DNA from: Perkinsus olseni
Taxonomy: Eukaryota > Perkinsozoa > Perkinsida > Perkinsidae
NCBI GenBank assembly: GCA_013115135.1
Contig: JABANP010000120.1
Span: 62,001 to 126,000, forward strand
DNA length: 64,000 nt
Direction of reading: 5' to 3'
This document shows positions 1 to 64,000 of this stretch, in pieces. How positions within the stretch are numbered: the stretch's first letter is position 1; each line of letters opens with the position of its first letter. The notes under the pieces were generated by a model. That model ran no database searches. It had not been told where the DNA came from and saw only the letters and a program-made list of their open reading frames with translations. The position numbers were made by a program, and so were the translations under genes.

Positions 1-285
1 TCCGTGCGGGGTCCCCACGTGAGTGGGGTGCGCGGACCCACTAAGCCTCGCAGGTTCGAATCCCCCCACGACCAGACTAAGTAACGCGCGAGAGCGCAAC
101 CGCCGGCGGCACAGTACAACCGACTCTGCAGTGAGTAGCGCGACTCTAGCGCAACCAACACAGCACCCGACAGCACAGCACAGACCGGCTCGAGAGCGAG
201 CCGGGATCACTACCGAGAAGACCAGGCCGAAGGCACACTAGCATGACCGGCCCGCGGGACGGTCGTTCAGGCAGCGCACCGCTAG
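1..285 (+). mobile_element. Type A module, 3' part only (cut by window edge)
   Basis: This matches the last 285 bp of the complete type A modules that follow. It holds the tRNA-like B-box GGTTCGAATCC and ends in the hairpin GACCG...CGGTC about 20 bp before CTAG. Confidence 0.8.
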
Positions 286-571
286 GTGGAAGACGCCCTT
301 CGTCATTTCGCCCGCCGCGCATTGGGGGAGGGGCCCCAGAGCGCGCCACAAACTGATACATTATCTCACAGCAAAAATGAGTGATTTCGAAGCCGATTTT
401 CTTATCTGGTCACAGGATGGGGCTGAAAAGGGCACCAATCGACTCCTCTCGTCGAGCTGAGTATATATGTGGAAGAATTTCTTCCGAAAAAAGGCTCAGT
501 TTTGAGCTATAATCGATTTAGTGTTTTGGGATTTAAATTCCTGTCGATTTTATAGTGGTTGTCATTCTCAC

Positions 572-645
572 GGTCGGAGTAGTGTAGTTGGTTAAGGTGG
601 AGGGTTGGAGGTCGGATGACCCAGGTTCAATCCCTGGTTGAGGAA
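572..645 (+). other. tRNA-like (Pol III promoter-like) segment a
   Basis: An A-box-like AGTGTAGTTGGTTAAGGTGG is followed by the B-box-like GGTTCAATCCC, spaced as in a tRNA gene. No acceptor stem can be drawn, so this is a relic or a promoter, not a working tRNA. It recurs in all A and B modules. Confidence 0.45.
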
Positions 646-816
646 TATTTGGCCAATGGTCTCAGTACTTGGGGAAGGTCTCCGAGTACGGTGTACGGGT
701 GGTCAGTAGTGAAGTAATGACTGGGGAAGTCGGAGAGACACCAAAGGAGGACAGCTACGCCAAGTACAAGTGCAGTCAACTGGGGTGGTTGAAACACAGG
801 CTTAATGATCAGCAGT

Positions 817-884
817 CGGATTGGGCTGGTGGTTAGAGCGCTTGGCTGTCATGGTGGACACCCAGGTTCAATCCCCGATTAGGT
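817..884 (+). other. tRNA-like segment b
   Basis: An A-box-like TGGGCTGGTGGTTAGAGCG and a B-box-like GGTTCAATCCC. This is a decayed version of the better copy at 3884-3948. Confidence 0.45.
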
Positions 885-951
885 AATCAGTAGTACTATC
901 GCACAACACTCTCAGATCGGTCCAGGACTCTCGAGAAACACTAATCTCATC

Positions 952-1098
952 ACAGTAGGTACTAGTCGAGTGGTCATGTCTCAGGTTCATCATCCCAGAG
1001 GTCGCGGGTTCAAACTCCAGAAGGTCCGTGCGGGGTCCCCACGTGAGTGGGGTGCGCGGACCCACTAAGCCTCGCAGGTTCGAATCCCCCCACGACCA
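952..1098 (+). other. Two tRNA-like segments in tandem (c and d)
   Basis: Segment c (952-1022) has AGTCGAGTGGTCATG and GGTTCAAACTCC. Segment d (1023-1098) has the consensus-like B-box GGTTCGAATCC, preceded by GC-rich inverted repeats (GTCCGTGCGGGG, GTGCGCGGAC). Neither folds into a full cloverleaf by eye. Confidence 0.4.
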
Positions 1099-1309
1099 GA
1101 CTAAGTAACGCGCGAGAGCGCAACCGCCGGCGGCACAGTACAACCGACTCTGCAGTGAGTAGCGCGACTCTAGCGCAACCAACACAGCACCCGACAGCAC
1201 AGCACAGACCGGCTCGAGAGCGAGCCGGGATCACTACCGAGAAGACCAGGCCGAAGGCACACTAGCATGACCGGCCCGCGGGACGGTCGTTCAGGCAGCG
1301 CACCGCTAG

Positions 1310-2332
1310 GTGGAAGACGCCCTTCGTCATTTCGCCCGCCGCGCATTGGGGGAGGGGCCCCAGAGCGCGCCACAAACTGATACATTATCTCACAGCAAAA
1401 ATGAGTGATTTCGAAGCCGATTTTCTTATCTGGTCACAGGATGGGGCTGAAAAGGGCACCAATCGACTCCTCTCGTCGAGCTGAGTATATATGTGGAAGA
1501 ATTTCTTCCGAAAAAAGGCTCAGTTTTGAGCTACAATCGATTTAGTGTTTTGGAGTTTAAATTCCCCTCGATTTTATACTGGCTATCAGTTCAGCACTCG
1601 GATTAGTGTAGTTGGTTAAGGTGGAGGCTTGAGGGTCGGATGACCCAGGTTCAAATCCCGGTGAGAAATATTTAGCGATTGGTCCCAGTACTTGGGAAAG
1701 GCCTCCGACTAAGGTGTACGAGTGGTCAGTAGTGAAGTAATGACTGGGGAAGTCGGAGAGACACCAAACAAGGGCAACTACGCCAAGTACAAGTGCAGTC
1801 AACTGGGGTGGTTGAAACACAGGCTTAATGATCAGTAGTCGGATTGGGCTGGTGGTTAGAGCGCTTGGCTGTCATGGTGGACACCCAGGTTCAATCCCCG
1901 ATTAGGTATTGAGCAGTATTGTCGCGCAACACTCTCTGATCGGTGCAGGACTCTCGAGAAACACTAATCTCATCACAGTAGGTACTAGTCGAGTGGTCAT
2001 GTCTCAGGTTCATCATCCCAGAGGTCGCGGGTTCAAACTCCAGAAGGTCCGTGCGGGGTCCCCACGTGAGTGGGGTGCGCGGACCCACTAAGCCTCGCAG
2101 GTTCGAATCCCCCCACGACCAGACTAAGTAACGCGCGAGAGCGCAACCGCCGGCGGCACAGTACAACCGACTCTGCAGTGAGTAGCGCGACTCTAGCGCA
2201 ACCAACACAGCACCCGACAGCACAGCACAGACCGGCTCGAGAGCGAGCCGGGATCACTACCGAGAAGACCAGGCCGAAGGCACACTAGCATGACCGGCCC
2301 GCGGGACGGTCGTTCAGGCAGCGCACCGCTAG
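1310..2332 (+). mobile_element. Type A non-autonomous module, copy 3
   Basis: Same organisation as the preceding module. It differs in the middle (about 1550-1680), where it carries the B-like variant of the first tRNA-like segment (GGTTCAAATCC in place of GGTTCAATCC). Exchange of internal segments between types is likely. Confidence 0.8.
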
Positions 2333-3356
2333 GTGGAAGACGCCCTTCGTCATTTCGCCCGCCGCGCATTGGGGGAGGGGCCCCAGAGCGCGCCACAAAC
2401 TGATACATTATCTCACAGCAAAAATGAGTGATTTCGAAGCCGATTTTCTTATCTGGTCACAGGATGGGGCTGAAAAGGGCACCAATCGACTCCTCTCGTC
2501 GAGCTGAGTATATATGTGGAAGAATTTCTTCCGAAAAAAGGCTCAGTTTTGAGCTATAATCGATTTAGTGTTTTGGGATTTAAATTCCTGTCGATTTTAT
2601 AGTGGTTGTCATTCTCACGGTCAGAGTAGTGTAGTTGGTTAAGGTGGAGGGTTGGAGGTCGGATGACCCAGGTTCAATCCCTGGTTGAGGAATATTTGGC
2701 CAATGGTCTCAGTACTTGGGGAAGGTCTCCGAGTACGGTGTACGGGTGGTCAGTAGTGAAGTAATGACTGGGGAAGTCGGAGAGACACCAAAGGAGGACA
2801 GCTACGCCAAGTACAAGTGCAGTCAACTGGGGTGGTTGAAACACAGGCTTAATGATCAGCAGTCGGATTGGGCTGGTGGTTAGAGCGCTTGGATGTCATG
2901 GTGGACACCCAGGTTCAATCCCCGATTAGGTATTGAGCAGTATTATCGCGCAACACTCTCTGATCGGTGCACGAGTCTCAAGAAACAGTAATCTCATCAC
3001 AGTAGGTACTAGGCGAGTGGTCATGTCTCAGGTTCATCATCCCAGAGGTTGCAGGTTCGAACTCCAGCAAGTCCGTGCGGGGTCCCCACGTGAGTGGGGT
3101 GCGCGGACCCACTAAGCCTCGCAGGTTCGAATCCCCCCACGACCAGACTAAGTAACGCGCGAGAGCGCAACCGCCGGTGGCACAGTACCACCGACTCTGC
3201 AGTGAGTAGCGCGACCCTAGCGCAACCATCACAGCACCCGACGGCACAGCACAGACCGGCTCGAGAGCGAGCCGGGATCACTACCCAGAAGACCAGGCCG
3301 AAGGCACACTAGCATGACCGGCCCGCGGGACGGTCGTTCAGGCAGCGCACCGCTAG
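2333..3356 (+). mobile_element. Type A/B hybrid module, copy 4
   Basis: The 5' half is type A. The 3' part (about 2980-3356) carries the variants typical of type B, for example CCGGTGGCACAGTACCACC in place of the CGGCGGCACAGTACAACC form. It reads as a recombinant between module types. Confidence 0.7.
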
Positions 3357-4324
3357 GTGAACGGCGTCGCTCCGCCCTTTTCGTTCTGCGCGCTGGGGGA
3401 GGGGCCCCGTCGCGCGCCTCAATAGTAAATTCTCACTACAAAAGTGACCGATTACGAAGCCGATTTCGCGATCTGGCCACAGGATGGGGCTGAAAAGGGC
3501 ACCAATCGACTCCTCTCGTCGAGCTGAGTATATATGTGGAAGAATTTCTTCCGAAAAAAGGCTCAGTTTTGAGCTACAATCGATTTAGTGTTTTGGAGTT
3601 TAAATTCCCCTCGATTTTATACTGCTTGTCAGTCTGACGGTGTGATTAGTGCAGGTGGTTAAGGTGGAGTGCTGGAGGTCGGATGACCCAGGTTCAAATC
3701 CCGGTGAGAAATATTTAGCGATTGGTCCCAGTACTTGGGAAAGGCCTCCGACTAAGGTGTACGAGTGGTCAGTAGTGAAGTAATGACTGGGGAAGTCGGA
3801 GAGACACCAAACAAGGCCAACTACGCCAAGCACAAGTGCAGTCAACTGGGGTCGTTGAAACACAGGCTTAATGATCAGCAGTCGGATTAGCCTGGTGGTT
3901 AGAGGACTGGGCTGTCGTGGTGGACACCCAGGTTCGAATCCTGGTATTATAAATAACAATTTAATTGCGAATCACTGGATGAGTGGTGCAGGACTCTCGA
4001 GAAACACTAATCTCATCACAGTAGGTAATAGTCGCGTGGTCATGTCTCAGGTTCATCATCCCAGAGGTCGCAGGTTCAAACTCCAGAAGGTCCGTGCGGG
4101 GCCCCCACGACCACACTAAGTAACGCGCGAGAGCGCAACCGCCGGCGGCACAGTACCACCGACTCTCCAGTGAGTAGCGCGACCCTAGCGCAACCAACAC
4201 AGCACCCGACGGCACAGCACAGACCGGCTCGAGAGCGAGCCGGGATCACTACCCAGAAGACCAGGCCGAAGGCACACTAGCATGACCGGCCCGCGGGACG
4301 GTCGTTCAGGCAGCGCACCGCTAG
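3357..4324 (+). mobile_element. Type B module with a 51-bp internal deletion
   Basis: The unit starts GTGAACGGCG. It matches the 1019-bp B module at 8594-9612 but lacks 51 bp around 4098-4104, where the fourth tRNA-like segment sits. The deletion lies between short CCCCCACG repeats, consistent with slippage or recombination. It also carries the best preserved tRNA-like segment of the array (3884-3948). Confidence 0.75.
3884..3948 (+). other. Best preserved tRNA-like segment
   Basis: It has an A-box TTAGCCTGGTGGTTAGAGGA and a T-arm CCAGG-TTCGAAT-CCTGG with a perfect 5-bp stem. The expected 3' acceptor strand is missing (TATTATA follows), so it is tRNA-derived rather than a tRNA gene. The copy at about 9121-9186 is almost identical. 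Confidence 0.5.
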
Positions 4325-4663
4325 GTGGATGGCTTTTCCTGCCGCTCAAAACCTCCGCGCGCAGGGGGAGGGGCCCCGGGCGCGCGCTAAAGAACCCCCC
4401 AGGAATACACAGCGAATTTGGTCATTTTGCAAGCGATTTCGCGATCTGGCCATTAAACGTTTACCAAACTCCGCATGTGGGTAGATATGGCTCTAATTAG
4501 CCCAGATATGGTCTCAGAATTTCGGTTTATAAATTCGTTGAAGAGAAATTAACGATTCAAGATTCCGCAATTTAGCTAATTTACTTTTTGTGCTAAAGCG
4601 CGCCCAGAAAATAGCTATACCCGAGCTAGCGGGGACAACATAGCACATAACTTCGCAATAGAA

Positions 4664-4731
4664 GGATTAGTCTAACAGGGCGAGCGGTCGACTGGTAAGC
4701 AGGAGGGCACGGGTTCGATCCCTGGTACAAA
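4664..4731 (+). other. tRNA-like segment of type C modules (first)
   Basis: GGCGAGCGGTCGACTGG (A-box-like) and GGGTTCGATCCC (B-box). It repeats in every C module and is duplicated in C'. Confidence 0.45.
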
Positions 4732-4756
4732 CATTTTAGGAAAATCAGACCGGGAC

Positions 4757-4838
4757 CACGAGGCTAGCGACGCTAGCAGCTAGGGTGTTGCTCGAAGCTA
4801 GTAAAGCTAGTACGCTAGCCAAAACGCTAACAGCTAGT
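4757..4838 (+). repeat. CTAG-rich palindromic cluster in type C modules
   Basis: Within about 80 bp there are some nine CTAG sites, several inside GCTAGC palindromes (GAGGCTAGCGACGCTAGC and onward). The cluster recurs in each C and C' module between its two tRNA-like segments. CTAG is also the tetranucleotide at every module junction. Confidence 0.6.
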
Positions 4839-4974
4839 GGGTCGACCGTGCTGGGGGTCCCCGCGTTGCGGGGCAGCACGGGAGGCCCAGCCGAAGGCTC
4901 CAGACCTCTGTCAAGTCCCCTTTTGTCTCCACGCCCCATCCGGGCTGAGGATACGCTTCAAAATTATCAAGCGT

Positions 4975-5036
4975 ACTGGGCGAGCGGTAGAGCGGCAGAC
5001 TTCACACCGGTAGGTCGCAGGTTCGACTCGCACTCA
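4975..5036 (+). other. tRNA-like segment of type C modules (second)
   Basis: TGGGCGAGCGGTAGAGCG is a good A-box, followed by GGTTCGACTC as B-box. It lies just upstream of the terminal hairpin of the module. Confidence 0.45.
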
Positions 5037-5068
5037 CCCCGAAGGGGTTCGTTTCGCACAGCCGCTAG

Positions 5069-6087
5069 GTGAACGGCGTCGCTCCGCCCTTTTCGTTCTG
5101 CGCGCTGGGGGAGGGGCCCCGTCGCGCGCCTCAATAGTAAATTCTCACTACAAAAGTGACCGATTACGAAGCCGATTTCGCGATCTGGCCACAGGATGGG
5201 GCTGAAAAGGGCACCAATCGACTCCTCTCGTCGAGCTGAGTATATATGTGGAAGAATTTCTTCCGAAAAAAGGCTCAGTTTTGAGCTACAATCGATTTAG
5301 TGTTTTGGAGTTTAAATTCCCCTCGATTTTATACTGCTTGTCAGTCTGACGGTGTGATTAGTGCAGGTGGTTAAGGTGGAGTGCTGGAGGTCGGATGACC
5401 CAGGTTCAAATCCCGGTGAGAAATATTTAGCGATTGGTCCCAGTACTTGGGAAAGGCCTCCGACTAAGGTGTACGAGTGGTCAGTAGTGAAGTAATGACT
5501 GGGGAAGTCGGAGAGACACCAAACAAGGGCAACTACGCCAAGTACAAGTGCAGTCAACTGGGGTGGTTGAAACACAGGCTTAATGATCAGTAGTCGGATT
5601 GGGCTGGTGGTTAGAGCGCTTGGCTGTCATGGTGGACACCCAGGTTCAATCCCCGATTAGGTAATCAGTAGTACTATCGCACAACACTCTCAGATCGGTC
5701 CAGGACTCTCTACAAACAATAATCTCATCACAGTAGGTAATAGTCGCGTGGTCATGTCTCAGGTCTATCATCCCAGAGGTCTCAGGTTCAAACTCCAGCA
5801 GGTCCGTGCGGGGTCCCCACGTGAGTGGGGTGCGCGGACCCACTAAGCCTCGCAGGTTCGAATCCCCCCACGACCAGACTAAGTAACGCGCGAGAGCGCA
5901 ACCGCCGGTGGCACAGTACCACCGACTCTGCAGTGAGTAGCGCGACCCTAGCGCAACCATCACAGCACCCGACGGCACAGCACAGACCGGCTCGAGAGCG
6001 AGCCGGGATCACTACCCAGAAGACCAGGCCGAAGGCACACTAGCATGACCGGCCCGCGGGACGGTCGTTCAGGCAGCGCACCGCTAG
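5069..6087 (+). mobile_element. Type B module, copy 2
   Basis: A full 1019-bp B unit with four tRNA-like segments. Together with the next C unit it forms a composite repeat of about 1762 bp. Confidence 0.8.
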
Positions 6088-6830
6088 GTGGATGGCTTTT
6101 CCTGCCGCTCAAAACCTCCGCGCGCAGGGGGAGGGGCCCCGGGCGCGCGCTAAAGAACCCCCCAGGAATACACAGCGAATTTGGTCATTTTGCAAGCGAT
6201 TTCGCGATCTGGCCATTAAACGTTTACCAAACTCCGCATGTGGGTAGATATGGCTCTAATTAGCCCAGATATGGTCTCAGAATTTCGGTTTATAAATTCG
6301 TTGAAGAGAAATTAACGATTCAAGATTCCGCAATTTAGCTAATTTACTTTTTGTGCTAAAGCGCGCCCAGAAAATAGCTATACCCGAGCTAGCGGGGACA
6401 ACATAGCACATAACTTCGCAATAGAAGGATTAGTCTAACAGGGCGAGCGGTCGACTGGTAAGCAGGAGGGCACGGGTTCGATCCCTGGTACAAACATTTT
6501 AGGAAAATCAGACCGGGACCACGAGGCTAGCGACGCTAGCAGCTAGGGTGTTGCTCGAAGCTAGTAAAGCTAGTACGCTAGCCAAAACGCTAACAGCTAG
6601 TGGGTCGACCGTGCTGGGGGTCCCCGCGTTGCGGGGCAGCACGGGAGGCCCAGCCGAAGGCTCCAGACCTCTGTCAAGTCCCCGGTCGGTTTCGACGCCC
6701 CATCCGGGCTGAGGATGCACGTAAAAATTATCAACCGAGCTGGGCGAGCGGTAGAGCGGTAGACTTCACGCCGGTAGGTCGCAGGTTCGACTCGCACACC
6801 CCGAAGGGGTTCGTTTCGCACAGCCGCTAG
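6088..6830 (+). mobile_element. Type C module, copy 2
   Basis: Nearly identical to 4325-5068. Differences cluster near 6685-6720, where the variant CGGTCGGTTTCGAC replaces CTTTTGTCTCCAC. Confidence 0.8.
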
Positions 6831-7849
6831 GTGAACGGCGTCGCTCCGCCCTTTTCGTTCTGCGCGCTGGGGGAGGGGCCCCGTCGCGCGCCTCAATAGT
6901 AAATTCTCACTACAAAAGTGACCGATTACGAAGCCGATTTCGCGATCTGGCCACAGGATGGGGCTGAAAAGGGCACCAATCGACTCCTCTCGTCGAGCTG
7001 AGTATATATGTGGAAGAATTTCTTCCGAAAAAAGGCTCAGTTTTGAGCTATAATCGATTTAGTGTTTTCGAGTTTAAATTCCCGTCGATTTTATACTGCT
7101 TGTCAGTCTAACGGTCTGATTAGTGCAGGTGGTTAAGGTGGAGTGCTGGAGGTCGGATGACCCAGGTTCAAATCCCGGTGAGAAATATTTAGCGATTGGT
7201 CCCAGTACTTGGGAAAGGCCTCCGACTAAGGTGTACGAGTGGTCAGTAGTGAAGTAATGACTGGGGAAGTCGGAGAGACACCAAACAAGGGCAACTACGC
7301 CAAGTACAAGTGCAGTCAACTGGGGTGGTTGAAACACAGGCTTAATGATCAGTAGTCGGATTGGGCTGGTGGTTAGAGCGCTTGGCTGTCATGGTGGACA
7401 CCCAGGTTCAATCCCCGATTAGGTAATCAGTAGTACTATCGCACAACACTCTCAGATCGGTCCAGGACTCTCTACAAACAATAATCTCATCACAGTAGGT
7501 AATAGTCGCGTGGTCATGTCTCAGGTCTATCATCCCAGAGGTCTCAGGTTCAAACTCCAGCAGGTCCGTGCGGGGTCCCCACGTGAGTGGGGTGCGCGGA
7601 CCCACTAAGCCTCGCAGGTTCGAATCCCCCCACGACCAGACTAAGTAACGCGCGAGAGCGCAACCGCCGGTGGCACAGTACCACCGACTCTGCAGTGAGT
7701 AGCGCGACCCTAGCGCAACCATCACAGCACCCGACGGCACAGCACAGACCGGCTCGAGAGCGAGCCGGGATCACTACCCAGAAGACCAGGCCGAAGGCAC
7801 ACTAGCATGACCGGCCCGCGGGACGGTCGTTCAGGCAGCGCACCGCTAG
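6831..7849 (+). mobile_element. Type B module, copy 3
   Basis: Nearly identical to 5069-6087; repeat spacing is 1762 bp. Confidence 0.8.
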
Positions 7850-8593
7850 GTGGATGGCTTTTCCTGCCGCTCAAATCCCTCCGCGCGCAGGGGGAGGGGC
7901 CCCGGGCGCGCGCTAAAGAACCCCCCAGGAATACACAGCGAATTTGGTCATTTTGCAAGCGATTTCGCGATCTGGCCATTAAACGTTTACCAAACTCCGC
8001 ATGTGGGTAGATATGGCTCTAATTAGCCCAGATATGGTCGTAGAATTTCAGTTTATAAATTGGTTGAAGAGAAATTAACGATTCAAGATCCGAGAATTTA
8101 GCTAAAATGAATTTTCGTGCGAAAACGCGCCCCAAAATAGCTATCGCCGAGCTATCGGGGACAACAGAGCACTCAACTTAGTAAGAGTAGGATTAGTCTA
8201 ACACGGCGAGCGGTCGACTGGTAAGCTGGAGGGCACGGGTTCGATCCCTGGTACTAACATTTTAGGAAATTCACACCGGTACCACGAGGCTAGCGACGCT
8301 AGCAGCTAGGGTGTTGCTCGAAGCTAGTAAAGCTAGTACGCTAGCCAAAACGCTAACAGCTAGTGGGTCGACCGTGCTGGGGGTCCCCGCGGTGCGGGGC
8401 AGCACGGGAGGCCCAGCCGAAGGCTCCAGACCTCTGTCAAGTCCCCGGTCGGTTTCGACGCCCCATCCGGGCTGAGGATGCACGTAAAAATTATCAACCG
8501 AGCTGGGCGAGCGGTAGAGCGGTAGACTTCACGCCGGTAGGTCGCAGGTTCGACTCGCACACCCCGAAGGGGTTCGTTTCGCACAGCCGCTAG
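7850..8593 (+). mobile_element. Type C module, copy 3
   Basis: A 744-bp C unit with scattered substitutions in the AT-rich middle (about 8040-8180) relative to the first two C copies. Confidence 0.8.
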
Positions 8594-9612
8594 GTGAACG
8601 GCGTCGCTCCGCCCTTTTCGTTCTGCGCGCTGGGGGAGGGGCCCCGTCGCGCGCCTCAATAGTAAATTCTCACTACAAAAGTGACCGATTACGAAGCCGA
8701 TTTCGCGATCTGGCCACAGGATGGGGCTGAAAAGGGCACCAATCGACTCCTCTCGTCGAGCTGAGTATATATGTGGAAGAATTTCTTCCGAAAAAAGGCT
8801 CAGTTTTGAGCTACAATCGATTTAGTGTTTTGGAGTTTAAATTCCCCTCGATTTTATACTGCTTGTCAGTCTGACGGTGTGATTAGTGCAGGTGGTTAAG
8901 GTGGAGTGCTGGAGGTCGGATGACCCAGGTTCAAATCCCGGTGAGAAATATTTAGCGATTGGTCCCAGTACTTGGGAAAGGCCTCCGACTAAGGTGTACG
9001 AGTGGTCAGTAGTGAAGTAATGACTGGGGAAGTCGGAGAGACACCAAACAAGGCCAACTACGCCAAGCACAAGTGCAGTCAACTGGGGTCGTTGAAACAC
9101 AGGCTTACTGATCAGCAGTCGGATTAGCCTGGTGGTTAGAGGACTGGGCTGTCGTGGTGGACACCCAGGTTCGAATCCTGGTATTATAAATAACAATTTA
9201 ATTGCGAATCACTGGATGAGTGGTGCAGGACTCTCGAGAAACACTAATCTCATCACAGTAGGTAATAGTCGCGTGGTCATGTCTCAGGTTCATCATCCCA
9301 GAGGTCGCAGGTTCAAACTCCAGAAGGTCCGTGCGGGGCCCCCACGCCAGTGGGGTGCACGGACCCACCCAGCACCGCAGGTTCAATCCCCCCCACGACC
9401 ACACTAAGTAACGCGCGAGAGCGCAACCGCCGGCGGCACAGTACCACCGACTCTCCAGTGAGTAGCGCGACCCTAGCGCAACCAACACAGCACCCGACGG
9501 CACAGCACAGACCGGCTCGAGAGCGAGCCGGGATCACTACCCAGAAGACCAGGCCGAAGGCACACTAGCATGACCGGCCCGCGGGACGGTCGTTCAGGCA
9601 GCGCACCGCTAG
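8594..9612 (+). mobile_element. Type B module, copy 4
   Basis: A full 1019-bp unit. Its middle (about 9060-9230) has the same variant as 3357-4324, so these two B copies share a more recent origin than their positions suggest. Confidence 0.8.
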
Positions 9613-10692
9613 GTGGATGGCTTTTCCTGCCGCTCAAATCCCTCCGCGCGCAGGGGGAGGGGCCCCGGGCGCGCGCTAAAGAACCCCCCAGGAATACACA
9701 GCGAATTTGGTCATTTTGCAAGCGATTTCGCGATCTGGCCATTAAACGTTTACCAAACTCCGCATGTGGGTAGATATGGCTCTAATTAGCCCAGATATGG
9801 TCGTAGAATTTCAGTTTATAAATTGGTTGAAGAGAAATTAACGATTCAAGATCCGAGAATTTAGCTAAAATGGATTTTCGTGCGAAAACGCGCCCCAAAA
9901 TAGCTATCTTAGAGCTAGCGGGGACAACAGCGCACTCAAGATGACAAGGGTAAGATTAGTCCAACACGGCGAGCGGTCGACTGGGAAGCCGGAGGGCACG
10001 GGTTCGATCCCCGGTACAACCATTTTGGGAAACTCACACCGGGATCACGAGGCTAGCGACGCTAGCAGCTAGGGTGGCGCCCGAGCTAGAACAGCTAGTA
10101 CGCTAGCCAAAACGCTAACAAGCTAACTGATATAGCCGTGCTCAGAAAATATTTGGCGTCGACTTATCGGGGGCAACACACCGATGTAGATAACAAGAGT
10201 AGGTGTAGTCTAACAGGGCGAGCGATCGACCAGTAAGCAGGAGGTCGCGAGTTCGATTTCGTGTACAAACTTTTTGACGAACTTCGTCTTTTGACTTCGG
10301 CAGTAGCGTCGCTAGTAGCTACAAAGGTCATCGAAGCTAGTAAAGCTAGTACGCTAGCCAGAACGCTAGCAGCTAGTGGGCCGACCGTGCTGGGGTCCCC
10401 GCGATGCGGGGCAGCACGGGAGGCCCAGCCGAAGGCGCACGACCTCTGTCAAGTCACCGCTGTGTCCCCACGCCCCATCCGGGCTGAGGATGCGCGTAAA
10501 CGGTAGTAAGCGAGCTGGGCGAGGGGTAGACCCTCCGACTTAACACCGGAAGGTCGCAGCCCGATCCGGGCTGAGGACGCACGTCGAGATATCAAGCGAG
10601 CAGGGCGAGCGAGAAAACCTCCAGCCTTTATACCGGAAGGGCGCAGGTTCGACTCGCACACCCCGAAGGGGTTCGTTTCGCACAGCCGCTAG
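9613..10692 (+). mobile_element. Type C' module (long form), copy 1
   Basis: A 1080-bp relative of type C. Duplications in the 3' half give two copies each of the AACA(C/G)GGCGAGCG...GTTCGAT tRNA-like segment (about 9955-10020 and 10205-10265) and of the GGGCGAG...GCAG segment (about 10512-10560 and 10590-10655). It ends with the same CCCC-GAA-GGGG hairpin. Confidence 0.75.
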
Positions 10693-11711
10693 GTGAACGG
10701 CGTCGCTCCGCCCTTTTCGTTCTGCGCGCTGGGGGAGGGGCCCCGTCGCGCGCCTCAATAGTAAATTCTCACTACAAAAGTGACCGATTACGAAGCCGAT
10801 TTCGCGATCTGGCCACAGGATGGGGCTGAAAAGGGCACCAATCGACTCCTCTCGTCGAGCTGAGTATATATGTGGAAGAATTTCTTCCGAAAAAAGGCTC
10901 AGTTTTGAGCTACAATCGATTTAGTGTTTTGGAGTTTAAATTCCCCTGGATTTTATACTGGCTATCAGTTCAGCACTCGGATTAGTGTAGTTGGTTAAGG
11001 TGGAGGCTTGAAGGTCGGATGACCCAGGTTCAAACCCCGGTGAGAGATATTTAGCGATCGGTCCCAGTGCTTGGGGAAGTCGTCCGACTAAGGTGTACGA
11101 GTGGTCAGTAGTGAAGTAATGACTGGGGAAGTCGGAGAGACACCAAACAAGGGCAACTACGCCAAGTACAAGTGCAGTCAACTGGGGTGGTTGAAACACA
11201 GGCTTAATGATCAGTAGTCGGATTGGGCTGGTGGTTAGAGCGCTTGGCTGTCATGGTGGACACCCAGGTTCAATCCCCGATTAGGTAATCAGTAGTACTA
11301 TCGCACAACACTCTCAGATCGGTCCAGGACTCTCTACAAACAATAATCTCATCACAGTAGGTAATAGTCGCGTGGTCATGTCTCAGGTCTATCATTCCAG
11401 AGGTCTCAGGTTCAAACTCCAGCAGGTCCGTGCGGGGTCCCCACGTGAGTGGGGTGCGCGGACCCACTAAGCCTCGCAGGTTCGAATCCCCCCACGACCA
11501 GACTAAGTAACGCGCGAGAGCGCAACCGCCGGCGGCACAGTACAACCGACTCTGCAGTGAGTAGCGCGACTCTAGCGCAACCAACACAGCACCCGACAGC
11601 ACAGCACAGACCGGCTCGAGAGCGAGCCGGGATCACTACCGAGAAGACCAGGCCGAAGGCACACTAGCATGACCGGCCCGCGGGACGGTCGTTCAGGCAG
11701 CGCACCGCTAG
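10693..11711 (+). mobile_element. Type B module, copy 5
   Basis: A 1019-bp B unit whose 3' end (about 11520-11640) has the type A variants (CGGCGGCACAGTACAACC, GAGAAGACC). It reads as another A/B recombinant. Confidence 0.75.
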
Positions 11712-12791
11712 GTGGATGGCCTTTCCTGCCGCTCAAATCCCTCCGCGCGCAGGGGGAGGGGCCCCGGGCGCGCGCTAAAAACATCCCTATAATACACAGG
11801 GAATTTGGTACTTTTGAAGCCGATTTTGCGAAAAAGCCACATAACTCTCTCTGAAACTTTGCATGCGGGTAGATATGGCCCTAACTAGCACAGATATGGT
11901 CTCAGAATTTCAGTTTATAAATTGGTTGAAGAGAAATTAACGATTCAAGATCCGAGAATTTAGCTAAAATGGATTTTCGTGCGAAAACGCGCCCCAAAAT
12001 AGCTATCTTAGAGCTAGCGGGGACAACAGCGCACTCAAGATGACAAGGGTAAGATTAGTCCAACACGGCGAGCGGTCGACTGGGAAGCCGGAGGGCACGG
12101 GTTCGATCCCCGGTACAACCATTTTGGGAAACTCACACCGGGATCACGAGGCTAGCGACGCTAGCAGCTAGGGTGGCGCCCGAGCTAGAACAGCTAGTAC
12201 GCTAGCCAAAACGCTAACAAGCTAACTGATATAGCCGTGCTCAGAAAATATTTGGCGTCGACTTATCGGGGGCAACACACCGATGTAGATAACAAGAGTA
12301 GGTGTAGTCTAACAGGGCGAGCGATCGACCAGTAAGCAGGAGGTCGCGAGTTCGATTTCGTGTACAAACTTTTTGACGAACTTCGTCTTTTGACTTCGGC
12401 AGTAGCGTCGCTAGTAGCTACAAAGGTCATCGAAGCTAGTAAAGCTAGTACGCTAGCCAGAACGCTAGCAGCTAGTGGGCCGACCGTGCTGGGGTCCCCG
12501 CGATGCGGGGCAGCACGGGAGGCCCAGCCGAAGGCGCACGACCTCTGTCAAGTCACCGCTGTGTCCCCACGCCCCATCCGGGCTGAGGATGCGCGTAAAC
12601 GGTAGTAAGCGAGCTGGGCGAGGGGTAGACCCTCCGACTTAACACCGGAAGGTCGCAGCCCGATCCGGGCTGAGGACGCACGTCGAGATATCAAGCGAGC
12701 AGGGCGAGCGAGAAAACCTCCAGCCTTTATACCGGAAGGGCGCAGGTTCGACTCGCACACCCCGAAGGGGTTCGTTTCGCACAGCCGCTAG
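11712..12791 (+). mobile_element. Type C' module (long form), copy 2
   Basis: Same 1080-bp form as 9613-10692. Its 5' part (about 11775-11910) is diverged and contains an intact AAACTTTGCATG block. Confidence 0.75.
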
Positions 12792-13905
12792 GTGAACACA
12801 TCCACAATTGGAGTCAAAGACCTCCGCGAGCCAATTGGGGGAGGGTCCTAATTTAGGGCGAGCGCTAGAAACAACTTCCGGGCATTCCTGGCCGGAACCT
12901 ATCGTGCTTAGGCCCCCCCGTTCCTATATATTATCTTTGCTCCTACCCATTACAATTTATTCAAACCTTCCAAATCATTCAATATGGTCCGTCAAAGTTT
13001 ATTCCTACTATCCCGGTGCGAATCGAAATGTTTTGACACTCACATTAACCACAAACCATGGTTCCTGTCACGTCTCCTCCGCTTGCGCACTTGCATTTCT
13101 TTGCTCAAAAAGCGCGCGCCGCTGCGTCACGGCGTCGCACAAACTGCTCTGCATATAGCGCACGCCCCATGTCACAAGGTTGCAATTTCCGGTATGCTCA
13201 AAGGCCTCGCTCATTCCTGACGCGGCGACGACCTCTTTTTGCGATTCGTGCTGTTCCGCATATCTCCTCTGAGATCCTTAGTTAGGATTCCTAACCGTCC
13301 AAGGTTCCTCTTCACTATGTCAGGTGTACTTTGTGTTTTCTTCTCTCTCCCCTATGTTTCAAAATAAGGATAGGCCGCTATATTCTACAGCCGCTTCCCT
13401 GCTACGAAGCAGGCTGTTCCAAGCGGCTACGACTATTGCTCACTTCCATGTTCTCGAATGCTATTTTCGACCGCAAGTTCCGTATATATCGACCCGCTGG
13501 CCCGCTACATGGATCTTAGCAGCATGTGGTCTTAGCCTGGAACTTTTAGACGACGTACATGCGAATCGCTGCAAGCAATTATGAGATGGTTCGTCGAGGC
13601 GTCAGCCTCGCCCGAAGGGAGAACCATCGTTCCGATTGCCGTACGCCAACTAATTTTCTTGTTTGATGATTATCACACTCGGCCACTGGCCGCGTCGTTG
13701 CCCTGAAGTTATCAGCATGCAACTCGGGTGGCTATATTCGTGCTGACAGCAGTGAAAATATTATTGGCTTGTGCGACTGCGTCTTCGGTACAGTAGATGC
13801 AGAGCTCCTCCCGCTCTTCAGTCTCTTCTTCCAAGTACATTTTTTATGCACAAGTCGACGAGTTCAAGGCCAGACGTCAAGCTTGGACCTTCCCGACGTC
13901 TCTAG
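12792..13905 (+). mobile_element. Type D module, copy 1
   Basis: A 1114-bp unit starting GTGAACACATCC, with a diverged G-rich block (CCAATTGGGGGAGGGTCC). The rest is unlike A-C. It ends in the hairpin AGACGTC...GACGTCT placed directly against CTAG. Open frames of 60-116 codons occur but show no domain, and I treat them as chance. No clear tRNA-like segment is seen. Confidence 0.75.
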
Positions 13906-15018
13906 GTGAACACATCCACAATTGGAGTCAAAGACCTCCGCGAGCCAATTGGGGGAGGGTCCTAATTTAGGGCGAGCGCTAGAAACAACTTCCGGGCATT
14001 CCTGGCCGGAACCTATCGTGCTTAGGCCCCCCCGTTCCTATATATTATCTTTGCTCCTACCCATTACAATTTATTCAAACCTTCCAAATCATTCAATATG
14101 GTCCGTCAAAGTTTATTCCTACTATCCCGGTGCGAATCGAAATGTTTTGACACTCACATTAACCACAAACCATGGTTCCTGTCACGTCTCCTCCGCTTGC
14201 GCACTTGCATTTCTTTGCTCAAAAAGCGCGCGCCGCTGCGTCACGGCGTCGCACAAACTGCTCTGCATATAGCGCACGCCCCATGTCACAAGGTTGCAAT
14301 TTCCGGTATGCTCAAAGGCCTCGCTCATTCCTGGCGCGGCGACGACCTCTTTTTGCGATTCGTGCTGTTCCGCATATCTTCTCTGAGATCCTTAGTTAGG
14401 ATTCCTAACCGTCCAAGGTTCCTCTTCACTACGTCAGGTGTACTTTGTGTTTTCTTCTCCCTCCCCTATGTTTCAAAATAAGGATAGGCCGCTATATTCT
14501 ACAGCCGCTTCCCTGCTACTAAGCAGGCTGTTCCAAGCGGCTACGACTATTGCTCACTTCCATGTTCTCGAATGCTATTTTCGACCGCAAATTCCGTATA
14601 TATCGACCCGCTGGCCCGCTACATGGATCTTAGCAGCATGTGGTCTTAGCCTGGAACTTTTTGACGACGTGCATGCGAATCGCTGCAAGCAATTATGAGA
14701 TGGTTCGTCGAGGCGTCAGCCTCGCCCGAAGGGAGAACCATCGTTCCGATTGCCGTACGTCAACTAAGTTTTTCGTTTGATGATTATCACACTCGGCCAC
14801 TGGCCGCGTCGTTACCCTGAAGTTATCAGCATGCAACTCGGGTGGCTATATTCGTGCTGACAGCAGTGAAAATATTATTGGCTTGTGCGACTGCGTCTTC
14901 AGTACAGTACATGTAGAGTTCCTTCCGCTCTTCAGTCTCTTCTTCCAAGTACGTTTTTATGCACAAGTCGACGAGTTTAAGGCCAGACGTCAAGCTTGGA
15001 CCTTCCCGACGTCTCTAG
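13906..15018 (+). mobile_element. Type D module, copy 2
   Basis: A near-identical tandem copy of 12792-13905 with scattered substitutions and a 1-bp length difference. Its CTAG end abuts the GTGGACGG start of the coding Helitron. Confidence 0.75.
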
Positions 15019-15458
15019 GTGGACGGTGGAAAAGCGTCGATCCCACCCCCACCCATTCACACACTTTTCGCCCGCGCGGGGAGGGGCCCGTGCGGGCGCG
15101 CGCTTTTCGGGTGATCCTCACCGCTTGATCCTACTACCGGACTGCAGCAACGAAGGGTCCTTTTCGCTGTTTACCTATCAATTTTCCTCAAACTTTGCAT
15201 GATTACACATACCCGAAAAATAATCATATTCGACTTGTCCCGGTGTCAATCTATAGCCTAGTTAGCTCAAAATAAGTGTGCAAAGTTACGTCACTACGGG
15301 ACAATCGCTCCGCTCACGTCACGCCGCATGTTTTGCAACTTTCGCTCTCGCTCGCCCCACGCGGAGCAACTCTGAAATTCCTCCGTCTCCAGCGTTGCGT
15401 GAGCCTATTATTTGCATTTTCCAAACGCAAGTACTACTACTACTACTAACTGCCACTC

Positions 15459-15764
15459 ATGGGAAATTACCAATTTACTACAACCCATGGTCCACGGGCC
15501 ATGGATTCTCCGCCTCACTTGCAGCCGGATCTCTTTCAGCTTCCAGTTGCACAATCGTCCACCATATTTTACATGCCACCGAGGACCCGTCGTCGCATTA
15601 CAACACATCGTTGCCGGCAATGTGGGACTTATACCACTTCTTCTGGCAACTGTCGAGTGTGCAGTCGCAGAGCGCTCAATGTACGGAGTTACTCCTGCCT
15701 CCACGATCGCTTCGCGTGTGTACTACGGACGCCCTCTTTCGTATTAGCGACCCCTTCACCCTAA
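15459..15764 (+). other. Possible 5' exon with a zinc-ribbon-like motif
   Basis: A 101-codon open frame starting ATG (MGNYQ). It contains CRQCGTYTTSSGNCRVC, a C-x2-C...C-x2-C pattern like a zinc ribbon. It would be the N-terminal exon of the Rep-helicase gene if a splice to 15993 exists, but I could not settle a donor in this frame; a good donor (GTGAGT at 15811) lies in another frame. Chance cannot be excluded. Confidence 0.35.
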
Positions 15765-15992
15765 CACGTCCTCGCCGTCCACACCCAATGCACAACCGTT
15801 CCAAGTGCCAGTGAGTCTTCCGCTCGTTGCCCTTCTGCAAATACACATAATTCCTGTCACACAACGCTACTTCTCGGCATGTCGTCCTTCGCGCGGCAAA
15901 ACCGTGGCTCTGCGGCTTAGTCACCCTCGTTGCGGTAGAAAACGTTTCCCCTCTGCGACTACTTGTACGTAATGCTTGTGTTTCTTTTCCAG

Positions 15993-18900
15993 GTTCCATC
16001 TCCTTTGCGGAGTGTATCACACTGTGAGTGTTGCATGCGCTCTCCGACAGTAGCGTTCCCCTTCGACTGTCACCACCACATCTCGGCGAATTTAGTCTCT
16101 CGACACTACGGCGCAGTGAACCGTCACAGCCTAGCTAAACCTACACTGAGACTCTGCGGTCTCTGCTACCGGTACCTTTCTCCTGGGCCCCTCCCGCATA
16201 GTGGTCATGCAAAATGGGCAATAGCATGGCCCTCCGTGCTCTGCACATATTTGTTCAGTACTCCACCTACTGCTGATGCGCTGCTTTTTGTGCAATGTTT
16301 ACCTCGGCGCCTCAGACAGCTCTGGCAACCTATGTTCAATTCCCTTTCCATCGCCATACAAAGGTATTGGGATACGCCCCCAGCATTGGTCGACATAACA
16401 TCTCAGCGCTCCGAATATTTGGCCGATGTCGAGTCCAACGAAATACACCGTATCATCACCTGTAACGATGCTTTGCCGTGTGATACCATCAGGTGCCTCT
16501 ATGGATGTTTTGCGCATCCCTCTGACTGTGGGTCAATTGGTTTCCAGCATGTCATTGGCCTCGTCGACCCCAACTTTCACTTCGCTGACTCCAATCCTGA
16601 CAAATCACTGCGGGGACGACGACCAGATTGGCTTGAGTCTCGTATGTTTCTTAACACATGGGTGGTTGCGCCGTCAACGTTTATCCCACACGAGAGAGAT
16701 GTTGGCCTACAACTGGCTACTTGCGCAGAGCATGACGGTGGTGGTTGCAAAGAGTATTGTCATGTACCACAAAACCCAACTGGACACTTGTGTAGTCCCT
16801 GGGATGATCAACTCAGTCATGCGGTGTTTGTGAGCCGTAAGTTGCTCCCGGCACGCAAGGCTTTCAACTCCCATGCATGGTCACTGACCAGCATGCAAGG
16901 TGGATATCAAGGTATGGCACTGGTTATGCTGCCACACTTCTTATATACCGTATCCTATTTCGTGCCTTCTTTCAGGCCTCTCCTCCTTCTTCCTCTCCAC
17001 CGAAAGACGCTTCGACATCCACGACCCAGACATAACATATCCGCAAGAATGTCTTGCGGTGGCATATCGGCCCGATATACGTGCCCTTCTCTTCCAAATA
17101 CTGGCCGACGGTAGGATAAATCACGATCTGTTTCACTCGCTCCTGCAAACTCCCACTGCCTTACCAAGTGATGAGCAAGTTCATCGAGCTTTGCGAGGTT
17201 CAACAGCCATAAGTATTGATGATGCTCATGCAGCGCTCAAGCTCATGAAACACATCCAACGTACCGACGATGATACCGATGAAGACTTTGACGTACCTCA
17301 GGCTGAAGCAGGCGATATACCTCACCAGGGTTTACAACCGGAACGTCAAAGAGGCGCTTCGTCCCCCTCATCGCTCACGACTCCCTCTGGCAATTCCTCC
17401 TCTACGACGCTCTCCCGCTGCAGTACTGCCAATAGATCTCTTACGGCTACCGACTCTCGCTCTCCATCTTTAACAACCAGTGGTTCTTCTGTTGCTCCCT
17501 CCTCCGCTGGTAGGCAACTTCCTTGCGATGCTCGAGCGTTCGTCAGGATCCCTCGCGCTGAAATACCATCTCGTCATGTCATTCTTACCTACGCTCATCC
17601 GCTACTGGGGGTCCATGGTTCTTCTCCGTATGCTTGGTCTACTGCTCGAGGCTCCTCCACCTCCGCCCTCGTCTGGAGTGCTGCTGCTATGGCCCTGCCC
17701 ATGCTCCCAGCATTATCTCTTTCTACCGCTCCGTTTGCTCGGGCATTGCGACACTTGCTTCACGCCCTCTATACACGCAGAGCGAAGAAGTATCCGAAGC
17801 CGGTATTGAGAGGGTTCTCGCCAGATAATTCACGCTTGCCGCGGCGAAGAGGAGTACAGCTTCTCAACTCTTTTCGTGACGTTGGTATTCAAGGATCCAC
17901 TGTGCCAACCCGACAGCTCAATCGTTTTCAACAACTTCCTGAAGACGTCTGGATCGGCAACCTACGACAAGCAACAAATTTCTTCATCCTCGCGTGCGAC
18001 TCTGCGCCAGATTTGCGCACTTACAATCTTCCACAGCGGATTCCCTCGGACGGTAAAACGTGGGAACTTGTTCTCATTCTGGACTGTGTCAATCTAAGTT
18101 ACCTCTATCGACACGGGCACCCTCAAGATGGATGGTGGTTGGCATCGTCTCAATCTCGCCCTCTGCCACTGGATGGACCTTTGCAAGACCTTCGTCATCA
18201 GATGGCTCGGTCCATTTCTCGATCATGGAATACACTCATCTACAAGGAAGTAAATCATGTGCAGACGCGCGAAGCAGCCTTGCAATATCTCGCTCGTTCT
18301 GGTGGTCAGACGGCCTTTGTGTGTGCAACACACGAAACCCCGTTAGTCCGAAACCACCCTGCGAAACGGCTTACTTGTTCAATTCAAAATTGCCCCCGCT
18401 TGGCCTCCTGGATATGTCCTTTCCCGCCTTGTAAGAGCACTGCCTGTGCCAAATGTGTCTGTCATGTACCAACCGGTAACTTCATCCGTGTTCAACCTCG
18501 GGGAGTGGAGAAGGGTCCTCAGGAGTCTCAACCCAGCACTCCGGCATCTGCGACGTCATCTATCAGCGACAACTCTTCTAATGCCAACGCCTACATTACC
18601 GACGACTCCCGTTTGCACACTCTGGTAGAGAGTGGGAACTACGCTTGCGAGCCACCTGGTTCTGCTCCAGCCGACGATGTCTACAGCAGCGACTCCTCTG
18701 CCGAACGTCCTATACGGCCAGTCGACTACAGCAAAGGTCACGTCTTCACGACTTTCGCTTCATCCACAAGGCAGGCTCAATGTTCTCCGACCGCTTACAA
18801 TGCTATACCTGGCCACGTTTTGCTCAACGCGGAACTGGGTCTACTCAAACGGCGGTCTCGACCACTATCGCATGGAGCTCGCTCTGCTCATTTTCTACAA

Positions 18901-21900
18901 TCGATTGCCTCTCGCAACGGGAATCATGCTATCCCCAACCTATATCCTGAAGGTATGCTCTTCAGCTCGTTATTCTGGCATGCTAAACTAGCGTCAGTCA
19001 CCGGGTCGTTGCCTGCTCCTTTCTGGACCCTTTTTTCATCCCCGAGGCTCACTTCTACAGTAGCTTCCGCCGAAGCTCACCTTCGAAGCAGACTCCTGGA
19101 TGGCAGTCTATTAAGTGGGAACGACAGTCGCTTTTTGGAATTCACCTTCGCTGCTATTCTCAATCACGGCTTATCAGCCGGCGACACGCGTGTCGTTCTC
19201 CGACGAGGAGTAGAAGGGATCGCATCCGGCAGGGCTACGCAGTACTTCCGAGGTTCTCGCTCAACTCTCTCATTCGATGCGGATGAATGCAGAGAACGAG
19301 TTGCAGAACTAGCGACGTTGATAGCGTCCTCTCAACCGCACTTCTTCTTCACTTATTCTTGCAATCAACGAATGCATTTCGGCTGCCGAAAACTACACGA
19401 AGCTCTCGAGAGACAGTCGTCTAATAAGCCATTTGCAGTTCGCCAAGCCCTTCTAGAAGCTATGCAAGTACAGATGACAAAAACGTGGTATAGAGTGGCC
19501 ACTCAAACTTTGAAGTGGATAACCTCTTCTCACCAACGCCCACTGGGCCGCATAGTGCGATACTGGTACAGGTGGGAGTTCCAGTCCTCAAAAGGTAGGA
19601 CGTTGCGGCTGTGATCGCTTGGACTCTGTGTACAATCAGAAGAAATTTCTCATCCGATATCTCTCTCCGAATCTTTCTCCTCCACAGGTAATCTTCCTCA
19701 TGCTCACTGTTTGTTCTGGCTACCACCCGACGTCTCACATACATCTGATCATGTCCAGCAATGTGTATGCCCCTCATCCGCGTCCATAGCACAGCGATGG
19801 GAACTTCTATGTTCCTTGGGTGTTATTGGTCCCCACGAACAGCCAGAAGATTTGGTTTCCCTGGCTCGAGAATTGCTCACTCATTCATGCGCCAGAGCGA
19901 ACTACAGATGTCACAAGCTCACCTCGAGTGGCGGCACCCGTTGCCGATCAACCAAGAATCCTATAGCAGGAGATTATTGGTTCGAGGCAGTTGATGGAAA
20001 CCATTCTGCAGCGGCGGCAGATATCCTCATTCGCTGTGGCTTGGCGACCTCGGATCAGCAAGGACAACTTATTCTAGGGCACGAACTCAGTCGGGGTAAG
20101 TCGTGCGTCACATCAGCTCGAAGTTCTGCACTTCCTGCATGGCACCCTACATCCATTCGTATGTGCGTGCCGTCACAAATGCCAGTCTACCTCCCCAATG
20201 TCGAAGCATACTACATACTGTTCTTCCATTCATATCCTCCTCAGGTAAATACCGATATCCCACCGTTCAAAACGAGCATTTCACACCGACAAACGACATC
20301 CTCTTCGCAGTTACTCGCTCCAATGTCAACATACTCATCGTTGATAGGACTATGAGTTCCCAGTACGTTCCGCACCAAGCGACCTCAACGATGATATCGT
20401 ATATTACACGACTTTCATCTACTCTTCTCTGCCGTCATACACGCCTCTTACACGTCTTTATCTTTCGTAGTACTACACTTAATCATCATCATCATCATCA
20501 TCATGTAATTTCTCTTATTCCTGCACGCGATGACTCTCACTCATACTTGATACACTATTACTAAATATCCTTTGATAGGTACTTAGCGCAATATGCAGCG
20601 GGCCAAGAACAAAGAGCAGCTATCGCCTTGACTCTACACCGAGGACACATAAGAGTTGAAGATGGTGGTGTCACGAATATTAAAATACCAGGAGAAGCTT
20701 TGCGACAGAAATCCCTCGCTGCTGGGTCGAAAAATGAGGATTTGGGCCGCATCATCAGTACAACTGAGATGATTTGGCACGTCAAAAGATTCTACTACGT
20801 TGTATGCAGCGACAAGTTCGAACATCTCAACACCGCTCCCCGTGAACGACGAAGTGCGCTTCTTACATCATCCCGCCGTCACCGAGATCGAGAAGGATTG
20901 GAGGGGGATGTGCCTATTGCCATACTTCGTCGATCTCATTTTCCATCCTGGAGACGGTTCACTCCCGAACAAGTTCTGCTCCTCCTGGATTGTCTCACCT
21001 CCAAAGAACTCCCCGATCGAATATCAAAATTTGGTTGCCGATGTCCAGAACTACTGTGGATTCGATCTCCTGCCAATTACTACTCCTGGTTCTCTACTCG
21101 CCCAACAACCTGCACTCGGCAACACCCTAACCCCCACGATCGCCTATCCGAAAATCTGTTACAGTCCCCCTGGATAGATGGCCTCGGAAATACAACTTAT
21201 GTTAGAGCGGCTGCCTTACCAGATGTGATCCATCTTCTGAACGAAGCGGCTGTTGCTGGCGACAGTGCAGCTATAGCTTTGCAACGCACAGTCTTCGCCA
21301 ATCTCAACGACCCGTCCATATGGCGAAGATTTATCAACGACGACCCGCAGAACCGTCAAGCTAGGATTCCAGTATTCCCATTCCCGAGAGTGCGTTATAC
21401 CTCGTACTGCATAGCCTCATCTTTTCCAATTTCAGGTCGCTGACAGCGCTGCTTTCATCATTCATCTCATTCTCAGTATGGGCCGCTATGACTGCGAACC
21501 TCAAATTTTTGCCGTACCCACTTTGCTTGCAGCCATGCAGGTGGCTGGCTTAGCACCCATCGACCGAGAAGCTAATACGGCAGATGTCTATAACCTGGTC
21601 AAACAGTACGTCTGCTGCTTCTCGTTTCCCTGTGACTTCCTCAATTTTTCTCTGCGGTAAGGTACATTCTCATGCAAGCAAGGTGGATGCCCGGAGGGGT
21701 GCGAAGCTTCGACCGCAATATCATCAAAGCTACATCCATCCTCAGTAGCTTACTCCTTCGGGGAGAATTGGCGCATGAAGGGACCCCTTTAGTCCTCACT
21801 CGCTCATTACAAGCTCTACATACTGAATCCTCCGAACACCTACTCCAAGATATTCGGAGGAATCTCGCCACAGTGCTACACGATAGCGTCCCGGGTGCAC

Positions 21901-23921
21901 CGTCTGTCGAAGCCATCGTTAATTCCACCTTGTCTCAACCACTACAGTGGCGTCCAATGCTTTCTCAAGCCCCATATCAATCACCCGCCTCTCTCTACGA
22001 GCAGCAGGAAGCGTTAGATCAGCTCTGCACTACAATCGATTGCTTCGCGTCTGGACTATACTCCTTCACGCGTGGACACGTCTGTGCCGGGTCCGCTGGA
22101 TCGGGAAAGACCCATTTGCTACTCACTGGTACTATGTACTGCCGAGCACGTGGCTTGGAGACGGTGATGACCGCCCTTTCTTCGGAAAGGGCGTCAGAGC
22201 TTGGTGGCTTTCATTTGCATCGTTTGGTACCTCTCCCGATCTTCTCTCGCAACAGACAGTGTGATGTTCGTGTGTCTGCCGAGCGGTGTATCGTCAACCT
22301 CTCCTACAAGCCTGATCTATTGCTTACTCTACGCCGAATAGACGTCTGGTGCATTGATGAGATCGGCTTGATTTCGGCAGAAACCTTCAGCATCTTAGAC
22401 CTGGTTTTGCAACATGTCAAAGGTAAGTACATCATAAGTCATTACCAATGAAATTGCTATATTTACACCTTACATTCAATCTCAGATAACACACTGCCCT
22501 TCGGCGGTTGCTTAGTCCTGGGTACTGGGGATATGCTCCAGTTGAATCCTTCCACCGGAAGACCCCTGTGGGTGAGTCCCCATGTGCTCACTACCTTCAC
22601 CGTCATTCCTCTGAAGCATATGGTGCGAGCAGCAGGGGATGGGAACTTGATGCGTTGTTTGGATATTCTTCGACAGCCGTTTATCACTGATGAGAATCTA
22701 CTTCAAATCACCGACCTTATAGAAGAGAACTGTCGGTTCGTCCCGACCTTTGCGGATGTCCCTTTCAACACAGGGACTATCAGACTCTTCAGCCGCAAAA
22801 TCGCGGAACGAGAGGAGGCCGCGAGACTGGCTCGCATGATCGAGCTTGATGAGTCTATCACGTCAGTTCATCATATTGCCGTGGACGAGGTGACGACCAA
22901 CTTGGGCGGCGCTGCCATCTGGCGTATAGCGACTGAGTCTGAGAGCACTGCTATCACCGCGCACGTTCAAGAACCATACGACTTGAGATTGTACGACGGT
23001 TGCATCATTAGGTTTACCAGAAACCATAAATCCCGTTCCTTCTCCAATGGACAACTCGGAGTGATCCGTCGGGCTGAGGCGCCAGTCACTGTATATGTTG
23101 CTCCTTGCGGGGCTCGCTCAGTCCCAGACATCTCTTATGTACGGACACACTGGACATTGCTCACTGTATCTCCCATGGTGAGTCCTGTCCTTCCACTCCG
23201 CCGCCATGGGTACGGTCGGAGACAGCAGCTACCGCTCAAGGTCTATGTCTCCTCCACAATTCATCGAGCTCTGGGATCGACCATGTCACAAATCGCTTGC
23301 CGGTTCAGTCAAACTGACCCGCGATTTAGGCTTTGGGACCGCAGATTACTCTACGTGGCGCTCAGTAGGGTACGAAGCCTTGGCCATATTGTCTTCGTGG
23401 GCCCAAGACAAGACACGTTCCACTGCATAACTGAAGTGGCACGCAGACGAGGACAATTCGACGATTACATTCACCATTTGCTCTCCGTTGTTGAAGGGGC
23501 CCCCAACTTGGGCTCTCCACAGATAGATCTCACGCTCTTACCTATTATGCCCCTTGATTGTGAGCTCCCACACACTCCAACTGGATTTGTTTACGCTCTA
23601 ATTAGCATGCGGACTCGAGAAGTGTATGTTGGCCAAACCAGCGATGTTGACAAGAGACTGCGGCAGCATAATTCCTCACGAGGCTCGGTCTTCACGAGAG
23701 CGCTACACCGTCAACCTTTCGCGCTTCTGGCGCTCATGCATGGCTTCAATCCCGAACTGCGTGGAGATCACCTTGTTGCTGCTAGAGAGAGAATCGAAGC
23801 ATCATGGAAATCCCGACTCCGCTCTCTACAGAGACTCGCTCAAGCAGCTGATGTCTTGGATACTGGATCCCTTCTCGCTCACGAGAACGACCTCGTATTT
23901 GTTGTTTGCTCTCGTGTATGA
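15993..23921 (+). CDS. Helitron Rep (HUH)-helicase with C-terminal GIY-YIG domain
   Basis: Spliced exons 15993-16911, 16976-19594, 19688-20095, 20245-20362, 20579-21389, 21436-21605, 21662-22422 and 22486-23921 keep one frame of 2413 codons; all introns are GT-AG, 46-216 bp. Order of parts: a long N-terminal region with a serine-rich stretch and a cysteine cluster (about 18378-18460); the Helitron_like_N/Rep region with FFFTYSCN, the HUH site PHAH (19696-19707) and the two-tyrosine site YLAQY (20580-20594); then a Pif1/SF1B helicase with Walker A GSAGSGKT (22089-22112), Walker B IDEIGL, GDMLQL, STIHRALGST and YVALSRVR. The C-terminus is a GIY-YIG nuclease-like domain (about 23583-23850). Rep nicks and rejoins ssDNA and the helicase unwinds it in rolling-circle transposition. 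The true start is probably upstream of 15993. Further introns in the serine-rich part are possible. Confidence 0.85.
20479..20502 (+). repeat. (CAT)n microsatellite in a Helitron intron
   Basis: About eight CAT units inside the 216-bp intron 20363-20578. The poly-histidine frame read through it is an artefact of ignoring the intron. Confidence 0.8.
23580..23860 (+). other. GIY-YIG nuclease-like domain (part of the Helitron protein)
   Basis: GFVYALIS matches the GIY part, VYVGQTSDVDKRLRQHN the YIG part with its conserved arginine, and ERIEASW supplies a candidate catalytic glutamate. It is in frame with the helicase in a single exon (22486-23921), about 230 codons after the helicase motif V region, so the fusion does not depend on a splice prediction. 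GIY-YIG enzymes cut DNA; a role in target or donor cleavage is inference. Confidence 0.8.
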
Positions 23922-24789
23922 ATTCACCATGTACAACCATGTTGCAGATGTTCCTATCTCATGCCATAGGCCTTGTTCACTCCTGATATAGACACTCATT
24001 TCGCGTTTCCCAATCTACGATCGATTGGTCTTTTCCTTCCCACCTCTTCTCCCCTCAACTTTTCATCTTAACTATCGGGTCCCCCGTAATATATTGTCAA
24101 TGTAGTCCTTTTCGGGTTCATCATAGACAACAAATTCGTCAGGAGTCAATGAGTGGAAGGCATCATATGGCACCGAAACTTCAATACTAAAAATCCATCC
24201 CATACTTTTTAGCCTTCCATCGTTTTAGACTCCAAATTTCACACCAAAAGTCGTTGATGGTCATGCATCGTTGAAAAAGCCTTCTCCCTTTCGCTCTGCC
24301 TCACCGTGGGCAACGATAGACTATATCTCCAGCTTCCATCATAAGGCTCATCACCACAAGTTATCCGCTTCAGACTCAGGCTAGTAGTTGGTACATCTAC
24401 AGCTCATACATTATGTTATCTTGTCGAAGTGTACTCTCATCAGCTGTCGTTCATCATGAACGGTTCATGCGTATGATCAGCATCGTACCGAGTAACCAAT
24501 GGCAGGTCCACTGGTTTACGGTAAACAATACCTCAGGCGTTCAGTACGTTGTACTTGGTACAACGTACTGGACGCAACAATCTCACACAACAATACGTGT
24601 CGGTCCTTTTTATTCTCAATCGCGTGTGCAAAGATCTGCGACATGTCTTCTCCGCTGAATAAAAATCAAATGTTCATGATAGCCTATGTTTTGTGAGATG
24701 CCTTATTATACTGCTCCGTACCCGCAGCATACGAGTCCTATTTTTTCACGACCTCTACCAACCCCAAAGTTCAAGCACTTTTTTATCTT

Positions 24790-26907
24790 ATGTCCAAGCA
24801 TCACCCGGCGGGAGACCTGCCAGTTGCTATCCGCGAAGTTGCACATCTACAAACTATCTCCTTGCCTGAGGTTCTCTCTCTAGGCCCGTCAAGCTTTGCT
24901 CACATAGAGAACAAGGTCATGCCTGTGCAGCTCATGAATTTTACCAAATCTAAAGAACGTGAAGTCGTGAGCACTCAACGTCGGCAGTTCAATCAGAACA
25001 AGCGCCGTATCCAAGATGCTCCGCACCCATACGACACTATTATTTTCATCAGATGCATCGCTAGCAATCGTATGGCGTGCATCATCAATAGAACGATAGA
25101 TGAAACTCGTCATCTACTCTCCCTACACTCCCAACTCGTCCTCGGCGGTGTTGCTCTGGTCGAGGAGCCAAGCGATAGTGGAAGCGTGTTGTCTGAAACC
25201 AACCTCCCCATCCTTCATACTCAGCAACGGCTCAGTCCCATATCGATAAATTTGGGACTACAACCAAACCACATGCCGGTGCTCATGCCGGCGGACGCCG
25301 GCATGTATGGCTTCTCATATCGGACTTACAACTTGGACTTGAGGTTTGTGGGACTGAACTACAACTGTTGCAGTGGGCCCTGGTGCGATCGGTAAGTGGT
25401 GATTATAAATTGCAGCTCATCCCATTCAATATCACTAATCGATGGTGGCCTACCATCGATTGGTCGGCTTTTATTCACGCGCTTTCGTTCTTTGATCATC
25501 CCTTCCGCATTAGAATCTTATACCCAATCTGCCGAATCGTCTGTTCGGACATGAGACGCTACTAACCGTCGACCACTTCACTGTGCACGCACCTACAATC
25601 GGCGACGTTTTATTGCTCCCTCTCTCGTCACTCTATGCTTTCCCTACTTCTCAGGTGGTCGCCCCACGGAACAGGCTGCCGCAAGGGCTGTCAGATCTGT
25701 GAAAGAACCGCTAGGGAGGCACTTCAAGCAACTGTCGTCGAGAGCTCGCTCCCGAACGGCTTCTCACATGGATTCCGCTCTCTGCAATTCAGCAAACACA
25801 TAATAGCTGAAGCCGTGTTAAATGTAAGCTTTTCACATACGCCCTGCTCTTCTGCTAACCACATGATGTCAAGAACACCCCTCATGAGTCGCCTCTTTCT
25901 TTCCCTTCTGTCTGCTGGCAATGCACTTCATCTTTCAGACCCCGCGTTTTCCCTACGATTCCCAAGAACTTCGCACTTGTGTGCAAAGGATTCTCGAATA
26001 TGTTCAGCAACCAGACGACGAGCAGTCCGCAGGAGGTTTCATCGTCAGCGGGTGGTTGAAAGGAGCGATTACAGCAGATGGCTCTCTCACTGAACCGAAG
26101 GCTGCTACTATCGTCAACATCTATCCCATGCGTCCTATACCTCCACATTTGCAGTATGGATTCAATGCCGTTCCCCCTCAAGAACTGCCATCTGGTATGC
26201 TCAGTGAACCAGAACTCCGTGGTAGGCTCGCCGCTTTGGATAATACTTCCATGAATCACGCACAAGCACCGAATCTCCCACCACCCCGAACTAGTTCCTC
26301 ATCATCCTCGGGTGTCGCCACGATTCGTGGCGCTCGGAACCAAGTTCGATCCTCGACATCCTCGGGAGGCATCATTACGTCGACCTCTGCTGGTACAGCC
26401 GCCCCATCACCCACAAGACTCCCAACATCTACGGCAAGCGCTACGATCCGTGCCGCTCCAAACCAGGGTCAATCCTCGACATCCTCGGGAAGCATCATGA
26501 CATCGGCTTCTGCTGGTACTGCCGCCCCATCTGCTAACCAACCACCGGCTACAGAGATACCTTCAAGACCTTCATCGACTTCTCCCGCTTCTCGTGAGAA
26601 TAACACTGGTGGCGCTGTGGCACCTACAGCCAAAGCTAATGCTACAGCTAATGCTAAAGCTAATGCTAAGGCTAATGCTAAAGCTAGTGCTAAAGCTAAT
26701 GCTAAAGCTAAGTCGAAAGCACCCAGCAAAGCTTCTGCACCGACTGCACCGCTTCCCACGACTGGTAATGTAACTCTTCCTCCACTACCACAGACACTAC
26801 CACCACCAGGGAGTGATGAAGAGCAAGCTCTTCTTGAGCAACTCGCTTGCACGCCTATGAATTATCGACCTTACAAACGTCCTGACTACTATGAAAATAG
26901 GAGGTGA
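24790..26907 (+). CDS. Helitron accessory protein of unknown function
   Basis: Three exons (24790-25391, 25655-25823, 25939-26907) join in frame to 579 codons; both introns are GT-AG with pyrimidine-rich acceptors. The N-terminal 200 residues are mixed sequence. At the first junction lies a cysteine-rich stretch, CCSGPWCDRW...CRKGCQIC, likely zinc-binding. The C-terminal half is low complexity: Ser/Thr/Ala/Pro-rich with two similar segments (about 26315-26530), then a 12-bp repeat giving alternating Ala-Asn-Ala-Lys (26632-26712), which could bind nucleic acid by charge. I recognise no family. Some plant Helitrons carry RPA-like ssDNA-binding proteins, but I see no convincing OB-fold motif. 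Its place inside the element and on the same strand suggests a role in transposition. Confidence 0.55.
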
Positions 26908-27680
26908 AGTACTTGATGAATAAGACACAAACATTTATCTCAACTCTATTCTCACTATCAAAGGTAATGCATGCAAGTATTTGATTGTTCCGGAAGCTAT
27001 GCACCTCTTGGGCAGGTTAACTATATCTCAAGCCTCTGTGACATATATACATAAAGCCTTATCCTTTATAAACATCGTCGACCTTTTTCATCCTACTATA
27101 GCCTGTAGCAACTGTTTTGTACAGGTCCATATGTATCAACAAGTGGTGTGTAATACATAAACAACAATTTTGATATGCGTGTGCTGTTTACATACAGCGA
27201 CGCGCGTTGGTAGTCTTCAATAAGTCGGCAAAGCCCAAACTCACCCAATAATCAGTCGAATACCCTCGCTACGTCAAAGAAATGCTCTCTGAGAACATGA
27301 ACATGAATGATATTCCACGATGGAACTCCCACCGGACAGACGACCAACACCATGTGGCTCAGCAAACGTTCTTCTTCAATCAAGCAGTTACTTCTCTGAC
27401 CACCGTTGTTGAGCAGTGCGTGTTGTGGCCGCTTACCCGGGCCGCTGTATGTGTATGAAGTTTCCCGCTGTATTCTGTGTTACTCGGCGGTCTCCGTGTT
27501 GTTCTCTCCTTCTTCGCCTAGCCGCAGCCTTTCCCGTTAGGAGTCTTCTCTACAGGAGCGCACAGGCCTGGGGTACGATTCCGCGAGTAACGAGCCTCCC
27601 GTGCTACTCCTCTCCCACCTCAGCGGTACTTTTTGCCCCGTTTTTAAGATGCTAGCGGCCTCTGGACGTTCGGTCTCTAG

Positions 27681-28721
27681 GTGGGCCCCCTCAGGGACAA
27701 AACCGTTAAAGCGCGGGGGAGGGGTCCCCGCGCTGTCGTGCAAAATTCGTGCAGTTGGTTCACCTTACAGCACCCATGCCGATTCGAGGTGATTTCGACT
27801 GTTCACCGTTGGATCTCGTTGATAGCTTGCATGTGAACGTATACTGCCCAGACTAAGACCAATTGCTGCCCGCGGTACGAATGAAGTTCGGCATTATGGA
27901 GAAACAATGATTCAAAGATGCAATGGCGCGCGCTACTCTCACGAAATCAGCGCACAATCGGGTTTCCTGAATAACTAGACGTAGTCGACGTGTGAGATCA
28001 TCGTTCTTTAGCCTATCGATAGCTTGCAAGGAAAGCTATAAGCAGCTCCAAAATCGATCGCCCAATCGATTTCGGCGCTTCGCAGTCTATGTCTATAAGA
28101 ACTTTTGATTTTTCGCAAGATGGCGCCCATATTTGCACAGATTAGCTATAGCTCACGCTATTACCGATGATCACATGAGCTTCGTGGTATCATCGTTGTT
28201 GCTTGTTGTAGGTGAGGTCTATAGAATCTGCATCGGCTGTTTCTAGTGGAGCTATCACGATGAGACAGAGCTGTGACAGCTGCTGTGCACAATTCCACTA
28301 AGCGTTTCATGTTAGCGCGATTTCCCTGTGGATTTCCCTGATTTTCTATGAAGTACTAATTTTTCTATGGGTTGCAGACCTTCTGAACAATGTGATTCAC
28401 GTTACGTGTGCTACAGTTTGCCCTCATCTTCACGTGTCAGCTTGTGTAATAGGGGCCGAGCAGGGGGTCCCCGTTAATGGGGTCTGCGAGGCCCCGGCAA
28501 CGGCCATCACTATCAAGCTAGCAAAGTTTTTGTATTATCCCGGCGCACCGCACGTCGAGGGAGAAGGGAGTACCGCAACAGTAGGGAGAGACTCATTTTT
28601 GAGATTCTCTGACATTCGTAGGCTCGCTCCTAGCAGTTTGCTACCCATGAGTTGTATCTTATACATGATGTATGTAATATGTTTGCATCCCGCGTCTCTG
28701 GCTTTTCGGGCGCGCCCCTAG
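27681..28721 (+). mobile_element. Non-autonomous Helitron-like module E
   Basis: It starts GTGGGCCCC after TCTCTAG and has a strong 5' hairpin GCGCGGGG...CCCCGCGC (27710-27735). It ends in the palindrome GGGCGCGCCC against CTAG. No gene is visible. The interior is AT-rich except for 28460-28560, which carries another GGGGTCCCCGTTAATGGGG palindromic block. Confidence 0.6.
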
Positions 28722-29587
28722 GTGGATAGGCGACGGGTTTCACCAGAAACAAAAACAGACGCGGTAGCGGGCTCGCCGCACGGAATATTTCCGGGCGAGC
28801 GAGACTAATCCGTCGCCAGCCTGCGCATAAGGCTAAAGGTGCCCCAGAAAAGTGGTCTTTTTTTGTGTTCACCGTCAGAATTTTCTCAAACTTTGCAAAG
28901 AGGTGCCAAATGGTCCAACTAAGACAGCACGCGAATGTTGGTCAAAATCTGTCGAGTAGTTCTCGAGAAATAACTTAAAACATTTCATGTGTGTGCGTAC
29001 AACTTAGAGACATCTGCGCAAGATTAGGTCTGTCTCTGCGCACAATGAAACTGTCTCCGCGCAAGATTACGATGTCTCCTCGCGCAATCACTAGTCGAGT
29101 AGGCCGAGCGATCGACTGGAAATCTTCTCCACTCAGGTTCGATCCTGGCATACCACAGTTCTCATACAAATTTTCGAACGTGCAGCAGGAATTCTGAGAT
29201 GATGTTTAGGACGATAGCTAAATTGTTATGATCGATCAGGTAATCTAATATATCGACCATAGGAGACGTTGCACATGTATGACGAGTGACGTGCATTGTG
29301 CGTTCAGTGCACAGCACTTAATTTGTGCATTATTCACTTCATTATGCACTGTGCATTACACGTCGCGGGAGTGCTCAGGAAATGCGGTTCGGACAGGTTT
29401 GCTGGCCGAACCGCCCCAGAAAACAAGAATGTCGGTTTCCTTTCTTTCTCTACCACGTTTGCGTTATGCGATCTACCTTGTACCGCCGGTACGTCGTCCG
29501 GTGAGGGAGAAACGAATGACAACCGACAGGACGATTATTTTTTTAGTTATATTCTCACCGTCTATGCGTTGCTCGCACCCGCATCCT
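28722..29587 (+). mobile_element. Non-autonomous Helitron-like module F
   Basis: It starts GTGGATAGG after CTAG. Nested inverted repeats near the start (GGCGACGG/CCGTCGCC and CTCGCC/GGCGAG) replace the usual G-rich block. TCTCAAACTTTGCAAAG (about 28882) and GAGAAATAACTT follow, as in other modules. A tRNA-like segment lies at 29091-29155. The right end is less clear (CCTTG before GTGGACGG). Confidence 0.5.
29091..29155 (+). other. tRNA-like segment in module F
   Basis: AGTAGGCCGAGCGATCGACTGG (A-box region) and CAGGTTCGATCCTGG, a T-arm with a CAGG/CCTG stem. There is no acceptor stem. Confidence 0.45.
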
Positions 29588-30725
29588 TGGTGGACGGAGG
29601 CCTCGCTCTATGCGGGGTACCTCACAAATGTAGCGGCCCGAGCGGGGAAGGACCCGCGAGGGCCTAGGGCGAGCGCGGGTGGCCACTGACACCGGGAACT
29701 ATCTTACAAAATTGCAGCTGAAGCGAGCGATTTTTTGAATCACCCATACGATTTTCCTGAAATTTTGCATGATCACTTGGATCGTTAATAATAGTGATTA
29801 TGCAAATTTTCAGGAATTTTCACCGTCTAGTATTGGAGAAATAACTTGAAGTGGACGCAATTTGCGGTGACGCGGCGCACAAAGGAGACAGAACTACGCT
29901 CCGCTGCTGAAATGATGCACGTTTCAGGATTTGCGTGTCCACGCTTTGAAGACTTCAAAACTGCCGCAGTTCGCACGAGTTTCGGGCAGGATATTCACAG
30001 TTGCAGTATAGTGCATATCCTACGAGCTCAGAGGTTGAGTGCGCATCTGTGTGGAGAACTAACGTTCTCGGGCGCGCGCTAATACAGATCCAAAAGCGCA
30101 CGCCACGACAGGGTCCGGGTTCAGGTTCGGGTTCAGGTTCGGGTTGATGAGCCCACCTCGTGCGCTGTGACACAGGATCCGTGCGCAGTGCTGACGTTGC
30201 ACCAACGGTTCGCCGACGCTACGGGACAGTTACTGCAGCGTATCACGATTATTTCATGGTCTCTGAAGGTTACCTTTCGAGGAGTACAGTTGGCTTTCGC
30301 GTATGGACATCGCTCTACGCTGTTCGGGAAGATAGACATATTAGGATTGGCAATACAATGTCCAGTGGCGTGATTGCTTCACCTCGGAGGTCGGTCCCTC
30401 CGGTGCTCAAACTTTGAGCCTCAAAGACGAATTCACAACGCCAAGCTCGCGGCCCGGGCTGCGTCCTCCATCGGAGAGCTGCCCGGGCCGCACACACGCT
30501 CTCATCTGCATCGCTTGCCCCCTGTCTCCACACCTAGACCTATCACTTGCCTTACTTGTGCCTTCCCACGGCATTTACGACCCGCTGATCCATTCCACTG
30601 CTCTTTGTTTCGCTGGTTCACGTATTTGGCTGCATGTATCGCGGACTAATACGACCTCCATCGCAACACAATGAATGCCTAACTCGAGATCGCACGTCTA
30701 GCGGCTTTGCTGCGAGTGTGCCTAG
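29588..30725 (+). mobile_element. Non-autonomous Helitron-like module G
   Basis: It starts GTGGACGGAGG, very similar to the coding Helitron's GTGGACGGTGG, with a GAGCGGGGAAGGACCCGCGAG block, TGAAATTTTGCATGATC (about 29759) and GAGAAATAACTT (about 29835). It ends at CTAG (30722-30725). The open frames in it (up to 136 codons) show no domain. An imperfect GGTTCAGGTTCG repeat sits at 30118-30146. Confidence 0.5.
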
Positions 30726-30763
30726 GTGACGTACACCGCCCCGCACGCATACACACGATTGTC

Positions 30764-31627
30764 TCCTGCGTCGGACTACCGTGGATTTTCCTTCGACACA
30801 CGGAGTGTATCGATTACTAGAACTCCTCGGAGTCCTCGAAACGGTCCGCTGGATTGTCTCGATGGCGGGCGATGAGAATTGGGAGATCTTCACGGGCTCT
30901 CAAGCTGTGCTCAAAATCCTTTCGTCTCGAACATCCACGGCCCGATGGGATAAGGCGAGGCAGATTCATCTGTCCTTGTCCGAAATCCCTGACAGGGTAT
31001 CACTACGGTGGGTCCCCGGGCACAGCTCCATCACTGCCAATGAGCGGACCGACGAGCTAGCAGCCAAGGGTGCCTCCATGAGGGAAGTCTCCGCGAAGAC
31101 GGAAATCAGTGTGAGGACCCTCCGGCGATATCAGATTGAAGCTGGCCGTCTGTCACTGCGCAAGTGGTGGTCAGACAAGAGAGCCAGCCTCGGCACTTCG
31201 GTCAACGACTCCTTCTACTGCGCTTCACATGCTCGGTTGTGGATCCGCGGAGAAGTCACGGCAGCCAGCAGTGCTGTTGTATTTGGAAGAGCTCCAACCC
31301 CGGCCTATCTCTACCGATGCGGGGTAGTTAACTCGCCAGAGTGTGACTGTGGGGCGCCGGTGGGGAACACTCGGCACTACCTCCTCTCCTGTCTGCTCTT
31401 AGAGCAGGCTAGGAAGAGGGTAAAAGGTGGTGTCCCTTACCATCTATATAAATTAGTTGTTGATTTGAGGCGACGCAAGTCCTTCAATCAACTTTGTTCG
31501 GCCCTCATGCAGTATCTCGATGCTCGCAGGGGTTTGCCGTAGTGCTGGGTAAGCCGGATAGGCACAACGCTCTGTTTTCCCGCCTCTCTCTTGAATGAGG
31601 CCCCCTTTGAATATTTGCAAAAAAAAA
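30764..31627 (+). pseudogene. 5'-truncated LINE: RNase H end and 3' tail
   Basis: The open frame 30781-31542 encodes the C-terminal half of a non-LTR retrotransposon RNase H (RWVPGHSSITANERTDELA, with the late catalytic Asp) and the usual Cys-His end motif CDCG...NTRHYLLSC. A short 3' UTR follows, ending in a run of nine A (about 31618-31626). The reverse transcriptase and the first RNase H aspartates are missing, so it is a dead 5'-truncated copy. It begins 38 bp after a CTAG|GTG junction. Confidence 0.8.
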
Positions 31628-31802
31628 TCAGCAGCTGGAGCAAGCATTCGAGAACTGGCGACTGGGACGTTGACCGCGAGGATGGAGGAAGACGCAGAAG
31701 AAGCCGGTCGAAGCCTTAGAGCAGGAAGACGTGATAATTGAGTCATGTGACACATGACAACACATGACATGTGTTGCTCGTTATTAAGGACAGTTTCAAT
31801 CT

Positions 31803-31945
31803 GAAAATCACAGTGGGATTGAAGGCATGGCCACCGAACTTGGGTGACCCAGATTCGGTGCGCGCGCCCAAACTGGGTATAAGTTGCTACTTTAGCGCTC
31901 TACCGTGATATTATTGTCATATAGCTAGGTGCTACTGTGAATTGT
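31803..31945 (+). repeat. About 140-bp direct repeat, copy 1
   Basis: It starts AATCACAGTGGGATTGAAGG, includes GATTCGGTGCGCGCGCCCAAA and ends near GCTAGGTGCTACTGTGAATT. It repeats at 32999-33140 with few changes and contains another CTAG|GTG string (31925-31931). Confidence 0.75.
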
Positions 31946-32601
31946 TCCTGCGTCGGACTACCGTGGATTTTCCTTCGACACACGGAGTGTATCGATTACT
32001 AGAACTCCTCGGAGTCCCCGAAACAGTCCGCTGGATTGTCTCGATGGCGGGCGATGAGAATTGGGAGATCTTCACGGGCTCTCAAGCTGTGCTCAAAATC
32101 CTTTCGTCTCGAACATCCACGGCCCGATGGGATAAGGCGAGGCAGATTCATCTGTCCTTGTCCGAAATCCCTGACAGGGTATCACTACGGTGGGTCCCCG
32201 GGCACAGCTCCATCACTGCCAATGAGCGGGCCGACGAGCTAGCAGCCAAGGGTGCCTCCATGAAGGAAGTCTCCGCGGAGAAGGAAATCAGTGTGAGGAC
32301 CCTCCGGCGATATCAGGTTGAAGCTGGCCGTCTGTCACTGCGCAAGTGGTGGTCAGACAAGAGAGCCAGCCTCGGCACTTCGGTCAACGACTTCTTCTAC
32401 TGCGCTTCACATGCTCGGTTGTGGATCCGCGGAGAAGTCACGGCAGCCAGCAGTGCTGTTGTATTTGGAAGAGCTCCAACCCCGGCCTATCTCTACCGAT
32501 GCGGGGTAGTTAACTCGCCAGAGTGTGACTGTGGGGCGCCGGTGGGGAACACTCGGCACTACCTCCTCTCCTGTCCGCTCTTAGAGCAGGCTAGGGAAAA
32601 C
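31946..32601 (+). pseudogene. Second LINE RNase H fragment, cut at both ends
   Basis: Nearly identical to 30764-31400 at a spacing of 1182 bp, with the same 5' breakpoint (TCCTGCGTCGG). It lacks the 3' tail: homology stops after GCAGGCTAGG and a stop follows at 32602-32604. An identical 5' breakpoint in two nearby copies points to segmental duplication rather than two insertions. Confidence 0.8.
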
Positions 32602-32841
32602 TAGCGGTCGGCTATTACAAGCACCCAAGTTCAATTCTAGAGCTCTGTGTTATTAGTTGACGCCCAACTCGTAGTTGGAAACGGACCAGCTACTGCAGTG
32701 GAGTTCTGCATGAGAGGTGAGTGGAATACACCCAAGCGCCGATGGCGAGTAGAGGAGCCTCCTTGATAGAGGTACGAGGTGTCTGCGGGGCACTGGAGAC
32801 TAACCGCGACAGAACAATAGCATACTTCGTGTGAAGCTTTT

Positions 32842-32912
32842 TAGTCCACTGGATAAGGGTGTATGCTTTCAGCCAGTGCGCCCAGGTTCAATTCCAGGTG
32901 ACGGCACCGGAG
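32842..32912 (+). other. tRNA-like segment
   Basis: TAGTCCACTGGATAAGGGTG (A-box-like) and CCAGGTTCAATTCCAGG (B-box-like, with a CCAGG/CCAGG pseudo-stem). Probably another tRNA-derived relic. Confidence 0.35.
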
Positions 32913-32941
32913 GTAAACCTGGTGCGCGCGGAGCGCGAGCG

Positions 32942-32994
32942 CTCGTATTGACATGTTTTCCGCGAGCAGCTCGCGGAAAACATGTCAATACGAG
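32942..32994 (+). repeat. Perfect 25-bp hairpin with 3-base loop
   Basis: The left arm 32942-32966 (CTCGTATTGACATG...) and right arm 32970-32994 are exact reverse complements around the loop CAG. It lies directly before the second copy of the 140-bp direct repeat. A weaker palindrome (AACACATG-A-CATGTGTT, about 31759-31775) precedes the first copy. Confidence 0.9.
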
Positions 32995-32998
32995 TGAA

Positions 32999-33140
32999 GT
33001 GAATCACAGTGGGATTGAAGGCATGCCCACCGAACTTGGGTGACCCAGATTCGGTGCGCGCGCCCAAACTGGGTATAAGTTGCTACTTCAGCGCTCTCCC
33101 GTGATATTATTGTAAGATAGCTAGGTGCCACTGTAAATTA
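32999..33140 (+). repeat. About 140-bp direct repeat, copy 2
   Basis: Matches 31803-31945 and also contains CTAGGTG (33119-33125). The LINE fragment follows copy 1 but not copy 2, so copy 2 shows the state without the insertion. Confidence 0.75.
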
Positions 33141-34181
33141 TTTGTTGTGGTATAGCAGCTTCCAGCAATTGCCGCTTGTGACACGCCTTGTGAGAGAAAC
33201 AATTAAGGGCAAACCCCGATGTATTGCCAGAACATAAAAATGCCAGTCAAAAGCCTGGAAAGAGAAAAAGCTCACTCATTGCTCAACGGACGAAAACCCC
33301 AACCTGTGCTATGATTGAGCAAACCTGCTCGATCGTCTATATCGCGAGCGAAATGTCGAATTCCGCTAGAATAGAGCAAAAAAACTCAATTTGCCGCTCT
33401 CAACAAAATTATTTGCTGCAACGAATAATCGGTTGCCGGAATCTATTTCAGAACTTGCCCCATTGTAGAAACGGTTGCCGATTTGTAGAATGAGAAGCCG
33501 CAAACGCACTCGGGCAAGAAATTGCGAGATCAAGGAATTGAAGGAATCGGCAAATGAGCAAGAGCAGCTGTGATAGAAGTGAACCGTCCGTCCCAACTAA
33601 GAGGAGAACACAACCAGCACACTATGGACTTAGGAGTCGAGTTGACGGAGCTATGACCAATATCAGTACGTACGGTAGCGGTGAACCGTACGACAAGGAT
33701 AGATATAGGACGATAGTAGTCTAGGACTGATCTGATGATCTGGTGATCAGGTGATCAAGTGATCTGGTGATCTGCTAGAGAGCTACGTACGATCGATAGC
33801 TACTAGCTAAAGATACGCGAATTTCGCGTCGCGAAACGGCTGCAGCACCCCGAAGGATATCATTCTAGGGGACAGAGCACACAGTGACGGATCGTCCACA
33901 GAAAAAAGGGGAAGTTGCGCTCTAGCAGGGCGCAGCGCGTCCCATCACATTCCTCCCGCGCAGATCCAAACTAGGGCTACTAGAATGACGGGGGCGTACC
34001 GATATGCGACCGACAACAAAGGGGCCTCAACGACCGTTTGTCGCAGAGATCGGGCAACACGCGTACAAAAGCGATAAAATAAAACTCCGTACTACAGCGG
34101 TGTGAAATAATCATAATAAGAATCTCATCTTAGTTCGTCCGTACGGCGGCCCTCGAAGTCACCGTACAGAACATAGTCAGC
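33141..34181. other. Intergenic stretch without a supported gene
   Basis: Only short open frames are present. At 33730-33776 there is a run of GATC-centred repeats of the form TGGTGATC/AGGTGATCA. I see no promoter or RNA gene. Confidence 0.5.
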
Positions 34182-35204
34182 TCAGCTAGTCGGGCCGTCC
34201 TTCGAGCAGGAAGACGTACCAGCGTCAGGGCGTTCAGGAGCCTTCCCGTCCATGCCGTCTGGAACGATCTCAGCCGCAACTTCTTCAATCTCGACCGGTC
34301 TCTCAGATGGCGTAGACGTACCAGCAACACTTCTCGCAGGTCTCGCCCAGGCCGTACACTCAGCAACGTCGTCCATAAGGCGTCCGAGAGTCTGACCAGG
34401 TCCTTGAAGAGGTCCTTCACGACGAAAGGGGTTGGCTGGATCTTGATATCGTGTCGAGAACATACTCATATAAGCCATACGGTCGGAAGGCGTACCATGA
34501 CGGGCGAAGTGGTGAAGCCTCATCTCAGGGGACTCCTTCTCGTTCTCATGTCTGGCCTTCTTGACAGTCTCGTCCGAAGCTGAACCCCAAAACTGTACCT
34601 CGAACTCGCGCGGAGCCAAAGCGTCCATACCAGTAAGCTCGGCGTTGGCGGCCGTGTTAGTCGTACGGAAAGTTAGTTGTAACATAGCCTGGGCTTCGTC
34701 GTACGTGACACCCGTCCAGTGACCATGAGCATCACGAAGGTCCGTATCCCAACACTTGCGAGACCGGAACGTATAAAGGGTACGTCCGGGTATCGGAGGG
34801 TACAAGTTGGACAGCAAGGTCAGACGATAGACCGCGGTGTTGGCCACAGGGGAAGTTAGCTGAGAGTATCTCAATCATAGACTTTGGAAATCCCAAGGGC
34901 TTTTGAACATGCTGTGAGGCCCGCACATGCGTGATTTTCTAACCGATTTCGCAAACCCTCTCCATCCTCGATAGCAGGAGTCGACCTGATCGAAGCAGGT
35001 CTCGCGTGCTGTCTCGTCAGGGTGGCTATTCTGGAGAAGATAAAGAACGTGACCTAGATTCACCCAAATAGAACGATGAAACCTTTCCCCAATAACACTT
35101 GTGAACCATGCCCAGAAGCGCCCACCTGTCGTTGCATACGTCACTACAGTTGAAGTGGTGAGTGTGATGAATGCCCTGTAACTCCTGATAACTTCCAAAT
35201 ACAC
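34182..35204 (-). CDS. Hypothetical protein, two exons
   Basis: On the minus strand, exon 1 (35204 to 34944) joins exon 2 (34859 to 34182) across a GT-AG intron of 84 bp (34943 to 34860). The intron is a multiple of three and would be open but for one TGA, so splicing removes a stop and restores a protein of about 312 residues. The start ATG at 35204 is the first in frame; an upstream exon is possible. Residues suggest a soluble protein, acidic toward the C-terminus, with a low-complexity tail (STPSERPVEIEEVAAEIV). I recognise no family. Confidence 0.5.
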
Positions 35205-35544
35205 GACTTGTTTAACTACGATGTGACTGAAGCTCTAACGCTACTCACTCCTGCTATATATTACATGTGATATAATTCTCATTAGGACTACCACCCGGAA
35301 TGTTTACCGCCTGTAAAAAGCCCCACACTGATAACGCAACCGAGTGCTCCGGTGAGATACTTCATTCCAATCATGGAAGTTACTGGGCTTCATCTCAGAA
35401 TCAACAAACATGTCGATCATCTATGATCGCTTTACAAAACTGATAATCACTCGGCAACACGCAGCTCTGTCTTATGCAGTGCTGCCTCAGGGGAGGATGG
35501 GGGTTACCGTAGTGTCACCAGCGGGTGGGCTGGTAACAACAGCG

Positions 35545-35690
35545 GGTTCAGTAGTAGTAGACTCCATCATAGGGCCTTCATTAGTAGTAGACTCCATCAT
35601 AGGGCCTTCAGTAGTAGTAGACTCCATCATAGGGCATTCAGTAGTAGTAGACTCCATCATAGGGCCTTCAGTAGCAGTAGACTCATAGGG
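35545..35690 (-). repeat. 30-bp minisatellite (coding in the paralogue)
   Basis: About five units of TAGTAGTAGACTCCATCATAGG form. In the paralogue at 53850-54020 the same unit encodes TEGPMMESTT. Here the last unit has lost bases, which shifts the frame. Confidence 0.8.
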
Positions 35691-36244
35691 CCTTCATTAA
35701 TAGTAGACTGGATAGGTCCCTCGGTCTCAGGTGTATCCGGCTTAACGGTATCCCTATGAGGGTACGGCGTAGTAGCGGTGAGGACGGAGTGGTCGAAGCT
35801 GAGCTCAATCGTCGAATCCTCAACCCGGTAGGTGTCGTCGACGATGTACATCGGGCCGTAGTCGCCGAAGACACAAAAGCCACCACAGCCTCTCTCGATC
35901 TTTGCCGTAGAGGACTGCATACCGCGTTGAACTCCCCTCCACTGAAGGATGAATGGAAGGCCGTGGGCGAGGGGCTTCACACGGTATCCCCGCATATAAC
36001 CGGAATGTTTCCTCATGGCGAGGAGGACATCCCCTGAAGTCACCCTCACTGGATCTCTTCTCTCAGGGTGATCGGCGTAGTACCAAGTCTTGTACTTTCC
36101 GTCGAAGACAACACAGTGGAGCCTCTCATCATCGAACTGATGCATCAAATACCACGCGCCATCGCCACCAGCAATCCCGAAGCACGGGACAGCCGTCTGG
36201 CCCCACGGAAAATAAATGAGCCCGAGTAACCACTTCATTAACAC
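35657..36244 (-). pseudogene. 5'-truncated copy of the secreted repeat protein
   Basis: The 195-codon minus-strand frame matches the C-terminal two thirds of the gene at 53783-55199 almost residue for residue (FPWGQTAVPCFG onward, KYKTWYYADHPERRDPVR, the CGGFCVFGDYGP stretch). It keeps the reading frame that the longer copy has lost at one base. The signal peptide and N-terminal half are absent; the leading MLMKWLLGL replaces them. The tail repeat is degenerate: the 30-bp units at about 35545-35690 (AGTAGTAGACTCCATCAT) lie partly beyond the stop because of a deletion. It is either a truncated gene or a pseudogene. Confidence 0.65.
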
Positions 36245-36384
36245 AACTCAGAAAACGTGTTACAGTGACAACCCAGTTATCGATAACGAGACGGAGCATA
36301 TTCAATACAGCCATCAATAATCATGCCCAATCTCAGTACCTGATGAAATAAGCGTTCGAAGTTCGAACTTTTCTTGACTCCCCG

Positions 36385-36852
36385 CTAGGCAACCTTAGGG
36401 TGGGTAAACCAACTCTTCTGTCGCCGCAACCATATGCGAGATCCATCGATTGACCTCTTCAGACGAACGGAGTGCTCTCCAGAGTTTCCATGAGGCCGTA
36501 CGATATACCCTCGCATTGGAACTGGAAAGACGTAGCGGTCATTGAGCCCAATTTTATCAGATGCACCTAGTCTTGAAGATGATGTGACAGTTGGCGTTGA
36601 TTGAACCTGCTGGGAAGCTGTTCCGCAGAGCTTCTGCAGCGCGTCGAGTTTCAACAGTGGCCCGCTATCACTATTACTAGGAATAGGAGAGAGTCCGTCC
36701 GACAACAAGTAGTCCACACCCAGCCGTAGACGTTTCGACGGTCTCTCAACCTCTCCGCCTCCCTCTCCTTCAACCTCGATTAAACCTTCGGCATAACGAT
36801 CCCCACAATGGGTTTTGTAGCCACCTTCGTTTCTCGTATAATGGAAGATCAC
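36385..36852 (-). CDS. Hypothetical protein
   Basis: 155 codons on the minus strand. It has a basic stretch (RPSKRLRLG) and an acidic run (EVEGEGGGEVE) near the N-terminus, and a C-terminal region rich in Arg and Trp. No family recognised. It could be the 3' exon of a gene that also uses 36878-37198, since both lie on the same strand 25 bp apart, but the gap is too short for a convincing intron. Confidence 0.35.
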   Translation of the reverse strand: MIFHYTRNEGGYKTHCGDRYAEGLIEVEGEGGGEVERPSKRLRLGVDYLLSDGLSPIPSNSDSGPLLKLDALQKLCGTASQQVQSTPTVTSSSRLGASDKIGLNDRYVFPVPMRGYIVRPHGNSGEHSVRLKRSIDGSRIWLRRQKSWFTHPKVA

Positions 36853-36877
36853 TGTCTCGGTGAGTATAAATTTTCAC

Positions 36878-37198
36878 CTAACTCGAAGCCTCGAAGGATG
36901 ACGGGAGATTCGATCGAGGAACCGTATCTAGAGTCGACTCGGGCATATCAGCCGGGGTTTCCGCCCTAGAGCAGCTCACGCTAGACGGTGGCGGACCAGC
37001 GGGCGCACTCAATGGGGTCTCGGCCGGACCGTCTCGCGAGTAACGCGCCGCTAGTAACGAGTCGACCTCGAGATTCATTACATTGAGTTCAGTGTGCTCC
37101 AAACGTATCAGCATGGCTCCCTGGAGTGGGACTCCCGGGACGGGATGCAGCGAATAGGAAACGTAACTGACCGAGTAAGCTCGCAAGCCTACTCGCAC
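36878..37198 (-). CDS. Hypothetical protein or 5' exon
   Basis: 106 codons, with Val/Leu-rich and Pro/Ser-rich parts (SAPAGPPPSSVS). No domain recognised. It may belong with 36385-36852. Confidence 0.25.
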   Translation of the reverse strand: MRVGLRAYSVSYVSYSLHPVPGVPLQGAMLIRLEHTELNVMNLEVDSLLAARYSRDGPAETPLSAPAGPPPSSVSCSRAETPADMPESTLDTVPRSNLPSSFEASS

Positions 37199-39083
37199 TA
37201 GGCCTGTGGTAAGCTGAGCCTACTAGGCTCAGACTAACGAGTGAGCCCGGCGCAGGTTCTGGTCGATATTATCGACTCGATGAATGAAATACTGCACTTG
37301 CGAGTCGCAACTTACGACGACCCCTGATTGGAGTGCATTTCTCAAGCCGAGACTCAAGTCAACTTGAGAGGTTCAAGGCTTGGACTTCAAGCTCAACTAG
37401 AACTCGCGAACGACCCCGAGCAACCATACTCAGTACGCTTACTGTGAGTCCACCATGCGGACCTTGTATCTGGAAAGCGATTCGATCATGGACTCTGTAT
37501 CGCTTAGACACTCGGTATGGTCGGGCGTAGAGGCAGTTGTCGGCTCTATGGCGACACTGTCGCTTCCACTTTCTCCGTCCGACTGGGCTGGAGAAGGCTC
37601 TTGGGATGCGCTCGGCTCCTGTGAACGCGCAAAAACTGGTACGAAGAGCTTAGCGCTACGGCAGAATACATAATTAGCAATTCTGCAGTGCTAGGAATTT
37701 CCCAATAGGAAATACCTTCTGAGTCAAACTTGGCACGCAACCAGGCCCATGAAGCAAAACTTAAAGCAACGACACTCCACCTCAAGTCGCCGACGTGTAA
37801 CTCGCAGCTAAAGAATCCCTAGCACAGATGGACTAGTAGGGATCACCTCTTGTAAGAAGGCTAGCCGAGCTTCCCTGCCAAGACGCCCAGGACGGCCTGA
37901 GAGAAGAGTGCGAATTACATACTGCGAAAGGCCAACGCCGTTGACTCAACGGAAGTCCCGTCACGGAACCTACGCGCTAGATAGTTCTTGCGGAATTCTT
38001 CGGGCCGTAGCAGCAAGCTATCGAAGTGGATCAGAAGAGTGAGAGTGCCCATGAGGTCCTGAATCAAGTGAAGCTTTCACGTCCACCTGTGAAATATTTA
38101 ACGAAGCAGTTGGTATGGTGGCGTTACGCCACTGGCGTATTAGGATATTGAACTTGAGCCAGAGTGGTATGTTGGTGTATTCAAGTTGAATACAATGAAG
38201 AATTCAACGGATGCGCATCCTATACAGGCAAAAGGACGTTTCTTGCAAAATTCTACCGTTCGAATACAGTACCAAATAATTCCCTACTCTGTTTCTACCG
38301 CCAGCTCTTAGTTTTCAGTCGAACGTACTCATGCAGTGCTACTGTGCGACAGGAAGTCCCAAGAAGTTGTTTCCATAGGGTTTTTGACCCATAGGTCGTA
38401 TTGACTGGAACTCAAAGGCCCATGAATAAACACAGTGGAGACCAGACTAGTGTGTAAGTTACACAGTGTAACACAACAACAGTGAATCCTAGCGTGGTGG
38501 AAGCGTGGCGCTACGGCAACGAGCCCTAATGGCAGCCATTGAATGGCTCGATTCAATCAAGCTGATTGGTACATCTCGTGACCATCTCAGCTTAGCAGAT
38601 CATAACGTTGAGCTCGATGATGCCAACTACCGGGTTCTCGGTGGGATGGAACTTCTAGAGAATAATGGCGCCGGCTTGAGGTAATCACGGACGGGGATGC
38701 TGAGACCCAGGGAGTTATGGCTATTGCATACACGCGCAGGAATGACAAGGAATGCGGCGTCTCCGAAGCTACCGCGGAATGGAGTACTTTAACGGGCGCT
38801 CCTGCGACTCTTGCAACGTCAACGTATGTGGTACTTGCAGCTACGAATGGGTCTCTCTGGCGACTGCGAAACGAGAAGCCCACATGTCAGTTTTAGAGTC
38901 AAAACTTTTGACGCCAGCCCGCACAAGAGCAGCCTGCCGTGGTTAACTTTCTGAGTAATGTAGAAGCATTCGTCAACCATCTCAAGATGCTCAACCGGAT
39001 TCAGTTAACCCTGTCGGCAGTGCCGTAGTGGATGAAGTGCCCAACTTTCCACTGTGACTCGCGTTGGCAAGGTTGCTTGCACT
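37199..39083. other. Stretch without a supported gene
   Basis: Only frames below 100 codons on either strand, none with a domain, paired splice sites or a repeated pattern. Confidence 0.5.
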
Positions 39084-39944
39084 CTACACCATTTCCAGAC
39101 CTACTTAATAAAACCCCAGAGCAAATTAGAAAAACCCCAGAGCAATTTAATAAAGCCCAGGCCAAATTAGTAAAATCCCACAGCAATTTAATAAAGCCCA
39201 GACTGTATTAGTAAAACCCCAAAGCAATTTAGTCGGCACGCGAGAGTCTCGCGGCGAGACGCATCCGGATCGTCCCTCCTCCCGGCGGGGACTCCGAGTC
39301 GGAGTCTCCGACCCATGAGTGGCGGGAGAGGCCGTGGAGTGAAGACAGAGTACCTCCTGCCGCACTGTGGGAAGTTGCTTCAAAAGGGGTTGAAGAGGTT
39401 GAATTGATGCAACTGTTGCATTGCAACTTAGTATACAATTTGCAACTTTGCTTCAATCACGCCCAAACATGGTTCCCTTGTGGGGCTCAGCTATGTAAGG
39501 CATGCCAGTCGGAGGCTCAATTTGAATGTTTAACGATTGAACTCTAACCCGCGATCTGTAGAATAAGGAGGGCTTACTTAATGTAGGCTGACGTTGTGAG
39601 TTTTCCGTACTTGTTAGTGATTTTGTTCGGCCCCGAATTTCTCCCTATTTTTTATGGGGGTTTTGGAACGCGCTCTTTCGAATGGTGTATAGCTTGTCCG
39701 CTGAAAACCGGTAGTTATCGAGAAATTGTCTGCACGCACGCACCACGCGCGAATGCCTCTTGTTGCAGTATATGCTCCGCTCGCTTCGCTCGCTCCGCAA
39801 TTGGTCTTTCATAAAATCAAATTGGTTTGGGGATTTATTAATTTGCTCCGGGCTCTATTAAATTGCTTTGGGGTTTTACTAATTTGGTCTGGGCTTTATT
39901 AAATTGCTCTGGGGTTTCACTAAGTAGGTCTGGAAATGGTGTAG
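39084..39944. mobile_element. Fold-back element with about 140-bp terminal inverted repeats
   Basis: The left end CTACACCATTTCCAGACC (39084) is the reverse complement of the right end GGTCTGGAAATGGTGTAG (to 39944). The inverted repeats run to about 39232 and from about 39821. They are themselves built of units of about 21 bp alternating AAACCCCAGAGCAATTT and AATAAAGCCCAG types. The centre (39235-39800) has no coding frame of note. No clear target duplication is visible. This is the build of a fold-back or MITE element of unknown superfamily. Confidence 0.75.
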
Positions 39945-41469
39945 TACCTTACCTCCACATTGACTCATGTTCCTCCGACAACTCTCAGCCGGTGATAAAG
40001 AAGTAAAAAATAAGAAAACATAGATCAGGAGCCGAGAAAAGGAAGCGCCGCAAGCAGCTAGAAGAAGCTTCGCTCCTAAAGCGACCCAAGCTCACGAGAT
40101 TCGTAGTCTCCGACGGACCTGCAGTTCGCGATAGCCCAATCCGGGATCACGCGAATCGGGAGCCACATGTGGATAAGGGTAATCAGGTGAGTCCTAAGGA
40201 GGCTCAGCGAGAGCAGCAACAGCAGGAAGACCAGGTGAGCCGTTCATCGTGAACAGCTGTTCGTAGCAGGTGCCACTAGTTCAGCAGGTCAATGACGTGC
40301 GATATACTGGGCCTCTCACCATGGATGCAGGCTGCATCATGCAGCCACTTGGCCAGCTGAAATCAGCGGCAACGTACGAGATCATATCGTACGATGCGTG
40401 GGGACACCAAACTTCAACGAGGACATGACTGCCGAATGGACGCCCGTTGACGGACGCAGGTTCTGTGGGTGAGAGGATCACGCTTCCTGAGAATCACTTG
40501 GGGAAAGACCAAAATTGCGCCAACGTTCAACACATGCCAGTATCATACCCTCAACGGGTGACTGCACAAATCCAAGGGACTCTGCACAAAGCTGAGGAAG
40601 ATTTTCGCTAGCTCTACAGTGGCTTTGATCAAGTGCAGTGGTCCTTGGAAAAGTGTGTGTGTGGGTCTGTTGCTAGGCATTACAGGCCTAGAGGCCTATC
40701 GCCCTTAAACATACAATAGCCGACTCTGTGTGATAATCTGTGATTATCTATTTCACCCAGCTTCGCTTCGCTGTTATTTGTGACCAGTTTGTGATAAGGA
40801 TTTGGTATCTACAGCTTAGCGCTAGTGGAACACAACATTAAGTTTTTTGTATAAAATAAGTCTTTTCCACAATCATATCTTGATTGCGTTTATTCCTTCG
40901 AGTTCAAGGACATCTGAGCGATCGCGAGTAGGCCCGACAGCAGCAATCCCCGGCGACCAGAGTGAGAGAGCAGACAACGATCGGCGAGGTAGGGAGAGAA
41001 ACCGTAGCGAACACATCCGCAAGCAGCGTGATACGTAGAGAACCTCCTCCGCAACCCATAGCTAAACCCACTGGGTTTAACCCAGCGGGGAGTGCTACGG
41101 CCGATGACTCTCACCATGAGGCGCAACGCCAGACGTTGTGCAACTCGAGCACATCAGCTATCGACCCTGCTAGGATACCATAATAAGTATAAGAAACAAT
41201 AAGGCAAACGTTCAATTAACACTAGGTACACGAACAAGGCGAGGACGATAAGAGGGGACGCATGCCGTCGAGCCATCCTCGGTCACACTCGTGGAGTGGA
41301 GTGGATGTATGAGTGATGGCAAGCCCGGCCCTAGTTTCGATCTTACCATTGCTGGCCAGTGACCCCCAAGCCACGATCAGGCACTGGGACCAACGGGGGT
41401 GGAAGGCGGAATATGCTTACCGGCGTCCGAATTCCGAGACTTGCAATTCCGATTGCCTAATTCCGAGAC
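39945..41469. other. Stretch with a basic, Gln-rich open frame and no recognised gene
   Basis: A frame without ATG at about 40022-40252 reads AEKRKRRKQLEEASLLKRPK and later QREQQQQEDQ, and may be an exon. It could belong with the MULE transposase downstream, but no junction was found. The rest shows nothing. Confidence 0.25.
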
Positions 41470-42612
41470 GACATTAGAGCCCTACAGAGAGCACCGACCG
41501 ACGACGTGTTCGCTCAAGGGGCCAAAATGTTCTTCCATAAGTGGCACCAGCTCTATCCTAGCTTGGCCGAGTTCTTCCGCAGGCAATGGCTATGCGGGAA
41601 AGCTTATTGGTACCAAGGATGTGGAGGATTATCGCCGAGTATACCCCGTCATAGCTGTGCAATAGGAGGAGAAAATAGTGGGATCAAGAGAGGTGTGTCA
41701 GTGGGAGGGAGGGCCAAACTTATAGAATACGACACCTGAAAAGAATATCAATCCTCCTACTAAGTTTTTCAATGGTGAGCGACGATCATCTTTTCAAAAA
41801 ACATTGAGAGTTCATGTATGATAGATGAAATCATTCATTCTCCGCAACAGCGCAAGTATTATACAGTACTTGCGCACTATACTACTGTAGAAACATAAAA
41901 CTAGATGAATGAAATATGATGCTATTAAGCATACCATCATCATCGTATCATCATCACGTATCCCACATATCATACAGTAGGATCATTAGTCATATCGTTG
42001 TCATAGTGGTATGATTAGTAGTGGCATTATATTTCTCATATTTCCCCGAACGCACTACGCAAACTTGCGAATCCCATCACATAAGCTCCACGTGCATACT
42101 GTTAATTCCTCATAGGTGGTATCGCCAACATGGCAAGCCTCCCGGGGTTACTACGTGAGATGGAAGAATATTGCCAAGACGAAGCGGCGGCATACACTGG
42201 CGGATCTCCATCTATCAATTCACAGAGTGCAACGGAGGGCGCGAAGTGGGCCGATCCGGTTCTGCGTGCGGCACCTGGGCAGAAGGAGACTATTTACACC
42301 GACGACTCCAAGGAAAACTACCTGGTTGCCAGTGCGAGCCTTGCAGAAGTGGTGCCCACTCAAGAAAAGCTTGACGAAATCGTTGCACAGTACTACAATC
42401 GGCTCCATGGGCTGCCGTGTCCGAGCGGATCACCGGGCGGAGTACTCGATTGGAGCGACTTTACCGAGTACAAGGCAGTAGTACAAAACATCTTCTGGGT
42501 GAAGCGGCATGATGGCTTCTCTTGTACCTGCTATCAAGGAAGATCACCACCGTGTATTCACGCTATCGGACTTCAATACCTCGAGGGATCACCAGTCGGG
42601 GCTTCGAAATGA
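41470..42612 (+). pseudogene. Mutator-like (MULE) transposase, C-terminal part with SWIM zinc finger
   Basis: Frame 41470-41692 contains KMFFHKWHQLYPSLAEFF and the GLSPSIPRHS...GENSGIKRG stretch typical of the region after the DDE domain in MULE transposases. A GT-AG intron (41693-42115) joins it in frame to 42116-42612, which holds the SWIM zinc finger CTCYQGRSPPCIHAI (C-x-C...C-x-H) and stops at 42610-42612. I find no DDE catalytic part upstream, so the copy is probably 5'-truncated or its earlier exons are not recognisable. It is a possible relative of the source of the MULE-type MITE at 49849-50537. Confidence 0.6.
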
Positions 42613-44160
42613 ATGAGCTCCTCACATATGGCCCGAAGCCAAAGGCCGCCCGAGGTAAGCCTGACGGCCTTCATCCGGGTAGCAGCTCCTGCAGCCGACG
42701 TGTTTCAGATACTGCCACCTGCGCGAGTACTCACTTCTACCGCCGTGGGAAGTGCCTCGGAAGGTAACCAGGCCGCACACTCTGTTTCTTGCCGCCCGTC
42801 TCCAACTTGGATTATCCAAGTTGGATATGCGCAGGAAGCGGCGACGGAGCCAACGAGGAGAGCATGGATGAAGAAAAGGAAGCTGTCGAAGAGCCCGTAA
42901 GCCTTGAGCCGAGTGTCTCAGTCGATTAAGCGAGAGTTAGCTAGGGATACTTGCCAAGGATTCAAGATGATGCCAAGAATTGTGTCGAATTTCAGGTGCA
43001 CTCCTCCCCTCCACTTCGCGAGAGGCTGAGAAAGAAGCAGCGTCCGAATTTTAGCTCCCTCGAACGAGGAAAATGGATCATGCAAGACCGAAGCTGCGCA
43101 TGATATCAGAGATGCAGTAATCATGCACGAGTCTGACTAGTCAGTAGGAGATGCAGTAGACTACTCGTCGAGTCAGTCCTATCAAAACACCGTATCGTCG
43201 ACCATGGTGCTCAAAATAGTAATTAACACGTATCATACTCAATGCATACTTTGTGTTAATGCGAGGATGTGGGAGGAGACATCGCACGCGTGCTGGCTCT
43301 GAGAGTGCATGCGTGCAAATGCATCACTTCAGCATATCATATGAAATCATCATGTGAAATTTCGGAATATGATATTGAATCCTAGACAAATTGCCGAAAA
43401 CCTGACGCTACTATAGGCGAACCATCTGTTAGGTCTATCCTAGAAGCTTCATTCTCGCCCTGCCCGCGATTGTGTAGCTGCCTGTCCCCGTTGTCCCCCT
43501 TCGACTGTGTGCCTTAGCTAATGCTAGGCTTACGACATTCACTCTGCTTTAGATAGATATAAGTAAGAAGCATTTAATATCCCTTTTCTATGTCAACCAA
43601 CTTCGCCGCGTTCACATTCAATGAAGAGTCCCAACACCATCGAAGTGGGACTTACACGGTGGAAGGTCATCACACGGAATAGAACTCAATAGTGCACTGC
43701 AAACACGAACCCGAAACCGTTGGGGGGGGGGGGGGTAACCGCCGAGAGTTCACCTGGTGAGTAAGATGGTGAACATCTTACTCGCCACTGAGGTACCGCA
43801 AAAAGACAATTTACTGCATTAACATCTTCTCATAAATTTCAATGAAGGCAACATTCACAGGGAAAAAACCAGGGTGTGGGATTCGAGCCGGTCAGAATGG
43901 ACCTATTCGGCCGGGAAGCAAACGAAGTGCACGAACAGGGCAATGTTCCAACTAGATCGCTCAGTATTTGATAGCTATACACAAATGTCTCCCTCCAACT
44001 GAGCACTTCGTTTCCCTCGGCGAGTTTCTTTAGAATGGACTTCCCAGCTTTGCACTCCATGGACGAAGATCACAGAGATTACGAGATGAAATACCGAACT
44101 GTCAACCCCGTTGAACTCGGAACATGACCTTTTACGACCCATCGCGAGGTTTAGGACACT
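42613..44160. other. Stretch without a supported gene
   Basis: Small open frames only. There is a run of about 14 G at 43722-43735. Confidence 0.5.
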
Positions 44161-44169
44161 CAACAGCTT

Positions 44170-44285
44170 TTCGGGCAACGCAAGAACTTTTGGGGCAGCG
44201 CAAGAACTTTTGGGGCAGTGAAAGAACTTTTCGGGCACTGAAAGAACTTTGGGGGTATCGAAAGTATTTTTGGGGCGCGCGAAAG
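44170..44285 (+). repeat. About 21-bp tandem repeat beside the left LTR
   Basis: Five to six units of AAGAACTTTTGGGGCAGYG, partly degenerate, ending a few bases before the LTR insertion site. Confidence 0.75.
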
Positions 44286-44296
44286 TGCCAACCAAC

Positions 44297-44482
44297 TGTT
44301 GACCAACAGACCAGTCGCAGCCCTATCTTGCTAACTTGCGCTCACTTGCTCACCTTAGTATTGATGTGTACGTATACTCACAGTGGTTTGAAGGCCCATA
44401 TTGACGCTTAGTATACTGCTGCCCCCTACACAAGTCTACTGAGTCGAGTTCTACAAGTCATATTCGGACACATTGGTCAACA
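44297..44482 (+). repeat. Left LTR (186 bp)
   Basis: It matches the right LTR once the nested element and two small insertions (about 50606-50620 and 50703-50715) are removed. It preserves the uninterrupted site AACAGACCAGTCGCAG where the MITE sits in the right LTR. Confidence 0.9.
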
Positions 44483-44501
44483 ATCATCCGAGAATCCAAC
44501 G

Positions 44502-44991
44502 ATGGGCCGCACAGCAAGAAGACGTTCAGGAGGAGCTCAGTCAACTCCCCAAGCTAATACGCCATTTACTCCTCCTCCAGCAGAGTTGGGTGCTGAAGAT
44601 GACCAGCGGCAGAGACCAGTGCCGACAGCAGAACACCGTCATGTCTCAAATTATAGGGAAGAGAAGAAGGAGGCTCGGCAGGAGATTGTTAATACTGGAT
44701 TGGCAGCTAAGCCGTGGAAGATCACTAAAGATTGACTCGACTATCACCGGGCACTTAGCCCAGATTGAGAGGTTGCTGAAGCAGGCCGCTATCGATGAGA
44801 GGTCAGCGACGGCGTATTTTGTTCTCTACTATAGCTTAGATAGTAGTGTTAAAGATGTGTTGCAGGATAGAGATCTTTCGTTACTGCCACCATCGACTTT
44901 GTACGTCGATCTACGTAAGGAGTTGCATACGTTGTACTATGATGCTGGTGATAATAGTCGTTTACGTAACTTACGTAACGTAAGCGATTGA
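44502..44991 (+). pseudogene. Gag N-terminal region, frame-disrupted
   Basis: It starts at ATG 44502 (MGRTARRRSGG), in the same frame as pol, and stops at 44735 after KPWKITKD. The evident continuation lies in another frame (about 44735-44991: AQIERLLKQAAIDERS onward) and then returns to the pol frame at about 44985. The second shift is in a direct repeat (TTACGTAAC TTACGTAACG). Two shifts and no slippery site point to mutation or assembly error rather than programmed frameshifting. Confidence 0.6.
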
Positions 44992-47900
44992 ATACTCTGG
45001 CGCACCGTTCTGATGTTACCTTAGCCTCATTCTTCCAGGAAGTCGAGTCGATCGTATCGAGACTCAGACTTCAAGGTAGCATTGTTAGCGAAGACGAGCT
45101 CTATGACTTATACTGTGCTAGTCTAAGGCCCCCTTATAATGATTGGATACTAGCATATAGATTAGATGAGGTCCCTTTCCACAGAGCTCGACTTCTAATG
45201 TTAAGTCGTTCAAGATCGTTAGAGTTTCAATCGTCACAGTCGCCAGCAGAGAAGTTTATTGATTCGTCCACTCCGTTACAAGTAGTCTCTGCAACTCCAG
45301 ACTCGCAGAATCAGCGCTTTTTCGTTGATTTTGATAAGCTCCGTCGTGAGAATAGATGTTTGAGGTGCTGGGAAGAAGGTCATGCAGCTGAGCAATGTAA
45401 GAGTCCTTCTCCGGCCGCTTATGAGAAAAGATGTCTTTGCTGTGGTCGCAGTGGTCATAGGCGTGATGCTTGCCGCATTCTAACCTCTCAGAAAATAGTT
45501 ATTTGTAGAAGATGTGGTGGACGCAACCATCTCGCGAGTGCCTGTAGAAATGCGGTACCAATGGCATCAGCTCAGTCGGCAACCACAGAGGCTACCCCTA
45601 CAGCTGCGGCACAGGCTAATACCACTACTTCCTCTACTGCTGCCACTTCTTCAGAAGCTGTTAGAGAAGGCGCCTCATCAACTCCACCGACCCAAAACAA
45701 CTCGCCTCCTAAGGCTCCCAACAATGAGGCGACGTGGTTCTCTATGGCAGTGGAAAGGGAAGTAGATGAGACCTGTCTTCCAGCATGCTCGGCATCCTTC
45801 GAAGACCCTACTGCAGCAGCTGAGATTGATGATAATGTCGAGGCTAAATCTGCTCCTTTGATGTCGAATGTTTCTTTATGTTCTAATGTTGATGAGAAAT
45901 TCGACTGTAAAGCCCTCCTCGATACTGGAGCAGTGAGATGTTTTATTAAGAAGGCTTTCTTAGATTCTCTGCCATCTGAGTATGTACTAGCTCGTAAGAG
46001 CGGTAGTTATTCTGTTACGGTTGCGGATAATAGACGCTTTAATAGCGATGAGAGTGTGTTGCTGAAGATCGCAACTCCGCAAAAGACCGTTTCCAGTTGG
46101 TGTATTGTGTATCCCTCGCTCGCTTTCCCATTAATCCTTGGCCTATCATGTATGCGAGATCTGAGTCTTTTGTTATATTTGTCTCATGATCAAATTCTGT
46201 TACGGGCTGATACTCTCGAGTCAGATGTCCGTTCTCTGGCTTCGAAGAAAGATAGTGATGGAGTCGAAGGTTCCCAGAAGGCTGGTTGCACGAAGCCATC
46301 GGATAATGACTCTTCAGCTCGCTATCACAATGATTCTGAGTTAACAATTGATGGTTATAACGCCAAGGATGGGGTTAGTGGGGAGGAGGGGTCTCACCTG
46401 TCTTTCTTGATGGTTGATGCTAACCATTCTGAAGTTTGGGAGTTGGATGCGACGGACCCTTGGAATATTGAAATCTCCGTTAGATCTCCTGATTATTCTT
46501 CGAGAGATTATTCTCTCTCTGTTGTAGATTCAGAGGACCCTGCTTCATCGGATTATAATGTTACAGTTTATAAAGGCCTCACATCGGATAGTCATATAGA
46601 TGAGCATGGTTCTGTTATTGGTGTAAAGAGATTTACTTACGGGATTCCTTGGGTATCCGATAAGCGTCTTCCCAAACCTACGGTTGGTGATATTGATAAG
46701 GTTATTGCGAGTGATAGTAGTCTAGCGAAGCGGTTACAAGATTGTGGTCTATTCGATAAGTATTCTAAAGTATTTGATGAGTATGTTCGTCGTAATATTC
46801 TGGTTAAAGTTGATCCGTCTGATTACCATAAGGTCACCGGTATTATTCCACATTATCCTATAATAAGTACGACTAGTAAAAGCACTCCTGTGAGGCCCGT
46901 CCTTAGGGGATCTCAGTACAGAAACATCATTGGTTCTGGTCTAGGAGCTGTGAAATCACCTCGGGATGCTATTCTCCGTAGTACAATGCCATCAATCTTA
47001 ACGTTCAGAGCATTCTCGTATGTTGCTGTACTAGATTTAGAGAAGGCATTTTATATGCTCCGCAATAGTGTTGATGTAGCCTTCTTATTCTGTCTACCCT
47101 GGAAGGGAGCCTTGTATCGTATGACGGCCCCTCCCATGGGTGCTCCCCATTCTGCAGCGGCTCTGTTGCATGCGATGCAATTGATGTGTGATGAGGCGTA
47201 TCAATTGTTTAAGTCTAGGCATCCGGAGATTCCCGATGGTGAGTGCTGTGTTGCTTTTTCCCCTTATATGGATGACCTCATAGTAGGGGCTGCTTCTCAG
47301 TCGTTGTTGGTCGAGGCTATTGACTGTCTGCTAACAGTGTGTAAGTCGCATGGTTTCAATTGTCAGGAGAGCAAAAGAGGAGTAGGACCACCATCGTTGA
47401 AGCCCCGTAAGGTTCTTGGCCTACTCTGGCATCCTGATGATAAGGTTGGTAATCAAGAAGGCCCTCTACTACCACCAATTTTGCGAAGTGAGGAGTGTGC
47501 GAAGTCGATTGTATCTCTTACTCAGCGAGACGTTGTGAGTTGGATAGCCAAATTCTATGATCCGTGTGGCATATCTAATCACATTTTGCTTTCGATGCGT
47601 CTCTGTTTGAGAGGAGAGGCTAATACCAATCCTGATGTTGATGCATTCATTTCGGCTTCTACCTTCAAGTCTTTAAAGGAATTGATGGAGTCCTTTCGAC
47701 AGGCTCCTCCGATTCCCCGTCTCCTCACGATTCTACCTTACAGGATAGTCTATTGCTTCGCGGATTCGAGCGTTTATGCTACTGCTAATGTGATTACGGA
47801 CTCTGTGTTGAACCCTATCGTCTGTCATTCTCGTCTTATTGATCGTAATCGTATGAGTTGGTCGATAGTTCGTAAGGAGCTTCTTGCTTGTTTGCAAGTA

Positions 47901-49679
47901 TTGCACAGTTTCCGGGATATGATGAAGGCTCTTAATAGCATACTCCCTGATGCTAAGATCCGTCCTACATTATTTACCGACAACGAAGCAAATTACTTTC
48001 GAATCCGTAAAGCTGTAGCAATATTTCCTGATGTCGAACCATTATTAAAAGATATGCCTAAGTGGGAAGTGAACACACTTAGTGCTATCGCTGAGATATT
48101 GAACTATTTTGATGGTTCTGTGCATCATGTTGCGGGTAAGTTGAATTTAAGTGATGTCTACTCTCGCGGCTCTGCTCAACCTCCACCTTTTCTAGATCAG
48201 TCATTATTAGAGACTATTCATAATGCCTGCCGCCGGAGGGAGAGCAGTGCTCAGTCTCCTAATACTTCTGATGATAGTAAGAATTGTGGTCGAGATGATT
48301 ATTTGCTTATATTAGATGATGTTATTAGTGATGATCTTAAGAATAACATCTTGAGAGAGCAACGCTTAGACCCGATTCTTAAACCATTCTTTGATCAATC
48401 TGGGCCCATCAGTCCACGTGTGTTACGTAAGTATGAGCTTGTTGATGATGATGCTGCTGATGATGATGATGGCCAATCATATGTGCGGAACCGTGTAACG
48501 GGGGCTATCGCTGTTCCATCAAAATTATGTAAAGAAGTTGCTGAAGCTCTCCATAATTATTTTGGGCATATTAATCATTATCGGCTGTTCCGTACGGTTA
48601 TCGATCGTTATGATTGTGGTAAAGTCAGGCTATTTCGCAGTATCGAGCATCGTTGTCCCATATGTATATGCCAACGTGGTGGTCGTACCCGTCGACATCA
48701 GTTAGGTCGTAAGTTGTTGAGAAGTACTCGTGTGTGGGAAATAGCTGGAGTCGATTTAATCGGTCCCCATTCTCAACCAGGCATTAGATCTGCCGATCAC
48801 GATAGTATTATGGCCTTGATATGTGTGGACAGTTATTCTGGATTCATTGTACATAGGGTCATCAGAGAGCACTGTACAGCTAGTCTACTAGTAGAAGCTT
48901 TGAGCTCTATTATGTTGGAACATGGGTATGTTATGGGAATCTTGTCCGATTCCGATCCCCGATATAATTCTTCGGAAGTAGTGGCCTGGACTAAATCTAC
49001 TGGCGTACGCTGGTGTCGCTCTCCTGCGCACACTAGTTATCTTAGTGGCTGGCATGAATCAAAACATGCTTCCATCAATCGCATTTTACGCGCCCTTCTA
49101 CAGAAGAGTGGTTCCCCTGGATTACAAGCTGATTGGTATCGTCTCTTACCTCATGCTGTCTACTTATGTAATAATGTCTGTCGTCCCTCACTAGGAAGCT
49201 CACTGTTTGCTGCTGATGGTAACTATATTTATGGTAGAGCCCTTCCCCCTATTTTATGCCCTTTACGCACTATGAGTCGCGAAGGCAAACAATCTCTCGA
49301 TGATATGATACCATTACCCATACCAACTACTCGTGAAGTCACTCAATTATTATGGGAATACTCTCAGACGGTTACCGACACCCATCAATGGATGGTTGAA
49401 AATCTGGAAACTGCTCTGAGATCAAGAGATGTCTACAATGCTACACAGATGATGAGATCCGACTTCAATAGACTTAATGTTGGTGACAAAGTTGTAAGGT
49501 ATAACTTTGATTGCCTGACTCATAAACTCTCTCAACGCTGGCTCAGTGATATCTATGTTGTGGTTGGTATCCGTGGTGTTATTGCTGCTATTGCTATATC
49601 GCCTACCGATAACAATGTTAAGTATGAATATATTGGTAATTTGAAGAAAATTATGGATGATGAGGATAACGAAGATTAA
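44988..49679 (+). CDS. Gag-Pol polyprotein: zinc knuckles, protease, RT, RNase H, integrase
   Basis: A 1563-codon frame from about 44988 to TAA at 49677-49679. It opens with the C-terminal part of Gag and three zinc knuckles (CLRCWEEGHAAEQC, CLCCGRSGHRRDAC, CRRCGGRNHLASAC; about 45355-45552). A retropepsin-like protease follows with DTGAVRCF (about 45930). RT has VLDLEKAF and the active-site YMDD (47265-47276). RNase H shows FADSS, WSIVRKELLA and HHVAGKLNLSD. Integrase has an H-H-C-C zinc finger (HNYFGHINH...CPICIC) and the D-D-E residues in GVDLIG, LSDSDPRY and SGWHESKH. Integrase after RNase H excludes a Copia-type order; Ty3-like is my reading, BEL/Pao is the alternative. All catalytic residues I looked for are present. 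Confidence 0.9.
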   Translation: MNTLAHRSDVTLASFFQEVESIVSRLRLQGSIVSEDELYDLYCASLRPPYNDWILAYRLDEVPFHRARLLMLSRSRSLEFQSSQSPAEKFIDSSTPLQVVSATPDSQNQRFFVDFDKLRRENRCLRCWEEGHAAEQCKSPSPAAYEKRCLCCGRSGHRRDACRILTSQKIVICRRCGGRNHLASACRNAVPMASAQSATTEATPTAAAQANTTTSSTAATSSEAVREGASSTPPTQNNSPPKAPNNEATWFSMAVEREVDETCLPACSASFEDPTAAAEIDDNVEAKSAPLMSNVSLCSNVDEKFDCKALLDTGAVRCFIKKAFLDSLPSEYVLARKSGSYSVTVADNRRFNSDESVLLKIATPQKTVSSWCIVYPSLAFPLILGLSCMRDLSLLLYLSHDQILLRADTLESDVRSLASKKDSDGVEGSQKAGCTKPSDNDSSARYHNDSELTIDGYNAKDGVSGEEGSHLSFLMVDANHSEVWELDATDPWNIEISVRSPDYSSRDYSLSVVDSEDPASSDYNVTVYKGLTSDSHIDEHGSVIGVKRFTYGIPWVSDKRLPKPTVGDIDKVIASDSSLAKRLQDCGLFDKYSKVFDEYVRRNILVKVDPSDYHKVTGIIPHYPIISTTSKSTPVRPVLRGSQYRNIIGSGLGAVKSPRDAILRSTMPSILTFRAFSYVAVLDLEKAFYMLRNSVDVAFLFCLPWKGALYRMTAPPMGAPHSAAALLHAMQLMCDEAYQLFKSRHPEIPDGECCVAFSPYMDDLIVGAASQSLLVEAIDCLLTVCKSHGFNCQESKRGVGPPSLKPRKVLGLLWHPDDKVGNQEGPLLPPILRSEECAKSIVSLTQRDVVSWIAKFYDPCGISNHILLSMRLCLRGEANTNPDVDAFISASTFKSLKELMESFRQAPPIPRLLTILPYRIVYCFADSSVYATANVITDSVLNPIVCHSRLIDRNRMSWSIVRKELLACLQVLHSFRDMMKALNSILPDAKIRPTLFTDNEANYFRIRKAVAIFPDVEPLLKDMPKWEVNTLSAIAEILNYFDGSVHHVAGKLNLSDVYSRGSAQPPPFLDQSLLETIHNACRRRESSAQSPNTSDDSKNCGRDDYLLILDDVISDDLKNNILREQRLDPILKPFFDQSGPISPRVLRKYELVDDDAADDDDGQSYVRNRVTGAIAVPSKLCKEVAEALHNYFGHINHYRLFRTVIDRYDCGKVRLFRSIEHRCPICICQRGGRTRRHQLGRKLLRSTRVWEIAGVDLIGPHSQPGIRSADHDSIMALICVDSYSGFIVHRVIREHCTASLLVEALSSIMLEHGYVMGILSDSDPRYNSSEVVAWTKSTGVRWCRSPAHTSYLSGWHESKHASINRILRALLQKSGSPGLQADWYRLLPHAVYLCNNVCRPSLGSSLFAADGNYIYGRALPPILCPLRTMSREGKQSLDDMIPLPIPTTREVTQLLWEYSQTVTDTHQWMVENLETALRSRDVYNATQMMRSDFNRLNVGDKVVRYNFDCLTHKLSQRWLSDIYVVVGIRGVIAAIAISPTDNNVKYEYIGNLKKIMDDEDNED

Positions 49680-49848
49680 TAACCAGTTGATGCCATTAGT
49701 TGCCTGTCAGTCATTCGTCGGTCATATACTTGTCGCAAAACTTTCTTGGAGTCTCACTTATGTCTACCCCTTTTCTTCTACTATGTCATGTCAACCTCCA
49801 CTTAGTCCTCACTTATAACCCCCCCCCGGAGTGTTGACCAACAGACCA

Positions 49849-50537
49849 GGCACGTCCATCGAGTGTCACTAAATTCTCCGTCCTAATCACTAAAAGTAGC
49901 GCGCGCCCAACTGATCGATATCTGCGCGCCGCGTTCCCCAGGCACGTGTTGGGTTTTGCACTGCTCATAGCCCACATGGCCCATCGTATACAACCAGCGA
50001 ACATGTTCCGCTCACGGCATGGTGATGAAGTTGGCCCCCGCACCCGAACTCAGCAGAAAACAAAAGAATTGCCACCAGAAACCCGAAGGGTTACCCAAGG
50101 CAACCCGAAACCGGAAGGGTTACCCAAGGCAACCCGAAACCGGAAGGGTTACCCAAGGCAACCCGAAACCGGAAGGGTTACCCAAGGCAACCCGAAACCG
50201 GAAGGGTTACCCAAGGCAACCAGAAACCGGAAGGGGCAATGTAATCGGCTCCGGAGTCCGGAGAAATCGGCAGCAGTGGGAAAGCGCGCAGATATCGATC
50301 AGTTGGGCGCGCGCAACCAGGAACCCGAAGGGTTACCCAAGGCAATCAGAAACCGTTTCTGGTTACCCAAGGCAACCATAAATCCAAAGGGTTACCCCAG
50401 GGCGCTTTAATCGGCTCCGGATTCCGGAGTCCGGAAGAGGGGGCAGCAGTAGGAAAGCGCGCAGATATCGATCAGTTGGGCGCGCGCTAGATTTAGTGAT
50501 TAGGACAGAGAATTTAGTGACAGCCGATGTTTGTGCC
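49849..50537. mobile_element. Nested MULE-type MITE with long TIRs and a 9-bp target duplication
   Basis: The left end GGCACGTCCATCG... and right end ...TTTGTGCC are inverted repeats of about 80 bp. Their inner part, TGTCACTAAATTCTC to about 49930, matches its reverse complement at about 50455-50524 with few changes. The 9-bp repeat AACAGACCA flanks it (49840-49848 and 50538-50546) and occurs once in the left LTR, the empty site. Long TIRs with 9-bp duplications are the mark of Mutator-like elements. The interior is a minisatellite and an extra copy of the subterminal region (50240-50312). It has no transposase. Confidence 0.9.
50072..50235 (+). repeat. 29-bp minisatellite inside the MITE
   Basis: Five to six units of the form AACCCGAAACCGGAAGGGTT followed by ACCCAAGGC. 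Degenerate units continue at 50320-50400. Confidence 0.9.
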
Positions 50538-50747
50538 AACAGACCAGTCGCAGCCATATCTTGCTAACTTGCGCTCACTTGCTCACCTTAGTATTGATGT
50601 GTACGTTACGTACAGTACGTATACTCACAGTGGTTTGAAGGCCCATATTGACGCTTAGTATACTGCTGCCCCCTACACAAGTCTACTGAGTCGAGTTCTA
50701 CATTGTAGAATCTACAAGTCATATTCGGACACATTGGTCAACACAAC

Positions 50748-51327
50748 TGTTGACCATCTTGTGTCATCGTGTGACCGTATAGTTAACTCAAGTCATCAGT
50801 GCATCGTTGGTGATCCTTCTTAGTCCAAGTATATGCTTAGATCATCGGTATACAGACGTCTAGAGTCATAAGGGGAAACTTTAGCCTCATTTCACTTATC
50901 GATCATGCGCAGGCGTACTCGAAAGTATTGCAAGTTTTCAAGTTTTAGGTAGCGAGTTGCAACACAACGAACGCGCACAGGAATTTGAGGCGAGCGAGAT
51001 TGAACTGTGAGGAATTGAAACTGCGCAAAATCAGGAAATCCCATAACGACCACCCGTGGTCGTTTGACTTCTTTTCTGCTCTTTCCCTTCCCCTAGTTGG
51101 CAGAGTTGGGGTTTTCGAGTGGTCCGTCCCGTACCTAGCCCTTATGAAGGACTTGGAGTATTCAGCTGATGCTTATCATCATTGCTTGCAAGTTGCGGCA
51201 GCAGTTGCCGGGCTACTTGCCCTCGACAAGTGTCCCTTCTTACGCTCGCACTCGAAGACTTCGAGTCGAAGTGCGTATTGTGACTGAGGTTTGTTGATAG
51301 ACTTTGTTATTTATACCTTTGCCAACC
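50748..51327. other. Gap between LTR element and next gene
   Basis: TGTTGACC occurs again at 50748-50755, right after the target duplication. The rest holds no supported gene; a 100-codon frame at 50985-51287 has no recognisable domain. Confidence 0.4.
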
Positions 51328-52333
51328 ATGGTCCGAGTAGTTCTGGTCAGTATGGACGGTTTACTGTGCGACTATAAGGCTGCGCTCTCGCGGGCTATGG
51401 AAGAACGTACACTGATTCCTCACGGTATGGGTAGGATCGTACTTGTGGTTAGGTTTTGGTGTCCCGCCCATAGAGCTCAAGGCTAAGTCACTACCAGGCA
51501 ACATTAGAGAGGTAGCCTCTTCTCATTGTTCGTGATGTAGAGTGATGACGTTTTGCCTGCCTAAATGTATGTCAGTACGGTCAAGTTAGTCCCGAGTACG
51601 CCGCATTCGCCAAACGGATCATAAGGGAAAAAGGGTGATCGGGGTGGATGATGATGATGATGCAATTTATTACATCATGGAACGCTGTCTTCCAGGTTTT
51701 TTGAGAATGCACCACCAGTCCCTGAGGCCATAAAAGGCATCGAGTACTTAGAAAGCACATCTGACACGAAGGTCGTCTGTATGGTTCCTAGTGCTGGCAA
51801 ACCCACGCGACCTTCAGGTTGACATTTGCACGTTCCGCAATTTCTCTTCGCGTCGCAGGAATCGAGAAAAGCGAAGGTGGATGAGAAAACACCTTTCTGG
51901 TGAGTCTGCATTCTTACGTATACGACACCCGACTAGCGTCATCACTTTCAGGGGATCACTATCTGATACCGGCGTATTTCAAATCGGATATTCCTGGGGA
52001 AGCCCTGATAGATGATGACCCTAGTGTTCCTCGTACGTCGAAGTTCCTCGTTCACTACTGAGACCAATTTATTTCCTATTTTTAGTATGCATTGGTAAAC
52101 CCGCGTTCGGACGGCACGTCATCTTCACTAAACCGTACTAACGACACGTTCTCCCCGAGCGGTCTCTTTGAGATCATCGTCAACTCAGGTACAACAAGAA
52201 TTTCCGTACTGCCGACCGAATTGACAAGTGGTTTGAGTCGCGAATCGAAGCGGAAATGTTCATGCAAAAGTTGTCCAACAAACAGGAGCGTCTTCCCGTC
52301 GTATACGAGTCGTGCTTCGAAGAACAGCAATGA
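51328..52333 (+). CDS. HAD-superfamily 5'(3')-deoxyribonucleotidase-like protein
   Basis: Seven exons (51328-51424, 51586-51634, 51696-51817, 51867-51899, 51952-52032, 52086-52134, 52189-52333) join in one frame of 191 residues, a normal length for this family. All introns are GT-AG, 49-161 bp. The order fits NT5C-type enzymes: VLVSMDGLLCDY (motif I), GFFENAPPVPEA, VVCMVPSAG (motif II region), SEKRRWMRKHL (motif III), ALIDDDP (motif IV), GRHVIFTKPYN. Such enzymes remove phosphate from deoxynucleoside monophosphates. Here the first, nucleophilic Asp of motif I (usually DMDG) reads Ser, and the motif II Thr is not evident, so the protein may be inactive. Some acceptor choices rest on frame and family match. 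Confidence 0.75.
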
Positions 52334-52599
52334 TGCCTTCTCGGCAACTTCATGTCCGGGGGTGGTACTCATCAAAAGATCCCCGTTATCTGTAGTGCCG
52401 TTAGTGCTTGGTAACAGACTGTTGTGCAGCAGTTGTTGCAATGACTCAGGGAGTAGGAATCAGCGTCACGGGTCGAAGTTATCGATGAGTCGTCGACACA
52501 CATCAGCGACGATGATGTCTGTCGGCTTCAGAATGAATATCCTCTTTCACCATCAGTTTGGTGGTAATTGACTCGTGATGCCCTCAGTAGATGTTCTGT

Positions 52600-52906
52600 T
52601 AATCTGAACTTGCATCGAGCTTCCATAAGAGCGCGGAAGATGCGCAGGGGGTCCCGCCGAAAAGTGGAATTCGGCACCTGTTATCGAGCAAGGCTTCCCA
52701 TCAACATGGAACACCGAGATAGCCTGCACATCGTCACTAGGTCAACCTACTGGTTCTTCGAGCGCCGGAACAAGCCTAGCAAGAGTTCTACAGTGGTTTA
52801 CTTCCAAGGCGGCTCTGGTGGCAGCAGCATCTACGTGGCCCTCTCAGGCAACGGCGGCCCTTGTGTTGTTGACGACACGAGCAACAGTACTTCGATAAAT
52901 GAGTGA
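52600..52906 (+). pseudogene. Serine carboxypeptidase (S10) fragment
   Basis: One frame contains YWFFERRNKPSKSSTVVYF, then GGSGGSSIYVALSGNGGPC, matching the N-terminal core of S10 carboxypeptidases (WFFESRN.P, GGPGCSS, ENGPC). The conserved GGPGCSS reads GGSGGSS. The following SWN, catalytic GESYAG and later parts are not found downstream on this strand, so it is a fragment or relic. Its 5' limit is uncertain. Confidence 0.6.
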
Positions 52907-53255
52907 GAATATCCTTTGATAAAGCGGACCCCCAAGACGTCTCTCCCGTCACTACAGACCCTCGGAGGTTTCTCAGATACTGGTAGCAATCCAGCAGAGG
53001 CGGACTCCTGACAGCCTCGGTAGAGGTGCCCAAGTTGACGTAAACATTCCACTTATCATCCGTGGTTGTCAGTTTTCCCCTGAAAGTTACGTGCGCCCAA
53101 CCACTTTTCCGCTCTCGATATAAAGCACAACAAGAGTCTTCCTGGCTGGCCTGTCCTATGCCGGTACCGCCCCACCCGCAGTGCTCAAACACCTTTCGCA
53201 AACTCAGGACATTACATACAGAACCCATACATACACAAAGTCTCCAACTCTGCAC
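52788..53255 (-). CDS. Hypothetical protein, minus strand
   Basis: A 155-codon frame with KLTTTDDKWNVYVNLGTSTE; it overlaps the end of the carboxypeptidase fragment on the other strand. The N-terminal part of the frame is unlike a signal peptide. It could be an exon of an unrecognised gene or chance. Confidence 0.25.
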   Translation of the reverse strand: MQSWRLCVCMGSVCNVLSLRKVFEHCGWGGTGIGQASQEDSCCALYRERKSGWAHVTFRGKLTTTDDKWNVYVNLGTSTEAVRSPPLLDCYQYLRNLRGSVVTGETSWGSALSKDILTHLSKYCCSCRQQHKGRRCLRGPRRCCCHQSRLGSKPL

Positions 53256-53782
53256 ATTGACAAGAGTCTAACTAAGCCTGAACCGGCGTTGGACTATAAA
53301 CTCACACATACATACCCCCATTGGTGTCTAAACTGGAAGAGAATAACTCTCCCGGCTTGAGGGTATCGCGTTGGGCGATACATGTTGCACCCGAGATACA
53401 GTAAATTTGCCCTCCATCGTAGAGTAACTTATCTCACCAAGTGGCAGGTCTATTCCAGAATGCTTCTGAAGGAGCGTCGTCCATGGCAAATGCGTAGCTT
53501 CTTCCGTCCCGCTGTTGATCGCCCACAACTTCTCCGAGTAATAGGAGGACTGACCTTTTCTCTTCCGCTAAACGTTCTTCATCAGGGACACCACCCGGAT
53601 TGTTCACGGCCTAATGCCTGACTTTCAAAACACAACCGAGTTCTTCCGTGAGATACTTCATTCCAATCATGGAAGTTACTGGGCTTCATCTCAGAATCAA
53701 CAAACATGTCGATTATCTATGATAGCTTTACAAAAATGATAATCACTCGAGAACACGCAGCTCTGTCTTATGCAATGCTGCC

Positions 53783-55199
53783 TTAAGGGAGGATGGGGGC
53801 TACCGTAGTGACACCAGCGGGTGGGCTGGTAACCACAGAAGATTCAGTGGTATACTCCATCATAGGACCTTCAGTAGTAGTAGACTCCATCATAGGCCCT
53901 TCAGTAGTAGTAGACTCCATCATAGGGCCTTCAGTAGTAGTAGACTCCATCATAGGGCCTTCAGTAGTAGTAGACTCCATCATAGGGCCTTCAGTAGTAG
54001 TAGACTCCATCATAGGGCCTTCCGTCTCAGGCGTATCTGGTTTAGTGGTATCGCTGTGAGGGTACGGCGTAGTTGCGGTGAGGACGGAGTGATCAAAGCT
54101 GAGCTCAATCGTCGAATCCTCCACCCGGTAGGTGTCGTCGACGGTGTACATCGGGCCGTAGTCGCCGAAGACACAAAAGCCACCACAGCCTCTCTCGATC
54201 TTCGCCGTAGAGGACTGCATACCGCGTTGAACTCCCCTCCATTGGAGGATGAATGGAAGGCCGTGGGCGAGGGGCTTCACACGGTATCCCCGCATATAAC
54301 CGGAATGTTTCCTCATGGCGAGGAGGACATCCCCTGAAGTCACCCTCACTGGATCTCTTCTCTCGGGGTGATCGGCGTAGTACCAAGTCTTGTACTTTCC
54401 GTCGAAGACAACACAGTGGAGCCTCTCATCGCCGAACTGATGCATCAAATACCACGCGCCATCGCCACCAGCGGAGCCCGAAGCACGGAACAGCTGTCTG
54501 GCCCCACGGAAGGTAAATGTTAGCCCGGGCCTTCGCCGTCAAAGTGACGTGATGATAGTCCTCGTCGTGGCCATGACCGTATTGCTCCGGCTTGGGCGTG
54601 GTTGTCGTTGCCTCGTCCATCGAGTGATTCCCACTGGCCATGTATGGTTCCACTGGAAGGGGACGGAAGTAATAGGCGCTGATGTAGACATTGCCGACGC
54701 CGTTATACATCTTCACCGTCGGGTTGTACCCGAACCAGTGGCCGAACGAGCCTCCGTGGACGTCGACAGTGAGGTAACGGAAGTCGTCTTTATTGACGTT
54801 GTACTCCTTCGTCTTGGCGTAAACCGTCACGTCCGTACCGACACTGCCGTACTCGTCCAAGTTGAAGTCACTGGAGTAAATACCAAATTTGGCAGTCTTG
54901 CGGGTATCGAAGAAGTCACCCAGCATGATGTCAGTTATATCGCCGACGTCACCCAAAGCCCCCGACATGAAGTCCATGATCTCATGGTGGACGCCGCCCA
55001 TACCCTGATGGTACAGATGATACAGCGTCTGCAGAGGGTCCAACAGATCGTGGCCGTGGTAGTCATCGCCACCAGTAGGAGGTTGAGGTATCTTCGTAGG
55101 CAGGATGGACTCCTCGGAGGACTCATGGCCCTCAGCGGCGGCCTGCCACAGGCCAACGTAGAGAAGTGCAGAACGGAACATTAAATGAAATATCGACAA
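53783..55199 (-). pseudogene. Secreted protein with TEGPMMESTT repeats, one-base frameshift
   Basis: Two overlapping minus-strand frames make one gene. Frame 55199-54426 starts with a signal peptide (FRSALLYVGLWQAAAEG) and continues to LPWGQTAVPCFG. Frame 54448-53783 resumes with DGAWYLMHQFGDERLHC, continues through KYKTWYYADHPERR and CGGFCVFGDYGP, and ends in about five 10-residue repeats TEGPMMESTT plus a Thr/Pro-rich tail. The truncated paralogue at 35657-36244 reads through this point (GGGATTGCT against GGGCTCCGCT here), so one extra base has broken the frame near 54475, or the assembly has an error. The tail looks like a mucin-type, O-glycosylated stalk. The family is unknown to me; an extracellular or surface role is inference from the signal peptide. 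Confidence 0.7.
53850..54030 (-). repeat. 30-bp coding minisatellite
   Basis: Six near-perfect units with core AGTAGTAGACTCCATCATAG, encoding TEGPMMESTT on the minus strand. Confidence 0.9.
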
Positions 55200-57306
55200 G
55201 GCACTAAGATTATGGGTTCAAGTCACACAAATGCAACATCGAACAGTATGTATGAAGCTCAAGCCCCAGGATGTCGATTTAAACTAACTACGGGCAATCT
55301 TCAACCTCTCGAATCCGGCGGTTTCGGATACTCGTATACTCGCTCGCCCCTTCAGTTTCGCACTCCCGCGGAACGGACGATGGCCCGTCAGCCCTTAACA
55401 GGCTGTGCTGTTTGGAGCTAGCGCGGCTCGACCGACTCTGCGACCTCCGTGCTGTTGATGGAGATGCCCTCAGGACACTCATGTGTTATATGTGGGCAAT
55501 TCGACAACAAGCGTGCGCATTCGATCGATTGTAGCAGGGTGCCGTCCCAAGGCATCTACTAGATGCCTAGTCTAGGTCTGCCTAGGTCCAGTACACCGCA
55601 GCTTGCTCTTCCAACGCTCGACTCGTGATGTATTGCAGCCCTCCTGACTGGGCTATCATATCTTGCTCTGGCTTGAAGCACCAGCTCGTCGGGTAGGGAA
55701 AATGTTATTTACATTTGAACGTTGGTGGCTAAGCTGGAACAGGACGTCCCTCGGAAGGCGTGCCGAAATCTTGTCGATTGATCCGTGTTGAAGGGTTGCA
55801 TACCCCTGCACGTTGAGGTCTGAGAGTAGTAAGAACGGACGTGTTACACACTGTGCTCGTCTACCTGGAGTCCGATGTCGCGTCGGCTAGGTCGTTTTGG
55901 TCTATTAGACCAATGCTGATGTGCTAGCGAGGTGGCGATGAGCTCTGACTTGAGTTTATATGAATGAAGGTCGTCTGCGAGACCCCAATTGGTATGGGCT
56001 AGAAGTACTGGGGATAAAGTTCATCTGGTGGACACTGGCGGCCGATAGAGCCTTCATGATAGAGAACATTCAACCTTGAAGAGGAATGTGGAGGCTCGCC
56101 AGTCCTCGGAATCCGAGCCGCTTACAGCCACCTCAAACACACACGACGATCCGAGGTTCTGATCGCCATACACCCGTTCGAGCCCATTGCAACCCAATCT
56201 TAGAAAGAAAAAACTAGCATCCGGCACCGTAGAAACACGTGACGGTCACAGATTTTCTGAGACAGGTAACAGTACCGAAATCGTAACCTTGGTAGCAAGA
56301 ACTCGGGCCTCTTCAAAATCGCCGAGGAGTCGATTTGATACCACACCACTGGTGAGCGTCATAGTGGACTCCACCATATTCCCCGCCCGGTGGAGATAGT
56401 GAAGGCAATGATCAGCATTTAGTTGCGAGGAATGAGGTTATGGCGAATCATCGATTGGCACATCCACAAGCTTAGTTTGCCGCGACCCAAGCAGCCGTGT
56501 GAAGGGTACTTCGCGCTCGTGCCGGTCGGGTTCGATTAACGCGATGTTCACGTTTCGCCTCAGTCAGTTGCCGTTCATCACACTCGTTCTGTTCTTCCGC
56601 GCTTTTCGATCACCGTGGGTGACCCACATTGAAGGTTGTGGTGGGACGCTCACGCTGTGAGCGCAGGTCGGTTCGACGAGGGGCACCCGTCAAAAGCCGC
56701 TCGACTCGCATAATCAAACCGCCACTTTGCAGCGCACCTGCAACTGCAAATCACGGTTGGCAATCCGGAGCATCAGTCCGCAGGCGGCCGTGAGCACCCG
56801 ATTGACTACTAGAACTCTCACTGATCTCGGGCATGATTGGGAAAGAATAGAGAATATAACTTAACAAAGGAGACTTCTCTCTAGCATCATAGCTAAGAGG
56901 AGACAGCACACTCAGTGGTCACACAGTCCTGTCCCGATAGTGATCAGCCGGGTCTCGGGTTCCAGCTCGGCAGTTCGCTGTGCGGGTTGCTGCTGCGCTA
57001 CACCCTGACTTCGTCTGGTAGGGTTCGGTGGCGAGGCCGGCCAAACTAAATCGGACGAACCGATTGAAGATACGAAAGGGGATGGGATGGGGCAATTGAG
57101 AATCCACCACCAATCACACACGGGAAGCGGAACGGATCTTACTGAAAGATCAGCAAATCACAGGATTACAGAGGACAAACGGAGATGGCACGGCCTCCTC
57201 TAGCTCCATTCTCACGAGCTTGTGCGCGAATTTGTGCGGGCTGGACATGGTGCGTGCATATGATGCACCTTCATACTTGCCTCAGTAATCGCGCTGATCA
57301 ATAACC
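55200..57306. other. Stretch without a supported gene
   Basis: Frames below 80 codons only. No repeat or RNA gene stands out. Confidence 0.5.
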
Positions 57307-58327
57307 ATGGCGTCTCTATCTTACATTCTGCTGGCCGCCGTCATCTGGCAGAGCAAGGCGCTAGAATACTATGCCTACTTCATGGGCGAAAACCTCCCAG
57401 TCACTAGGAATATCTCGTATTTCGACGATCTCTTCAGCGCAGGAGTCACGGAGATCATCTTTGTGGGATTCACCGTCGCGGCCAATGGCACGATAACGAG
57501 GACCTTCTCTAATGAGAACGAGCTGCTATTAGCCCGCCAGGCGGCGAACGCTCACGGTGCGAGGCTCTCCTTTATGACAGAAGGAGCCATTCCGTTCATC
57601 AACGACGGTCCGGCCGCCTTTTCGAAGTTCTACGCCTCCGTGAACAACATGTTCGAGAAGTACAAGTTCGATGGTATCAATTTCGATTGGGAGTTTCCTG
57701 CAACGACTGACGAATGGAAAAAATATCGAGATCTGATGAAGGGGACGAAGGAAAACGTGGAAAAGAATGGCAGGAATGCAAACGTTAGCGTGGCGTAAGT
57801 CCAGTCGTCCATCGTCCTGTAGTCTCATAATCCTTCCTCCAGCATCGCTACCTCATTTGACCTGTACAAGAGCATCGACTTGTGCGGTGCGGTGGACAAG
57901 TGTCTGTGGATGGGATACGTTTACGAGATAGGCGTGGCGGTGCGCGCGATCCACGGCTGGAAAAGTGCTCAAGGCCTGCCGACCGACAAGTTCGCGCTCG
58001 GGGTGAGCTAACTAACTGGCAGCTAGTTACTGCACATGTCGAGTGAGGTTGGGCCACCGTTCGCAGGTGCCTCTGTATGGCACTAACGCAGCTGGTGTGC
58101 AAATAACGTATTTTAAGCTTATTGACATGGGCGCTGACCCCATGGGGAACGGATCTTTCGCGGGATACTCCTACGCCTCTCAGCCGATGTTGCAAGAACA
58201 GGTAGACTTAGCCATCAACCATAGCTTAGGCGGTCTCATGTGCTGGCACCTGGGGTCGGATCTTCCGCCCGAGGACACGCGTTCCCTCACCTATGCTATT
58301 AAGCAAAAGCTGAAGCCTGGAACTTGA
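57307..58327 (+). CDS. GH18 chitinase-like secreted protein
   Basis: Three exons (57307-57794, 57843-58002, 58067-58327) join to 302 residues with GT-AG introns of 48 and 64 bp. The first 18 residues (MASLSYILLAAVIWQSKA) form a signal peptide. FDGINFDWEFP (about 57667-57699) is the GH18 signature DGxxxDxE with the catalytic Glu present. VPLYGTNAAG and the C-terminal GGLMCWHLGSD fit the barrel's later strands. GH18 enzymes cleave chitin or related N-acetylglucosamine glycans. The length is that of a bare catalytic domain without a binding module. The start is the first ATG and gives the signal peptide directly. A broken copy of the last two exons lies at 63334-63717. Confidence 0.85.
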
Positions 58328-60256
58328 CGAGAGCCTCATCGCGAGGGAACTCCTCAAGTAGAGCTGCTCTACTAGAGCACTTCATAAGTCATGTCACATT
58401 CTCGTTGCGCTTCTCTGAGTCTTGAAACTAGTTTGTTGAAGCACTTGTACTTGTCTCAACGCATTGGCGTATTTCCACTAAAGTATTTGTTGTTGGGAAC
58501 AGTCAACCTTACTATTGGTATATGACAGAGATGAGGACTGCGAATGGTATTCTTAGTGCTATCTTTTAGTTGTCTTACCGTTAGCTATGCTGCATACACA
58601 GTTACACGCATTAGTAAAGGTTTTTTGCGCCTCTGTTCGTCTTTGTGTTACGATCGATACCGGTAATCTCACCCCAGATTTTGGGGCCCAGAAACGATCG
58701 AAATGCGCGATTACCCTGAAATCGAGCAAGCTATCTTCTCAATTCCTTATTATACCACTAAGTGGATCATCAATGGGGATCTATTCCAATATGGATGAAA
58801 ATGATGCTGTGACGAAGAGCGCTGCGGCCTGTACCTCGTTCTTCGGTGAAACCCCCCTCAGTGGATCGGTGATCGATTGAGACGTTCCTTAATACACCGA
58901 GCAGTACATGGTACAGTTAACGGCGTCTTATTACTTAAAGGACAGGCTTGCACTCTTGAGTTCGAAGGAGTTCTTCTCTTCGATCGTGTGGTACCACACT
59001 CCCTCGACCTGGCAGCCAGGTCCATAGCTCATCGGCGCGGCTGGTCTAGTCGGTCGTCGTCCCAGCTCTTAACACGTACTGTAAGCACCCCCCCCCACTT
59101 GAAGCCGCTTCCTGTTACGTTGTGTAATCTGAGCACTAGAGTCAGTGACTCTGAGTCACCACCTGACCATACCCGACACGAACCCTAAAACACGTTTTAT
59201 GCAGCGGTAACTGGCTAGCGATATTCGTGCGCATCGTAGCGGTCAGGTGGTTGACGTCGTACGAACTATACGAACTCGACACGGGACATTATGGAATTTC
59301 ATTTGGAAGCCATTTCATGCGATCAATCAGTCGACCACAGTATCTTCGAACGTTACAGGCGAGTGAGACGTCAGGCTCTTAGCGTGGCGGGATGGATCGC
59401 CATGGCATGGCTCGCGAATAGGAACCTCTAGTTCCAGCTCGGCTGCATTCGGGGACACCTAGCTCTGGTGACACGGAGAGGCATACGCGCAGCTGCTGCA
59501 CAGGTGAAACGGAGTATACTACACCCAGTGTAGTTATAGGTGCGCCGTCCTCTCATGCTTTAACCTCTCTGGATCCTGGCGCAGTCTTGCTGAGATCATC
59601 AGTACTACTCAGACCGCATCGGCGCACATTCCGAAGTCTCAAAACATGTTGTATAGGTGGCGTGATGCCTCCTCAGGTCGCCCCTCGAGGGACACTCAAC
59701 TTCGAGAATCTCGAATCGAGATGATAATGCATGGATACCTACCAGCATGGACCACTAGGAGTGGGTCTCCCTCTCCGCCCTCGGCCTCAACCAAGTGTCG
59801 AGGAACAACACCGATTGGTACAGCCCGTCCACACGTAGAAAAACCAGTGATAGTGTGAGGTGTGACGTCACTGTCGGGTCGTCTGCTACCCCTTGGTATC
59901 GCTTGCATATTTCTATTACACATTATTGCGATACCTAGGTATAACTCGATGGGTGCCACGAGGGACTACAGGTCGATCCCTGTGGCAACCCCTCATCGGC
60001 ATCGTACATCAATATCATATTTCAATATCATCGGGACAGCTCTTTGTCTACGTACAAATAGCGGAACGATCGCCCCCTGTTTAGCTCAGCTAAACTATTC
60101 AGCTAAAATTTAGCCTAAACAGCTGAGTTGGGTATTAAGCTTGACCATCGTCGAAGCCTCAATCTCGACGCTCCAATGGCGCACTAAATCTTGAAGCGCC
60201 GATGTAGTTGACCTCATTATGATGCCGTACTACCACGCATTTTCCGAGGAGGATCT
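58328..60256. other. Stretch without a supported gene
   Basis: Two frames near 58587-59188 (97 and 103 codons) show no domain I can name. Nothing else is seen. Confidence 0.4.
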
Positions 60257-62182
60257 TTGATTGTGATTCATCGATCAGGCGACTTTCTTGTACTCATGTG
60301 TCTCACCTCCCTCCTTCTCGCGACTCTCCTGGGCAGTGTTAGCAGCCAAGGCACTGTAGTGGGCATCCAACAGGAGAGAATACCATTTCGAAACGGAAGA
60401 AATGGAGCTACCTTCAGGTCTCAGCTGAGGTGCGTGAAAGAGTAGTGGTCATTTTGTCGAAGTTTGGTTTCTTTTTCTAGGTGTTCTGAGGCACATTCAG
60501 ACGCTCCAACTCGGACGATCGGACGTGTCCGCCGGAGACAAGTTGAATTTTACCTCGATTATTGTGGCTGAGGATGGCTCGGAACTGCTGGCCGTCTCCA
60601 GTGACCAGGGAGGGTGAGTCCCAGCTGTTGTCCTTGTTTGGAGTAACTTCATCCTGTGCGCTGCTCATTATCAGACGTTTCGTTACCTTGAGCATTCAAC
60701 CGACTCGTCGTGGGCGATATAATATTGGTACCGCAAGAGCATATCCGCTGGTTGACTCTGATGGAGAGGAGCTCAAGATCCCAAATCGGATGAGTGAGCA
60801 GCTAAAAATTGCCGACCTTTTTCTTACCAGCTCTCTACATGGATTCCCTGGCAGGGGACCTCTGCTCTCTGTATCATAATGGAATGATTTTCCAACTTTG
60901 TCGGGCGCTCGTTCACACTCCTGGAAATAAGCTTGAGTGCTCACCCGCCTCTATTGTATTGGAGCGTCTTATGGTACTATCTTAGGCTTGGCGGTCAACG
61001 GTACATATCGTCGCGGAGGCCAAGGAGATCTCACTGTAGCTTACGAAGGTAATCCTAGTTCCGTCCTAGAGAAGAGAGCTTCGAGGTGAGAGAAGAGGGC
61101 TGTGTCCCTATGTTGCAGCTCCTGCATGGCAACGTTCGTCTTGTACTGGTTTACGATGCTCATCAGATTCCGTACAGGCGTCAGCTCAAGGGCACTACCC
61201 TGGACGTATCTGGTCTCCAAAGTATTTGCGATGCAAGTCTTTTGCCTGGTGTAACGATCGCTCGCCTGGGTACTGTGAGAATACAACTTGGAATCGTCGG
61301 TATGTGTACCTTCAGGGCGGCGTGGAGACCTGCTCTTCACCTGCCTGATCACGGACCAGTTCTTGGATTCGTACCCCAGGGCTTACGATCCCACTGTCCC
61401 TCCAGTACAATTTGGTCATCTGATGGGGGTATATATTGAAGATGATATTCGTCTGTTTGACGTTGAGGTAAGACAATCAGTAGCCTTCGTAGTGAAGGCT
61501 TCATTAAATGCGGCGTCGTAAATGCCGATCATTCTCGCCGTTTTCTCCGGAAGGTGAAAATCTCATGAGGCCACACTATTCGTTATGCAATTTTCAGATC
61601 GACACTCATCAATTACCCCACGCTTTCATCTTGGTAGTACTCAGCTCGAGAATTTCAGGTCACCCGTGGGCAAGATCCTATCGCTATGGCGCCGCTCAAG
61701 AATGGTGACGTCATGATAGCCTCCGTTGTGTACACCAACCCCAGGAAGCTGAGAATCAGTTATTTGACGTCTGATCAGCTGCAAGAGGGTATTGATGACC
61801 CTTTCAAAGTGATTAGTCCTACTATTATAGCCGATATAGATCAGGCTGATGGGTAAGGCCGGTGAGATCTGCTCAGCTCGCGTATTTTGCTGGTCTTGCT
61901 GATTGATGGTGTGTTGGTAGGTTTGAAATTGGTGTCCAATCTGGGCTGGCTGTGCGAGAAGACCCTAGAAGTGGACAGATATTCGTCTACAGCATGAGTG
62001 ACGACTCGTTTGTAGGAAGCGTCAACGATGATCTCTTGTCGAACACTCACAACTTGTACTTCCTACTTCTCAGGCACCAGAGAAAACCTTGCTCACCACC
62101 TTTGAGTGGAGGCCCACCAGAAATCGTTAGCCATAGATATGACCAACGTTATACCGTCATCGTCGATCGTGTCTCAGTCTGA
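60257..62182 (+). CDS. Secreted multi-exon protein of unknown function
   Basis: The start at about 60257 gives a hydrophobic signal segment (FLVLMCLTSLLLATLLGSVS). A GT-AG intron 60430-60490 leads in frame to a segment ending in SIIVAEDGSELLAVSSDQG, followed by donor GTGAGT at about 60614. Later segments are TARAYPLVDSDGEELKIPN (about 60730), an exon ending before the donor GTGAGAG at 61086, HLMGVYIEDDIRLFDVE (about 61420-61468), and DVMIASVVYTNPRKLRI (about 61709) ending ADIDQADG. That last one splices (GTAAGG to GGTAG) to FEIGVQSGLAVREDPRSG and the stop near 62182. Not all junctions are settled. Alternating short beta-like segments suggest an extracellular beta-rich protein, but no family is recognised. 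Confidence 0.45.
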
Positions 62183-63200
62183 TCGCTACGAAGCTGCAGT
62201 TGTTCGTAACAGCCATCCATTGGCCAATCGATGAGCCTATGGGTTTTGTATTATCTTCAGCAAATACGTTGCGCGCGACTTGGTCACACAAATCTCGACT
62301 TGGTTGAACATCTTTTCGCGTCTTCTCTTTTTTCATCATCACAACCACCCAGAACGGGTCGCTTGATGCGAGAGTCACTTGGTGACTACCGTCTTCTCTG
62401 TAGCAGTCAGTGTTACAATTTTGGCCGAGGGCAGTTGTTCAGTTGTCGAGTTCATTCGGCAGTCGGTCCGGTCGGCGTACATAAACAGTAAAATTCCTGA
62501 TTCGTTCCGCCCAGGCTTGGTAACACAACAAACGCGGGTATGAGCGCAGATAGGGCTTTTACGGCCGGCGTGTTCCCGCGAGGAAGTTGGGTGAGACCGC
62601 GCCTATCAGAGTGTAACTCTGAAGGCAGCAAGCTGGTGGCTTAGGTAGCTCGGCTACCAGGTCCCTTTGGACCATGCACTACCAGCCTGTCCCGCAGGGG
62701 GGAAAAGAAAAAAAAGGAGAGAGTGATTGGGGAGAGAGAGTCAAAGAGACGTATACCGGCAACTGATACTTGAACCAAAATGGCTCCAGACGTGAGATAC
62801 TGAGCTATGAAGACACTGCACTTGATGCTAACCAGCTTCTCATTAGCTACGTTGGATTACTCGCGCTTCCTCATAGCGTCAGCGAAACACAGGGAGACAG
62901 AGCAGTTGTGCCAGATTAGTGCTTCGCACTCCCACGACGATTCGGGGCTACACTTAGACGCATTTTGCGTCTGTTAATAAATTAACTCCAGATAGTGACT
63001 CACTCGTCATCTAACCGGACCGATTCATTTCTCCGGGACGCGCTGTTGTGTCCAAGCCGATACATCCCCCAAACGCTGTCAAGATACCACACTCTGCGAA
63101 CTTCATTTGACGGGTTAAGCCGCAGCGGGAGAGCAGTTTATCGCTTGAGCAACACTTGTTGAATCTCGATGCCCCTCTCCGATTGATAGGAGGACTCACA
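62183..63200. other. Stretch without a supported gene
   Basis: There is a purine-rich run (GGGGAAAAGAAAAAAAAGG) at about 62699-62718 and a GC-rich stretch at 62560-62700 with several short inverted repeats. No gene is supported. Confidence 0.4.
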
Positions 63201-63330
63201 CCGCTTACTCCTGCTGTATAATTCTCATTAGGGCTACCACCCGGAATGTTTACCACCGATAATAGGTCCCACTCTCATAAAGCAAGGATACTCCCGTGAG
63301 ATACTTCATTCCAATCATGCAAGTTCCTGG
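63200..63330. repeat. Third copy of a dispersed about 130-bp segment
   Basis: CTACCACCCGGAATGTTTACC and GAGATACTTCATTCCAATCA also occur at about 35283-35385 and, more diverged, at 53580-53675. In the first two places the segment lies 3' of the secreted repeat gene. Here it abuts the chitinase fragment. Confidence 0.7.
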
Positions 63331-63333
63331 GTC

Positions 63334-63717
63334 AAGCGCCTGTGGATGGGATACGTTTACCAAATTAATTCGGTGAAGAACGCGACAAACGATTGGAAGA
63401 ACCAAGGCCTTCTACCCGACAGGTTCGCTCTTTGGGTGAGCTCAACGACTGCACATGTCGCGCGAGGTTGGGCCATCGTTAACAGGTGCCTCTGTATGGT
63501 GCGAACGCAGCTGGGGTATTTTTCAAGGATCGTTCAAGGCCCTTGAATCAAGGGATACTCCTCCGACTCTCAGCCGATGCTGCGGGAACAGATCGACTTA
63601 GCCATCAGCCAGAGCTTGGGCGGCCTCATGTCCTGGCATATAAGGTCGGATATCCTACCCGAGGATACGCGTTCCCTCACTTATGCTATTAAGCAAAAGC
63701 TTAAGCCTGGGAATTGA
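63334..63717 (+). pseudogene. GH18 chitinase-like fragment
   Basis: Similar to 57890-58327: KRLWMGYVY at the start, the second intron still present as genomic DNA (donor at about 63435, acceptor before GTGCCTCTG at 63485), and the same C-terminus down to the stop at 63715-63717. The region after ANAAG is frameshifted by indels near 63520-63560 and the catalytic DGxxxDxE part is missing. It retains the intron, so it arose by DNA duplication, not retrotransposition. Confidence 0.8.
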
Positions 63718-63747
63718 CGAGACCCTCATCCGAGGGAACTGCTCAAG

Positions 63748-64000
63748 AATAGTTCTTTTCACCGTGAAAATTTCACGTCATATCGCACTCTTGTTGAGTA
63801 TGCGACCAAGGTCAAGGTTGTCCGGGTGCTTGGTGTTTGGATCGATCAGCGCTTATCGTTCCAACACCACATCAAGGTCAAATGTGCCGAAGCCAAAGCC
63901 AAGTTAGGCAGGCTGAGGCACCTGGGGTTGGCACGTGCTGTGATCACCGGCAAGAAAGTGATCAAAACCTATAAGGTTGCGATCGTTCCTGCCCTCAGTC
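63748..64000 (+). pseudogene. LINE reverse transcriptase, C-terminal (thumb) part, runs off the window
   Basis: The open frame from about 63748 contains VRVLGVWIDQRLSFQHHIK, the LGV-x-D-x-x-L-x-F-x-x-H-I signature just after the RT fingers and palm in non-LTR retrotransposons. AKLGRLRHLGLARAVITGKK follows. Homology to the chitinase 3' flank (GAGGGAACTGCTCAAG) stops where it begins, so the LINE is inserted or joined there. The upstream RT core is absent. The rest lies beyond 64000. Confidence 0.75.

What the first reader, a model, noticed from the sequence alone, without database searches (positions are those of the whole stretch)
23580..23860. GIY-YIG nuclease domain fused to a Helitron Rep-helicase
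Seen: after helicase motif VI (YVALSRVR) the same exon runs into GFVYALIS...VYVGQTSDVDKRLRQHN with a later ERIEASW, all key positions of a GIY-YIG nuclease. Known: Helitron variants carry AP-endonuclease (Helentrons) or OTU domains, and GIY-YIG domains are known in Penelope-like elements. I do not recall GIY-YIG on a Helitron, so this may be an undescribed architecture. Inference: it could help cut the target or resolve intermediates and might relate to the strict CTAG|GTG junctions.
Basis: partly seen in the sequence, partly recalled or inferred. Interest (0 to 1): 0.88.

Follow-up and report, generated by a model that had tools for sequence, protein, structure and literature searches.

The report
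Rolling-circle transposon with built-in SLX1-like nuclease
A jumping gene in the single-celled mollusc parasite Perkinsus olseni makes one large protein that joins the usual rolling-circle copying enzyme and helicase to a second DNA-cutting domain, a combination also found in sea-squirt and other genomes, which may show how such elements finish inserting themselves.

Summary
Window 23583-23825 encodes a GIY-YIG domain (PF01541, E 6e-11) in one open frame with the end of a Pif1-type helicase (22452-23921), in a Rep-helicase gene. The genome is Perkinsus olseni. The fusion is not a one-off: 18 GIY-YIG places found here lie in such elements, one a fragment, and 17 of 19 helicase places have one. 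Long Rep-helicase-GIY proteins also occur in the tunicate Styela clava and in unnamed sequences. Sequence and predicted fold are nearest to SLX1, a branched-DNA nuclease. Key residues are invariant in 15 of 15 P. olseni sequences aligned; five database relatives, one from Hyalella, keep the domain but lost most of the active site. The element, 15019-27680, runs GTG...CTAG in a head-to-tail array. Thirty-two of 33 distinct 5' flanks end in CTNG, as does the element's own 3' end: not the A|T rule of canonical Helitrons, and a reason for the array. The nuclease probably resolves branched integration intermediates (inferred). I found no published GIY-YIG Helitron in the papers searched. New variant of a known kind.

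The parts
15019..27680 (+). whole autonomous element, GTG...CTAG, 12,662 bp
   Evidence: CTAG|GTG at both ends. A second copy on C888 aligns in pieces over the element (81-95% identity) and to its last base next to the contig end; its first 253 bp are rearranged. The last 257 bp are matched by 25 further rows, 24 of them up to the final base; in the copies read, a GTG unit start or the contig end follows CTAG
16080..19594 (+). N-terminal and pre-Rep coding region; exact exon bounds upstream not determined; exon end at 19594
   Evidence: tblastn with the single-frame L021 protein and with P0022; Helitron_like_N weak match E 1.2e-4, below cut-off
19687..19710 (+). Rep HUH motif GNLPHAHC (after an intron 19595-19686, inferred)
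   Evidence: the splice is inferred from the unbroken WEFQ..GNLPHxH of copies without that intron
20580..20594 (+). Rep two-tyrosine motif YLAQY (Y-x3-Y)
21636..22451 (+). helicase exon, Walker A at 22089-22112 (GSAGSGKT)
   Evidence: PF13604 E 4e-5 and PF05970 E 6e-5, both just under cut-off
22452..23921 (+). open frame with the rest of the Pif1-type helicase (motif VI YVALSRV 23352-23372) and the GIY-YIG domain, stop 23919-23921
23583..23825 (+). GIY-YIG nuclease domain, SLX1-like
   Evidence: PF01541 E 6e-10 to 6e-11; invariant Y, Y, G, R, H, T, R, E; PDB profile and fold matches to SLX1
24697..26907 (+). second, uncharacterised coding region of the element (pieces 24697-25395 and 25888-26907), no Pfam match
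   Evidence: first piece 93% identical in the C888 copy over 204 aa, with relatives in L020, L010, L011; no Pfam family up to E 0.1
286..15018 (+). head-to-tail array of short units (about 0.74 to 1.11 kb), all joined CTAG|GTG, upstream of the autonomous element
27681..33124 (+). array continues downstream: units starting at 27681, 28722, 29590 (inside, after CCTTG), 30726, 31929

Best explanation
The feature is the C-terminal domain of the transposase of a RepHel rolling-circle (Helitron-like) transposon. Shown by sequence: one gene carries a two-tyrosine HUH Rep, a Pif1-type helicase and, after a short linker, a GIY-YIG nuclease domain of SLX1 type with its key residues intact; the element starts with GTG, ends with CTAG and sits 3' of CTNG. 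Inferred: Rep nicks at CTNG|GTG, the helicase peels off one strand until CTAG at the 3' end is cut, and Rep joins the strand behind a CTNG in the target. The nuclease then nicks the branched DNA (flap, fork or circle-target junction) that this leaves, as SLX1 does in cells, so that the element is inserted without depending wholly on host resolvases or on a passing replication fork. Because the 3' end is itself a CTNG target, new copies land on resident copies and build the head-to-tail arrays. In one group of relatives the domain lost its active site and probably serves only in DNA or protein binding.
For: Domain and fusion. Recurrence: 18 GIY places (19 rows; a lower bound by the tool's own words), colinear RepHel pieces upstream in 16 of 17 fetched flanks plus the window; 17 of 19 helicase places have the domain. 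Deep conservation: Styela clava and unnamed long proteins. Constraint: dN/dS 0.11 for GIY and 0.12 for the helicase between window and C888 copies. SLX1: PDB profile search E 9e-12, Foldseek ranks 1-7 all SLX1 or its plant homologue, best E 1e-4. Target rule: 32 of 33 distinct 5' flanks CTNG against 16 of 928 background GTGs (1.7%); host bases after the 3' end differ in 4 of 4 cases.
Against: No biochemical or transcript evidence. Six of 15 database sequences aligned have lost catalytic residues, so nuclease activity is not needed in every lineage, and 3 of 23 long database proteins show no domain. Canonical Helitrons such as Helraiser (7lcc, 1496 aa) move without such a domain; the GIY profile does not list 7lcc at E up to 5. 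No uninterrupted (empty) site was found for the one insertion tested. A 3' hairpin, expected of Helitrons, was not significant at six ends tested. Agreement of helicase and GIY trees is moderate (rho 0.36; 4 of 2000 permutations as high). One pair, L010-L011, gives a higher dN/dS for the domain (0.47), at least partly because the end of L011 is frame-shifted.
Confidence: 0.55

Rival explanations
1. The GIY-YIG domain is the target-site cutter: it makes the nick or break at CTNG that Rep then uses, in the manner of a homing endonuclease, and so sets the strict junctions.
For: Strict CTNG target in 32 of 33 distinct 5' flanks, unlike canonical A|T; key residues are intact in the 15 of 18 P. olseni copies that were aligned.
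Against: Nearest relatives in the PDB are SLX1, which reads structure rather than sequence (recalled). The donor 5' junction and the 3' end carry the same tetranucleotide as the target, which is what one expects if Rep itself reads CTNG at all three places.
Confidence: 0.2
2. The domain is a DNA- or protein-binding module whose nuclease activity is dispensable; it was a nuclease once.
For: Five database relatives lack the second Tyr, the Arg and the His, and a sixth (P0020) lacks Arg and Glu, yet all keep the domain.
Against: Key residues are invariant in 15 of 15 P. olseni sequences and complete in 19 of 25 sequences of the wider set, which a pure binding role would not demand.
Confidence: 0.2
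3. A Helitron recently captured a host SLX1 gene fragment, as Helitrons often do, and it is passive cargo.
For: Helitrons capture gene fragments (PMC6431247, passages).
Against: Same position in copies only about 30% identical, in a tunicate and unnamed lineages, and purifying selection.
Confidence: 0.03
4. Artefact: chimeric assembly or a false open frame.
For: Draft assembly of 968 contigs; one copy (C888) is rearranged at its contig end.
Against: Eighteen places, a 2429-codon uninterrupted frame in L021 and proteins from other sources.
Confidence: 0.02

Closest known systems
Canonical Helitron (Helraiser/Helibat, PDB 7lcc)
   Same: RepHel protein with HUH, two tyrosines and Pif1-type helicase; 3' end CTAG; no target duplication
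   Different: Helraiser is 1496 aa with no GIY-YIG match; 5' TC, 3' hairpin and A|T target (PMC4778049 and PMC5876387, passages) against 5' GTG and CTNG here; no significant 3' hairpin here
Helentron (RepHel with C-terminal AP endonuclease, some with OTU)
   Same: RepHel with an extra nuclease; an OTU domain also in a Styela GIY protein
   Different: The extra nuclease is GIY-YIG, not AP endonuclease. OTU and AP-EN in Helentrons from PMC6431247 passages; C-terminal position recalled
SLX1 (structure-specific endonuclease subunit)
   Same: Closest PDB sequence and fold to the domain
   Different: Here it lies on a transposase; the SLX1 RING domain and SLX4 partner (recalled) were not looked for
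IS91 family (bacterial)
   Same: HUH transposase with two tyrosines and site-specific insertion (PMC4778049 and PMC5876387, passages); that the target tetranucleotide matches the element end is recalled
   Different: IS91 has no helicase (PMC5876387, passages) and, as far as I recall, no GIY-YIG domain
Penelope-like elements and Terminons
   Same: GIY-YIG nuclease on a eukaryotic mobile element; Terminons may also carry Rep genes (PMC6431247, passages)
   Different: Reverse-transcriptase elements; Rep and GIY-YIG are accessory functions there, not one RepHel fusion

Membership tests
RepHel rolling-circle transposon (Helitron in the wide sense) | HUH motif and two tyrosines in Rep | tested here: met
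   Both found by pattern in 11 of 18 P. olseni loci including the window; HUH in 21 of 23 and Y-x3-Y in 22 of 23 database proteins over 1500 aa. The 7 loci missed by the pattern were not examined by eye; 4 of them pass PF14214.
RepHel rolling-circle transposon (Helitron in the wide sense) | Pif1-type helicase in the same protein | tested here: met
   PF05970 E 1.7e-10 in the single-frame L021 protein; in the window the pieces match just below cut-off, the domain being split by an intron
Canonical Helitron | 5' end TC | tested here: not met
   5' end GTG
Canonical Helitron | 3' end CTRR | tested here: met
   CTAG in the window element; some short families end CTGG, which is not CTRR
Canonical Helitron | insertion between A and T | tested here: not met
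   CTNG before the 5' end in 32 of 33 distinct flanks; variable base after the 3' end in 4 of 4
Canonical Helitron | hairpin near the 3' end | tested here: inconclusive
   Six 60-nt ends folded, z from -1.19 to 0.85
Canonical Helitron | no target-site duplication | tested here: met
   N of the 5' CTNG differs from N of the 3' CTNG, e.g. L031 CTCG/CTGG, L039 CTTG/CTAG, L053 CTCG/CTAG. No empty site found for the one insertion searched
Helentron | AP endonuclease on the RepHel protein | tested here: not met
   No AP endonuclease family among Pfam matches of the window pieces, L021, P0002, P0003, P0022, P0023, P0026; GIY-YIG after the helicase instead in all but P0023
GIY-YIG superfamily | GIY/YIG tyrosines, Arg, Glu | tested here: met
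   Invariant in 15 of 15; Pfam over cut-off
SLX1 | GIY-YIG plus RING domain, binds SLX4 (recalled) | not tested
   Only the nuclease domain was compared; I claim likeness of the domain, not membership

The most novel reading that the evidence does not exclude
A widespread, undescribed lineage of eukaryotic rolling-circle transposons carries its own SLX1-type junction nuclease and inserts by an IS91-like rule, 3' of a tetranucleotide identical to its own end; the nuclease supplies the missing step (resolution of the branched integration intermediate) that canonical Helitrons leave to the host, and one group of relatives is losing it.
Probability: 0.35. Interest if true: 0.85.

Novelty: new variant of a known kind. 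Interest (0 to 1): 0.72.

Why it matters
How Helitron-type elements complete insertion after the first strand is joined is, as far as I know, unsettled. A lineage that brings a junction nuclease on the transposase, and a set of relatives in which the active site was lost, makes that step testable by comparison and by active-site removal. The CTNG rule suggests that eukaryotic RepHel elements can be site-specific in the way of bacterial IS91 and gives a simple reason for head-to-tail Helitron arrays.

Tried and rejected
Rejected: one-off gene capture, chimeric assembly, separate GIY gene (see rivals). My first guess of a fungal host (note) was wrong; P0006, annotated as Perkinsus olseni, is 333/333 identical to L011 and its contig length equals that of C929.

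Led nowhere: empty-site search for one insertion; 3' hairpin test; tRNA and Rfam scans of the window (nothing); viral-contig scans with P0022 and P0003 and one prokaryotic-contig scan with P0022 (no relatives; single-protein scans find close relatives only); comparison with a canonical Helitron on C856 (the 3.5 kb read, L056, has one frame over 120 aa and it is not a helicase), so termini of canonical Helitrons in this genome were not compared. Seven PF14214 places (six over the cut-off, and C936 just below it) lie on contigs without a GIY-YIG match; they were not characterised further. Candidate 5' ends of two other autonomous families (L025 at 122 and L013 at 458, both CTNG|GTG) are suggestive only; they are among nine such strings printed, several of which look like chance, and an alignment of starts and a genome search did not settle them.

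Two further copies read for that check (C446, C155) also have CTNG; a third (C186) begins at its contig end and tells nothing.

Full report
What was checked. The open frame 22452-23921 (489 codons) holds helicase motif VI (YVALSRV, 23352-23372) and, 77 codons later, a GIY-YIG domain. Pfam PF01541 scores 39.7 bits on the whole frame and 43.0 bits on 23535-23918 (cut-off 22.6). The match covers 23583-23825. Other parts of the gene upstream are a Helitron_like_N trace (E 1.2e-4, below cut-off), a helicase exon with Walker A (PF13604, PF05970 just under cut-off), the HUH motif GNLPHAHC at 19687 and the two-tyrosine motif YLAQY at 20580.

Host. The window is contig C25:62001-126000 of a 61.5-Mb, 968-contig assembly. 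Protein P0006, named 'hypothetical protein FOZ60_017020, partial [Perkinsus olseni]', is 333/333 identical to the element on C929, and its contig length, 11,266, equals that of C929. The host is therefore Perkinsus olseni, an alveolate. That public gene model includes the helicase and the first part of the GIY-YIG domain.

Recurrence in the genome. The protein search with the domain gives 19 rows at 18 places (C422 in two pieces), a lower bound by the tool's own words. I fetched the surroundings of all 17 places other than the window. RepHel pieces lie colinear upstream in 16 of 17; the exception, L014, has helicase-like residues just before the domain but no match further upstream. Motif VI and the start of the domain share one open frame in 16 of 18 places; L019 has a frame break between them, L014 lacks motif VI, and among the 16 L020 breaks inside the domain. 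In the other direction, the helicase query hits 19 places (22 rows); 17 carry the domain and the two that have no domain match (C579, C18; not fetched) contain stops, as do pieces of two that carry it (C652, C448). A PF01541 scan of the genome rings at 17 places, all among these 18, so no stand-alone SLX1 gene was seen (introns could hide one). Seven PF14214 places lie on contigs without a GIY-YIG match, so other Helitron-like sequences without the domain may exist here. On L021 the whole protein is one uninterrupted frame of 2413 codons from ATG.

Beyond Perkinsus. With the L021 protein (region 1640-2413) five long proteins match, all with PIF1 and GIY-YIG, two of them from Styela clava. With the Styela protein (region 2140-2800) 20 match, six from Styela clava counting the query, two from Cyprideis torosa and one from Hyalella azteca (I recall these as an ostracod and an amphipod). 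My own profile finds the domain, intact or not, in 20 of these 23 long proteins, near the C-terminus except in P0029, where it lies at 1516-1615 of 2124; P0021, P0028 and P0030 show none, and P0019 ends within it. For a wider alignment I took 10 of the 18 P. olseni copies (those with a long open helicase-GIY stretch, without near-duplicates) and 15 of the 23 long proteins. Of these 25, 19 keep Y, Y, G, R, H and E; P0023 (Hyalella), P0025, P0027, P0029 and P0031 lack the second Y, R and H (and most of the others), and P0020 lacks R and E. In the helicase tree the five heavily degenerate ones fall together with P0005 and P0022, which are intact (support values not examined). This looks like loss of activity with the domain kept. 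The helicase and domain trees agree moderately (rank correlation 0.36; 4 of 2000 label permutations reach it), as expected if the domain was acquired early and mostly inherited, but exchanges are not excluded.

Constraint and fold. Between the window and C888 copies dN/dS is 0.107 for 138 codons with the domain and 0.118 for 335 helicase codons; L012-L015 give 0.095 and 0.06 with near-saturated dS; L010-L011 give 0.47 and 0.16, but the end of L011 is frame-shifted; in five further pairs the domain's dS was saturated (8 pairs tested). Y30, S34, Y41, G43, R51, H55, T64, P71, R94 and E98 are invariant in 15 of 15 sequences aligned; near-identical duplicates L013 and L022 and the broken L020 were left out. 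A profile of these finds SLX1 chains first in the PDB (E 9.4e-12 to 1.4e-9), then two UPF0213 proteins (about 1e-7) and a plant SLX1 homologue (3e-7); I-TevI (0.31) and UvrC (0.71) are far behind. A block of proteasome alpha chains (best 6e-4) also appears, matching only profile positions 60-122, which I take as spurious. The AlphaFold2 model (pLDDT 86) matches SLX1-type structures at ranks 1-7 (Foldseek best E 1e-4, TM-score by query 0.64). A model of helicase end plus domain (mean pLDDT 76, pTM 0.55) shows a low-confidence linker, residues 331-355, before the domain.

Ends and target. The string CTAGGTG occurs 25 times in the window against 6.4 expected. Twenty-one of the 25 lie on the + strand between 282 and 33127 and join units head to tail; the other four are elsewhere or on the other strand. 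The autonomous element is 15019-27680. A second copy (C888) aligns in pieces of 81-95% identity and reaches the last base of the element next to its contig end; its first 253 bp are rearranged. The last 257 bp recur in 25 further rows, 24 of which reach the final base; what follows CTAG in those read is a GTG unit start. Units of about 1,036 bp (spacing on C652) share the 3' end and the first bases with the autonomous element, so they are likely its non-autonomous partners. For a 1.1-kb family I fetched 13 places chosen from the rows: 13 of 13 have CTNG before GTG (CTTG 6, CTGG 3, CTCG 2, CTAG 2); one of these flanks (L033) is certainly and L030 and L037 possibly the end of another element. 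Over nine unit types, pooled, 32 of 33 distinct 30-nt flanks end in CTNG; they fall into 27 groups, 5 of which are known unit ends; of the other 22 groups 21 are CTNG. The exception is the rearranged C888 end. Some of the 22 may be ends of units I did not recognise. The background is 16 of 928 GTGs in the array-free part of the window (1.7%). Where a unit ends in non-unit sequence the next bases vary (CTAG|TTTTG, |GTTCA, |GTCTG, |ATCAT, 4 of 4); a fifth copy, L055, is cut short before CTAG. Since N differs between the two ends of one copy (CTCG...CTAG in L053), the 5' CTNG is target and not a duplication. So these elements insert 3' of CTNG, and their own 3' end is CTNG. The same statement holds for IS91 with another tetranucleotide (recalled; that IS91 is site-specific is in PMC5876387, passages). 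Canonical Helitrons go into A|T with ends TC and CTAG (PMC4778049, passages). A head-to-tail array of different families follows directly: a resident 3' end is a ready target. Similar neighbouring units and repeated two-unit blocks of 1,762-1,763 bp also point to later amplification by read-through or unequal exchange.

How it works. Shown: the domain order, the intact key residues, the SLX1 likeness, the ends and the target rule. Inferred: Rep reads CTNG at donor junction, 3' end and target; the helicase displaces one strand; the SLX1-like domain nicks the branched DNA left when that strand, or a circle, is joined to the target. I favour this over target cutting because SLX1 reads structure (recalled) and because the donor 5' junction, the 3' end and the target share one tetranucleotide, as expected when one enzyme, Rep, reads all three. 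I put the architecture and recurrence at about 0.97, the target rule at 0.9, junction resolution at 0.45; the figure 0.55 is for the whole statement. The recount of flanks did not change these.

What is known. Of 16 papers that hold both Helitron and GIY-YIG (all listed) I read passages in nine (PMC3627910, PMC6431247, PMC5718144, PMC12910113, PMC5753468, PMC4469406, PMC8504770, PMC4522978, PMC8848866). In the passages shown GIY-YIG belongs to Penelope-like elements, Terminons, a viral Mariner element, or homing endonucleases and introns; a figure legend in PMC12910113 lists it among abbreviations without saying on which element. None puts it on a Helitron. The other seven I saw only in the listing. 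Searches for Helitron with nuclease domain and basidiomycete, with OTU, endonuclease domain and RepHel, and for GIY-YIG with rolling-circle, transposon and Pif1 gave no paper. Helitron with Perkinsus gave four (passages of one, PMC3706591, on Dada elements; the rest listing only) and with SLX1 two (listing only), none of which looks relevant. Ninety-eight papers hold Helitron and GIY, of which 40 were listed; in PMC10294476, which I opened as one more, GIY is part of a reference number. Subscription journals, preprints and Repbase were not searchable, so an earlier description there is possible. Automatic annotation already shows the domains together (P0002 is named 'predicted GIY-YIG superfamily endonuclease').

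Verdict. The finding is right and larger than stated: a lineage of rolling-circle transposons with a built-in SLX1-type nuclease and its own target rule. By ends and target it is not a canonical Helitron; by protein it is a RepHel element. New variant of a known kind.

Noticed in passing
window 1-15018 and 27681-33124: Head-to-tail arrays of several short Helitron-like families; three units of about 1,024 bp in a row (86-100% alike in the 300-nt stretches compared) and repeated two-unit blocks of 1,762-1,763 bp.
   Followed up: partly
window 24697-26907: Second coding region in the element with no Pfam match; its first piece is shared with the C888, C422, C929 and C670 relatives.
   Followed up: partly
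P0023, P0025, P0027, P0029, P0031: Relatives that keep a GIY-YIG-like region but have lost most active-site residues; one is from Hyalella azteca.
   Followed up: partly
P0003 residues 126-216: OTU-like protease domain near the N-terminus of a Styela clava Rep-helicase-GIY protein; a weaker trace below cut-off in P0026.
   Followed up: no
window 5009-5068 and repeats of that unit: The end of the 0.74-kb unit holds GGTTCGACTC, like the T-arm or B box of a tRNA (recalled motif); ARAGORN finds no tRNA.
   Followed up: no
window 29590: A unit starting GTGGACGGAGG lies inside the 28722-30725 stretch right after CCTTG, an insertion that obeys the CTNG rule outside a CTAG junction.
   Followed up: partly
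L016 8721-9970 and L019 9133-9993 (coordinates in the gene's orientation): Both loci have a tandem repeat of about 50-bp period downstream of the gene.
   Followed up: no
window 35276-36224 and 53575-54527: A 0.95-kb direct repeat at 91% identity outside the array.
   Followed up: no
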